A stretch of DNA of 64,000 nt, taken from contig NW_026570300.1 in NCBI RefSeq assembly GCF_019649055.1, positions 310,001 to 374,000 on the forward strand, written 5' to 3'. The notes beneath the pieces were generated by a model. It had not been told where the DNA came from. It did no database searches and saw only the letters and a list, made by a program, of their open reading frames with translations. The translations under genes were made by a program, and so were the position numbers. The stretch is from Paramacrobiotus metropolitanus. Taxonomy: Eukaryota > Tardigrada > Eutardigrada > Parachela > Macrobiotidae. Below are positions 1 through 64,000 of the stretch, piece by piece; the stretch's first letter is position 1; each line of letters begins with the position of its first letter.

Positions 1-699
1 AACGTACTGCATCTTCATTTTGAAAGCCGAATCAAGCCGAAATATCTATATTTAACAATAAAATACAGTTCTGGCAGTCGGCACTCGGAAGACATGCAAA
101 ATATTACAGTATCTTCAATCCTGGATTCTTGCAGTCGTATAGAAGTATAGATATTAATTTCTGCGCCGGCACAGAATCCCGGAAATTTGGGTTTTAATTA
201 TTTTAATTCCTTATGCACTCCACAAAATCTAGCAGCGACATAACTTTGCACACATAAAGTACAATGTATACTTACTGTACGTATTTTTTTGTTAGTTCTG
301 TCTGAATCTGGGTATATTCACTTTTGCAAAATTGTTAACTGTTACATTTTGCAAACTTTGCAGCGTCGAAGTGCAAATTGGTATAAGTACTTGTACATGG
401 GTTCTTCTTCTACATGACGCTTTTATCTACCACCGGAAGCGAAAACCCAAAACACTAGCGCCCCGTGGAGGAAGCCCATTCAGCAGTTCTAGTGGATTTG
501 TCATTTGAGTTCAAATTTCTTTCTGACTATTTTCAATTTTCATTTTTCACGGTCAGTTTTTCGATTTCTTTTTCTCTTCTGCTGGTTTAATTGTTTTGTT
601 CTATTGGCAATCCGAAAAGTTGTAGAAAAAAGCACTATTACTACCACGCGCAAACAGCAATCGTGCAATCTGTACAAGGCAGAGCACAGCTTGGCCAGG
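1..699. other. 5' flank, no gene seen
   Basis: Upstream region of the mL49 gene. It is AT-rich in the first 350 bases and becomes mixed towards the gene. I see no convincing coding stretch, repeat or RNA gene. A GGAA-containing stretch near 430-475 could be promoter sequence, but I cannot assign a factor. Confidence 0.5.
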
Positions 700-1286
700 A
701 TGATCCGTGTGTTAAAAACCAGCGTGCTGCTAGCTACCAACACCACCCGTCGCGTCCCGGTGCGCGGCGTCAACTACAAATGGGAACCCCAGTACGAGTT
801 CATACCGAAACTGCGAGTCCAGCGCAAGTACAAGGAACGTTTCGCCCCGGAGCCCCTGGACACGGAGGAGACGTACACGGACGTGGTGGAATCCGCCGAG
901 GACTTCAAGTACGTCCTGCCCTACCTCCCGCGCGACACCATCCCCCCACTGCCCGCCGAAACCCTGACCAACTACCCCACCCCCTCGGGATTCATTCCGC
1001 CGCTGCCCCAGCCCCCGGCCCTCCCGTACTTCATCGGGCGGACCGTGTACCACAACCTCCCGGTGTACAGTTTCGCCACGGATCCCTCCAGGTTTTTACG
1101 CGGATAAAGTACGTCGAGGGCGACATTTGGAAGTTCCAGCAGGATCTGGTGGATTTTCTGCGGGACAGGCTGCCCGAGTATGAGGGCTTCATTGCCACCA
1201 AGGTGGATGAGGCGGCGCGGCAGGTGTGGGTGAAAGGGGATATTGTCGGTCCTGTGAAGGAATTTTTACTGGAAAGCGGATTTTGA
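700..1286 (+). CDS. mRpL49: Mitochondrial large ribosomal subunit protein mL49 (apparent frameshift)
   Basis: This intronless gene encodes a protein of the mitochondrial large ribosomal subunit. The ATG at 700 opens a basic N-terminus fitting a mitochondrial targeting sequence. The recognisable mL49 core follows: a proline-rich stretch, LPYFIGRTVYHNLPVY, then KYVEGDIWKFQQDLVDFL and a C-terminal LLESGF. The core is split between two frames. The first frame runs from 700 to a stop at 1107. The second carries KYVEGDIW onwards and ends at TGA 1284-1286. The switch falls at a run of five Ts (1093-1097); one more T would join the halves, giving about 195 residues. No GT-AG intron fits the gap. It is either a one-base sequence error or deletion, or a frameshift event; the site is not a canonical -1 slippery heptamer. 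Family assignment is strong; integrity of the reading frame is uncertain. Confidence 0.85.
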
Positions 1287-1547
1287 GGGTGCCAGCTGTG
1301 GGTAATAGGCTAGGCTCACCACGCCACCAGATGCTGTTTTTGTACGATACTTTGATGTACGATATTTTAATGGAAGAGAAATCTTATTGCTGTAAGAACA
1401 GTAAGATCAGTGTTGTTAGAAACCATTAAAATTTTGCATAATATGAGATTGCAGGTTACGTTTCATCGATGATAAAATGATAAAGTTTACCACGAAAAAT
1501 GATGCGAAAACAGAAGATTATAAAAACTTGAACGTATTAGCGCGACC

Positions 1548-1706
1548 ATGCTTTTCCCTGTAGCAAATAGCTGCATCACTTCGGTACGGAGATTTTACCG
1601 TAAAACAGTTAAACTAGGAAAGATTCAACGACCGGGCAAAATTGATTTCCCGAAGCTTCTCGGATTGAAGTTTACGTCCGTGCCGGTCCATCCTAGGCTG
1701 ACATAA
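1548..1706 (+). CDS. Small hypothetical protein, 52 aa
   Basis: A short ORF starts at ATG 1548 in an acceptable context (ACC before ATG) and ends at TAA 1704-1706. The product is basic: the N-terminal third has several Arg and Lys residues and few acidic ones (RRFYRKTVKLGK), as in mitochondrial presequences or small ribosomal proteins. Two AATAAA-type signals follow within 30 bases, as expected for a short transcript. I do not recognise the family. It could equally be a chance ORF or the last exon of a longer gene. Confidence 0.35.
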   Translation: MLFPVANSCITSVRRFYRKTVKLGKIQRPGKIDFPKLLGLKFTSVPVHPRLT

Positions 1707-1710
1707 CAAG

Positions 1711-1729
1711 AATAAACACAATAAATTTA
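1711..1729 (+). terminator. Candidate polyadenylation signals
   Basis: AATAAA occurs at about 1712 and again at about 1721, just downstream of the small ORF ending at 1706. They would serve that ORF or the 3' end of the mL49 transcript. No transcript evidence is available. Confidence 0.35.
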
Positions 1730-2006
1730 TCAGACGACTTCCCCGGGCGAGTGATAAGATACGAGCGCGTCTCTGGAGTTCAAAACCCAGCGCTCGTAAT
1801 CACATGCATAACCGTACCGCACACGGTGCGTTCCCTGTTCGACCCATTGACCAAGTTGTGTGCTGTTGACGGAAAATCATGTGGCAATAATACACAGCTG
1901 TGCATTTTATCATTTTCTGCACGATTATGCACAGTTTGAAATATTTGTAATCAGATAGAAATTTGCTGGTTCAACGTCCGTGGGGAACATCACAAGGTCT
2001 GATTCA

Positions 2007-2044
2007 TATTTAAGGAATTCTGCGCCCGGCAGACGTCTTTCAGT
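2007..2044 (+). promoter_or_regulatory. Candidate core promoter of cathepsin B (TATA plus initiator)
   Basis: TATTTAA at 2007-2013 is followed by a TCAGT initiator at 2040-2044, with the initiator A about 35 bases from the first T of the TATA-like box. This is the arthropod-type TATA/Inr arrangement, although the gap is a few bases longer than typical. It lies about 170 bases upstream of the cathepsin B start codon. A TTTGCAG acceptor directly precedes the ATG at 2211, with CAG|GTGGTT near 2111-2119, so a small 5' UTR intron is possible; splicing it out would also leave an upstream ATG at 2101. Confidence 0.4.
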
Positions 2045-2210
2045 CGGCGTTGCCCGCGCGAAAACAAGTCTGCAGTATTTATTGCGTTAGAAATCTCTGG
2101 ATGCTCGGTGCAGGTGGTTTGGACGCGACACGTTCACGGTTGGTTTTTGAGATTGTCCTTTGTTGTCCTTGAACGATCCTGGTGGAAACTGATGGGGGTT
2201 TGGTTTGCAG

Positions 2211-5200
2211 ATGAAGGTTTTAGTTGTTCTGGTCGTTTTAGCCGTGGCCTGCAGTGGCGCACTGGCCCGCAGGAAGGCGGTGAAGAAACTGCCTCATCAT
2301 CAGCCATTTTCAGCTGATTTGATTAGGTGAGGCCGTGAGGGCGTTTTTCCATTCGCTTGGATTTGTTTCTTGCGGTTCATGAATTCAACGAGGTTTTTAT
2401 TATTTACAGTTACATCAATGAGCTGAACACCACATGGCGAGTAAGTGATAAAATTCAGTATAGTCATGAAATTATTTTTTTAAAAATGATGATGTATTTA
2501 TGATTAGTAAATAAAATTTGTTGACAGCAGTGCTGACAAACTATTGTGAATTCATTTAATTTGATAATTATAATAATAATTAATTAAAATATTTAAATAA
2601 TAAAATTTAATTTTTTTAATAACATTTTTATGAAAACTGGAAATTCATATCTTCTGCAAAATTTTATGCAGGAATAGTTGGTGTGAATAATGTAATAAAA
2701 ATATTTAGGTTAACAATTTTTTAACGGTTGTTATTTAGACGATGGAATATGGATGACAGTGCCGTTTGTTTTAGGCTGGCCGCAGCTACATGGACCATCT
2801 GCCGTTGCACCAAGTGAAGCGCATGTGCGGTACCATTCTGGGCGGACCCCGTCCCCCGGTGATGCTGCACGCCAAGAACGGCTACAAGGATCTGCCCAAG
2901 GACTTCGACGCCCGCACGCAGTGGCCCAACTGCCCCACCATCCAGGAGGTGCGCGACCAGGGCGCCTGCGGATCCTGCTGGGTAAGCTTGCTTTTCTGCA
3001 GAATGACTTGGCAATTCGTGGTGCAGAAATATTGGATAAGCTGCGAAACAACAGGTTTTTCCGGAATTTTGTGGAAATATATAAGTACTTTTATTTCGTA
3101 CTTCCAGATAAAGTACTTTTTAGCTTAATTTCCGGTTTTTTATGGTTCGAAGTGTGTAAAAGTATTGGGAAAAAATTACTGGGAGGTATTTGCATGATAC
3201 AGTTAACATTTTTGTGGCGTGGGTTGAACCGGAAGTGACTAATCTTTTTACTGTGTAATTCTAACATTCCATCTCTCCGGCTGTTCTTTCGCTTTTCGTA
3301 TTTTGTCATTTTCGCACGGTTAATTTTGACGGCTTTTAAAGCGTGCACGATGATAACGGCATGATTGCATTGAAAGGCGTTCGGTGCGGTGGAAGCCATG
3401 TCGGATCGCTACTGCATCCACTCTAACCTGCAGGAGCATGTGTCCGCTCAGGATCTCTTGACCTGCTGTGATGAGTGCGGATTTGGGTGAGGCCATGGCT
3501 TGGGCTTACTAACACTGCATGTCTGCGCTTTTGTTTTCTGTATGCATGTGCCAGCTGCTTCGCCTTCTCTGTTCCTTCTCTTTTTTCCGTTCAGGCTGAA
3601 AAACATAGCAAAGCTTCCGTTACATCGATTGGTAGTTGGTACTATTGCTTACTTTACCGTTTACGAATTATGTGTAGATTTTCGAGCTTTTATTACCACT
3701 TTTCGGAAATTTATTCAAGAATACAACGTCTGTTCACACAACTGTGATACACAGATATTTTCTCGATAATTTATTTTAAGAAATATTTATGAATACGTGT
3801 ATTGTGTAACCCTGTCCATGTCCCTGGTTGTATGTCAACAGGCATTCGGTGCCACCGAAGCCATGTCCGACCGTATCTGTGTCCATTCCAAGGGGAAAAT
3901 CAATGTTCATGTGTCGGCCATTGATTTGGTCACCTGTTGTCATCGATGCGGATTCGGGTACGTCGCTAATTATTAAACAGTCGTGTTATCGGTTAAAGGT
4001 ATAATATATGTTTTCCCCGGCGATGTTCATTCTGCTGTTCGTTTGCGCAACGGAAACTCACGCATTTTGTGGACGTGAACGTAATTGCATTTTAATGTGT
4101 AACAGGTGTGACGGTGGTTTCCCCGGTTCCGCCTGGGACTACTGGGTGTCGGACGGTCTGGTGAGCGGTGGTAACTACAACAGCAACCAGGGCTGCCGAC
4201 CCTACACGATCCAGTCATGCGAGCACCACATCAACGGCTCCCTGCCGCCCTGCGGACCCACCCAGGACACGCCGTCCTGCGATCAGAAGTGCGAGCAGAG
4301 CTTTAACGACACCTACAAGCACGATAAACATTTCGGTGAGAGGCTGGCGGTACAATAATTATGTTAGTACGTGCGAGTTGTTTTCGTTAAATTTATACGC
4401 AATTTGCGATTGTTTGACTTACAAAGCTCTCTTTTTTAGACGGCATAAATTACGTTAATATTTATAATAAAATAATATTTTTATAATACAAATATCTAAA
4501 AAGATTAGCAATTTTGTACGATTGATATTATTACAAAATCGGCATTCCGCGTGGGGTGGGTGTTTATAAGTTTTAACACAATAATTACGCAATAACAATT
4601 CAGGAGTAAAAAGTGAATGCCAGTTTCTTCAAAATGTATTATCTGTTCATTTAACGGCGCGCCGCTTTTCGTAGTCGGGTATTGTTATCCGGGGCTCGCA
4701 GCCACTGCTCTACCTTTGTCTTAATAATAGTGGTAATTGTTTGCAGGTGGTAAATCCTACTCAGTTAACTCGGATCCCACCCAGATCCAGATGGAAATCT
4801 TCACCAACGGCCCGGTGGAAGCCGCCTTCACCGTGTACGCTGACTTCCTCAGCTACAAATCAGGTACAGTGCAATCGCATGGAAAAGCGATAAATTCCGC
4901 TGCGGCATGGAGTAAAAGTGCTTTTATCAGGCAACCGCCATCGGAATAATCGAGAAGTACCGCAACACCACTACATAATAGTAAAATCGGAACTACTAAC
5001 GTCAAAAAAAGTCGTAGAAAAAAATTAAAAAACTCTATATTAAGAAAATAAAAAAATCGATATATTTTCTTGGATTTTTATTAATATATATTGTTGCAGG
5101 TGTGTACCAGCACAAGAGCGGTGCGGAATTGGGCGGTCACGCCGTGAAGATCCTGGGTTGGGGTGAGGAAGACAGCACGCCCTACTGGTTGGTGGCCAAT

Positions 5201-5299
5201 TCGTGGAATCCCGACTGGGGTGATAAGGGCTTTTTCAAGATCCTCCGCGGATCCGACCACTGCGGTATTGAGAGCGAAATCACCGCTGGATTACCTTAA
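2211..5299 (+). CDS. Cathepsin B, papain-family cysteine protease, 7 exons
   Basis: Lysosomal or secreted cysteine protease. Exons: 2211-2326, 2410-2440, 2775-2981, 3377-3486 (4a) or 3842-3957 (4b), 4106-4335, 4747-4863, 5100-5299. Using 4a gives 336 residues, the normal cathepsin B length. The first 19 residues form a signal peptide. The propeptide contains YINELNTTW. The catalytic Cys is residue 117 in QGACGSCW; the His is 284 in [11 protein letters not shown]; the Asn is 304 in [10 protein letters not shown]. The occluding loop keeps His195-His196 (CEHHINGS), so carboxydipeptidase activity is expected. All exon phases agree, and every intron has GT-AG ends. Exons 4a and 4b encode the same segment and look mutually exclusive. 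Family call is very secure; the choice between 4a and 4b needs transcripts. Confidence 0.95.
3377..3486 (+). other. Cathepsin B alternative exon 4a
   Basis: A 110-base exon bounded by an AG acceptor and GTGAGG donor. It encodes the stretch after the catalytic cysteine, beginning [16 protein letters not shown] and ending TCCDECGFG. It enters in phase 0 and leaves in phase 2, exactly like exon 4b. Its internal loop is two residues shorter than in 4b. Confidence 0.85.
3842..3957 (+). other. Cathepsin B alternative exon 4b
   Basis: A 116-base exon with an AACAG acceptor and GTACGT donor, encoding [16 protein letters not shown] through TCCHRCGFG. Its loop length matches the usual cathepsin B length. 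It is a diverged tandem duplicate of exon 4a with identical phases. Inclusion of both, or of neither, would break the frame at or within exon 5. Confidence 0.85.
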
Positions 5300-6549
5300 A
5301 TGATGCCAGTGCAGCACTGCAGCGTGATCTTAATGTTTCATCGAGAAATGGTTGTCAGTTTCGATATCGGCTTGTGATAGTGTTTTGTCTCTTTTACGGA
5401 ATTCTTCTAACAATGTTTTTACTGCTTTCGGATCATGTCCGGAAGGTTTTTTAGTATCGCATGGTTTCTTAGTTTTATAAGTTTTCTGTCATTAAAACAA
5501 GCGAAAGAAATTGGAGGTGTTTGTTTGACAAGTGGGGTTGCTAACTTGCGTTAATGTGTATTCGCATTTTAATTTTCTTACGATACAGTTAATACAGATT
5601 AATCACCGGAACTAAAAACGATTATCAAGATTTATAAAGGGAGAAATAATACGGAGATGGAATGGGAATTGGAAAAGCCTTAAAAAATAATTCATGAAAA
5701 TCATATACATATCTGTACACCGAACCAGACCCGGGATGTAGTCCGATTTGAACGGGGGTTAAATAGTATCATAATAATATCAGTACTGGTTGGGACAATC
5801 ACGATTTTCAGCACTTGAAAATTATTGCTCACGTCGGCTATTAATCATGTACCGTAGTACACCTACATGTTACACAAGTTATCGGCAAATAGTAGATGTT
5901 GCAGTTAGCGCTGCACAATCGAAAATGCTTTGTTACCCACTGTTCGAAATTTTTATTCAGATTACTGCAGTCGTCCAAAAATATTGCGGGAACTGCCGAC
6001 CAGATCAAATCAATTAATGGTGAAGCTCTGGAAAACTTAAGGATCGTCTAAACTCGATCTTACAAAAATTCTTCGACCTTAGCTTCCACTGAAAAATTCA
6101 GAAAACCATACAGTATATGCATGGGTTTACCGACCATAAACCTTGTACAGATTACCGGTTTACACCGGCACAGAGATACATTATCCGTGAAAGATAATAT
6201 TATACTATTGCATTTTTGTACTAGCTTGTACACTACACTTAATTTTAATTTTGCATTGCACAGCGGTAACATTAAAATGTACATGCACGTAAGTTAACAA
6301 AAAGATTATAATGCGCGTAAAACAATTTGACAAAGAAACAACAACACACCACAAAAAAAATCAGCAATTCGAGTACGGTAGTAATGCCGATTGATAACTT
6401 TTGCGTAATACTTGTACTGATAACAGTACACAGTTAATTAATTGTGGTCTAAATAAATTATTTTGAATTTAAGTCAACACTTCTCCATTTATCTGTACGT
6501 ACCGGTACGACTATAATTATGTATAATATGAGTATGTCGGAAGTGCACT
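5300..6549. other. Intergenic, no supported gene
   Basis: 3' flank of cathepsin B, with ATTAAA near 5490 as a possible poly(A) signal, followed by AT-rich non-coding sequence. A short stretch near 6225-6290 resembles sequence downstream of NR-A near 8450-8520, suggesting a relic of another receptor unit. No convincing ORF. Confidence 0.4.
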
Positions 6550-6900
6550 GAAAAATATCTGATGGCGGCAGCTATTAGGGAAGCCTAATAGTCACCAAAT
6601 CCCAACGTTAACGCGGTCTTTGCAACGGCTTCTATTAGCGTGTTCGCCGCTAAAAGAGAACCGAATCCAGCGCGACTGGTAAAATGACCTGTATACCTCG
6701 AGCTTGATGTGTATAACTTCCGACACTCTAAGCAACCCGACCTAGTTAAGGCAGTGAAATGGCTTATGGTCCCTTTGCTAAAAAAATGATTACCGAATGC
6801 ATTAAGTATTAGCGTTTTAAAACATAAGCCTTCCGTATTTGAAAATGGCCGAAGTAATCGTTCACCGCAGTGACCACCGCGCACATTGACCCCACAATGG
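6550..6900 (-). repeat. Degraded third copy of the NR-A/NR-B upstream block
   Basis: On the minus strand this stretch reads AVAKTALTLGFGDY, then a stop, then ASLIAAAI. The related block at 13.7-14.2 kb and 21.9-22.4 kb has the matching AVARTMFTVGFGSYLASLSAAGI. The resemblance continues weakly to about 7200 (for example a TTGTCGTGT stretch). It is clearly more diverged than the other two. I infer the remnant of another receptor unit whose body is lost. Whether the block was ever coding is unknown. Confidence 0.4.
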
Positions 6901-8021
6901 CTGGCAACATCAGCTGCCCAAAATTTTCACACGGCCACGAAAACCTCTGTAACTAAAGTGGGCGTAAGAAGTTTGACGTTAAACGATACATAAAAGCATG
7001 TTCAGCTTAATGGTCGCACTTTTTCGATTCTCAGAAATTTTGCTTCACAAGTAACGAAAGCAAAAATTAAAAGTTTTGTAACTCGCCATTGAATCGTTAT
7101 ATCGAGACATGCAGGGTTGGGGCTCTGGCGCTGATCGATTCGAACATTTACGAAATCAGTTACCGTAGGTAGCTATCCGTGAGTTGTCGTGTATGTAATA
7201 AGAATCACCGGAGATGAGGTTCACTGGTTAATCTTCTTGTTCCGTGTGTCTTCATGTAGTAACAATTAAGGACTCGGCAGTCGGGACGCACTTCCATATT
7301 CTGCACGAACGTGCCTTTTAATTAATAAGAATTTACCTACGGTCACTGACAAACCATTGTTTTAGCTTTCAGTCCTGTTAAGTGTTATCGCCCTGCGATG
7401 AAAAAGTTTTCTTTTTTTCGACATTTCTCCGTAATTATAACGCAACCTATTCGAGAATGTTGCAAGCAGCCTAAGACTGTTTTGGCCAAGCTGAAATAAG
7501 ATTATGACGTTGTTGGGGAAGTTTTGCGATAGCTGAGCTGGAGCAAACTCGGGCAAATTATGAAAGCCTACAGATACCGGAAAACAGGCTCGGAAAACCA
7601 CGGACTTTGAGCAGGTTGCAGTTGGTACGTTTGCATAGTGACATGTGAACTTCAAAAACTACAGTGTGGCGAGGCGATAAAATTAATGTGTTGTACAGGC
7701 TGCAGAGTTTGCAGTACAGGTTGTGTTGTACTTTGTACATGTACATACAAGTATTAAATCAACGCTTGCTAGCGACTGTTAATCTTATGCTTTACAATAC
7801 TTACGGTAATCACTGTACATGCACAACAAAACGCACGCTTCCTATCGGTACTATCAATACAGTGCTAGGAAAGAATTTGAGAACTAACAGTGGCTGCTAC
7901 ACGCAGTACTCGTAATCTGTCAAGAATGCAGAAACACTCGCTTACTGGTTACTCTGTAAAACATTCAGTGGACAAGAATCTGGCTCACGAAAGTCCGCTC
8001 GGCCAATGATATAATGCTGCA
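6901..8021. other. Intergenic, no supported gene
   Basis: Non-coding sequence between the degraded repeat and the ORF at 8022. Several ORFs of 60-100 codons cross it on both strands, but none has recognisable domains, plausible codon use or splice partners. Confidence 0.4.
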
Positions 8022-8405
8022 ATGGCGGATCAGTATTACAAACACCGCGATAGCGTTCAACAGGAACTGGGCAAACTGTCCAGCTCCATCCAAGAATTCG
8101 ATCGCCGACGTGCTCATAGAACGTCCGCCAGCGCTCAGACCGGTAAGAATGTTTTACCCCTGGACAACGTGCTCCCGGATGGCAACCTTCAACCGGGGAT
8201 CCTGCGCAGTCTGGCTGAAGCGGAAAAAGCCCTTGACTACTTGGCACGCTATGTCGACTTTCAGGCCGCCTGTCGTAAAGTACCACGGGAAGAACTATCC
8301 AGCAGGAAATCAACAGTGGCTGGATACCGTAAAGAACTGGATACTTTGCGACAGAAATTTCAGTTGATGACCATGGCCACACAGCCCGCGCCTGTCGGGA
8401 ACTGA
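8022..8405 (+). CDS. 127-aa protein resembling a syntaxin-6/10 N-terminal domain
   Basis: A single-exon ORF from ATG 8022 to TGA 8403-8405. The product is polar and helical. It opens DQYYKHRDSVQQELGKL, has a variable middle, then LRSLAEAEKALDYLARYV and EELSSRKSTVAGYRKEL. The spacing (paired hydrophobic helices, then an E-L-x-x-RK motif leading into the last helix) resembles the three-helix N-terminal domain of syntaxin-6 type SNAREs. There is no SNARE motif or membrane anchor, and the 220 bases before the NR-A stop do not contain one. It could be a truncated copy, a soluble regulator or an unrelated coiled-coil protein. It is convergent with NR-A, so the two 3' ends are about 220 bases apart. 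Function is not assigned. Confidence 0.45.
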   Translation: MADQYYKHRDSVQQELGKLSSSIQEFDRRRAHRTSASAQTGKNVLPLDNVLPDGNLQPGILRSLAEAEKALDYLARYVDFQAACRKVPREELSSRKSTVAGYRKELDTLRQKFQLMTMATQPAPVGN

Positions 8406-8626
8406 AACCAGTCTGTGCGTTTTTGAGCTGTGTATTTAAGGTTTCAAGTGATATGTTGTATACCGCAGTTAATTTTAATTCCGTGTTGCACAACGTTAAA
8501 TCTCTTTTACGCTCCAGATTGGATGAAATTATAGCAGTTTGCTTAATTTTACCAAACACACAATAGAAATAGGCAATACAGATATGAATAACAAATGTCC
8601 GCGTAGTAATAAACAATTTTAATACA

Positions 8627-11600
8627 TCAGTTATAATCACCAGTATACATACAAAATTTAATACGAACCTTGTCATTTGCACCAGTCGAAATATTTCGTG
8701 ACGTTGTATCAGCTGTATGTATACGTCTGATGTATAAGAAATGTTTTTCTCTGACACAGAGTAGTTTATTTTTCTTGGCATCTGCTGACAAGCATTCCTT
8801 GAACGATAGTGAGCTGCGTGGCCGCAGCGGTGCCTCGCTGGTATTCACACTGCTGACATACTTCATACACAGCGCGTCAATCTTCGCGAATTGACGGATG
8901 ATCTTTTCCAGTTTCTTGTACACCGTTTCCCGTTCATCGACACTGAGACGATGCCCCATCAGATAGAACAGCACGCTCAAGAAGTATGCGTAACTGCATT
9001 CCATCTTGCGCTTGCTGTTGCTGGACACTTGTGTGACATCTGAAGAAAAGGTCATTTAATCCTTACGGCACAATACTCTTCGTCGGTGGTTGACATACCG
9101 GGAGAAAACAAACCAACGGTTAGCAGGAGATAGCGCTCCGTGAGGTTCAAACCGATATCGTTCACCGCAGCGTAGAAGCAGTCGTTGAAGTGCATAAAGT
9201 CCGGATCCCAACCCAGCACCTCGATCCAGTACTTACAGTTCTGCACGCTGTCCTCCCCCGGCAAACAGTAATATCTGTCACCTTTGTAGAAGTATTTGCT
9301 AACATGGATCTACAAATGCACATCGTATTTTACTGTACTTCCATAGAATATTTTTGGTGATGACCTTGCTTATGCTGGCATACATAACCAACTAATCATA
9401 TAAATGTACGATAACAGGTACATCCTATCATGCTCATATACGCTTACAGATAGAGTACATCGACTCGTCAACAGGGTGACGAAATATATACATTTATCGC
9501 TAGAAAACTGGAAAATTCCAGGAAAAAAGCTTTGTCAGCTTTCCGTTTTTCTTATATATATTTGCGCAGAAAGACTGCCTCGATGAAACACATACTGTAT
9601 GCGTGCACGCACGCATATCTGTACCATGCTGCATACGAAAAACTTTTCCGTTTGTAGGATACGCTGGTCTTCGTTTGGAAAATCGCGAAACATAGGAATA
9701 CATGACGCAAAATGTCCTATACGCTGGGCTTGATCCACAACAGCGCGCTGACAAGCCTCGGCAGCGCGGGCCGGAGTTGTTTGCGGTTGATGCTTCAGCG
9801 AAAGAAAGAATCCGAAAGCAGTTGTTAAAATACTGTAGCTTCAGATTTTGCAAAGTTTCTTCCTTAACCGGATTACTGTATACCAGCATGTACAGATTTC
9901 TGCACAACACGTCGTATTAACAGACAATTTTATTAAAGAAGCTAGCCACGGTCTTAGGACTGTGCAGTGCCTGTAATTTGTAAATAAGGCAAAGGTCACT
10001 ATAAAAACCCAGTGTACATCTGATAACATTGTGAGAATTTCGATCGGTTTGAATCCATTTTGTTGTACCTTGCACGTAAAAGTACAGTAATTATTTCATC
10101 AGTTCCAGACATACACATTTACAGTGACCTACTGGTATTAATCCATCACACAGCGCTGCCTTCATAAAACTGTCGTACACCGCAATTTGGTCACCGTATG
10201 CAGCGTCGCGCGCTGCGCGCACATTGCCAGCAGCTTGCTGGAAATTGATGCTGTGCTCTCGGACCAAATCCCAGAAACGAACAACGATGGGCGATAAGAC
10301 GACCGAATGGGTCAGTAGATCGGGGCTCGCACGCGGCAATAAATCGGTGCATTGTGTATCCACATCTGAAAGCAAAGGTCGAATACATATGAACTCAGGA
10401 CTAGAGATGGCAAAACTAAAAAAAACTAAACTAAACTAAACTAAAACTCGGTTAAAAGTTGAAGTTGCTAAAATTGACTTGGTTAAAACTTTTAGTCGGC
10501 TAAACGTCGGCGACTAAATTTTTTAGTTGTTAACCTGAATTTAGTTAAAAATTTTAACCGGTTAACCAAAGTTAACCGAGACTAAAGATAAATTTTCTGT
10601 TAAAATGTTTTCCTTATTCTATACAGTGGGTGTCACTATCGCGGCGAAATGGTCCCACCTGTCGCCATAGTGTCATTAGTTCCGTATAACAAATAAAAAC
10701 AGAATCAAAATTTATTCGGCCTTCAGAGAACAATAAAATTTTATTTTGAAAATATAAGCTACAGTAGAAACAAATCCGTAATTGTATAATGTACATAATT
10801 ACTGGAAAAACTGTCAGTACTGCCAGTACATGCATATTACACACTTCATAGGGCCATTACACAGTACAGTACTTCAATGTAAAGCCATGCAGGTACTGTA
10901 ACTGCATTAGAAGATACAATACGCCATGCGCTACATTTACGATTAAATTGAAGTACTGCACGCATACTATGCAGTGCGCCGATCTGGTTGCGCAGTTTGT
11001 ACTTGAAAATTATGAAAAAACCACCGTCTCTTGCGGTCCGCCATTGCGCTGGGAATAAATTTCGGTTAACCGGTTAACCGCTGAGTTTTAGTAGCTAAAA
11101 TCTACTCGGTTAAAAAAATTTAGTTACTAAAAAGCTCTTGACTAATTTTTTTAGTCACCAAAGTTGGTTAAACTAATTTTTTTAGTTTTAGTCGAGTTAA
11201 CCGAAGTTAACCAACTAATTAGTCGACTAATTTTAGTTTTGCCATCTCTACTCAGGACCTGATATGCTACATTTTCTTCATTTACTAATTTATAGGTGCC
11301 ATGATTATAGGACATACAAATACGGTTTGAACAGGATGATTCGATTGAAACTGACTGATTGGGTTGAAATTGGTTTTAACGAGAAGATTACATTTTTTAA
11401 TTCTCAGCAAACAAATAGCAACGAAGCCAAGATAATTAAACCATTCTCGTAATAAACACCTATCATACTAACTGCAACTTCGCGCCAGATCGCGGATAGT
11501 TGCTGGGCCTGTTTTATGAATGTTGTGTGTGTTGAAGTGACCTCTTTCTCCGAGAATGACTGTGTTAGGCGCTGGTGTTACCGTATGTGATACTGTGCTG

Positions 11601-13542
11601 CTTTTTGCTCGAACATCTTTAGCATCTTTAGCAACATCTTTAGCATCTTTAGGAAATGCTGGAACATCTTTAGCACCTGCAAAACCACCTTAATATTGTT
11701 GCGGACCATTTAGGATACCCATAACCGTAAGGTGTGCAAAAATATAAGTAACACAGCGAGTTACAGATATATTTGTGCCGATTAGAATTCTACATGTGTA
11801 CATATCTATAGTTTGTAATTCCGTGTGGGGCACACAGAAACACAAAGTGGCTACTAAAGTAAACAAGGCGGATCCAGAGCTGTCTGTAGTACGATATTTC
11901 AGACAGCTCTGGATCCGATACTACCCTAGGTATTAGGTACTACCTGGTGTACGGCATCGTCTTACTTCGAGATTGCTGTCATCATAATTATTACCTCTGG
12001 CAGATGGCAAATTCTCGTTTTCTAGGTGCTCATCATGCGCCCGCGTTGTACCTGAAGATGACACTCATTAGTCTCAAACTAAGCAAGAGCAACAACTATG
12101 AAAGAAGAGTGTGCAAGAACCTCTTTATTTGTGCCCCTGTATGTACATACCGATAACGTTCGCTCGAGAAGAAGATGCCCGGGCTGATGTCGCAGTGGTA
12201 CCCTGTGTCCGGTGCTTTTTGCGCCGCAGATAGTTGCCGGCGTTTGGCGGGAAATTTTGTGGTTCAAACAGCATGGAAACCGCATGCGACCGCTTCCCGG
12301 AAGCCTGCAAACAAAGATTTGTATAAACATATTAAAAGGGTTATATGCGTTAGATTTGTCAGTCGATTGGTGTTTATTTTCACCCAGCTAAAATAGCCGG
12401 TACGAATAGTCTGTTCGCTCGTAATCGGATTGCTAAATAATTGCTTCTTATGCTCATAAAATTAATATGATAGAATGTGGTACACCACAAACCTGGTTTT
12501 CTGACCTAGCTCGGGGTTGGATTTACGAATGCCAAAATAGGATCTATCTCTGATATACATGATGCTGATAGTATGATGAACAAATTGTACTGCTCTGAAG
12601 CAAAAGGAGCGAAACTATATGGTACTAAGCTATGGAATGAAAAAAAAAGAACATACTCGTACAGTAGTGCAAAAAATTCATAAAAGCAGTGCGCTTTGTA
12701 CGAGGAGGGGGCAAATGAGCTCGATGCACCCGAGCAAGGGGTAACAGAGCTCGTTATCTGTGCCCGTGACTGTGCAACACGGCCAGCCACCAAGAGACGG
12801 CAGCCCGTGCTATCACGCAGAACACCTGAAGCAGTTATTGAGCCCGATAGTTTTTGTCTCCATAGACTTGTATGCTGAACTGAATCACTTCTGTTTTGCA
12901 TATCTGGGAACGAAACCAAGCAAACAACATTCCAAAAGAATCAGAAAAAATTCACGAGATTTTCGATACTAAACAAGTTATGATTCATGGTGCAGAACAC
13001 AAGTTATGGCCATTTATGTTTCTCGTAGACACAGCATAGAGTTTGTGCGTGGAACCCAACCGTTGATTCGAATTCTATGCTATGTCTACGAGAAACGCAA
13101 ATGGTTATAACTTATAACTTGTGTCTTGCACCATGAATCATAACTTGTTTAGTATCAAAAACCTCGTGAATTTTTTCTGATTCTTTTGGAATGTTATTTG
13201 CTTGGTTTCGTTCCCAAATGTGCAAAACAGAAGTGATTCAGTTTAGCATACAAGTCTATGGAGATACATCTGCTTCAGGTGTTCTGCGTGATAGCACGGG
13301 CTGCCGTCTCTTGGTGTTACAGTCACGGCACAGCTCTATTACCCTTGCTCGATCCCCCTCCTCGTATAGATCTTGTATTCGCTAATCAGGCTGCACCGGC
13401 TTACCGCTGCACATTGCGCGCATAGTTTACCGTCATGTAACGGTCCGTGCCGGAATGTGGATTTGCCGCAAGTATCACACGTACAAATGATTGCCGGTGT
13501 GCATTTATCCCAAGATTCCGGGGTATCCAAGCGCTTTTTCAT
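8627..13542 (-). CDS. NR-A: nuclear receptor with one zinc finger, 7 exons
   Basis: Ligand-regulated transcription factor family member. Exons in transcript order: 13542-13405, 12304-12151, 11676-11473, 10365-10133, 9792-9625, 9309-9099, 9039-8627. The total is 1521 bases (506 aa) with all phases agreeing. Exon 1 holds zinc finger 1 (Cys22, 25, 41, 44). Exon 2 is Ser/Arg-rich without cysteine, where NR-C has finger 2. Exon 3 is a hinge with an expanded A-K-D repeat. Exons 4-7 encode a ligand-binding-like domain: LSPIVVRFWDL, then GHFASCIPMFRDFPNEDQ matching the LBD signature region, then WIEVLGWDPDF and later helices. The tail is about 46 residues longer than in NR-B, and no canonical AF-2 helix is visible. 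Introns 1 and 3 contain inserted transposons. Intact frames across seven exons argue for function. Confidence 0.8.
10402..11250. mobile_element. Non-autonomous hAT-like element (849 bp) in NR-A intron 3
   Basis: The ends are inverted: TAGAGATGGCAAAACTAAAA on the left and its complement on the right. An 8-base direct repeat CTCAGGAC flanks the element (10394-10401 and 11251-11258). The equivalent NR-B intron near 19530 has uninterrupted sequence. Eight-base target duplications are typical of hAT elements. The interior has many TTAACCGG-type subterminal repeats and no transposase ORF. Confidence 0.8.
11608..11680 (-). repeat. In-frame 9-base repeat in NR-A hinge
   Basis: On the plus strand, units of ATCTTTAGC and variants repeat imperfectly. 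On the coding strand they give alternating AKD and KDV units inside the third NR-A exon. The matching NR-B exon (20447-20286) is 42 bases shorter and lacks the expansion, with the frame kept. Confidence 0.75.
11869..11917. repeat. Perfect 18-bp inverted repeat with 13-nt loop (NR-A intron 2)
   Basis: The arms are 11869-11886 and 11900-11917 (CGGATCCAGAGCTGTCTG and its exact complement). An imperfect version lies at the same place in NR-B, near 20640-20690. It could fold into an RNA hairpin in the intron. Confidence 0.75.
12701..13364. mobile_element. Foldback element (664 bp) with TA target duplication, NR-A intron 1
   Basis: Two arms of about 325-330 bp are inverted copies of each other, starting CGAGGAGGGG and ending CCCCTCCTCG, separated by a short centre near 13040. 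TA dinucleotides flank both ends (12699-12700 and 13365-13366). The NR-B intron at about 21500-21520 lacks the insert. The TA duplication suggests mobilisation by a Tc1/mariner-type transposase. It has no coding capacity. Confidence 0.85.
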
Positions 13543-13730
13543 GACTGGGAAAGTGTACAACGTTATGTTACAGAGCGCTTTTCAGCCAAGTGCGTCCACT
13601 TTTTGAAAAATCGTAGTGATAGTACATTTGTACTCGAAAGCGTGTAAAATGGTTTGGTAAGTGCTGTCAACGAAGTTGAGTGCTTAACTGCCACGCAGAG
13701 TACAGGAATAAGAAGCATTTCTCCGTATAT

Positions 13731-14251
13731 GTATGCAGGAAATGGCAACTGGCAAATTCCACGCAAAACCGTCTGGATGCCGGCAGCTGAGAGAGAAGCC
13801 AAATAGCTGCCAAATCCACCGTAAACATCGTCCTTGCAACGGCTTTCATTAGCGGATAATAAGTGAATCAAAAGCGACTGGGAAAATAGAAGGCCATGAC
13901 GTGCATAATCCGTATAACAGCTAACAGCTCGCTACGGTTTAATCAGCCACCAAGGTATTTCCACGCCGTTTTAAAGGAAGTTTCGGGTTCCTCTAGCACA
14001 CAACACGACTCTCACGATGACCGGCAGTTTCCGAAATTAAATAGTTATTGATCCGTGGTTTGTCGTGTTAGTAACTTGACAGTAACAATTACCCATGACG
14101 ATGATAATTGGCTCAGTATTTGCACTGTATACTTATATATGCCGGTGTTGTCGCCTGTAAAGGTTCACCGATTTTTAGAACACGACAACAATCACAGACG
14201 AAGACATAAAGGTTATAAGACGATGCGAACACTCGCTTAAGCATGCGGAAA
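13731..14251. repeat. Upstream block of NR-A, near-identical to 21862-22384
   Basis: About 520 bases upstream of NR-A match the block upstream of NR-B at roughly 98% by eye, with one single-base indel early in the block (13810s versus 21950s). The segment between it and exon 1 (13543-13730) is clearly less similar. It may hold the promoter. A possible old reading frame (GFGSYLASLSAAGI) is broken in the NR-A copy. Confidence 0.75.
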
Positions 14252-14904
14252 CCGCTCTTCGGCTCTTTTGCACATACCGCACAAGAACAGATATCTGCTG
14301 CATCATATTCCTTCCGTAATTTTTTACGCGTCACAATTGTGCCTATTTTTAGGAATGGCCATACATGCAACCTATACGTCAGGATTGTCTCTGAACGCTT
14401 ATAAACCAAAAGCCGACTGTCAGACGTGAACATAAAGATGAACAATGCTGACAGCATTAAGAACAGCTCATTATGGTGATGGTGATACCTCTTTAGCAGA
14501 ACCGGGGCTGCCGCAACCGGCAAATCGATTCCACTGTCAGGCGGAAGTCAACCAGGCTCGCTGTGTACATATACGGTGATTACATGATGTACATCGATAG
14601 TTTTTCTACCCGGAAGATTGTCCTCCGCGGCCGACTAATGCCAGACCGTGTGAAGAGCATCCATTATGGCATCCGGCTTATCGCGGCCATTTGCCACGGG
14701 CTATAGATTCAGCGGTATTATGTCAATCCAGGTGGGACCGTTCTTCGGCTAATGCGGCGCTCCATTGAACACGTTACAGCCGCAGCAGGTAGAGTAGCGG
14801 CGTTGAGATTTATCCTTCGTGTTAACTGTATTTACCGGTTTGAATTACGCTTGTGCTGCACAGCTGATATTATTCATTATGCAACTTTAGGTAACAGCGA
14901 AGTC
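14252..14904. other. Intergenic, absent from the NR-B unit
   Basis: Part of a segment of about 1.96 kb (14252-16220) that has no counterpart between the matching blocks of the NR-B unit, where 22384 runs almost directly into 22394. A minus-strand frame reads DICSCAVCAKEPKSGF near 14270-14330, faintly like the start of the first zinc finger, but without the second cysteine pair at the right spacing. No supported gene. Confidence 0.35.
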
Positions 14905-15115
14905 ATGTCATTGCAGAAATACGGCAGTGTGCAGAAATTCGGCAGTCTGCAGAAATTCGGCAGTCTGCATACATTCGGAAGTGTGCAGACGGATATGAGC
15001 CGGACAGGGCTGCGGTATATTCCAAAAGGACACGATCGGTTGCTGGTGATGTCGATTTCGGAAGTCCTCCTGGGCGCCCTGGTGTTCTCCTTTAACCTGT
15101 ATAATATTTTTTTCG
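14905..15115 (+). CDS. Orphan first exon with 18-nt repeats and a membrane segment
   Basis: An open stretch from ATG 14905 to a GTAAGA donor at 15116 encodes 70 residues. It starts with four near-identical six-residue units of the QKFGSL type, encoded by 18-base tandem repeats at 14914-14985. RYIPKGHDRLLVMSISEVLLG and a hydrophobic stretch follow. It looks like the cytosolic N-terminus and first membrane helix of a small multi-pass protein. The hydrophobic frame near 15365-15452 (IIFVGLLIPVLVQ) is a candidate next exon, but the phase does not fit the obvious acceptor. I cannot complete the gene; it may be truncated. Confidence 0.35.
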
Positions 15116-16220
15116 GTAAGAAAATAACAATTTTCTTTTGCACTTATCAGAGATAAATATCTAACAATACTGTGTTGTTCGAACTTGGTGCAAAGGCAGG
15201 TATAACGAGGGCACCCAACCTATTTTGATTAAAGTCAGTTGCCCTTTGGTGTTAGTCGTGAGACAAAATACGGTGCAGCTGCTGCGGCACTGCTTACATA
15301 ACTGCACAGTCCACTCATTTTTATTGAACCTATTCTTTTTTTTATCATTTTTACAAATTTGTAGTATAATATTTGTGGGACTCCTGATCCCCGTCCTTGT
15401 ACAGCACATGCCAGATTTATATAGGCAACAATTTTTTAACGAGTTACCGTAATTTGTGGTAGTTACGTAGGTATTCTGATGCGACATTGCCCAAGTCTGA
15501 TACATTGCAAATACACAATAAATGTGAATGGTAAGGCACTGGTAGCAGTCCTCACCAGCTAGGCCGAAGAGCTGGAAAACAGCTTTGGCAGTGTGCGGAT
15601 TCCCCGTGCGTTTGTCATACGAGCCATGCCTACTTTGCTAATGTTGTTTTCCCGTACACCAGCTTTCCGATCTAGGGTACTTTGAACAGGAACCTAAATA
15701 ATATCGGCCCAGCAATATCAGCCCAGCAGTTCAGTTACCGCCAGTTAAAATACAGTAAAACGGTAACTAATTTGTTTGGTTCGTCTCGAACGAATGACGA
15801 TTCGTTATTGTCATAAACCGTAAAATGGCCCGCGTAAGATATTCGCGTAAGTATCTGCGGGACCGGCCAATGCGCTTCAGTGGACGCCGTGTTTCTGCAC
15901 ATGTATTTTATTGATTTATGTTGCACCCAGAACCTCATGGTGGTACAATAATATTCCGTATTTTACAGGTACATCCGCTCTGATTTTACGTAGAAGTATA
16001 AGCACTTTTCAGTACGTAGAAGTACTGTTCCAGTTATTTTATTGACTGTATTCTGTACGGATATTACTCGCACATGGCACCGGTAAGGTCTAAAGTTATA
16101 TGGAATACTATCGAAAATTGTTAGTTTCGATCTGCTTTACTGTATACGCGCAACACGGGCTGGAAAAATATTGTTTAAGACGTTCACCAGTAACTTTTCC
16201 AGGCACCCTCTATCGACACT
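15116..16220. other. Non-coding, no complete gene
   Basis: This contains the possible hydrophobic second exon at 15365-15452 and otherwise nothing I can support. It is the distal part of the segment missing from the NR-B unit. Confidence 0.35.
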
Positions 16221-16502
16221 AGAAAGCAGACAGACTGGACTGGATAAGGAAAGACAGCTGGACTTACTACCAATCTCCCGTCATAAAATCTAACGTAAAA
16301 ATTTAACTGATAGGAAAAAATCAGTTCCTTCAGATCTGGCGACTTCGGGAAACCGGAAATTTTGTTGGCGTTTAGATGGCTGAAAACCTTTGACCAGAAT
16401 TAGCGATGCAGCAGTTGCAAGTTGTATGTTAGTAACATGATCATCTGGACGACTGGCTTGAAAACCGTTTGCGCTCGTAAACGTCCGCTTGTTGAGATAT
16501 GG
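16221..16502. repeat. Copy of the repeat also at 22394-22681
   Basis: AGAAAGCAGACAGACTGG at the left end and TTGTTGAGATATGG at the right end occur in both copies. They mark the outer part of the duplicated NR-A/NR-B unit. A stretch within it (GAAAACCGTTTG followed by GCTC) recurs near 37510. Confidence 0.7.
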
Positions 16503-17373
16503 CACCGTATTACATAATTTAAGAAACACATCGGAAACAAAAAATAATTTAAATGCCGGTGTAGCTACTGTAACGTAGCCCGATACGGTACAAAGTTGAG
16601 CCAAGACCTTTATTACTTTTAGCAAAAGCATTTGTACCCTGCCAAAGGAGTGCAACAACTTTAAAACTGATCACCCTCGCTGTGTAGGTTGGCTACTTGA
16701 AAAACTAAGTTTCGAAAACGAGAGCCTCGACTGTTCCGTAGTCTTTCTACTTTTGTAAGAAAGACTGTGTTATCAAATCCTGATTTTCCTCTATAACAAT
16801 GCTTTAGAGGTAAAATTTATAAATTCAGGGCTTTCGAGTGATGCATAGGCCTTAAAATGTTATGCATTGTAGCATTCTAGGTGATTTATCAAAAATTACT
16901 TACCTTATTCTACTGGCAGTGGTGGGGTCACTGGGGAGGTCGTTTCGCAGTGGTGGGTTCTCCACATTTCTCATAGACTTTGCATGTTAGGTTTTTTAAA
17001 CTTTTCTTTCCAACGTTACTTTTGTTTCGAAAACAGGCTTTTGATGACAAATATGAAAGGTTCGGGCCTATCGAATGGTATTAGCCATCAAAGTTTGGTT
17101 CAATGTAGAGTTCTGGTGAACTGTATCGAAATGGAATTTCTGAAAGTCTTATTCTTTTAATATATATAGAGATAATACTGATAGACAATTTCTGCGTAAT
17201 ACTTGTGGTAGCCGCGATGAGCGCATTATATGTAAATGATAAATCTTCAGGTTTACATGTACGTCGTTGAGAGTACAGGTTGATTTAAAACAGTCTGTTT
17301 TGGCTCAACACCGCGAAGAATACCGTCAGCTATACGTCAAGCGTGTAGTTTTTCGTTTGTACTAAACTTTTAT
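16503..17373. other. Intergenic between the NR-A unit and NR-B, no gene seen
   Basis: Mixed-composition sequence with no sustained ORF, clear repeat or RNA gene. It includes the 3' flank of NR-B. Confidence 0.4.
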
Positions 17374-20300
17374 CTATGAATCTTGGAAATTTCTGGGTAA
17401 GCAATCCTTGAACGATTGCGAGATCCGTGGCCGTAGCGGTAACGCGCTCGCATTCACATTGCTGACGTACTTCATAGACAGCTTGTCAATAACTGGGAAC
17501 AGGCGGATGACCTTTTCCAGTTTCTTGAACACCGTGTCCCTTTCATCGGCGCTGATACGATGACCAAGCAGATAGTACAGCACGCTCAAGAAGTACGCGT
17601 AACAGCACTCCATGGAGCGCTTGGTACTGCTGGACACCTGTGTGACGTCTACAGATAAGGTCATTATAATAGCCGGCTAACATAGCACAGTTTTCCAATT
17701 CGCCATATTCTTTTTCGGCATTTTGACGTACCGGAAGCGAACAATGCGGCAGCTAGCAGGAGATATCGTTCGATGTGGTTCAGACCGATATCATTCACCG
17801 CAGCATAGTAGAAGTCGTTGAAGTGCACAAAATCGGGATCGAAACCCAGCACGTCAATCCAGTACTTACAGCAGTGTACGTTGTCCTCTCCGAGCATACA
17901 GTAGTATCTGTCACCTTTGTAGAAGTATCTGCTAATATGGATCTACAATTACAAATCATATTTAACGTAATCTTCTTGGTGATTATCCTGCGTATCCATA
18001 ACCAGTTAATCGTATTCGTGCGGGTATAAAGTTTAATAATAACAGGTATATTTTACAATTTTCATCCGTATTCAAACACAGAGGCATGTGACAACATGGC
18101 ACTATGGCAAACAAGATTAACGGGATCGAAAACCAGATGACCAAAATAATTAATAATGGCTAGCAAAAAGAGAAATGAAGCATGGATGCAGAATGACCAC
18201 CCTAAAGCGACAAATTATGAGTAATAAGAGCGCCGCTACCTTGTGCGCACAAACCATATTGCATACGACGAACTTTTCCACTATTATAATACGCTGGTCT
18301 TCCTCCGGGAAATCGCAGAATACAGGAATACATGATGCAAAATGCCCCAAGCGCTCTACTTGATCCGCAATTGTACGCTGAAAGGCCCCGATAGCGCGGC
18401 TCGGTGTTGTCTGCGGTTGATACTACAGCCGAAGGGAAAATCGAAACTTATTAGTAAACAAAGAAAGCGCTAAAGCTTCTTCTTTAGCCCAACAGCAAAC
18501 ATACATCTATACATTTATACAAAACATTACTTAAATACACATATGTGTGTTATAGAAACATGTGTATCTTTATCTCTATCTATACATCTTATTGTTAATA
18601 TATTTGCAGTTCAAGAAGTAGGTAATTCAGTATCCATGCGTTCAGCTTAGAAATCTGTTCGAAAAATCACGTACAGGGTAGAATAGTAAAGACGCTTTTG
18701 AAAAAAATTATTGTAGTTCTCAAAAGTTTTGAAGAATCCAAAGAAAGTGCTTGGACGGAACTAACATTTGACAACCCCTCGCTTTTTTCTTGAACCTATG
18801 CCCACTGGCTATTTCGCAGTAACGTTCTTAGCGACATTTAGCGACATTTAGCGATTTAGCGACGTTCTTAGCGAAACATATGCTTCGGTAATTACAGAAA
18901 CGCGTCAATAATAGCAATAAATCTACTCTTGTTTGCATTACATTTCTTAGCACAAACGTATATATAGAAGTACGATATATGTCCACGATCCTAATTTCCA
19001 ACCACATTCCCATACCTAAAACGCAACTAGTCGTGCGCTAGAGCGACCGCTAATTGAAAATATACGTGTACAAACATGTTGCAAATTAAGTGCTGAAAAC
19101 AGCATTACAGTGATTCACTGTAATTAAGACAATTTGGTTATGAAAACAATCCATATCAGATCAATCCTAGTAGTAATATGCGAAGCAGTGCTTTCGATTG
19201 GTTTGAATCTACAGAAATTTTGAATGGTATGGTTCAGTTTTCGTTTTTTCTACCCACTTAATAACGCGCGTACCGGTATTAATCCATCGCCTAGCGCTGC
19301 CTGCATAAAACTGTCGCTCGCCGCAATCTGTTCACCGTATGCCGCGGCGCAAGCTGCTCTCACATTGCCGGCAGCCTGCTGGAAACTGATGCTGTGCTCT
19401 CGGGCCAAATCCCAGAAACGGACAACGATGGGCGATAAGACGACCGAATGGGTCAGCAGATCGGGGCTCGCACGCGGCAACAAATCGGTGCATTGTATAC
19501 CCACATCTGAAAAGCAAAGGTCAAATATACATCTGAACTGAGAATCTGATATGCCATTTTTTCTTCATTTAATAATAATTTATAGGTGCCATGACTAGGT
19601 ATAAGGCATAAAAATACGGTTTGAACGGGAAGATTACAAATTTTAATCCACAGTAAACAAAAAGCAACAAAGCCAGGATAATAATGCACTTCGTAATACA
19701 TCGAAACACAGGCGCGTACACCTATTGTAACAAAAGCCTATCTGGCTGCTGTTCAAGTTTTTTTTTTAATGTGTTGTTGTTTCAATTATGCTAAGCCAGT
19801 TTAAACATCCAAACACACACAAGCGTCACACAGCATCAAAAGACAGCGGAAACATGCGGCTGTTCAAGTAGGTTGGCGATCAGCATTTACCACGATTATG
19901 CGGCTGTTGGGATGAAAGGTGGCACGGTCGGCAACGACGCCGGCCGAGGATGCCCTTACTGATGCAAAAAATTACACAGGTAGCTACGACTGGGATGACA
20001 CTGGTTCATCCCAAGCAACAACGTAATTCAAGGTTTGTTTAATGACAAGGGCAATGCAAGAAACGGAGCAAGGTTTAGGGCAAGAGATTAGGACACGGTT
20101 GATCAAGCTGATGCGAGCTGTAACAAGCTGAGTACAAGACTGAATTCTAGAAATTCATGAGGGAAAGTTTGGGAAATCAGGCGGTAAACTCGACAAAATC
20201 CATAACGCGATGGAATGGTGAATCATAACTGGGTGGTCTTATCGTTCGCACAAAATTAATACTATCGCTATACTATCATACTAACCGCAACTTCGCGCCA

Positions 20301-21683
20301 GATCGCGGATAGCTGCTGGGGCTGTTGTACGAATGCTGCGTTGGCTGAACCGACCTCCTTCTCCAAGAATGACTGTGTTAGACGCTGGTGTTGCCGTATG
20401 CGATGCTGTGCTGCGTCTTGAACAAAATGTTGGAACACCTTTAGCACCTGCAAAACCACCTGTTATTGTTGAGGGCCATTTACAATACTCATAACTGTAA
20501 GGTGCGCAAAACTATAAGTAACACACCGAGTTACAGATATATTTGTGCCGATTAGTATTCTACATGTGTACGTATCTATACTTATTAATTTCGTTTGAGC
20601 CATACAGAAACACAAAGTGGCTGCTAACATTAAGAAGTTCCGGAGTTGCCTGTAGTACGGTATTACAGACAACTCTGGCTCCGATACTAGAGTAGGTATT
20701 AGGTACTACCTGGTATACGGCATCGTATTACCTCCAGATTGCTGTCATATTACCTCTGTCAGATGGCAAATTCTCATTTTGTAGCTGCTCATCAAGCGCT
20801 CGCGTTGTACCTGAAGATAACACCTATCAGTCGTAAACTGAGCATGAACAATAATTATGAAAGAAGAGTTTGTAAGAACCTCTGTATTTGTGGTCCTGTC
20901 TGTACATACCGATCACGTTCGCACGAGAAGATGATGCCCGGGCTGATGGCGCAGTGGTATCCTGTGTTCGGTGCTTTTTCCGCCGCAGATATTTACCGGC
21001 CGGGGCGTTTTGCGGGAAATTTTGTGGTTCAAGCAGCATGGAAACCGTCTGCGACCGTTTCCCGGAAGTCTGCAAACGCAAATCTGTATAAAATTATTAA
21101 AAAAGTTAAGTGCGCTAGATATGTTGGTCGATTGGTGCTTAGTTTCACCCAGCTCAATTTACTCAATCAAATTGGTACGAGGCCGATACTCTGTTCGCTC
21201 GTAGTCGGATTGGTTTTTATGCTCATAAAAGTAATATGACAGAACGTGGTACACCAAAAATCTGGCTTTCTAACCTAGCTCCGGGTTTGATTTACGAATG
21301 CCGAAACATGATCAATCTCTGATATACATGCTTCGCACACCACCATAATTGTTTGCTGATGGTATGATGAACGAATTGTGCTACTTTGAAGCAAAACTAT
21401 GTGGTACAAGGGAAGCGAAACTATGTGGTACAAGGCTATGGATTAAAAAAAGGGATATACTCGCACAGTATTGTGAAAAATTAGTAATAATAGCAGTGTG
21501 CATTTGCAGATCATGTATTCGCTAATCACGCCTGCACTGGCTTACCGCTGCACATTTCGCGCATAGTTTACCGTCATGTAACGGTCCGTGCCGGAATGTG
21601 GATTTGCCGCAAGTATCACACGTAAAAATAATTTCCCGTGTGCATTTATCCCGAGGTCCCGGATTAGCCATGCGTTCGTCCAT
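17374..21683 (-). CDS. NR-B: nuclear receptor with one zinc finger, 7 exons
   Basis: Paralogue of NR-A. Exons in transcript order: 21683-21546, 21069-20910, 20447-20286, 19506-19274, 18422-18255, 17942-17732, 17648-17374. The total is 1347 bases (448 aa) with all phases agreeing. Zinc finger 1 has Cys22, 25, 41 and 44. Exon 2 (TSGKRS through SSSRANVI) has no cysteine and replaces finger 2. The hinge exon lacks the repeat expansion of NR-A. The ligand-binding-like domain reads LSPIVVRFWDLAREHS, GHFASCIPVFCDFPEEDQ and WIDVLGFDPDF, and ends KDCLPRNFQDS. Exons 4, 5 and 6 are exactly the same lengths as in NR-A (233, 168 and 211 bases). No canonical AF-2 motif is visible. The upstream block is nearly identical to that of NR-A. 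Confidence 0.8.
19722..20096. repeat. Dispersed repeat in NR-B intron 3, also at 44347-44621
   Basis: The two copies share long stretches such as GATGACACTGGTTCATCCCA and GAGCAAGGTTT. The NR-B copy carries an extra segment of about 110 bases with a T-run near its left end. It is absent from the NR-A intron and so is a later insertion. No terminal structure is clear. Confidence 0.65.
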
Positions 21684-21861
21684 GTATGAGAAAATATAAC
21701 GTTATGATACAGAGAGTCTTCAGCCAAGTGCGTCCACTTTCTGAACAACTGTAGTGATTGTACTCGAAAGCGTGTAAAATGGTTTGGTAGGTGCTGTCAA
21801 CGAATTTGAGTGCCTCTACTCCCACGCAGAGTAAAGGAATAAGGAATATTTCTCTGTACAA

Positions 21862-22384
21862 GTATGCAGGAAATGGCAACTGGCAAATTCCACGCAAAAC
21901 CGTCTGGATGCCGGCAGCTGAGAGAGAAGCCAAATAGCTGCCAAATCCCACCGTAAACATCGTCCTTGCAACGGCTTTCATTAGCGGATAATAAGTGAAT
22001 CAAAAGCGACTGGGAAAATAGAAGGCCATGACGTGCATAATCCGTATAACAGCTAACAGCTCGCTACGGTTTAATCAGCCACCAAGGTATTTCCACGCCG
22101 TTTAAAATGAAGTTTCGGGTTCCTCTAGCACACAACACGACTCTCACGATGACCGGCAATTTCCGAAATTAAATAGTTATTGATCCGTGGTTTGTCGTGT
22201 TAGTAACTTGACAGTAACAATTACCCATGACGATGATAATTGGCTGAGTGTTTGCACTGTATACTTATATATGCCGGTGTTGTCGCCTGTAAAGGTTCAC
22301 CGATTTGTAGAACACGACAACAATCACAGACGAAGACTTAAAGGTTATAATACGATGCGAACACTCGCTTAAGCATGTGGAAAC
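21862..22384. repeat. Upstream block of NR-B, near-identical to 13731-14251
   Basis: See the block at 13731. This copy keeps the GFGSYLASLSAAGI frame open on the minus strand. Confidence 0.75.
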
Positions 22385-22393
22385 ATTCTCTGT

Positions 22394-22681
22394 AGAAAGC
22401 AGACAGACTGGAATGGAGGATAAGGAAAGACAGTCGGACTTCTACGTACCAAGCTCCCGTCATAAATCTAACGTAAAAATTTAACTGATAGGAAGAAATC
22501 AGTTCCTTCAGATCTGGCGACTTCGGGAGTCAGGAAATTTTGTTGGCGTTTAGTTGACTAAAAACCTTTCACCAGAATTAACGATGCAGTCAGTAGTAAG
22601 TTATAAGTTAGTAACATGATCATCTGGACGGCTGGCTTGAAAACCGTTTGCGCTCGTAAACGTCCGCTTGTTGAGATATGG
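22394..22681. repeat. Second copy of the repeat at 16221-16502
   Basis: It directly follows the NR-B upstream block, whereas about 2 kb separates the two in the NR-A unit. Confidence 0.7.
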
Positions 22682-24202
22682 TAACGAATTAAACGAACAA
22701 AAGGTTAAACGTGTTGTAGTGCACCGAAACTCGCACTATCCTATATATCCTGAAAAGTTGCGGTAAAAAAGGCAACCTGCGCAAGTGCGACCTTTCGGTG
22801 AATGACCTTGTCGAGCAGTCAAACATATGGTAGCTGTCTATACTGCAGCGGATGTAATGTTGTGAAGCCGCTGTCCGTGTTTACTACAGATACCTGTTAT
22901 GCCTTATTGACTGTTAAGATTTTTTAAAGCCGGCTATGCTGGCTGGATTTTTTATAAGCTGGCTATTTTCCTTAACCTGACTTCAGCTTGGCTCTCTGGT
23001 TTTCCCGCTCGGGGCGATTTAATAACTGTGCGATTGGACGAGAGTGATCCGGTGTTTTGAACTTTTCTCACTAGAGTTACGGTAATCTCAGCTGATCTGG
23101 TGTCGCGCTTGCGTCCTACTGTGACCTCCACCGCTAAAACCTCCTTCGTAGCGCTGTATAGCAATTCGAGTTGAGATGCTCTAGCTCCGTTTTTCTACAC
23201 GGAGTAGCCCAATTTCGATTTTCTTCCTAATATTGTCGTCAGAGCTCAACTGTCGGTTTTGAATATGGTAACGAACTTCGCAAGGAGCACGGGTGCCAGC
23301 AGGTACACACGTTGTACTCGGTATTTGTTCAAAGAACTGGCATTGTCAGTTTTGAAAGGTACTCGTATGTTTACTGCTGTACGAACTCTTATTTTTAAGA
23401 ATGCAAGCATCGAGTGCGATAAAGCAGTGCGACGAGAAATGGATGCCTGGGTAACATCGCGAGAAAAATCACGGTTATCGATTTGTCCTGACTATCGTGT
23501 TATTACGTAAGACGATGCTAAATGTGCAAAACAGAGCGCAAAATACGCTTGCGAATTTGCTGTGCCTTATACGTACAATGGAAATATTTGGAAAAACAGA
23601 TTTTGCCCACAATGGCCCTACACAATGTAGGTTAGCAGTTTTCTCCCCAGTTGGTCGATCTTCCATAGGCGTCCATAGGATGAACGCATAGGTACCGGTA
23701 CTGTAGCGGGTTAATTAGTTTAGCGTGCGCACCGTTCTATGTATTAGGCTTTCTTTTCGAAAAAAAAGCTTTCCAAATCACGACAGCTGATGCCATCTAC
23801 AAAATGCTACAAATGCAGTGCTCCTAGTTACAATTTTTCGGAGGGAAATGAATGTTGATGGCATCAGTACACAATTAAAGCAGCGACACACGGATTAACA
23901 AGCGCAGCAGACAGCAGCGGCAATAGTATTCCCAAACGACCCGGGCGTTCCTGGCATATCGCAATCGATAAAAAAAAGTGGAACAATAAAAAGAAAAATT
24001 TTAAAGTTAAAAAAACAATTTAAAAGAGGGAAAACATTCGGTCAGCTGAGGCTACAACAATTTAAAATGCAGCTAAACCATCACAGGGCTAATAATACGC
24101 CAAAAAGGGCCAGTGCACAGGAGATTCTTTATCCGCACCGTTATAATCTGAGAACACATAGGTATCTATATAATTAACGTTAATCTGGTTTTTTGTACGG
24201 CA
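22682..24202. other. Intergenic between the NR-B unit and NR-C, no gene seen
   Basis: ORFs of 60-85 codons occur on both strands but none shows a known motif. There are short GGCTGG-type repeats near 22930-22965 and a purine-rich stretch near 23970-24010. Confidence 0.4.
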
Positions 24203-27200
24203 TCACCCCAGCCTACCCGCGGGCCCAAGACAGTCTCGAAAGGCCGCCGAGCGCGGCTGCACCGGCACGACACTGACATCCAGATCGCCGACAAACTGCA
24301 TGGAGATGCGGTCGCAGGTGGGGAACAGGCGGATGACGCTTTCCACTTGACTGTACACGCCGGAGCGCAGCTGCAGCGGTACACGGTGTCCGATCATGTA
24401 GAACAGCGCATCCAGGTAGTACGCGTACATGAATTCCATCGTGAGTTTACTCGAGGCGGTGGTGACCTCTGTAAAAAAAAATTCAAATGCGCATGTATAA
24501 AATTATATCCCTGATTCGGTCAAATAAATTTTAATCAGCCAAACACACCGCATTAAAGGTTACCATTAAAATAAAATAATTTTTCAAATAAGTATTTATA
24601 TGGCAGTTCTATTAATATAGATAACTGTTTTATGCAATAGGAGTATTTATATAATTTTATTAAATTAAAATATTAGGGCTGTTTAATTAACTACTCGTAT
24701 ATCAGTTTAATTAATATATTAGCTCCCAACTGACCGGGAGAGTATAATACTTAATTACAGACCGGATAAGCACGGTCAAACTATTTTCAAATATTTAGCA
24801 AATAATTACTTATACCATCGTTTAATGAATTTTACTTCAATTTAATTAAGTGCCAATTCACAACGAACCTGGACAAAATACTGCCGCCGACAGCAGCAAA
24901 TACTTCTCCGTGGTGGTCAAGCCGATGCTGTTGACCTGTACGTAGAAGGCTTCATTGAAGGAAATAAAGTCCGGATCGAAGCCGAGCACTTCCAGCCAGT
25001 AGCGGCAATTATGCAGACTATCTTCGCCGGCCATGTACCAGTAGTGTTCGCCTTTGTGGAAATATTTGGACACGTTCAGCTGAATTATAGAAGTTTCATT
25101 TTCAATCCCTGGACAGTGAACAACCGGAAACAAACGTTAATTAACGATAATTAAATGTCAATTAATGGTTAACTTCTGTTAGCGCTTGCGGGTAGCATAC
25201 AATCGGCTGGAAATAAAATACTCGTATCAACGACTCCACATTACTAAAAATAAGTCTAACAATATTCACAACAGTAGTTATACCATAACATTAAATATAA
25301 ATTCATGCTTCAGTACTTACCATGTTGATCCACTCTTATTTTATTTTTATTTGTCCATTAAAAAATGCCGACCGCGAGTTTACCTACAAAAAGGTTATGC
25401 AGGTAGGTACGAACCAGATTACATATCAGGTACTTTTCCCTTAGGAGAGTTTTCTGATCTTCTTCACTGAAATTCCCGAATCCCGGCAGGAAAGATGCAA
25501 AACGCCCCAGACGTCGAACCTGATCGGTGATGCAGTTCTCGATGGCCATCAGGGCGCGTGCCGGAGTGGTCTGCGGCTGGTGCTAGATATAAAACGCAAC
25601 CGGTCATTAAAACATTTTTTCACATCACTGTTTTCGCTGTACAAACAACAGACAAAAATTCTTCAAAGAATTCAGCTTTATTCCATTTATTATTTAAGTA
25701 AAGCGCAGGTATTAATTATTACGGTATTAAGTATTTACAAATACTTATCAAGTATTTATAAATACTTAAATATTCACTAAAGTGCAGATATAGCAGCATT
25801 TATTCGTTAATAATTCAGGTAAAGTACAGATACGACAGTGTGTATTTAAAGAACAGAATAATTAACAGAATCTTGTAATCGTACCGAAAATAAAAACGAC
25901 CGGCATGCAGTAAAACAGGGAGGTTAATTATCTGATTGATATTAACAATAACTAATAAGAACAACATTATACGGTACACATATTGTATTTTATTGTTTAT
26001 ATTTAATTACTGTATATAGAGTATACATTTTATTTTTACTGTATATATTCATATGCATATATTTACATCATATACATATATTATTTACAATATTAAATGA
26101 CACTGTTGTACGTTAACTTCAGCTGTTCGATAACAGCCCAGTCGTCCTTAGCACTTTGCACTTACCGGCACCAGTCCCTCGCACACTGCCAGCTGCATAA
26201 AATCATCAAAAGCCTGAATCTGGTCGCCGTAGGCCGCTGCCTGGGCGATGGCAATACCGCCAGCCGCCTGCTGCAGCAGGACGCTCTTTTCGCGTGTCAG
26301 ATCCCAGTAGCGGGCCACAATGGGCGACAGACGGGCGGCGGTCTCCTGGGCGGCCGCCAGGCGGGCCGAAACACTGGACGGAGAGCGTAATACCGCTGAT
26401 TCGATGCCGCTGTCTACAGAAAGAAATTACAAAACATCACGAAATTACTTTATTATGTATTCCAAAATTTAAAAGGCAAACATACGCTAGCAAAATTAAC
26501 AATCTACCAAAGAGACAGAATTAAACATAAATCACTTTCAAATCTATAAAGAATGAAATGTTTCTAGGCGAGTATCGTTGAGATTTGTCGATAAAATACT
26601 GTAAGTTAAAATGCGAAATTTTGTCACACATGCTGTATACAAAAACCAGCCGAAAGATTCCAAATTTAAATATTGTGTGTGAAAATGAACTCATAAGTAA
26701 CTAATACAGAGCATCCATAACTTTGCACGCAGTCACAAACCACAAATACGAGTACCGCGAGTATTGATAAACCACTTAAGCAATAGAATACTTCGTACAG
26801 ATACTTAATACTATGTAGTGTGTCTAAAGAACCATTAATAAAGAATTCATATTAATTTTATCGTTTTCTCTGCTTATTTATATGGGCTGCCCGCTGAGTT
26901 AAGTAATTGTTAAGGAAGGAAAGTCATAAGGGAAGGAATAAGGAAAGTCTCATATGTACCCGCAGAATCCACACGACTGCGGTAAATGACCGATACGGTT
27001 CTGCTGGGCGAGGGACCAGCAGCGGCGGCCGCACTAAATCGGCCTTTCTCCACTGCACAGGCACTCGTGCTGGGGATGGGCGCGGACGTGGCGGCAGCGT
27101 GTGAGACGCCTCCGGAATGGCGCTCACGTGACGAGCATTCTCCAACATCTACACGCAGTAAATTACGTGAAAAATCCGAGGACAGCATCGTGGATCAGAA

Positions 27201-29037
27201 AGCTGGTAAAAATCAGCCAGTATCAAATCAAGATGGACACCACAAGTCTTCGTGTATTTGCTGATCTGGCAGTGAAAGAACTGGGCGAATCAAAATTACC
27301 ACCTTCCGATTATCATAAAACTGAATTTATACAACTGGAAACGTGGAAAGCAATCGCAAAAAATTCCCTGGTATAGCCAGCAGCGATGCGAGCAGGTGAG
27401 TAACCGTGCTGGAAACTTCGCGAAGCCATGATGCTGATCGCCAGTCGCCACCGAGGCCATCAGTTGGCATCAAGCATTTAAGCATCACGTGGCTGTTAGC
27501 CTGGTTAATTAAACGCCCACCCAAGCAGCTTGATAGTGGATATTGCAAGCGGCCATGCTGCACTGCTGCCCGCGGATGCCAGACCACACTTTTTTGGTAC
27601 TTCAAGTACGCTGTACTGTACAGTGTACATGTGCTAGCCTAGAGCCTAAGTACTTCGATTTTATACGACAGTATCCAGTTCGCTTTCTGGTAAGCTTCTG
27701 TTAAGAATGATTTGATATAGTCTAAATCATTGAAAGACGACCAGACAGGTGAAAATCTTTCAGTGTACCTGAAACAGCAGCTGTATTTCTCTTGCAAGCG
27801 CCACACTGTCTCAAGAACGCCGTGGAACCAGGTTCGCCGGTATTTAATACACTTGTACAGAATCATTAGAATGCGTGGTACTTGTCGCAGATGTCTGCCT
27901 CTTGGATTTCTCTGTATTGTCGGCCAAACGAGTTTCTCATGATTGAACGGATCGAAGAACTCACCCGGGGCCCGTTGCGGGTCGGACTGGCTAGATGCTG
28001 CTGCGGAAGGGACTGCAGTCACTGCAACGATGAACGAAATTGCATGGACCATGGTACAAACTACAGTCTGTAATTTTATAAAGTTTAGTGTACTCCATCA
28101 CTCTAGACAGTAGTTACCTACCTTGCTGCACTGCCGTGCGCGTGCGGGGGTTCAATTTCATCCCGGCTGCCAGACACTTACGCAATCGGCAGGCTTTGCA
28201 CATGGGTTTCGCGCTGGCTGGTGTCGGGCACATGTTGTATAATGCGCACTTGTAACTGTACTGCGGGAGAACTTTTGATGCCCGTAAAAAGAATGCCTGT
28301 TAAAGAAAGAAAGCTATTTGACCGTCATGCTACTCTGTCATACGGACTGTACGCGGCCAAGCCGTAACGTTACGGTACTAACTAGTAACTACCAACAGTA
28401 CCAAGTACCAAATACAAAGGCGAAGCGGAAAATCCGGTACTTGTTGTCGACGCCCGGCGGGAGTGTGAACTTGCAGCCGAACATGGTGCTAATGCACAAC
28501 GTACAGATACACAGCGCGCCGGTGTATTAATGATATTAATTATTGTAGCCGCAGCGTCGCACTTTAGCCGGATCGATAAATGACATCAAGTGTAGGATTA
28601 ACAGAGCTTTGTTGTTGTCAATCCCTTTTGTTTGGTACGAGTAGATAACTCCCGTTATTTGAATCATAACTGAGAATGTTCAACTAAATTCACTATTACA
28701 ATTGCGTACCAGTGAAGAATTTAATAAAATTCTGACCTGGAATTATACGAGTAAAGAAAAATAAGTATACTGTAAACAAATCTGTCACCAGAGTATCAGA
28801 AGAATATTGGACAGGATTCGGCGCGATCTTGTCATGTTATGTAAATTGTTTTTACGAAATAAAAGTAAAAATGCTGTCAAATCTTACCGCACAGCTGTTA
28901 CACACTTTGCCGCCGTACAGCAGCCCGTGGCCAATGGTCGATCGACCGCAGACACAGCAGACATCAGTGGATGACCGACTACATCCGCCAGTCTCGTCCG
29001 GTAACTGTACAATATTGTCCGGATTGACCGACCCCAT
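24203..29037 (-). CDS. NR-C: nuclear receptor with both zinc fingers, 8 exons
   Basis: Nuclear hormone receptor family member. Exons in transcript order: 29037-28888, 28296-28122, 28012-27965 (the acceptor could be 9 bases upstream), 27148-26960, 26413-26166, 25582-25415, 25079-24869, 24468-24203. The total is 1455 bases (484 aa), all phases consistent. Finger 1 uses Cys27, 30, 46 and 49, with 15 residues between pairs instead of the usual 13. Finger 2 is canonical (Cys67-x5-Cys73-x9-Cys83-x2-Cys86), followed by RLRKCLAAGM. The hinge is Ser/Ala/Arg-rich. The ligand-binding domain contains LSPIVARYWDL and the signature GRFASFLPGFGNFSEEDQ, then WLEVLGFDPDF. There is no obvious AF-2 helix at the C-terminus (DCLGPAGRLG). 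I cannot place it in a named receptor subfamily; it may be lineage-specific. Confidence 0.85.
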
Positions 29038-30727
29038 CGTACGTATACAAACTGGTCGCCCACGCCTAGTCACTAGTCAGTAATATAGATCGTCAAATTG
29101 CATGTTATACGAAACTATTACATGCAGAAAAGAAGATCGTCTCGGATGTATATAACATCTTATCACAGGTTGTATGGCGACTTCTGGCGCGCTGTCGCGC
29201 GTTATATAAGCACCCAGATAAAAATCAGCACGCCGAGCGGATTTCCCACATTAACGGGTACGCCGATATGGGCAACAACAAGATGATGTGCCATCCGGAA
29301 GCTGGTACCGCACGTGAAGCGCTCATTAAGAAATATAACAACCACGTTCGCACAACGGCATTTAGTCCAATCAAAACAGTGGCAAAATGCCGTAATGAAC
29401 ACCAGTACACCTGCGTCTTCCCGGCCGCATTTAAATATTTAATTTCGCGTTCTGTTCGATCGGTATGTTTGCGCGAAATACGGGTCAACAATGAATTGAA
29501 GACATGGCCGTAAAACGCAGTCACACGTGAACTCAGCGAGATACGTTGACGTCGACCGGCAATAACCGAAGCTAAATATTACGTAGTTACGACATCGTTC
29601 TGCGTTAGACATTGCAGCGGATGATTCAGGGATGAATGATTAATTGTTAATTGGTGTTGTTGGATGCGCTGATTATAAGCGCCAGTTTTAGTCTGGACTG
29701 GAGATAGAAAGGAATAACAGACTGCCCTCGATGCGTCTTAATATAATTACGCCTCGCTGCTTAGCGTCCCGAATTACCGTAATAATTATACCGGGTGCAG
29801 CGCGCAGGTACCTATAGGCTAATCTAGGGCACTGCAACCGCCCTTTGTAATTTACGTCGTTATCGATCCATCCGGAAGCCATACCGGGGCGCGTGTGTCG
29901 GGCAAAGACGGGGCCGGCATGCGCAGCGTTAACGTATAATCATACCGAAATCCTTACTCTAGGGAGTGTATAAGTGAGGCCTGCGTCGCGTTGGCCGACA
30001 CAACGCATCCGCCTGGACTGCCGGCCGGGTGCGACCGCAATCCGGGATAATTGCGTCGGTGGTGTATTCGATAATTTCATTTGGGTTCAGTGGATCAATG
30101 ATTACGTAAACATTGTTTTGCGTTGTTGTGTGCCGGTGCGTCAGCGTGCGCGTCGCGTATCCGATACGTTAACGTCCCGGATGCATACCAGACCAACACG
30201 TTATCGGTGACCTTATGTAGTTATGCACGGGGTGCCGGACACACCACCTTTTTGTTTATTTGATTACTTAGCGAGCGGTACATGTTGTATTATATATATG
30301 TACACAAATATATCTAGGAAAATGCACAGTTGAATGCATTTTTAGATCGCAGTGCTGCTGTTGGTCAGCGTTGACCTTTGATACTTGCCAAACTGCACTA
30401 TATCTGAGTTTATTTACACAACTAACGTTTTCGACTTACTGCAGTACTAACTCGTAAGTTGTAAATAATAATTTCCCACATTTCCATAACAGGCAAATAG
30501 AAATAGACTTTTACCCCTTCATCGCTGCGCTTTGGTCGATCCTGTATTTATGGACTAAAAATAAAGCCAAAATGCGTACTATATAATTAAATCAAATCCA
30601 GATTTTTTTTGACCTTTTTTTTGACCTTTCAAATCCAGAAATTAAAATTATCCTCTTCCTGCTGTAATAATAATAAAATCAGTCATTCCAACATCCAGAA
30701 GGTATCTGAGGAAGGCCGATTGGGATC
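29038..30727. other. NR-C upstream region and 5' flank of the retrotransposon
   Basis: GC-richer around 29.2-30.2 kb and AT-rich at 30.2-30.7 kb, with a T-rich repeat TTTTTTTGACC twice near 30605-30630. No gene is supported. The last few hundred bases probably belong to the 5' UTR of the element at 30728. Confidence 0.4.
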
Positions 30728-33661
30728 ATGGTTTTCAAGTGCGACCTGTGTCCTAAAGTGTGCAAATCAGCCCACGGTCTAACTGCGCATCGCGACTCAG
30801 CAGTATGCAAGAAGGCTCAACGCAAAGCTCTCCGTCTCGGACCATCAGTAGCCTCTCAGCCTGCAGCTGGCTCCTCTCACTCTACTCCCAAAGCTCCAGT
30901 GCCTTTTCCTGCCACCACAGCCAACAATTCGGCGGGAGCAGCACCCACTCCGCCTCCTACGCAAAGAACGTTTCAACCTTCGAAAGAGCGGGTTCTACGC
31001 CGCATCCCGCACGGAGCGCGACCCGCTGCCAGAATCTCTCTGCAAAAGGCGCTGCAGCAAATTGCGACTAAGAACGATAGCAAATCCTGGCTGAAACTGT
31101 TTGCCTTTGCGCCGTCAGCGCTTCGTCTACCTGCCAAGACAAAGTCCGAACGTACGAGCTCCTTGGCTACTGCGGTCAAAAAAAATCTGGATTTATACGA
31201 CCGCGACGTAGAGGTCCCTCGGTCACAGCCTCCTCGAACCAAGAAAAAATGGAGCTCCGACGAAGACGTGGCCCGTCGCGTTGGTCAGAAAATCGACGAC
31301 GGTTCCGTCTCCGGGACTATGCGTGTCGTGATGTCCACGGATTCAATCGCGGTTATCACCCCGGAAACTCTGAAAGAGCTCAGGGCTAAACACCCTGAAA
31401 GCGGCCTTCCGTGCGTTACTCCTCCTGCAGCTGACTCGCCACCAGCGCCACCTGTAAGCGCCGCGGATGTATTCGCTGCCATCCACAGCTTTCCTCGGGG
31501 ATCTGCCGGTGGACCGGACGGTTTGCGCCCGCAGCATCTCCTAGACATTGTAGGGTCGAAAATGGACGCTCACAGCGGTCAATTCTGCGAAACTGTGGCA
31601 TCCGTCCTCAACATTGTTCTCACCGGTGAAGTTCCTGCCGATATTCGTCCTGCATTTTTCGGCGGAAAGCTGCTGGCTCTGCGGAAGAAGGATGGCGGCC
31701 TGCGCCCTATAGCGGTTGGCATGACGTTGCGCCGTCTGTTGGCAAAGATCGTTTGCACTAGCGTAGCCGAGCGGGCGACCGCCATACTTTCGCCAAAGCA
31801 ACTTGGCTTCAACGTGCGTGGTGGAGCTGAAGCCATAGTCCACGGTACCAGACTCTTTCTCAACGCATCACCAGACACAACTAAAGCGCTCGTGAAGGTA
31901 GATTTTCGGAACGCGTTCAATACAGTGTCTAGAGAAGTGGTACTCAACGCTGTGAAATCTCATTTCCCGGAATACTACGCCTTTTTCCACTCAGCTTATG
32001 GATACCACTCATCACTGTTTGTCGACGATCACATTCTTTCTTCTGAAACTGGAGTGCAGCAGGGTGATCCGCTGGGACCGTTACTGTTTTGCCTTGCTTT
32101 GCACGCGATTATTGCCACACTGGACTCCGAGTTCAACTCCTGGTACTTCGATGATGGGACTCTGGGCGGCCTTCCCGGAAACGTGTTGGAAAATTTCGCA
32201 CGAATAGTCGAACGCGCGCGGGCTGTTGGTTTGGAAATAAACATTGCCAAGTGCGAGTTGTACGTTACAGGCGGGACCGAATGTTTACAACGGGAGGCTG
32301 TTAATGATTTCCTCGCACGACATCCGGGTATTCGTATTATGTCAACTTCTAGTCTGACACTGCTCGGAGCTCCTGTTTTAGACGAAGCGATCGCTCCGAT
32401 GTTTGCAGAGAAAGCGGCGGCTTTAACTGTTGTATCCGAGCGGATGCAGCTACTTCCTCGTCACCATGCCCTATACTTATTGAGACATTGCCTTGGTGCG
32501 CCTAAGATCATTTACATGTTAAGGTGCTGCAATGCCTGGAAGTATCCGCATCAACTGTACAAGATCGATGAAGTTTTACGTTCTTGCTTCCAATTGCTGT
32601 GCAATGCCCGAACCAATCACGATGATTACCCGAGCTGGCGGCGAGCAAGCTTACCGGTTAGCAGAGGTGGTATTGGTATACGTCGATCGGAAGAATTAGC
32701 GCTCCCGGCTTATCTGGCCTCGATTCATTCCGTAACCGGCTTAGTATCCTTGCTGCTTCCCGAACGATCGGCGGTGGATGTCACTGAAGCTCAGGAGATG
32801 TGGAAGGCGAAAGCTCGCCAAGCTGAATTGCCCGAACTTGGCTTTCGCAAATTGCAGAAAACTTGGGATCTACCTTTGTGTAACACGTCTCTGTCCAGTC
32901 TACTTGAGTTGTTTCACGACGACGAGATCAACAAAGCCCGCCTTCTTGCCCAGTCAACGCCGGAAGCCGGTGTCTGGCTCAACGCGCTGCCCTCCGCTCA
33001 TATTGGCAACCTACTTGACGATGATACGCTCAAAATCTCTGTCGGACTGAGACTTGGTGCTGTGATCTGTGATCCGCATGAATGTATGAAGTGCCACAAA
33101 CCAGTTGATGGACAAGCGCATCACGGCCTATCGTGCCTTTTTTCGGCTGGCAGGCATCCGCGCCATGGTGCTCTCAACAGTATTGTATGCCGCGCCTTCG
33201 TCTCGGCTGGCATCCCAGCTAAACTTGAACCACGCGGCACCTCTCACACGAGTGAACGACGTCCGGATGGTTGTACAACCTTCGCGTGGAAAAGGGGAAT
33301 GTGCCTGGTGTGGGATGTCACATGCGTCGATACTGTCGCTGCTTCCCATGTCAAGTCCACTTCGACAAATGCGGGAGCGGCCGCTATTCTGGCGGAAGAA
33401 AAGAAGTCAAGAACGTACTTGTATTTGAACGGCAGATACATTTTCGCCCCGATAGCTTTCGAAACAATGGGGTCGTGGGGACCATCGGCTATCGCCCTTA
33501 TCAAGGAGCTAGGAAAGCGCCTGCGGGACCACACAGGAGAAAAACGCTCGCATGAATTCCTCCGACAGCGACTTTCTCTGGAGATACAACGGGGCAATGC
33601 GGCGTCAGTCATGGGTACAATGGGGGAAGCGGAAAAGTTAAATGAACTCTGGATGTTATAA
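30728..33661 (+). mobile_element. Intact R2-type non-LTR retrotransposon ORF, 977 aa
   Basis: A single uninterrupted ORF encoding a reverse transcriptase with a restriction-like endonuclease. Near the N-terminus a Cys/His finger (CDLCPKVCKSAHGLTAHRD, then Cys) would bind nucleic acid. RT motifs are present: KVDFRNAFN (A), GVQQGDPLGPLLF (B), WYFDD at residues 472-476 (C) and INIAKCELYVTG (D). The C-terminal part has a Cys/His cluster (CMKCHKPVDGQAHHGLSC), then RRPDG near residue 844 and WDVT near 861, which fits the PD...D endonuclease of R2-like elements. Such elements use target-primed reverse transcription. No second ORF is seen. AATAAA follows near 33730. No target duplication or poly(A) tract was recognised, so the full element ends are unknown. 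It is flanked by ordinary genes, not ribosomal DNA. Confidence 0.85.
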
Positions 33662-34010
33662 AGTGTAGCTTTTTCGCTTGCTCTCAATGTTTGTTTTTAC
33701 TGGTTCTTTTTGTGTTTCGGGTTTCATCAATAAAGACTGACGTTAAATCATAATGCATGATGGCTTATTGTTGCGAATGCAGTATTTACAGCCTGATCAA
33801 GGATACGTGTACGTACTCGAGGTGTTCAGAAAATGGAAACCGATAAGCATACTCTACAATTATTATGTTAACAAAATACAATTTTGTACTTGTCAATAGC
33901 TCAGTGTGTTACGCAGCAGTTTTATTTCTTTTAAAAACATTATATACAAAATGTACAAAAACGCGAAACTAAAAAATAGCATTGCGAGGGAAACGCATTA
34001 AAACAGCATG
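33662..34010. other. Retrotransposon 3' flank and TMEM151 3' flank
   Basis: Contains AATAAA near 33730 for the retrotransposon and AT-rich sequence up to the TMEM151 stop. No gene. Confidence 0.45.
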
Positions 34011-35933
34011 TTACAAACCAAGCTTCTTAACATACGTGTAATGTATCGGTGTAAAGTGTGCGTACTGCATCTTTGTCAGGAAATTAAACGGCAGCTCTAG
34101 TAAAAACACCACCGCCACAATGTACCACTGCCAGGTGAGAAAAAACGGCCGGCCGGGTGTCGAACAGTACAGGATTTCGCGCTGAAATCCCGGGATCTCT
34201 AGCGATTCATGTAGCTGATAATGTTTGCCTCGCCAACGGTTATCCTGGATAAACGCATAACGTTGCCGGTTGAACGTGGCTTCGGTGTCGTTGTCCGACA
34301 GGATGAACTGCTTGTGAAACGCGATGCGCCCCCGCGGCACTGTGCTCAGCGCGGCCAACGGCGCCGCCTCGGAGATGTCACTCCAGGAATCAAATTCCAT
34401 GACCTTTCGACCGGTCCACGTTGTTACCTTTTCTTTGTGCGTGTCGTCAGCGGCGCTGCTTTGGACCAATCCACGCGAGCTGCTCCTCGTTTCGTAATGA
34501 TAGCATTCCATGTCCCACACGATGAAGGGACGACCTTTACCGTCAAAAGAAACCGGCATTTTAATTTTTCAATTATCATCGGATTTTACAGTGTGCTTGC
34601 TTTGTATTTAATTAATGAGTTTATAAAAATCGTCAGGTAAACGACAACGTTTGCTTTTGTAAAAGTAGGTTATAAAAATCACATGATTAACGATTTTCCA
34701 CACTTCAAATTGTTAAGCCTGAAGATTCCGGTATCACGTTGTTTGGGTAATAAAATTAGCCATAAAATGCGATGATTCATGTTCGACTCGTCTTTATATG
34801 CGAGACACTCAATATTTTTATATCCTCGTTATAAGCCATAAAATCCAGTGAACTTCCTCTATAAACACGATGCATGCCGTCGCACAACCTGTTCTGCATA
34901 CTATTATTGCCCAAAGATAATACGGCGTTGTAAATACGAAGCTGCTATATGTTTTTCAATTATTTTGACTTCCTACTCAAAATAAGCAAATCAGTGCTGA
35001 GCTTAACTACAAATAATTGATATACTTCGTTTAAATCGATGGCTTGTTTGAGAGGGAAAAATAATAATATTATAAACATTAGTATTGCAACTAATGTGGT
35101 AACCACATACAAGTCTACAGCTGACTAATTACATGTAAGACGATAATGCAACGAAGGCAATTTCTTCCACCTATTCTACGATACTGCAGCTCAATAGAAA
35201 ATGATCAGTAAAAGCTAAAAAAGAAGCCTTGCAACAAGTATAACTAATGGCGGAATAAGCGAAAAACATTTACAGTCGGGTAACTATTGTATAGTAATTT
35301 AGTTCACAGAAGGAAACGTAGCATTGCAAATATGTTACTGTATCCGTTCTTAAAATAGTGCAATAATTATAATTTTCATGATTCTATCTGTACAATACAT
35401 ACGTAAATTTATGCTTGTATTACCTAATTAATACCTAATTACCGACTGAACTTACCGGCTCTCACGGTGCCGGTGTGTTGCGTGATATCCGAGATAAACA
35501 CCAAACGATACAAAAATTTGGCGAAGGGATTATAGCACAACGCCTGGCATATGTAAATAACATACGAAACTCCGCCCAGCACCGCACCCAGCACAATTCC
35601 CCAGGGTGCCGTGCCGCTAAAGACGGATGCCGACAGAATCAATAAAACAATTCCACCAATGACACATAGGAGGACCAGTGCCCTCCAAACCGTGCGACAC
35701 CGGCAGAAAATCCGCCGCAATGGTCGTCCCAAATCCTGCCATTCTTTCATGACCTTTTCCTCCACAATCTCATCGGAGGAAAAGGAAATCCGGCAATTAA
35801 CGACGTTATCGTACGACGGCGGCGGCAACTCAACGACATCTTCGTATAAAGGAGGCGGGGTCACGTATAATTCCCCGGGAAGGCTGGATTCCGATACCGT
35901 AAAGGATATTGTCGGTAACGTTTGGGACTCCAT
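34011..35933 (-). CDS. TMEM151-family membrane protein, 2 exons
   Basis: Exons 35933-35456 and 34534-34011 join in phase 1 to give 333 residues. The first ATG of the frame is at 35933. The family shows in the C-terminal half: WDMECYHYETR, a cytosolic domain with RIAFHKQFILSDNDTEATF, the WYIVAVVFLL helix near residues 296-313, and FTPIHYTYVKKLGL at the end, which parallels the YAHYHVEKLFG end of vertebrate TMEM151A/B. Two helices near residues 85-107 and 113-135 form the N-terminal hairpin. The N-terminal tail carries two PPxY motifs (PPLY at 27-30 and PPSY at 38-41), typical ligands of WW domains such as those of Nedd4-type ubiquitin ligases. The molecular role of the family is unknown. It is shorter than the vertebrate proteins. 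The donor is GTAAGT; the exon 2 acceptor is AAAG. Confidence 0.8.
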
Positions 35934-36779
35934 CAAAACAACATATATTCAACCGCGGAAAAACCGTTGAGCTTAACACCGGCACAAATATGTCATGTAT
36001 GTGTCATGTCGGTTTTGTTGCCGGTAAATATATCGATAATAGAACGGTGCGTGTGATTAATGGAGAAAGGTATTGTTTTTATGTGCAGTCATAAACAGAA
36101 TTTCGTCTCTGGTGAATGAATACGCGATGTACCGGTGACTATGTTGAGGAAATCTGTCTGGGTGTGCGGAAAATGTGTACGCTTGTTGTTCGCCCGCCGG
36201 CGACGGATATTCCGGTTTCTGGCGGTGTGTTGTTACGCTTTGTTTCTCCAATGGTGTGCCAATGTTTTGGACACGTTTATGGCAGGTGTGAGATGTGTGG
36301 ATAAGTGCGCTCGTAGGAAGGTGATAATGAACGTATGAAAATACGAAAATACTAATGCTTAATGCAAAATGATTCCTTTGGTTGTGATTCAGCCGTTTCG
36401 GTATTTGACACCTTGTGAGTGATCTGTTGACAACTTGGCTTATGTATAAAAGGACGATGATAGAAAAATAGGAGGTCTGCCAATGGAATGGTATATTGTT
36501 TGTCGGCGATTGCTTTTTAAATTTTGTGTTGTGCGTTGTAATGGCGGTAATTGATGCTCATAATTATTCGAAGATAAATGTCATGAAAAACAATGAAATC
36601 AATCAAATATAAATCTCAAAATTCGCGCTTTGTTTTCCGCTCGGTCAAAAGTGATCCGTAAACTGCGGTAAATCTGCTGATTAATGACATTAAATCCGAT
36701 AAATAATAATTTTCATAAATATTCGATAGCATTGCTTTGTTTATGATTTTCTAAATAAGTACACCATTTTCTAAAACCA
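35934..36779. other. Intergenic, TMEM151 upstream region
   Basis: No supported gene. Overlapping short ORFs at 36.1-36.3 kb on both strands have no recognisable content. The kinesin-derived repeat begins at about 36780. Confidence 0.4.
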
Positions 36780-37339
36780 CGAACTTTTACCAACAGCAAA
36801 ATTTCGAACAAAATTTTAGCACTCGAGATCGCTAAAAAATGTACACGGCAAAAACAGCAGAATTGCAAAAGCAAAATTAATTATTGTTCACAAACGATTT
36901 GAAGAGATCACCTTGAGAAAGGCAGATTAAAAAACAGTCGGGGCGGCAAACGTAGAGGCAATCGTACTTATACAAAGTAGCGTAATTTATTTGATCCGTC
37001 CACGCGAAGTGGGAAAGGGTCAAATCCCGCGAATCCCTGAAAGAAAAAAAATTGACATTCTACCATGGAATTTATCGCTAGCGCAAAAAACGAGACGGGC
37101 AGTAAAAATAAACGCTGCTAACATCTGCTTACACATCTGCTACCACGACATCCTCGCCGTCCATTTCCCGCATGCCTTCGCTGAACTGGGGACTTTCACT
37201 TGTATCCAGCTTCACATTCAGTAAATTATCCGGCTAACAACAAAATATATACGTTATAGCTACTTAGCTTACTGTGAAAAATTAAAAAAGCAATTCGTGT
37301 AATACTGTACAATTATATATTACTAGAAAAATGCACGTT

Positions 37340-38115
37340 AGCGTGCATTCGCAGACCGGAGCGTGACTTAAGGGAAATGACCAGGGAAATGGTACCAAAT
37401 TGGTGTACATACACGAAAAACTTCCGCTTTCGCGCACTCGAGCTCCAAACACCTTGTTGCCTTGTTTTCATGGCATTGTAGGACCGAGTAGTTTGTATAC
37501 ACGGGCGTGAAAACCGTTTGTGCTCAGAATATCCGGATGGGAATCGTGGTTAGCAGGTAAAACAAAATTCCAAATGTTAAAACAAACCGAGGTGTACCAA
37601 AAGCCTCGTTATCAACTGATCTTCTATACATTTTTCAAAAAAAGCACCCCAACGTGTAAATTTTTTATACAACGTGCTAGGTTAGTATCGTTTTTAAAAT
37701 TAAAAGAAACATTTCTAGAATTTTTAAAATTCATTTTATTACATTGCAAACATCGCGAATTAAAACCTGGTTCGGTGAAAAAACGGTCTTTCTGCCACTG
37801 TGCATTTTCATACAAAATTTGAAAATATCGGTCCATACTGAGGCTTTTGGTATACCTAAACACTTTCAAACATTTTGGAATTTCGCTAACCGGATGTTGC
37901 GCAACTTGCGCGCAAAAATGATTTTCACGCCAGTTTGTTTTTACAGGATACAAATCACTGCTTAGTCTACCCTGTGAAATAAGTCAATGAAAATGTGTTT
38001 TTGAGTGCGCGAAAGTAAAAATTGTCGTGCCTGTACACGTATTTTGTGCCAGTGTACCGGGTCACTTCCCTAAAACGAAATTACGCGCGGTGCAAGTGCG
38101 GTGCAAGTACGCGGT
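37340..38115. mobile_element. Imperfect foldback element inside kinesin copy 1
   Basis: The sequence near 37570-37610 (CCAAATGTTAAAACAAACCG and onward) returns inverted near 37840-37880, and the outer parts also pair imperfectly: GCTTTCGCGCACTC at 37425 with GAGTGCGCGAAAG at 38005, and the GGGAAATGACC region at 37375 with GGTCACTTCCC at 38060. The whole is an old inverted-repeat element. The exact ends are unclear. Confidence 0.55.
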
Positions 38116-38566
38116 CTAAGGCTACTGTGTATGCCATAAACTAACCGAAAACCCATGCCGGTCCTTGGTCGCATCATCATGACCTGCTATTTCAGCGATG
38201 GTAACGTACAAGGGATGGGAGGAAGTTTTTCAGGGAGAAATTTTTGCCGGGAGCCATTGCTGCTGATTACACTCATAATGTGTATTATGCAGATGCGTGG
38301 AATATATATGTATGTGTACATGTAGTGAACAATGCGTCACGGTGGTGAGCTACTTATATGGTATAGTGGTATAGGCTCACAGCAACAGGCACCACCATTG
38401 TCATTTGGTTAAATACCCTGCCGACATAGCGTTATTCCGAGGGTTGCTAGCTGTAGATTTTGTAGCCGCTACGTCATGGGCAATGGCAGCCAACTACGAC
38501 GTCATAAATGCTGGCTGCGATTACGTCGTACCGGTCAGCTGCATGATGTCGTAGTCTCGCTTCCGT

Positions 38567-38637
38567 ATCCAACTTTCGTAACGCACTTCCGTAACACACT
38601 TCCGTAACAAACTTCCGTAACGAATTTTCGTAACGGA
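38567..38637. repeat. Short tandem repeat, CTTCCGTAACA-type units
   Basis: About five diverged units of roughly 15 bases (CACTTCCGTAACA and variants). It lies between the kinesin fragments and the foldback element. Confidence 0.7.
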
Positions 38638-39399
38638 CAGAAATCAATCAATGCATTAGTCTTGAATATAGAGGACCTTCGCTACGCTCCGGTCGATCGT
38701 TATCTTTTTAATATTGTTTCTAAACGTTTCTTTATCGTATTTACCAATAAGAATCCATAAATCTCTCGCACTTTCTCTTGCCGGTATGGAAAAACATAAA
38801 CTTACTGTATAAGGGTGGTCGTGTCACTCGTGTGATATCGGACACTTCTCGTTGGTCCAATGAAAGGCGTAACCATCGTCCACCTATTCAACGATTTGAG
38901 TTTGTCCCCTTTTTTTCACAGAATTTGTAAGATATCTTGATCTTAACCTGCGCGATTAGAAAAAGTATTTAAAATCAGTCCCACATTAATGCTTCTTTTT
39001 AGCGCAAAACTTCCAGCTGATCGCCGGTATTTTCGTTAAAATGCTGTGCAATATCCTCCTCGGCTTGCAGATCCGTTTGTGAAACGGCTACGTGTTGCTG
39101 CAGCTGTTGGGAGAAAAATAAAATTCTTAATATTGCTACACCGAAAAAAAAACCGATATATACCAAAGTGTTTTATACAAAGGGTAATTTTTTCGCAAGA
39201 AGAAAATAAAAAATAATTCCGTACTTTATTGATTCGCAGTTGAATACTTTCGATACCAGACTGGACAATGTTTAGTGTTTACGGTTGCGTTCGCTTCCCG
39301 TGCGTCTTCCCCTTCTCGTTGCAGTGCCTCCAAATGGCTTCCTCTCTTTTCTTAAGATTCGAACAACGCTACTTCAGAGAAAACCCTGATAAATAAAAA

Positions 39400-41330
39400 A
39401 TACTGAGCTTCATTTACGTAATTTCCAAAAATGCACATCGTTTTCCAGAACTGAAATTTTTATAGATATTCACCAGACTTGCTGTTCATATTTGAACATG
39501 TTTCACAACCACGGATTTTTACTAACCGTAAAAACGGTACGAAATTTCTGGTATTCGAGATCGCTCACAAACGCACGGCAAAAACAGCAAAATCCCAAAA
39601 GCAAAAATTAAATATTGTTTACAAACAATTTGAACAGATCACCTTGAGAAAGGCAGATTAAAAACACCAATCGGGGCGGGAAACGTAGAAACCATCCTAT
39701 TTACACAGCGATTTATTTGATCCATCCACGCAACGTGGGAAAGGTCAAATCCAGCGAATCCCTTAAAGGAAAACCGTCCACGATTTTCCATGCCAGAGAC
39801 ACACTAGAATTTATCGCTAGCACGCATTTCTCAGGTATCGATAAAAATGACGAGACGGGCATCAATTCCGTGCAGTATAAAATTAATAACGCTGATATTA
39901 CAAAATCGAACGTCACTGAAATGCACCACCAGCCTGGCCGTTTTTGTGGGAGTACCGCGCCGATTGTAATTGTTTTCTTTTTCATAATACAGAAATTTTG
40001 AAGACGTCCGTGACACCGGTCGTTCGATCGTAAACACACTGAAAGAATGCAACACAATGCCAATTATTAAGATAAAAAATCATATTTTTGAAGGTTTTCT
40101 CATACTCCGCGTCGATAACCAATCATCTTTCAGTTCCGCGTTGTCCAATGCATCTGCTAATAAATCCGCTACCACGGCATCTTCACCGTCCAGCTCACGC
40201 GTGCCTTCGCTAAGCTGGGGACTTTCGCTTACATCCAGCTCCACATCCAGTAAATTATCCGGCTGATAAAAACATGTACGAGCCATAACGTACATTATTG
40301 GTAAAGCTGATTAAAATTTATTTATGCAGGCATTTGCGGTCAAAGACTCAAAGTACACGATGACATGCTGCCACATGTTTGTTCTGCGCCATTACACTAC
40401 GCTCCACCACCATCGCCACCCAATCACCTGACGCGCTTTATACAGTTGTTATATCATACCACAACGTATCTTCGAACTTACTATTTGATTTCTATCGTGA
40501 TTTTTATGATTGTAACAAAGCCAAATACAAACGCTATGCAATTTCTCGACTCCTCTCTGCGCGTTCACCTGGTTCTATATTTTCCCCAACATTCCAACAC
40601 TTTGAATCACATCTGATAAATGTTTTATTTATATTTTTATTCTGCCTTACTTTGGCTCTAATCACTAAAACTTTAGCAATAGCCATTAAAACACAATAAA
40701 GTACAAACGCGGGCACATTAAGCGCGGTCAAAATTTTAAAAATTGAAAAAAAAACAAAATCTGTCCTCCCTTGAATTAAAGGTAACATACTGTAGTTAAA
40801 ACCGCTGCTGCGTACTATTATAATTGTATTAACTTTTGTTAATATTTTAGTAATGGATTTGTTTACTCGGATTTACCAACAAGAATCCATAAATCTCCCG
40901 CACTTTCACTTGCCAGTATGCATGGAATGTCAGCGAATATGGATTGGCATCGATTTTGCTCTTAAGATCCTGCCGTTCCGCTTCGCGTTCACGCAGGCTT
41001 TCGCGTTCTCTTTCACGTCCATTTCGCTGGTTAATTTTTTCTCCTACTAAAACCAAACTCAAGGTCGGGTATGTAATCGTCTATTTCCGATTACGTATAA
41101 TTACAGAAAATTTAAACACAAAATGAATCACAGCACTGAAAAGGGACATTTTCTTTGCTATATGCCGGCATGTTCATCATCACCTCATCGTTTAAGCCGG
41201 CATTTTGCAGCATACTAGCGCGTTCTCAAGCGATTTTCCCTTGTTCCTGTACGTATAATTCACTGGCAGAGCCTTTATGTTCCACATATTCTACAGATAA
41301 AGCAGCCATAATTTAGCCAGTTTCGGTCAG
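39400..41330 (-). pseudogene. Decayed kinesin-2 3' fragment, copy 2
   Basis: It begins with a second copy of the gene's 3' flank (39410-39710), then the last exon (39717-39770), the penultimate exon (39940-40265, part still reading [18 protein letters not shown]), the IYGLLL exon (40865-40920) fused to the coiled-coil exon (40940-41045, [13 protein letters not shown]), and the exon at 41180-41275 (AQEQ region). The fusion deletes two exons. Confidence 0.75.
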
Positions 41331-41399
41331 ATTTTTCGAGAAAACAGATAAATTAATTACGCGGCGGAGAAATGTTACCATTTGCTCTGTTGCTTGAGC

Positions 41400-42520
41400 C
41401 AAATGCCGTATGAAATGTGGTATGCGAAGCCTTCATCTATCATTTTTATTTGCGCCGGAAATCGCTTGCCGACTAAGCACATTGGTCGTATTGAACAGCG
41501 TGATCGCTTTAAGGAGCCCATACAAATCAGTTTGGCCATGTCCACGCTATGAAAGGTCATCGCCGTCCTGGTGGACAAGGCGCGTCGCATGTGCCGTATC
41601 GCGATTTCAAATTACAAACCCGGTTGCTGCAAGGTAATGCCGTACAAATAATACAGAATGTGCGCGTGCGATTTTTTGAGAACACTGAATTATAGATACC
41701 GCGGTAACTTCTTACCGCTGATTAACTTTAGTTAAATTAGGCCTTTTGATTAGTTTTGTGGTACGATTTCTCTAGTCATCAGATTAAAACTGCCATTTTA
41801 CTGCATTATAATTTCCCCTAGAAACGTATTCTAGAAAAAAAATTTGGAAATTTTCAGCTTCATATTAAGCTCAGTTCAAGCGTTTCGCCATAATCACAGG
41901 CTGTACCGCATTAGCCATAGTTCTACGACAACACAACAATTTATACTATACGGAATGTCATGTGTTATGCCAGTACAAAACAGTAGAAAAATCATATAAT
42001 AATTTTACTCGTATCACTGTAAGAACTCTCAGTAATGCTGTAAGTGTTGAATAACAGTTACAATAATTTGTGTATTTACTTGGCAGACCCACTGGATGGC
42101 AACTCCAAAACGATGAGGTGGCTAATATTGTGCCGGCCGCGTACAATCTGGACGAAACAATCTACCACTGCGGTAAAACTATCCTTCCAACAATCAGCAA
42201 ACGATAAAGAATTTTCGCTAAACTAAGAAAATAAGGTTGGAAACAAAAAAATCTACGCAGGTACGCTCCTCCTGCGATTAAACATCAAGAACATCAAGAA
42301 CGCTCTGCATATCAATGAGGATGCGAAAGACGCGAAAATGCGTGAATATGTACCTGGATGAATTTGTAGCGTACGTCTTTTTTGTAATGAACTGCTGGAT
42401 TCTCTCACATTGACTGAAACCGGAATTGCAAGACACGCTGTCGAAGGCGTCATTATTCTTTTCAGACTGAAGGCAAAATTAGCTTCGCTTTCTCCAATTG
42501 GACCGGGCTCAGATTAAAAC
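41400..42520 (+). pseudogene. Inverted, decayed copy of kinesin-2 motor exons
   Basis: In the opposite orientation to the parent gene. It contains copies of exon 8 (41509-41632; DRFKE, then a stop after MSTL), exon 9 (near 42084-42175; GNSKT), exon 10 (42275-42385; [20 protein letters not shown]) and exon 11 (42460-42515). Frameshifts and stops show it is not functional. Transcription from the plus strand would give RNA antisense-complementary to transcripts of the neighbouring minus-strand copies and of the parent gene. Confidence 0.75.
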
Positions 42521-42699
42521 ATTTCTTTTTTTCCCGTAATGCGTTCTTGAGGATTTATACTAAAGTGGCAATTTCTTACTGGATGATATCCCACAGGCCC
42601 ACAGTTATTAAGCGGCAAAAAAATGAGCAATTTTACAATAGTTACGAAAGCACAATCGTGGGCATGGTTTTGTCGGCATAAGCCTTGTCTTACTTTATA

Positions 42700-42880
42700 G
42701 CAACCTGGTTAATTTGTAATCGCGATACGGCACATGTGAGTGATGCGACGCCTTATCTACCAGGGCGCTGATGACCTTTCTCAGTGGGGACAAAGATGAA
42801 TTGATTTGTGTGCCTCCTCGAAGCGATCGCTCGGAAATAGATGACCAATGTCCCGTGAATGGACATCCAGCTTACGGCGC
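42700..42880 (-). pseudogene. Short kinesin-2 exon 8 relic
   Basis: The minus strand matches the parent exon 8 ([13 protein letters not shown] compared with [14 protein letters not shown]), with indels. It is in the parental orientation, directly beyond the inverted copy. Confidence 0.6.
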
Positions 42881-43029
42881 AAAGAGAGGCATGCTGTACT
42901 GACATCCCGGAGGTGCTCTAACCAGGGTTTAGTACAGTACCATTCTGCGCAGTACAGTACGTTAGTATCTGTGAGACGCATGCATGATGTCGTGCAGTTG
43001 ATTCAGTCATGCTGTAGACGATCGGGAAA

Positions 43030-44155
43030 ATGCGCACGCGGTGGCGCAGCTAAATTAGGAAAGCCATTTGTCGCCTTTCCGGAAAATACTCGTAGTAGCG
43101 GCGCTGCTTTTTCCGCCCGTCTAATCAAACTTTCTCACCATTAGCCAACGTCAAGGCAATATGAGGAATGTGCTGCAGTATTTCCGACTGGCTGAACTCT
43201 TGGGCGCATGAGCTGGCATTTTCCAGAAAACAACTGTTCTTTTCGACCATGCAAGGCACGCAGATTTTATGCGAACTGCCTATTGCATAAGTACATATTT
43301 AGATGCCGTAAAAATTACAAGAAAGAGCCGCGAGTGGCGCTGTTCCCGTGACGGACATCAGTGCAAGTACCTGCGTACCGTTTTGACGACGTACATATAT
43401 ACGCTGTTACGTGCTGCTCTACTCTAGTATTGTATGTCGTTAAATTGCCATTGCTATACATATTAAGGAAATGTCCCGGTACTAATGCTTACACATACAC
43501 TAAAGCTTTCGCTTTCGCGCACTCCGAATCACTTTTTTGTAATATTTTATGTCATTCTGAAGCTAGAGGATTTGTAGAAGTATACATTGTTTGCACGCGC
43601 AACATCCGGTTGCCGAGATATGGCGAACTAAAACGGGCGAAAAGTGTAAAAGCATTGCAGTGTGTTACCAAAATTGTTTCAATTTCAAATACTCACAATG
43701 GATGAGCCTCGTCGTCGTAGCTTCGATTCTCTCGTCCAACGAGGGAATAGAAGCCATACGCCGACGACGCCGATATCCACAACAACAGATAAGCCCAGTA
43801 AGGGCGGCAACGGCGGGCCGCCGCTGTAATTGTGCTTTACTGGATTTTGCATATGGACTTCGGACAATCAAGGCTCGTGATTCAATAGGGGAAGCGATCG
43901 CTTCTGCGTCCTCTGGATTCAAGAGGATGGTGATCCCTTCGCATCCCCTCGGCCTGCTGAATTACTTACGTGTGGTACGATGTTAACTGGGGATGACTTA
44001 TCTGCATGTCAATGGGCTGGCCATCTTTAAGTGCTCGCCATCAGCCAGTGGATCGTGAAGTGCAGGTAAGTCGTCAGTCAGCCCGCTTAGGCGTCTTGAT
44101 TGCTGGGATAGCGATTATCGGCATCATCTTATTTCGATGTTAATATTTTGCTATA
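43030..44155. repeat. Duplicated segment D1, copy 1 (other copy 47650-48690)
   Basis: Shares CGCCTTTCCGGAAAA, GCTGCAGTATTTCCG and GATAGCGATTATCGGC with the second copy in the same order. It contains an imperfect hairpin near 43710-43770. An ORF for a small membrane peptide that is open in the second copy is not clearly conserved here. Confidence 0.65.
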
Positions 44156-44346
44156 TTGTAAGAGAAAAACATATTGATGCCTTCATTTATGTTTCAGCGC
44201 CACCAAGTTGTGGTAACCTAGTACAGAATACTAGAAATATGTCACAAATGTAACAATACACAGAGTATGTATATCCGACACACGTAACACATAGGTGAAC
44301 ACTGAACACATAATATATCCGATTCGATTCCGATGTACTTGTATAC
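44156..44346. other. AT-rich spacer
   Basis: No feature seen between segment D1 and the dispersed repeat. Confidence 0.4.
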
Positions 44347-44621
44347 TTTATTGTAACAACAGACTATCTAGCTGCTGTTCTAGTGGGGTGGCGATCAGCC
44401 TTCACCACGATTAAGCGGGTGTTAGGATGAATGGTGGCACGGCCGGCAACGATGCTGGCCGAGGACGCACTTACTGATGTAACACAATTACACAGGTGGC
44501 TCCGATTAGGATGACACTGGTTCATCCCAGGCGGTCAAACGCAACAACGTAACTCCAGGCATGTTAGATGACAAGTGCAAGGCAAGAAACAGAGCAAGGT
44601 TTGGGCAAAAGGTTAGGAGAA
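44347..44621. repeat. Dispersed repeat, second copy of 19722-20096
   Basis: Matches the NR-B intron element without its T-run insertion. It shares the GATGACACTGGTTCATCCCA core. Confidence 0.65.
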
Positions 44622-45289
44622 GATTTACTCGTAGTCAGACTTTGTGTATAGTATTCAAAATTGTTTCCGGCTTCAGACGAATTTGTTAACACACACAATT
44701 TAATGATTTCGCTTTTCACTTGAGGTTCTCACTTTTGGCGGCAACTACAGGGCCGAATGATTACATTATAAACTTCGCTGATTGCAGGCGCCACCGCGGT
44801 TCTAACCTGTTTTCTTATACAGAGTACTCGTAGTCGTGATTTATTAGAATGGATGTTATGAATTACAGAAAAAGCCTGTAACCGCCCAAACCATGAGGAC
44901 GAATAAATATTCCGTTGTTCTGAATAGTTAACCCCCAAAATTTTGCCCGGCCTAGTTTTCTTCAACTTTAGCCAAAACCGTGCACGCCTACCACCCTCAC
45001 GCACTGATGCCATTGCCCACAGTTCCACACTGCGCAATCAACGTGATAGCTTTTCGGCAATAGTGTGTTTCAAGTCTTCTTAAGGGTGAATAGAAATAAA
45101 AACGCAGCTCAAATTATTTTATAAGCTGGTTTAGAAGTGGTAACGTCCTGGCAGCGCTGCTCGCAGTCTCGACCAAAAGGTCATGCATCAATATAAAAAA
45201 TGGCTCAAATTTCTGGAGAGGGGGAATTTTTACTGGTCACTCTTAATTGTACAGTCAGAAAGCTGCTCTTAACAGTCAAATTTTACTAA
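44622..45289. other. Intergenic, no gene seen
   Basis: A minus-strand ORF of about 100 codons at 44.7-45.0 kb has no recognisable features. The next kinesin fragment starts near 45290. Confidence 0.4.
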
Positions 45290-47320
45290 CAGAAAATTTC
45301 GTACGAAATTTCAGTACTCGAAAAATCGCTCGCAAAATGCACGGCAAAAACAGCAGATTCCCAAAAGCAAAAATGAATTATCGTTCACAAACGATTTGAA
45401 GAGATCACCTTGAGAAAGGCAAATTGAAAAAAAAACAGACGGGCGGCGAAACGTAGAAACAATAGTATCTACAGAACGGTTTATTTGATCCATCCACGTG
45501 AAGTCGGAAAGGTCAAATCCGGGGAATCCCTGAAAGGAAAAAATTTAACATTGTTCCAGGACCAGCGCGCGCGCACCGCAGCGCCGGATGTACCGCTGAC
45601 TTTTTGTATCTCCAATGTAAAATGAAGAAGTGAACAGCAGCTGTCGTGCAGTACAAATTAAACGCTGACGTTTATTAATCCCGGATGTTGGCTGCAATGC
45701 AACACCAACCTAGCCGTTTTTGTGGGGGTACCGCGCTGGTTGTAATTGTTTCTTTTTCGTAATCCAGAAATTTAGATTACGTCCGTGACAATGGTCGTTC
45801 GATTGTAATTTGTAAACACACCGAAAGAAACAACATGATCCCCATTAATTCGAAAGAACGTTGGTGTATATTTTGATGTTTCTTCGTACTCAGCGTCGAT
45901 AACCAAAATCATCTTCCGTTGCCGCGTTGTCCAGTGCGTCGGCTAATAAATCCGCTACAACGGCATCCACCGTCCAGTTCGCGTATGCTTTCGCTGAATT
46001 GCGGGCTTTCGCTTGTATCCAGCTCCACATCCAGTAAATTATCCGGCTAATAAAAAATGTATGTAATAGCTACGTTATGGTGCAGAACTGAGAATAAAGT
46101 GATATTTTATTTTTCACATACTTTTCAATAACACTGAAGTACTGAAATTTCAAATGCCGCATCATGAGAACATGTCACCCGTAATCTACGCCATTATGCT
46201 ACGCTTTGCCACTGTGAAACCAGGCGACGCGCTTATTGCAGTTGTTGACATAATTACTTACAAGTTACGACTTACCTCTTCGAATTACCTAACGAGGTGT
46301 TAATTTCTGTCACAACTTTTATGGATAATACCAAGGGCAAATATTAACACTAGAATTACTTGACACTCTCCTTTTCGGTAGTCCAACTCCTTTTCCTATT
46401 TTCCCAGCAATTGCCATCTAGTATTTTTTGACTAATTTCACCCTTACTTTTTTCATTCAGCTTACAGTAATTGTTTTGGTAATCTTTGCTGTTATTAATT
46501 TTAATTGATACATGTGTTATTAGCTTTTTCGCATTTTGTTGCTCGTATAGTCGTATTTACCGATAAGAGTTCATAAATCTCTCGCACTTCCTCTTGCCGG
46601 TATGTAGGAATATCAACGAAGAACGGTGGTCGCGTGATGTCAAAAACTTCGCTACAGTAACCCGGAATCATAAAAAAGGTTCAAGTAAATTCGCAAAATT
46701 TCCCAAATTTCTTCAAGCTTGAAAGTTGGAAGTACCGGACCATCCACGCGTTATTCTACTACGCCACAACACTGTGGACAGTGGACACACCGCCGGCACA
46801 ATTTTATGTCGCATACTTTATTTTTACCGTGACTGGCTTGTACTAACCATAACAGCGCCAGTTATCAAGGACAAATACAAGCCTTATAACATTCGTTAAC
46901 GCTGTCTACCTTCTGCTCGTCCACGCGTTTTATGTAGGCTCCCAGATTGCAGGGACATACCAGAACACTGCTGCCCGTGCCGGTGCAGCATCCGCTGCGC
47001 AGGGCCCAGACTCCAACTCTGACTCTGACTCTGATCATGACTACTCAAAGTCTGACTCTGACTGATCTGAACGTTTCTTAATAGGTTTCTTAGGTTTCTT
47101 AGGTTTCTTAGGTTATTCTTAGGTTATTCTTAGTTTTTCTTAGGTTTCTTAGGGTTTTTAAGTTATTCTTAGGTTATTCAGTCAGAGTCAGAGTCAGAGT
47201 TTGCACAGTCAGAGTAAGACTTTGAGTAGTCAGAGTCAGAGCTTGAGCGCGGGCCGCTGCGCAGTGCCTTAATCAATGGCCTCTTGAGATCCTGCCGTGC
47301 TTTCGAATATGCCCGCTTAC
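45290..47320 (-). pseudogene. Decayed kinesin-2 3' fragment, copy 3
   Basis: Contains 3' flank (45290-45460), last exon (45485-45535), penultimate exon (45770-46050), IYGLLL exon (46560-46670) and a coiled-coil exon (near 46910-47320) that is interrupted by a short inverted-repeat element. Frames are broken. Confidence 0.7.
47003..47255. mobile_element. 253-bp inverted-repeat element with 9-bp target duplication
   Basis: GCTGCGCAG flanks it on both sides (46994-47002 and 47256-47264). The ends begin GGCCC and are inverted; the arms are built from CTCTGA/TCTGAC hexamer repeats and the centre from TTTCTTAGG repeats. It sits inside the decayed kinesin coiled-coil exon. Nine-base duplications are seen with Mutator-like elements, but the family is not certain. 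Confidence 0.7.
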
Positions 47321-47649
47321 GGCGGTCGGTGGTTTTGTGAACGGGCTTGTATAACGCACATCAGTTTAATACGTTTATTGTAGAATAAAGGCTGTCAGGA
47401 GATGCCACATGCAGAATGTGTAGCTCTTCCATAATTCTTAGTGACCGTGAGCCGTGTTTTCTTGAAAATCTTGGATTTTGTTTTACGTTAAAGTTTTTTT
47501 ATTTTTTTTTGGGGAGACTTTTCTTGGGGAAGCTGTATTGCAGCAAAAAAGCAGTATTAATTAATCGAAAAATCGTATCACTCAGACAGAGTTAATGAGC
47601 GGTACGAAAAGTTTGTTTTGGGTGGTTAGTGGCTACACGTAAACGTTTG
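47321..47649. other. Non-coding spacer
   Basis: No gene or repeat seen apart from T-runs near 47490-47510. Confidence 0.4.
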
Positions 47650-48180
47650 AGAAACGCGCGCGCGGCGACGCATCGAAATTTGGAAAGTCATTTGCCGCCT
47701 TTCCGGAAAACAGTATGTATCGCTGCAGTTTTTCCGCCCTCCTTATCAACCTTTCTCACTATTGGCCAACGTCAACCCAATAGTCGGCAATATGAGAAAT
47801 CTGCTGCAGTATTTCCGGCTGGCTGAACTCCAGTAAACAAAAAGTTGGTTTCACCACAGGCACGAGAGATTTATTCAAACTGCCTACTTCTGACGTACCT
47901 ATGCAGATGCCGTCATAAATTACACGAAAGAGCCGAAGCTGGTGCGGTTCCCGTGACGGGCATTACAGTAATGCAAGTACTAATTGGGAGCTTTTTTGAC
48001 AACGTACAGAGTTCGTATACGCTGTTACGTGCTGCGGTTGTACTATATATCGTCAAATTGTCGGAGCTACTTTGTAGTTTGTACACATTGCACATACAGA
48101 GTACTATGATAAGGGCAAGGGGACAGGTGTCACTTCGTTGCTTGCGTTTTCGTTGATTCAATTCCAAACACTCAGAACGG

Positions 48181-48267
48181 ACACGGGAATTGCACCTGCA
48201 CCGATGTCAACAAGAACAGATATCTGTTGTTGTTGATTTCGGTGTCGCAGGTGCAATTCCCGCGTGT
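48181..48267. repeat. Inverted repeat 1 inside D1
   Basis: CGGGAATTGCACCTGC at 48184-48199 pairs with its complement at 48247-48262. Most of the interior also pairs, around the centre AGATATCT. Confidence 0.75.
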
Positions 48268-48273
48268 AGCGAC

Positions 48274-48345
48274 GTTCCCGTCGTTGCCGCCGCTTCTGAG
48301 TTTATCTACGTAGATAAACCCAGAAGCGGCGGCAACCATGGGAAC
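48274..48345. repeat. Inverted repeat 2 inside D1 (loopless palindrome)
   Basis: The 36-base arm 48274-48309 is followed immediately by its near-perfect complement 48310-48345, centred on CTAC|GTAG. It lies only 6 bases from inverted repeat 1. Confidence 0.8.
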
Positions 48346-48690
48346 GACATTATGGAGACTGTCACTGGTTGTGCTTTACTGGCTTCTGCATTTGCACTTT
48401 GAACAATCAAGACTCTTGGCTCAACAGGGCACGCAAAGGGGTCATCATCGTCTGGAGTCAAGATGATTATGACTCCGTTGGGTCCCCTGTCGAATTACCT
48501 GTGGTACGATGTTTGGATGACTTGTCTTCATCTCAATGGGCTGGACGACTTTATGTGCTCGCAGCCAGCTGATGGAAATGCTGGTATGTCAGTCACTTTG
48601 CGCCGCCTAGGCATTGTGGTGGCTTGGATAGCGATTATCGGCGCCATCGTTGTTTCGAACTTTCGATGTTGATATTTCGTTTCTTATTAA

Positions 48691-49175
48691 AAGACAAACA
48701 TTGATCAGTGATTGATGTGGGTCAAGGGTTTCTTTTATCTGTCGCGCAGACCAATCAGATATTTTCAAAATTCCCGCTTTAATTTGTGTTCTTTCAAATT
48801 AGACTGCGTGAACTGCTGACTAATAATGAGTGTAAATTCAGCAATTCAATTTTTTTGTACCCTTTCGACACAATTTAATTTCTTTAAGGTCCAAAAATTG
48901 CACACCGCTTTCCAGAACTGCAATTTTCATGGATATTCACCAGAATTGCTTTTCTTATTTGCACGTTTTTCAAAACCACGGAATTTTGTTAATCGTAAAA
49001 TCGGTACGAAATTTCAGTACTCGAGATCGCTCACAAAATGCACGGCAAAACAGCAATATTCCAAAAGCAAAACTTAAATATTGTTCACAAAGGATTTGAA
49101 GAGATCACCTTGAGAAAGGCAAATTAAAAAAAAGTCGGGCGGCAAACGTAGAAACCATCATATATACACTGCGAT
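48691..49175. other. 3' flank of kinesin-2
   Basis: The part from about 48880 to 49150 is the sequence that recurs beside each kinesin fragment at 36.8, 39.4 and 45.3 kb, so the duplications included the 3' flank. No gene. Confidence 0.6.
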
Positions 49176-52100
49176 TTATTTGATCCATCCACGCGAAGTC
49201 GGAAAGGTCAAATCCGGCGAATCCCTGAAAGAAAAACAATTCCACGTTTGTTCATGAAAAACACGCACTGGAACTTATCGCCAGCACACATTTCACAAGT
49301 ATGTACCAACAAAAATCCCGTGCAGTACAGATTAATGCTGATATTGAAAAATCGGATGTCACTGAAACGTAACACCAACCTGGCTGTTTTTGTGGGAGTG
49401 CCACGCCGATTGTAATTGTTTTCTTTTTCATAATCCAGAAATTTTGATGACGTCCGAGATACCGGCCGCTCGATAGTAAACACGCTGAAACAAGATGCCA
49501 ATTTATAAGAAAAAGTCGTAGTTTTGAAGTCTTTTCCGTACTCGGCGTCGATAACCAAGTCATCTTCCATTGCCGCATTGTCCAATGCGTCCGCTAATAA
49601 ATCCGCTACAACGGCATCTTCACCGTCCAGTTCGCGCATGCCTTCGCTAAACTGGAGACTTTCGCTCGTATCCAGCTCCACATCCAGCAAATTATCCGGC
49701 TAACAACAAAAATGAATGAGCTACATCGCTACATTACAGGAAACAACAACATCGATGAAAAAAATCTTCCTAATCATTTTCGACAATACCGCAAGTTTAA
49801 ACAGCGTTCAAAAGCAGCAGATCCGCCAGATCGGAGACTTTTCGACTTTTCGAGCTGCGCCATTATACTATGCTACATCCGTGTCAAACTCGATGTTTCC
49901 ATTGCAGTTTAATAAGTCAACATTACTCGTATAACGTGCAGTAGTCCTTCGTAGTGACTAATTTAGTTTTATCAACACAACAACGTACTGCATTTCTTCA
50001 ACTTTATTTTTATCATCACTTTTACGTTATTACCAAGGGCACATACTAACGCTATAATTAATTGACGCTCCCCTCTCTGATCATCCAGCTCGCTTGTCTA
50101 TTTTCCCAACAACCCCAAGTCCTATGTTTGATTGATTTTTATTTTATTTTTCATTCTGCTACATTTTGGTTATTTACTGGCATTTAATCTTCACTATTAC
50201 TTATGTAATTTGATTTTTTCACATTTGTTTACTCGTATTTACCAATAATAATCCATAAATCTCTCGCACTTCCTCTTGCCGGTATGCAGGAATGTCGACG
50301 AATAACGGTGGTCGCGTGATATCCGAAACTTCACTACGAGTACAATAAACAGGGATCATAACAAAATACGGAAGTATATATATGTATGTAAAATTTTAGC
50401 AATTTACATACATATACGCAAATCATACATACGTATATACGATTTTTATATATATACTTATATATATGGGATCGTAACAAAATACGGAAGTCTATATATG
50501 TATGTAAAATTTCATCAATTTTATTTGACTTTTCGCAGCGTTGCCGTTCTTCCTAATTTACTTTATTATTACTTTCTTCCCTTCATTATTACCTAGGTAA
50601 TTCCCAGTCTTGACGCTTTTCATTATAGATAGCCTTTTCCAGAAGCGGCTCCCAGCTGCTTGGTCCAATGAAATGCGTAACCATCGTCCACCTATTTAAC
50701 GATTTGAGTGTATCCCCTTTTTTTTTTACACAATTTGCAAGATATCTTGACCTGCCCGATTAGAAAACATTTAAAATCAGTCTCACATCAGTGCCTCTTT
50801 CTGGCGCAGAACTTCCAGCTGATCGCCGGTATCCTCGTTGAAATGCTGAGCAATATCCTCCTCGGCTTGCAGATCCGTTTGTAAAACAGCCACATGCTGT
50901 TGCAGCTGTCGGGGGAAAAATAAAATTCATAACATTACTGTTCTAAAAAAATAGATATACAGATAGACAAGTGTCGTACAATGTGCAATTTTTATCACAT
51001 ATAATTGTAGGTGCAGGATCCTGTTTATCCGGATAAATATTCCTACAAAATTGATAATAATAACGTACTTTATTGATTCGCAGTTGGATGCTGTCGATAT
51101 CAGACTGGACAATATTGACAGTTGCATTCGCTTCCCGTGCGTCTTCCTGCTCTCGCTGCAATGCCTCCAAAATGGCCTCCTCCCGTTTCTAAACATTTTC
51201 AAAACCGTTGCACACCGCTGAAAGGAATCATTAAAAAATCGGTACATTATGCTCTGCAAATGGTTATAGTATTAGTGCATTAGTTCATACTTGTACTGCA
51301 ATTAAACAAACATCGATCTGTGTCTCCCCGAACAATTGTCTGCGCCATTCTACTACGCCAACACACACCTAAGTTGATACACGACGTCGATGCTGTTTTG
51401 CACTGTGATGGAATTTGCACAGTTAGCTTTATTATTTGAATCATCATGTTTTTGAAAGTACGGAGACAAATACAAGCATTAAAATAAATAAAAATATAAG
51501 ATAAAATTCTTCGAACTCTACCTTCTGCTCGTCCAGTTCGGCACGCGTTTTATGTAGGCTTTCAGATTGCAGGGACATTCGCTCGTGGACATTCCCCTGT
51601 GCCGCGCAGCATCCGCTGCTCAATGGCATCGATTTTGCTCTTGAGATCCTGCCGTTCTGCTTCGCGTTTCCGCAGGCTCTCCTCTTTCACATTCATTTCG
51701 CTGGTTAATTTTTTTCTTCTCCTAAAACAACGAATCACGTGTATTGTCGCATATTTCCGATTACGTACAATTACAGAAATATCTAATACATGTTAAATGG
51801 AAACACACTGAACCGAAAAAGGGCATTCTGGCAATGCCGGTGTATGCGGATTTTTACATTATTACCTCATCGTTTAAGCCGGCATTCTGCAGCATACTGG
51901 CGCGTTCTTGAGCGATTTTCGCTTGTTCTTGTGCGTATAGTTCGCTGTCTAAGTCTTCGTCTTCCATATTTTCTGTAATTATTATTTTTAATTTTTAACG
52001 ATTCAGCCTTTTTTGCCAGACTGGGTGTGGAAATCACGATGAAAGTCGAATAGTTTGGCGGAAATTCTACCTTTTAGCTTTGTGGGTTGCGGTCCCATTG

Positions 52101-55100
52101 GGGAGCGTGAAGCCAGTTTCGCTTTTAGTCTGTAAGTTAAAACAACGCTTTGGTGGCATGTCTTCATAGGTTCGATACCGCAGATGCGTTACAATCCGAC
52201 AATCCATCACAAAAAAATACATACGCTGCTAATTCATCCAGGTATTCGCGCATTTTCGCATCCTTCGGATCCTCATTGATATGCGGAGCATTCTTGATAT
52301 TTTTCGCACGATGTGCATATCTACGCAGAGTGTTTTTGTTTTTTTAAAATTTTTCTATTTTTAGCGCAAAATCTGCATCTGCATCATTGTTTCAAGGATA
52401 TGTTTACCGCAACGTGGAGATGGTTTCGTCTAGATTATACGCGGCCGGCCCAATATTAGCCACCATGATCGTTTTGGAATTGCCGCCCAGTGAGTCTGCA
52501 GAATAAATAAATAATTTCTGCAACCGCTACATCACTTTCAACGTAACAGGAAGATATATTATTGTTACGGCGCTACAAGTTAAATATAGGATTTTTTTTA
52601 CCCAAGTTTTGTACTGGCATAAAGCACCTCAATGGCACTATGTACTTGTGCATGATATGTATTGTGTACGAGTAATCGTAGCATAATGGCTACTGTTGCT
52701 GCGATGTTCTGCTATCTGGTAAAATGCTTGACTTTAGCATATAGTTGAAAATTTTCTAAATTTTTTTGGAGATAGCTTGGGGAAGTTAGAATAGAAACTG
52801 AGAATTTTAATCAAATGAACACAGAAATCGTACCACAGAATCAAAATATAACCACAGTTAATCAGCGGTCCGAAAGTTAACGATATTTCGTCTCAAAGAA
52901 AGCGCAATCAGTGCTATCGCATCAGTGCTACATAATTCGTACAGCATTACCTTGCAACAACCGGGTTAATTTTGAATCGCGATACGGCACATGCGATGAC
53001 TTGTCCACCAGGGCGGTGATGACCTTTCCCAGTGTGGACAGGGATAAATTGATTTGCGTGGCCTCCTTGAAGCGATCGCCCTGCAATAAACAACCGGCGT
53101 CTCATGAATGCGTAACCAATTTCCGGTGCAAAGAAATACAATATTGACAATCAAAACCAGATGCACGTAAGTAATATACCGTAGAATTCGTCTTGGACTG
53201 TTTCTCACTCCCGGCCAAATCCACTAAATTCAATTTGCCCACCCGAATGTGCTCCTTCCCGTCCACGCCCACCACGCCGCATTCAATGTTGACGATGAAG
53301 ATGGCATGCGACCGTGAACTCTGCTCATTCATGTCCGTAGATCTATGCAATCATAAAAATTTAATTTTGTTTGAATTTAAAAGATTTTAAATTTAAAAAT
53401 TTAATTTGTTTTATTGAATTAAAAGACTTTATTTGTTTTTTTATAATTTAATATTTAAAAAAACAAGTTTTCAAGTCCCTAAAAAAGGTTTTAACAAAAA
53501 AGTTATTAATGTTTTAACAAAACAGTTTGTTTTCGTTAGTTATTTTGAATGGACCTGATGGAAATCTGGTCTTATTATGGGAGGCATCAAAAAGTGAGGT
53601 TCTGTATTCAGCAAGCAAGCCATAAAGATGTCATTTCGACCGAGCAAACATCAATATTTACCCAACAGCTCGATTGGCTTGCCCGCGCTCCATCATCTTC
53701 TCCATATGCCGGAGACTTTTCAGTTGGTAAGTTGACAAATTCTGCCACCCAAAAGCAACAGTCGGTCAGGACTTGCAGAGCTTTTTTTTCACAAGTGAAA
53801 TGTTCTTTAGCAAAAAAGTAAAAAAGCGTTCCGAAATGGTTACCTTAATATAAATATCGCCACTGGGCTTCTCCTTGATTTCGATTCTACGATCCCCACT
53901 GTCCTTATCTTTCGTGGCCAGCAGATCTCGTATATCTTCCTGGAATAAGTAAGCCGCGGTGTTTTAAAATTATTGTGATTGTAAATCATCCGAGCAATGC
54001 ACAACATGCAACTGAAAGAAAAATGCTTAATGCGCATATTACCAGATGACATATATATACATAGGTGTACAGACAGAAAACTGTCGTAGAAGAGAGGTTC
54101 GTTGTACGGTCAGAGGATCCGAAATGTTGGTTGCGGTTCTTACAATCATATGTACAGTAGGATATACTCAAATCACAATTTCTTCGTTCATTTTTTAAAA
54201 TTATTTGCCACAACCAGTAGAAGTACAAGAAGAAGAAGAGCAGAATGTTGTATATATTAAAAATAAAGCTTTTCAAACCCATTTCCGTAGCTGAATCAAC
54301 ATCAAACGAAAACTTCATATACGAAAGGACAGCCGGCCTTTGAAATACCGTACACTACGGTTGCTCACTCATTACAGAGAAAAATATTCGGAAGTCGGCT
54401 AAAAAATTACACCCACGCAATACTAGACTCATACATAAGTACATGCTGTACATCCTACATTAGTACAGGTGTTACAGATACTGTAACAGCAAGCCCTGAT
54501 AAATATTATATATTTTTATTTATTATAGATAAATATATACCCGACAGAAAACATTTTGCAAGGATTACAATGACCGATAACTCCTGATTACCTGATAAAT
54601 CTCCAAATACGACGCGGTAACCAGATAATGTTCATTGGTGGAGCGATCGATATACTGGAAAATGCCCTCCATGGCGCGAGGAATTATTCCCGGCTGCTGT
54701 TTACTGCCTGTCGGTCAAAACAACAAAATACACCCACATTTCACGACTGCCACTTTCATTAATTTTTTTAATATTCAAAAAATTCTATTTATAAATTTTT
54801 TGTTAATCAGCGCACCTTGCATGGTGAAGGTCTTGCCGGTTCCGGTTTGGCCGTAAGCGAAGATAGTCCCGTTGAAGCCTTGAAGAACAGCATCCACCAG
54901 CGGCAGCACAGATTCCCGGTAAATGTCCTCCTGTGACGATCTATAGGAACACGCAATTGCAGATGTATTTTAACCGTCACGGACATTCGACACTCCGAGA
55001 CAAGAATTAGACAAATTAGTGAGTGCTTGTGCGAGGATGTTGCCGTGTTGGTCACGTACGTCTGACTGTAAGTGGCGTCAAAGGTGAAGTCTTTCTCGCC

Positions 55101-56060
55101 GGCTGTGTCTTTCTCGGGACGGAGACGGATGGTGCGGGATTTCGAATCCACATCCACGACTCTGTTCCCGATGGAGAAGACAAAAATTAATCGATCGAAT
55201 AATATGAAAAACAATTGGTGCACGGGAAACTGACATCACGGAATATGTTTTGCTTTTGATTAATCAAATTTCCATGTTACCGGAAAAGGTGTGCGTCTTA
55301 TATTCACTAAACAAACGTAGTGTATGGGCATGCATTATCGGTGCCCCTGAACTTCGACAACAACATATCTTATCATACCTTTCGCAATTGCTAAAATCAT
55401 AATGTACATAATCGTGGCGTTAATTTTTTTTGCTTTCGCCAATTCCTTATTGAGTAGTCACTACTCACTGGTCAATGTACTGTAGTCATCATAATCTGAT
55501 CACAATTAGCGCTGAATAGTGAATACCTATTTAAACTTGTCGGCAGTTAATTTGTACAGAAATCAGCTTTTATTAAACATAACGACGTACCGCGCAAGCT
55601 AGGCGCAGTTTCGTAAATACTGTACAACTAATTAACAAAATAATTATTATAGTAAATAGGTATTATTAATGCAGTAATTACTATTAGTAGCGTCACTACT
55701 CACTAGTGTCGCACTTTTGTCAGCTGGTACTTGGTTGTTGGTACAAAATGTTGGAAATCACAAACGGTATAATTCTTGAAATCGTATTTTATTATTTTAT
55801 ACGATTTCAAGAATTACTTCCACATAACAAAAGAAACAACCCGCCGAAGGCAGACTCATTCCGAAATCCGAATTATACTGCCAATAAACATTTCTGAAAA
55901 TATTCTAAGGAGTCGAGTACGTATCAAAATACGGTGTAATATGTTTAAAAACTGGGTACGGGCAAGAGCGAGCTTACTGAGCAAATCCAGCGGCGATCTC
56001 CTTATCGCTCAGCGGACGGCAGCGCACGATCACCTTAACCGATTCGCGTTTATTGGCCAT
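49176..56060 (-). CDS. Kinesin-2 motor subunit (KIF3A/B-like), 18 exons
   Basis: Plus-end microtubule motor used in ciliary and vesicle transport. Exons in transcript order: 56060-55978, 55161-55060, 54940-54816, 54707-54592, 53939-53844, 53741-53662, 53342-53180, 53080-52951, 52495-52408, 52320-52225, 52129-52071, 51972-51866, 51721-51522, 51188-51069, 50905-50787, 50333-50243, 49699-49380, 49224-49176. About 713-717 residues. Motor motifs: VKVIVRCRP at the start, P-loop GQTGTGKT, switch I NEQSSRSH, switch [10 protein letters not shown], neck linker [15 protein letters not shown] coiled-coil stalk follows ([17 protein letters not shown]), then a tail with [12 protein letters not shown], ending FPTSRGWIK. 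Oddity: exon 13 needs a longer exon 12 donor (11 bases further) or a 1-base correction at its start, plus a 1-base correction near 51602. Otherwise all phases agree. Four decayed partial copies lie downstream. Confidence 0.9.
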
Positions 56061-58184
56061 GGGAGACGCGTCGCGATTCCCACGGAATTCACCTCACAAA
56101 ACAACAATCCCAGCTTCTCCACAGCGATTTATTAACTCAGAACGGCCGAACAAGTTGGCCATGAGCACAACACGGGTACCGAGTCAATTATTCGCGTATT
56201 AATCTAATCCCGGGCCAACAAATCAATATAAGCCCCGCGCGCGCATCGCGACACATCCTCAGCAAAGTGCTCTCGCATCGAGCAGCGCAACGCGCACCTT
56301 TTCAGCTTTCACCGAGTGACATTTTCGCGGATCTGCACAACATCAACAACAGCGGCCCACAGCGCGGAATAATGATCGTTAAGAAAGTTGTCGCACGGGC
56401 GGCTACCGTGAATAATTGATATCCGAGGCGAAAGATGTTGGGAGTCGTACAAATGACACGGATTTCCTGGATGGAATGATGCTGGGAAAATTCGGGGGAA
56501 TAGCGAGGACGTGTTGTGTCCGAAGAGTGCACAATCATAACATTTAAACACGGGCAGAGCGCGTCGGATCAACTGCGTCGGCTGCACTCGTCAACTCCGA
56601 TTGGATCGATACAAAGTGCACTGTGTATGCGGTTCTGTATGTACAATACAGAGTACGGTACTGTACGCGTATGTATGTACGTAAGTATTTTTAATAATTT
56701 TAAAGTCTGTACTTAAAAATTAATTATTATTGTGCAGATTATGACAGTACCTCAAACAAGCCAGCTGCTAGTAGCACTTAATAAGTGTATTTGCCATTAA
56801 TTTTGAACTTTACCCATACCGCAAGCTTAAACACAAACCGATGCTATTAATTTTTTGCATCCCAATTCGGCACTGTCAACATACTGCAACTACTTATATT
56901 TTACCAATTTACCCGGTACTACTCGAGTAGAGTTACCAGTAGATATTAATAACTATAATTATGGTAAATCAAATTAATGTACAGTTTAGTATTTATCTAA
57001 TTGTGAATCAAATGTTAATAGTGTTTCAATAATTAAATGAGAACGATTAATAATTTTTCTACATTTTTGCTTCTTCTTGCGTTTTTTACACTATGAGTAT
57101 GTATTGTACACACATAATAGAAGTATCTATATTGTAAACTATAGCGCGGGCTTTAATATTGGTTTTGTAACAGATTAATTGCCGTTAATAGTCTATGGCT
57201 GCGAAATTGGTAACCGTACAGTTAGAGTGCATAAGAACGAAGAGAAGAATTTATTTTATGGTTTGAAATGTAGACTAGGAACTGCGCGCATTAGTGTACA
57301 ATACTTCTATATATAGTACTCTAGCAAAATAATTGGTTTACACAATAGCAGCAATCGAAGTATGGAATAAAGACTACGAGTAAAGTTTGTCCAGCCACAA
57401 AATGTGTACTGCACTTGAGGCTTTTCTACCATCCTCGCTGATTTTTCGCTACGAAGTGTGACGTAACGTGCCCACATAAATTATTATTCATTTTGGTTGC
57501 AAACTATCCTCTGGAACAGTCACATGAGGTTTTCGATACAATTAATCGAACCATCGATTTGTCGGCGCTCCACTTCCGGTGGATGCACACTGACCTTTCA
57601 CATGTCGGGTAAAATTAGCGATTATTTAGAGGAACAGTGAAATTATATTATTACTGTATTACAGAGCCATCAATATTACCAGAATAATTGATCGAAAATG
57701 TTGTATGAAGTGAGTGTCGGTTCGATTGCAAGCCACTTTTAAGAGCAATTTTTGGGGATTCTTGTCAGCAATCTCCGAGCTACAAATTTAGAACGAGGAA
57801 TTTTTCAAGCATATTTTTCAGCTTCGAAGGCTCTTACATGAAGACAAGGTAAACGTATTATCATAAAATTCGTAATTTCGTACACACCGAACACTACACG
57901 AAAAGGATAAGGACTGAACATTTTCACGTAAAATGGGAATTTCAGACAAACGGAGAGCACCAAAACAGTTCAGCATCAACTCTGTTTTTTATTCCAATTT
58001 AAAAAGGCTCGATCAAAGTAATTTCAACAGGCACCAGGGACAAAAAATCCACAGAGAACATCTCTTCGGTCAGAACATCAGAACATGGTCAACAACAAAA
58101 AAGAAGAAAAGCAATAAATTATCCATCATGGTCACCGAGAAGACAAAGAAGACGTGCGCGAGCACCCCATAACATCGCGGAGAA
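56061..58184. other. Intergenic between kinesin-2 and VMP1, no gene seen
   Basis: GC-rich up to about 56.6 kb (probable kinesin-2 promoter side), then AT-rich. ORFs here lack recognisable content. The 57.9-58.17 kb plus-strand ORF is lysine-rich and overlaps the VMP1 3' flank. No RNA gene seen. Confidence 0.45.
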
Positions 58185-61100
58185 TTATTCACGCAGTTTG
58201 CCTTTCTGACTGGTGGCATTGGCGCTCAGACGACGGTGGTAATTCTGAGCCAGGGAATTGATAATGGATAAGATAAAAGACAACACCATCACCAGTACCA
58301 GCTTCTCAAAGCCCCACTGCAGCCACGACTGCTCCTGTTAATATACAAATTTAATAAATAAATATCAGATGAACAACTTAACGAGTGTACGAGTACAGTA
58401 CAACGATGACCGAGTACGTCACCGGTAAACACTGCTAGAAAAAGCACCAGGAAAATGTTGCCAGGAAAAGTAATCGCTACTGAAAATTTATTCCACCAGT
58501 GTTATTTTGAAGCACCTCATATGTCAGATATGGAAAAGTCTATTCAGCCACTAGACTACAATGCCTATTAATTTACAGGGTGCGATTTCACAACGGTGAG
58601 AAAATCATTTTAATTAAAATTTTTATTCGTAAAAGTATACAGTAATTAATGCAAACATTAACTAACATATAAACCATACACAAAAAAATTTACGTTTAAT
58701 ACGAAATTTAAATATAATTCTAACAAAACATGGTGCAATTTCACAACCAACGGTGAGAAAATAATTTTAATTGACATTTTAATTCGCAAAATTATACAGT
58801 AATTAATACAAACATTAACTAACATATAAAGTTATAAACCATAGACCCACAAATTTTACGTTTAAATACGAAATTTAAATATAACTGTAACAAAACATTC
58901 CTGCTTCAAATTAATTCTAACCACCTTACCGTCTGATGAGCGCCAGTGCCCGGCTGCCGGTGTAGGTTGCTCTTCTGTTTACGCAGGAACTCGACAAACG
59001 GTGTTTCCAAATACGGTCCTATCCGCGGAATATGTCTACAAAACACCATCATTTTACACTCAAACTGATCAGACAATTTTTTTCCAGGGCACTGCTTACT
59101 TTAATGAGTTGATAATGTGTTCCACATGCCGTTCGGAAAAGGTAATTATCACAAATATCATTTGGATGTGCATCTTGATCACCGCTTTCCCAATCAGTGT
59201 CGCCCCGAAGAATGTACTAAACGGTACCAGAAAATGTCCGCACGTGATACCAGCCAGATCAAATAACGGATTTGGAATCTGCAACAAAGAATGCAAAAAT
59301 TTTTTAAATCAAATCACTAATGTTTCCAGATTAATTTCAAGTAAAAGTCGCCTTTCTCAAAGCCTACTCAAATATCATTTACACTTACGGAAGCGCCTAG
59401 CAGGATTCCAAAGAATCCCACTTTGAGAACCAGTTCTTCCAAGAAGACGGTGGCTCGCTCTTTTATAGTCTGCCCACGACAAAAAAGTGATAAAAACAAG
59501 TAAATGTGGGAACTGTCGATCTCCTTACGAGAGGCAGTTTTTCCTCTTTGCTTTCCAATAAAGCCTGTAATTCCAACAACTCTTCCGGTTCCCGGCCGGA
59601 AAGGCGAGCTGCCCGGGCCATAAAGTACGGAGGCAATTCTCCAATGGCAGTGCCGAGACCCTGTTAAAGCCAAACTATTTTTAGACAGCAGCTGATGACC
59701 GGTAATAATTACAAAAAATAAATACACATAAAAACGATACGTATCTCATATCTGTAATTCATTATTTTTTAGTAAATACGTATTGCGTCCATCGGTCCAT
59801 GATCGAAGTAATAGGCCACTTAATACAGTGGAAGAGAACGTAGTGCAGTGCCACTAAGCGTAAACCTAATGAAGACTTTCGCTAAAAGCAGTGTTTCATT
59901 CCCAGTTCTAAAACCGTAGTTCTGACGTCTTTCGACCGTAGCGGTAATTGTTTTTAAGATTGCTAGCTACCAAAGTCAAGAATGCAACTTTTTACAGTGG
60001 TATTTTCCGTAACGGGAAAACTTTCCCATTTTGAACTTACCCACATGAACGATTCCAGTCGAACTTTGGACATGATATTCCAAAGCGACGGCACAAAATC
60101 AACGTCATTGTTAATGCCTTCCGGACAAAGAATTCTAAGTGGGAAAAGGCGTTATCAGTTAATGGACAAGTCATAAATCGAAAAGAAAAAGCCAAACAAC
60201 ACCGAAAAAATATTCGTACATCATCCAGCGTAACACAAATTATTAATGTCTCCGTAATCAGTGTGTATAACAATTTTAAACTCCTATTCCTTTTTTTGAC
60301 ACTTTAATAAATAGTATAATTATTGTAACGTCTTAATTTAATCGAAAATAAATTCGGTACATAAATGTGACTGAAAAATCTCAACTTCTCTTTAAAAAAT
60401 GTATTATAAAAAGATAAATAATTGTAAGCAATAAAAAGTTAAATACAAAATACAGAGTACACAATCTAAGAAACTTGGAAAACAAAACCAGCTTGAATAA
60501 TACACAGTATATCTACATACTCGTCGGGGTAGGGCGGTTCAGGGAACTTGAGTGTCCCACATTCGTAAGCCGCCAGTGTGACGGAGGCGATATGCGGTCC
60601 CAAATAGAGGATAAACGTGTGTAATCCGGTGCCTAACCCGATCGATGACAATACACCCAAACCGATCCAGTAAAGACAAACCAGCAGTTTCTTCTCCGCA
60701 TAGGCATAATACTGCAATCAAACCACAAGGCAATTAAACCAACAAGCTCCTATGGGAATAACGTCAGATTCAGTTTCAATTTGTGTAAATAATTGCCACT
60801 AGCCAGCATCATCAAAATTTAAAACGGGAAAACGTTAAATTCAGGAAAGGAAAATATGGGAGGCAATGCAACGGCAGCTATCCTTACGTATGTGAAAAAT
60901 GCTTAAAAAATTAAAATAATATCTATATTAAATAATCTCTTAATTTATGATAAATTTATAATAACAGATTTCATTATTTCATACAACCGTCAAAAATATA
61001 ATAAGCTGACAACACAAAGTGACGCATCATTCGGGGGAAGCATATAAATTTCGGTATAAATAACGAAATTTGCCGAAGGTTTTTCCTTGTTTTCCAATAC

Positions 61101-62197
61101 TGTTCAATAAAGAGGAACAAAATTGATCTCCGATTTCCTTACCCACTGATGCGGTCCCTGAATGTTGTATGTGACAACAACCAGTGCAGATAAAAGGGCA
61201 AATGGAATAATCAGGTTGGAGCGAATGAGCCTACAGCCAAAAAAGAAGAAAAACATCAAGTCCAAATCAGATCAACCCATCGAACTGCATTAAGAAAAAA
61301 CCGACACATTAGGCGGTGCCAAAAAATTTATTAAGGACAGCCTGCCATGAGGAAATATGCACCAAAGTAAGTAGTACAACAAAAATCTGCGATAACAAAT
61401 AACAATAGTCCAACAAAACTGCACATTTTTTTACGATATGATAATCCCACAACAGTTAAAGCGAAACATTTCATTCAGAAGATGCATAAAAATTAACAGT
61501 CGACGCATATTAAAAATTCGACGCTATTATTCTTAACAACAAAACTTTAATTTCCCCGAGGTTTTCTAGATAAAATCACTGTCACCAAAATACACAATTT
61601 TAATACACAATAAAAAAACAAATATTCGTAAACAAATTAACTGTTACGGTGTTCAAAATGTTTGAATTTGCTCAGTAAAAATAAAGTTTGATAAACGCAA
61701 TAAACCGAGAAATGTGAAATCGTAATCGTAAATAATAATACTGCAAGGTTATCGTGACTGTTTTCTCACCTGGTCCCAAACTCCCGTACCAAAAGTGACA
61801 CTTCCATAACAAAATAGTACACGGTCATCAAGGGAGACCGGAAGAGAGTGATTTTTTTCCTTTCATCCTCCTCCACCTCCAGTTCGCGCTTACGGCGCTC
61901 CTCAAAGGACGCACTGGACGGCAGTCGCGGTCGGAAGCTGCCCGATCCCACCGCCAGGAGATCCTTGGACCCGCGCACACTCCCGTTGGTCTCCACCGTC
62001 ACGACGCTGGCCGCAGGGGAGGGAAGACTGCCGTTGGACTGTGCGGCTTTCATTTTCCGCTTGCGGGCCTTCCCGCTGTTGGCGGCGGAAGCGGCGGCGG
62101 GGGGACTGACGTCGGAGGGATCGGAGGGGGCCAGGCGGGTCTTGGAGCGGGTGACACGCTGGAAGTCGCTGCTCGACGGGGAATGCGGACTGACCAT
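58185..62197 (-). CDS. VMP1: VMP1 (vacuole membrane protein 1), 9 exons
   Basis: Endoplasmic reticulum multi-pass lipid scramblase needed for autophagosome formation and ER contact sites. Exons in transcript order: 62197-61770, 61230-61143, 60711-60521, 60134-60041, 59660-59529, 59469-59389, 59278-59100, 59035-58930, 58334-58185. The total is 1449 bases (482 aa) with all phases agreeing. Conserved blocks: [52 protein letters not shown], the VTT/DedA core [11 protein letters not shown] then [20 protein letters not shown], and C-terminal [13 protein letters not shown]. Human VMP1 has about 406 residues; the excess is an N-terminal extension of roughly 100 residues, rich in Ser, Pro and Ala with Lys/Arg clusters, before [17 protein letters not shown]. 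Start ATG 62197 is the first in frame. Very secure identification. Confidence 0.96.
58579..58897. repeat. Tandem duplication (about 155-165 bp) in VMP1 intron 8
   Basis: Unit 1 (58579-58730) and unit 2 (58732-58897) both run from GGTGC(G/A)ATTTCACAAC to TAACAAAACA with small differences. It lies within the last intron and is AT-rich. Confidence 0.75.
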
Positions 62198-64000
62198 GAC
62201 TAGAGGCGGACGGGAAATGCGAGAGGATCACGTGGACAGGGTGAGAGAGCTTGCCGTCTGCAAAGATCAACACCACGGTTGTCACGTCAGCGGAAAAAAG
62301 GTTGGGTGGGGATGAAGTTAATGCGACACCTGTATTGCATCGTGCGGAGGACAAATTAGGATGGGGCGATCAAAATAAAAATTTGTATAAAATTCTCTTG
62401 TAAAACAAGTACAAGTAAACCGTGTTAATGCACCGTCCGTCCGTAATCAGTCCAAAATGATAAAGTAATTAATCATCACCCAGAATCCCCGATTAGCGCT
62501 TTTCAACCATGAACCAGATCATTAACATTCCCGAAAAATTATACAACGTAAAAATTTAAAAATACCCAAGATGGCAAAATTGTAAATGGTTAAACTCAGG
62601 AAAATATCTGTTTAGAAATGCGATTCGATTTCACCAAAACATTGTACGATAACGCAGAACGCACAATATAAACAACGGTTCGTCCTGCTGGAAAAATAAA
62701 TAAAAATCGTATATTTTTAAACCAAGCACCAATATCAGTTATCCTAAAGTATCGCAGCGGTATGCAGTACGTATTGGATTTCCGAAAAATTAATTAGTCG
62801 CACTCCGCGTGAATATTCCCGTTCTGAAACTGAATCACGAGAAATAAACCACTACATCTCGAAATCACCATGATTAACCGTTCATCACTACTAAATTCAC
62901 TCGAAACAGACGGTTGTTTCGTACGTAGCGCTGGTACACGTCATGATCGAATGTTGCACATGCGCGCCGAAAGTTCGCCGAACCGTATGATCTAACCGGA
63001 AATGATTAAATCAGAACCTTACGTCAAAATTACATTCGAAATGTTCACTTTAATACAGTAGCAAATTATTGACAGTCAATGTAAAATGAAAATGACCGAT
63101 AAAATCACAAGATTTTGTAATAGTAAGCTTTAAGCTATAACTTCCAGCTATTTCGCAGTTTAACAACACCGCTGCAGCTTTTTTAGTAACCGGAAATTTG
63201 TAAAAAAAATTTACAGATCTGACGGTATTTCAAAACACGCCAATAATCTGGGAAAATTTGCCTCCACAAATAACATTCGTGTACGAAATTTCTACAGGTT
63301 GAACGCTGAACGATGACATACCTGTCTAAAATAACCGAGAACAGTCCAGAATAGCACACGGGAAAACACTGCGACCGTCGATAAATCATGCCAAATTGTC
63401 ATGCCACCTTGTTAGCGAAGGATTCAAACCAGCGTGAGCATTATCGGGTTCCGCGTGGCCACGGCAATTATCAGCAATCCCACTGGCCCACCATCAACAC
63501 CATAAACCTGCCTGTCGTCATACTGTAGCGCGTCAGTGATAAGGGGAAACCAGGTCAGGACAAAGAACCCCCAGCAAGCACTCAACCACGATTCAACGTT
63601 CAACTAATTAAGTAACTCAACTCGCTGTGATCCGCAGACTGCTGAAACTGCAGCAGCTGCCGTCTCCTGCACTAAAGGTGTGCCTGGAGACGAGGACAAA
63701 CGAATCGAAATCTATTCCTTACTCAATTAGTTGCGGATGACTGCGGGACGATAAAAAACGAAATACCGCATTGATGCCAAAAATAATGTTCCAGGCTTTT
63801 TGAAAATCTGCCAACACCACTCTGACAAATTTCTCACGAATCAATGCACTACACGGCCTACGCTTCCCGGAAGCGCAGGTGATACGTTCTGCGTATGCGA
63901 TGCGTCAATAAAATGCTGTTCTTGGCTGACTGCGTGCTTGCCCTGTATGGCTGCCCTGTAATATCGTCTCGTGAACAGGAAAACGATTGCAAGCGCACTA
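62198..64000. other. VMP1 upstream region to window end, no gene seen
   Basis: The first 150 bases probably contain the VMP1 5' UTR and promoter. Beyond that no ORF, repeat or RNA gene can be supported; a 68-codon minus ORF at 63.2-63.4 kb has no features. The window may end before the next gene. Confidence 0.4.

Follow-up and report, generated by a model that had tools for sequence, protein, structure and literature searches.

Three nuclear receptor genes of the tardigrade Paramacrobiotus metropolitanus encode a first zinc finger and a ligand-binding domain, with no second finger found

In a 64,000-nucleotide stretch of the Paramacrobiotus metropolitanus genome (the window), two paralogous genes, NR-A and NR-B, encode the first zinc finger of a nuclear receptor together with a ligand-binding domain (LBD), and a second finger was found in neither. 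A third such gene, NR-D, lies on contig C69. Conservation and purifying selection on the LBD uphold the original prediction that these are coding genes. From the sequence comparisons below, we consider it probable (about 0.6) that NR-A, NR-B and NR-D are functional, sensing ligand as partners of other proteins through contacts of the LBD while deficient in DNA binding.

Both genes in the window are read from the reverse strand and comprise eight exons, giving spliced models of 525 aa (NR-A) and 467 aa (NR-B). Every intron is GT-AG, neither reading frame has an internal stop, and the series of phases is identical in the two genes; the exons are open and match one to one, as predicted. In NR-A, exon 1 (13405–13542) carries the start codon and the first finger (C-x2-C-x15-C-x2-C), whose core at 13411–13479 keeps all four cysteines. 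Exon 2 (12151–12304), cysteine-free and basic (YLRRKKHRTQ), has phase 0 on entry and phase 1 on exit; it holds the position of the finger-2 exon of a neighbouring gene, NR-C. Exon 3 (11995–12051, 57 nt) and exon 4 (11473–11676, with AKD repeats) encode the hinge. The LBD starts in exon 5 (10133–10365), has its core in exons 6 (9625–9792) and 7 (9099–9309), and ends in exon 8 (8627–9039) with an AF-2-like SFKECL and an extended C-terminus that runs ~47 residues beyond the position of the NR-D stop, the NR-A stop having been lost. NR-B has exon 1 (21546–21683; start codon and first finger, core 21620–21552), a cysteine-free, basic exon 2 (20910–21069; phase 0 in, phase 1 out), exons 3 (20754–20810) and 4 (20286–20447), and LBD exons 5 (19274–19506), 6 (18255–18422), 7 (17732–17942) and 8 (17374–17648), the last closing the LBD with an AF-2-like SFKDCL.

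The two-fingered NR-C, on the same strand 2.5 kb upstream of NR-B, served as the comparison gene. Its exon 1 (28888–29037) encodes the first finger and its exon 2 (28122–28296) the start of the recognition helix (AFFLRAS) and the second finger; exons 3 (27965–28021), 4 (26960–27148), 5 (26166–26413), 6 (25415–25582), 7 (24869–25079) and 8 (24203–24468) follow, and the C-terminus is again AF-2-like (AFRDCL). NR-C shares the eight exons and their phases with NR-A and NR-B, with exons 3, 6 and 7 equal in length (57, 168 and 211 nt). The agreement in phase between exon 2 of NR-C and the cysteine-free, basic exon 2 of NR-A and NR-B is as originally described.

Where two one-finger copies had been claimed, NR-D makes a third, in a family with many members that apparently lack a DNA-binding domain (DBD). 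NR-D has the architecture of NR-A and NR-B, an open frame and good splice sites; its exon 3 is dead and its exon 2 contains one cysteine. Next to it lies a relic exon that resembles NR-C and contains a stop. In an LBD tree built from 24 of the 38 exon-7 matches (the 14 left out include the C69 relic), NR-A, NR-B and NR-D form one clade (100/99) with NR-C as its sister (100/97); this position and the exon phases of NR-C indicate common descent with a canonical receptor. A single clade, sister to a two-fingered gene, points to a probable single loss of finger 2, later than the split from NR-C. We regard the NR-A/NR-B pattern as beyond chance because NR-D keeps the same exons and because, in exons 1, 2 and 4 of the three gene pairs, gap lengths are a multiple of three in 9/9 cases (introns, 34/143), these nine being non-independent and excluding the dead exon 3 of NR-D and the exon 8 tail.

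Canonical nuclear receptor fingers have the forms C-x2-C-x13-C-x2-C and C-x5-C-x9-C-x2-C. The present genes depart from this pair, with a first finger of x15 spacing, common to NR-C and C96, and no second finger found. They also differ from receptors without any DBD, as the four zinc-ligand cysteines of finger 1 are encoded in all three copies. The finger-core stretch differs at 1, 4 and 3 of 69 nt (A-B, A-D and B-D, the order used throughout) and the flanking non-coding DNA at 98/909, 216/887 and 222/889 (Fisher p = 0.007, 0.0002 and 2e-5), the stretch compared being one codon off and the exact core counts being 1, 3 and 2. Because silent changes in the core are too few to reveal selection on amino acids, its conservation could be at the DNA level or due to conversion. 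The dN/dS of exons 1 and 2 together is 0.67, 0.55 and 0.51, with bootstrap upper limits >1 and Fisher values of 0.38, 0.048 and 0.049; for exon 1 alone it is 1.25, 1.67 and 0.57.

In exon 2, the RKKHRTQ patch shows no amino-acid change across the three copies whilst four of its codons vary silently, and dN/dS for A-D is 0.32 (p = 0.009). GATA-type fingers consist of one finger and a basic arm. By analogy, the shortened receptors might bind DNA or RNA as monomers through the C4 knuckle and the basic tail from exon 2, and a knuckle that is present in every copy and slow to change, next to an invariant basic patch, fits this. We nevertheless think monomer binding unlikely: the recognition helix has lost its start, exon 2 dN/dS is not significant for A-B (0.40) or B-D (0.47), and none of the three proteins has a zf-C4 or GATA match in Pfam at E up to 10, the sole zinc-finger name returned being zf-UBR (E 2.1, in NR-D).

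The shared phases do not by themselves establish exon 2 as the former finger-2 exon, and the profile comparison does not bear this out. By eye, KRSHAVSMLFEPQN aligns on RKCLAAGMKLNPRT, yet the profile scores are at shuffle level. Against the family finger-2 profile, exon 2 scores −1.7 (A), −1.9 (B) and −1.3 (D) bits, values matched or exceeded by 1428, 1707 and 713 of 2000 shuffles (A + B segments), whereas genuine finger-2 sequences reach 70–88 bits; no significant score was obtained in any of its three forward frames. As the similarity is not significant, descent of exon 2 from the finger-2 exon is unproven. A shifted frame would have turned the finger into the new basic segment in one step, in keeping with the common position and phases, and in frame +1 of NR-D exon 2 the cysteines appear, by eye, to be spaced as in a finger. 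Frame +1 fails its shuffled controls, of which between 397 and 663 in 1000 scored at least as high (365 to 609 in a second run). Frame +2 does somewhat better (A 1.4, B 1.1 and D 0.4 bits, with 50, 72 and 105 of 1000 codon-shuffled controls scoring at least as high), but is borderline at best, even uncorrected for the nine tests made on related sequences, and with true fingers scoring so far above it we hold a frame shift to be very unlikely.

An LBD profile of 12 family members, compared with PDB sequences, found LXR-alpha first (8.7e-14), then VDR and EcR; by this comparison the LBD of NR-A, NR-B and NR-D has the nuclear receptor fold and is NR1-like. It spans four exons with the family motifs, phases being compared in NR-A, NR-B, NR-C and NR-D. 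Pfam alone is weak for this domain, with no family for NR-A (cut to 478 residues) and E values of 0.17 for NR-B and 0.0041 for NR-D. The selection analysis originally proposed for the LBD exons gave dN/dS of 0.35, 0.27 and 0.35 (Fisher p = 4.7e-9, 2.1e-9 and 1.1e-8), with silent divergence of up to 0.80 in single exons; purifying selection acts on the LBD in each of the three pairs. This argues against decaying pseudogenes or a functionless remnant of recent duplication, as do the open frames and good splice sites of all three genes. Decay would account for the lost NR-D exon 3, the lost NR-A stop, the relic exon next to NR-D and the near-neutral or fast exons 1 and 4 (in exon 4 every pair exceeds 1, with dN/dS of 2.40, 1.22 and 1.23, not significant), but we give it little credence.

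A six-frame search of the NR-A, NR-B and NR-C loci for C-x4-7-C-x8-11-C-x2-C returned a single match, NR-C's own finger 2 at 28248, and the same search of the NR-D locus returned none. Searches by tblastn for a whole or half finger 2 between exons 1 and 5 of NR-A, NR-B and NR-D gave matches at chance level only (16 at E < 0.5, of which the best two, at 0.022 and 0.025, lie antisense; 13 with reversed sequence, best 0.051), and the matches listed for PF00105 and for the NR-C DBD across the genome included no finger 2 at these loci. The intron search proposed for NR-A and NR-B, in all frames, thus found no finger 2. The accompanying claim that finger 2 alone was lost is too narrow: exon 1 of NR-A and NR-B stops two codons past the fourth zinc ligand and exon 2 of NR-C encodes the recognition-helix start FF.RA, so this motif is missing from the one-finger copies too. 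That a very divergent, split or distant finger-2 exon is spliced between exons 1 and 2 is highly improbable given these searches and an exon 2 already in finger-2 position and phase, even though C76 and C14:970 each split finger 2 over two exons and splitting therefore occurs in this genome.

Elsewhere in the family, the upstream stretch searched contained no finger in 15 of 24 loci examined, and many members seem, on these searches, to be without the DNA-binding part altogether; the 15 resemble NR0B in architecture only. Isolated single-pattern matches at finger-less loci (e.g. C37 956840; C32 781798 and 795895; C29 120950) were judged chance by eye, as was a C-x5-C stretch at 770890, upstream of C32a, in a frame that soon runs into a stop. 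Further Pfam matches to finger 1 only were rejected: a second finger follows in C76, C14:971 and C33, being split in the first two, and in C87 it lies 3 kb downstream, the finger-1 match there holding a stop.

NR0B receptors (DAX-1, SHP) and invertebrate LBD-only receptors have an LBD without a working two-finger DBD; NR-A, NR-B and NR-D are like them in this and differ in still encoding a four-cysteine finger 1. The insect receptor E75B lacks finger 1, rather than finger 2. According to passages of PMC4499807, E75B (NR1D3) has one C4 finger with the LBD kept, as in the present genes, and is incapable of DNA binding in Bombyx. The likeness is one of architecture only: E75B is an isoform, and its gene also produces forms with two fingers, whereas at our loci no finger-2 exon was detected. 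Closer in what is lost are FXR-alpha-se5, which skips the finger-2 exon (exon 5) and retains the LBD, and an exon-skipped estrogen receptor variant attributed to Wang and Miksicek 1991 (both from sections of PMC11758954). These too keep finger 1 and the LBD with finger 2 gone in frame, but they are splice forms without replacement sequence, whereas three genes here have a basic exon in its place. One finger plus LBD, predicted to be unusual, is therefore so without being unprecedented; word matching in the open-access literature found no gene encoding a receptor with just finger 1 and an LBD, and nothing relevant was met in PMC4388693. Portions of PMC12941274 describe Group 5 C4-type receptors, nearly all tardigrade and expanded by duplication, in many of which LBD motifs 3 and 5 co-occur; by eye, these motifs resemble exons 7 and 6 of NR-A and NR-B. 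Proteins for that survey were chosen by zf-C4 models and homology, and since zf-C4 does not match NR-A, NR-B or NR-D in Pfam, it would probably have missed them. With 0/3 one-finger proteins matched, zf-C4 domain searches undercount receptors.

On our preferred reading, NR-A, NR-B and NR-D would belong to a tardigrade-type NR1-like family in which finger 2 and the recognition-helix start were lost in one event after NR-C split off. The proteins would be nuclear, as the conserved basic RKKHRTQ patch suggests, and incapable of gripping a hormone response element with two fingers in the canonical way; their LBD would bind ligand and coregulators. They may pair with two-fingered relatives such as NR-C, modulating or titrating them in a way comparable to E75B or SHP/DAX-1, and NR-A and NR-B may have the dominant-negative role originally suggested. 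Against simple titration, FXR-alpha-se5 showed impaired RXR pairing and IR-1 binding and no obvious dominant-negative mechanism, in the sections of PMC11758954 concerned. The residual zinc knuckle may be a structural cap or protein interface rather than a reading head, and the LBD-only relatives a further step along the same path. The dN/dS of exons 1–2 and of exon 4, the lost NR-D exon 3 and the lost NR-A stop were counted against this reading.

More broadly, and tentatively, the family may be in stepwise loss of DNA binding, its two-finger, one-finger and many LBD-only genes making up a set of ligand sensors that regulate without receptor-style reading of DNA, with the knuckle and new basic exon of the one-finger clade possibly re-employed to contact protein, RNA or, by a single finger, DNA. 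Receptors with one finger have so far been described as splice isoforms; here genes appear fixed in that state. NR-C, the three one-finger genes and their apparently finger-less cousins would form, in one genome, a natural series on the work of an LBD after DNA reading has been dismantled, and one that bears on a possible separate use of finger 1.

NR-A (8627-13542) and NR-B (17374-21683) are minus-strand genes of eight coding exons each, in a window of 42.0% GC that spans 310001-374000 of contig C80. All their introns are GT-AG, their successive junction phases are identical (0, 1, 1, 1, 0, 0, 1), and their frames stay open over 525 and 467 codons, respectively. The two-fingered sister gene NR-C (24203-29037, minus strand) ends 2.5 kb upstream of the NR-B start and also has eight exons with these phases; its exon 1 encodes finger 1 and its exon 2 encodes finger 2 of the DNA-binding domain (DBD). 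The gene models of NR-A and NR-B bear out the original prediction of an exon 2 that has no cysteine and takes the place of the NR-C finger-2 exon with identical phases.

A search of the 169.8-Mb assembly (533 contigs) with NR-B as query located the exons of a third one-finger gene, NR-D, on contig C69 (5027-5161, 5610-5763, 6283-6447, 6663-6895, 7175-7342, 7643-7853 and 7920-8194 of stretch L001; open frame, 446 residues). NR-D has the finger-1 exon of NR-A and NR-B, and its counterpart of exon 2 holds one cysteine. Its exon 3 has lost the splice donor (read by eye) and a 4-nt gap breaks the frame; the ancestral exon has a length divisible by three and can be skipped. A genome search with exons 1 and 2 returned NR-A, NR-B, NR-D, the first finger of NR-C (E = 0.05) and one chance-level match. 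NR-A has lost the stop codon found at the corresponding position of NR-D and reads ~47 residues further (8627-8770). Its intron 1 contains a ~530-bp fold-back element (12788-13316; at least 78 genome-wide matches, both orientations counted) that neither NR-B nor NR-D carries in its shorter intron 1. By eye, NR-A intron 4 seems to contain a further insertion (10398-11260) whose inverted ends are TAGAGATGGCAAAACT-like.

The original prediction had only finger 2 missing; the loss is in fact larger. NR-C exon 1 ends one codon past the fourth cysteine, and the recognition helix starts at the head of exon 2 (AFFLRAS). In NR-A, NR-B and NR-D, exon 1 ends two codons past the fourth cysteine and exon 2 begins ASGKR or TSGKR, so that the helix start is missing too. 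In a DBD, two phenylalanines pack the core and the recognition helix reads the DNA. Since both the core-packing phenylalanines and the start of the DNA-reading helix have gone, the retained part is, judged by sequence, a zinc knuckle and not a working first half of the DBD.

A hidden finger 2 was sought in all frames of the introns, as had been proposed, and none was found in NR-A or NR-B. A six-frame pattern search of the four loci matched only NR-C's own finger, and searches with PF00105 and the NR-C DBD listed no finger 2 at the NR-A, NR-B or NR-D loci. Because finger 2 is split over two exons in two other receptor genes, half-finger queries were added between exons 1 and 5 of the one-finger genes; the 16 matches with E < 0.5 (best two 0.022 and 0.025, both antisense) were at chance level, a reversed-sequence control giving 13 (best 0.051).

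By identical position and phase, exon 2 of NR-A, NR-B and NR-D corresponds to the finger-2 exon. Here the predicted phase identity stands, but descent is not proven by sequence: scored in frame against a nine-sequence finger-2 profile, the exon fell among shuffles. The exon may be a replacement, a finger-2 exon that has completely eroded, or a finger-2 exon in a shifted frame. For a frame shift, frame +1 failed its controls and frame +2 scores were borderline (0.4 to 1.4 bits, matched by 50, 72 and 105 of 1000 controls before correction for nine related tests).

In a tree of the ligand-binding domains (LBDs) of 24 family members, NR-A, NR-B and NR-D form a single clade (100/99), to which NR-C is sister (100/97); finger 2 was therefore probably lost once. 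Comparison of 8600-14100 with 17300-22400 and L001 reveals NR-A as a mosaic, its 5' half closest to NR-B (13-17% difference in introns 1-3). In the 3' half NR-D is the closest, introns 5-6 differing from it by 25-31% and from NR-B by 48-50%; this points to gene conversion. An NR-C-like LBD exon 7 survives upstream of NR-D as a relic interrupted by a stop (L001:3857-4063); an NR-C-type neighbour seems to have decayed there while the one-finger gene stayed intact. A retroelement adjoins NR-C (30710-33658; 983-residue open frame, reverse transcriptase domain RVT_1, 8e-17), and a minus-strand frame at 34014-34568 matches TMEM151 (1.8e-9).

For LBD exons 5-8, where a dN/dS analysis had been suggested, the ratios were 0.35, 0.27 and 0.35 for A-B, A-D and B-D (order kept below; p = 4.7e-9, 2.1e-9 and 1.1e-8). 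Exons 1-2 gave 0.67, 0.55 and 0.51 (p = 0.38, 0.048 and 0.049). As the bootstrap upper limits exceed 1 (1.54, 1.10 and 1.06) and exon 1 alone gave 1.25, 1.67 and 0.57, N-terminal constraint is not firmly shown by dN/dS. Exon 2 alone gave 0.40, 0.32 and 0.47, significant for A-D only (p = 0.009), and exon 4 exceeded 1 in all three pairs, non-significantly. Across 69 sites of the finger-1 core, taken in a stretch one codon off, there are 1, 4 and 3 differences (1, 3 and 2 with exact codons); flanking non-coding DNA differs by 11%, 24% and 25%, and the segment of exon 1 that precedes the finger by 15, 14 and 12 of 60 sites. Silent sites of the core are conserved too, so the low counts show constraint or conversion and do not as such show selection on amino acids. 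The RKKHRTQ patch has no replacements, and four of its codons vary silently.

The LBD is NR1-like and ends in an AF-2-like motif, which makes ligand and coregulator binding plausible; normal response-element binding would not be plausible because finger 2 and the recognition helix are absent. Most likely, the one-finger proteins would be nuclear modulators acting through LBD contacts with two-fingered relatives, for which E75B and SHP/DAX-1 serve as working analogies. An exon-5-skipped FXR isoform is reported to have defects in RXR pairing as well as in IR-1 binding (PMC11758954), a caution that pairing by the one-finger proteins is itself putative. The architecture had been called unusual. 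We found no gene fixed with finger 1 and LBD only in the open-access literature, nor such a class in the accessible portions of three atypical-receptor surveys (PMC10497141, PMC8363021 and PMC4070562); one finger plus LBD is already known from isoforms.

One family exon used as query returned 38 matches, 24 of which entered the tree; one of the other 14 is a relic. Six tree loci are two-fingered, three have finger 1 only, and 15 have neither finger in the ~3 to 9 kb of upstream DNA searched (two-fingered members have theirs ~1 to 5 kb before exon 5). As a control, two-fingered queries at E < 0.05 recovered finger 2 at 6/6 two-fingered, 0/3 one-finger and 0/15 other loci, covering 1 to 2 kb upstream for the five C32 genes, where other searches covered the DNA further upstream. 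A few single-pattern finger matches at finger-less loci were judged by eye to be chance; they include a C-x5-C stretch that lies upstream of a C32 gene and soon runs into a stop in its frame. Five of the 15 form one tandem stretch on contig C32, where 769000-808999 was read; further matches lie on C32, C314, C87, C52, C424, C29, C37, C93 and C14. Four C32 genes share an RGNFNEDF...FPPGFRK-like stretch a few hundred bases before exon 5, possibly a conserved N-terminal exon of finger-less receptors. By eye, LBD stretches of NR-A and NR-B resemble motifs 3 and 5, described for tardigrade receptors in PMC12941274. Together the 15 loci apparently make up a large group of LBD-only receptors, with divergent or distant fingers possible, and zf-C4 searches would miss such receptors.
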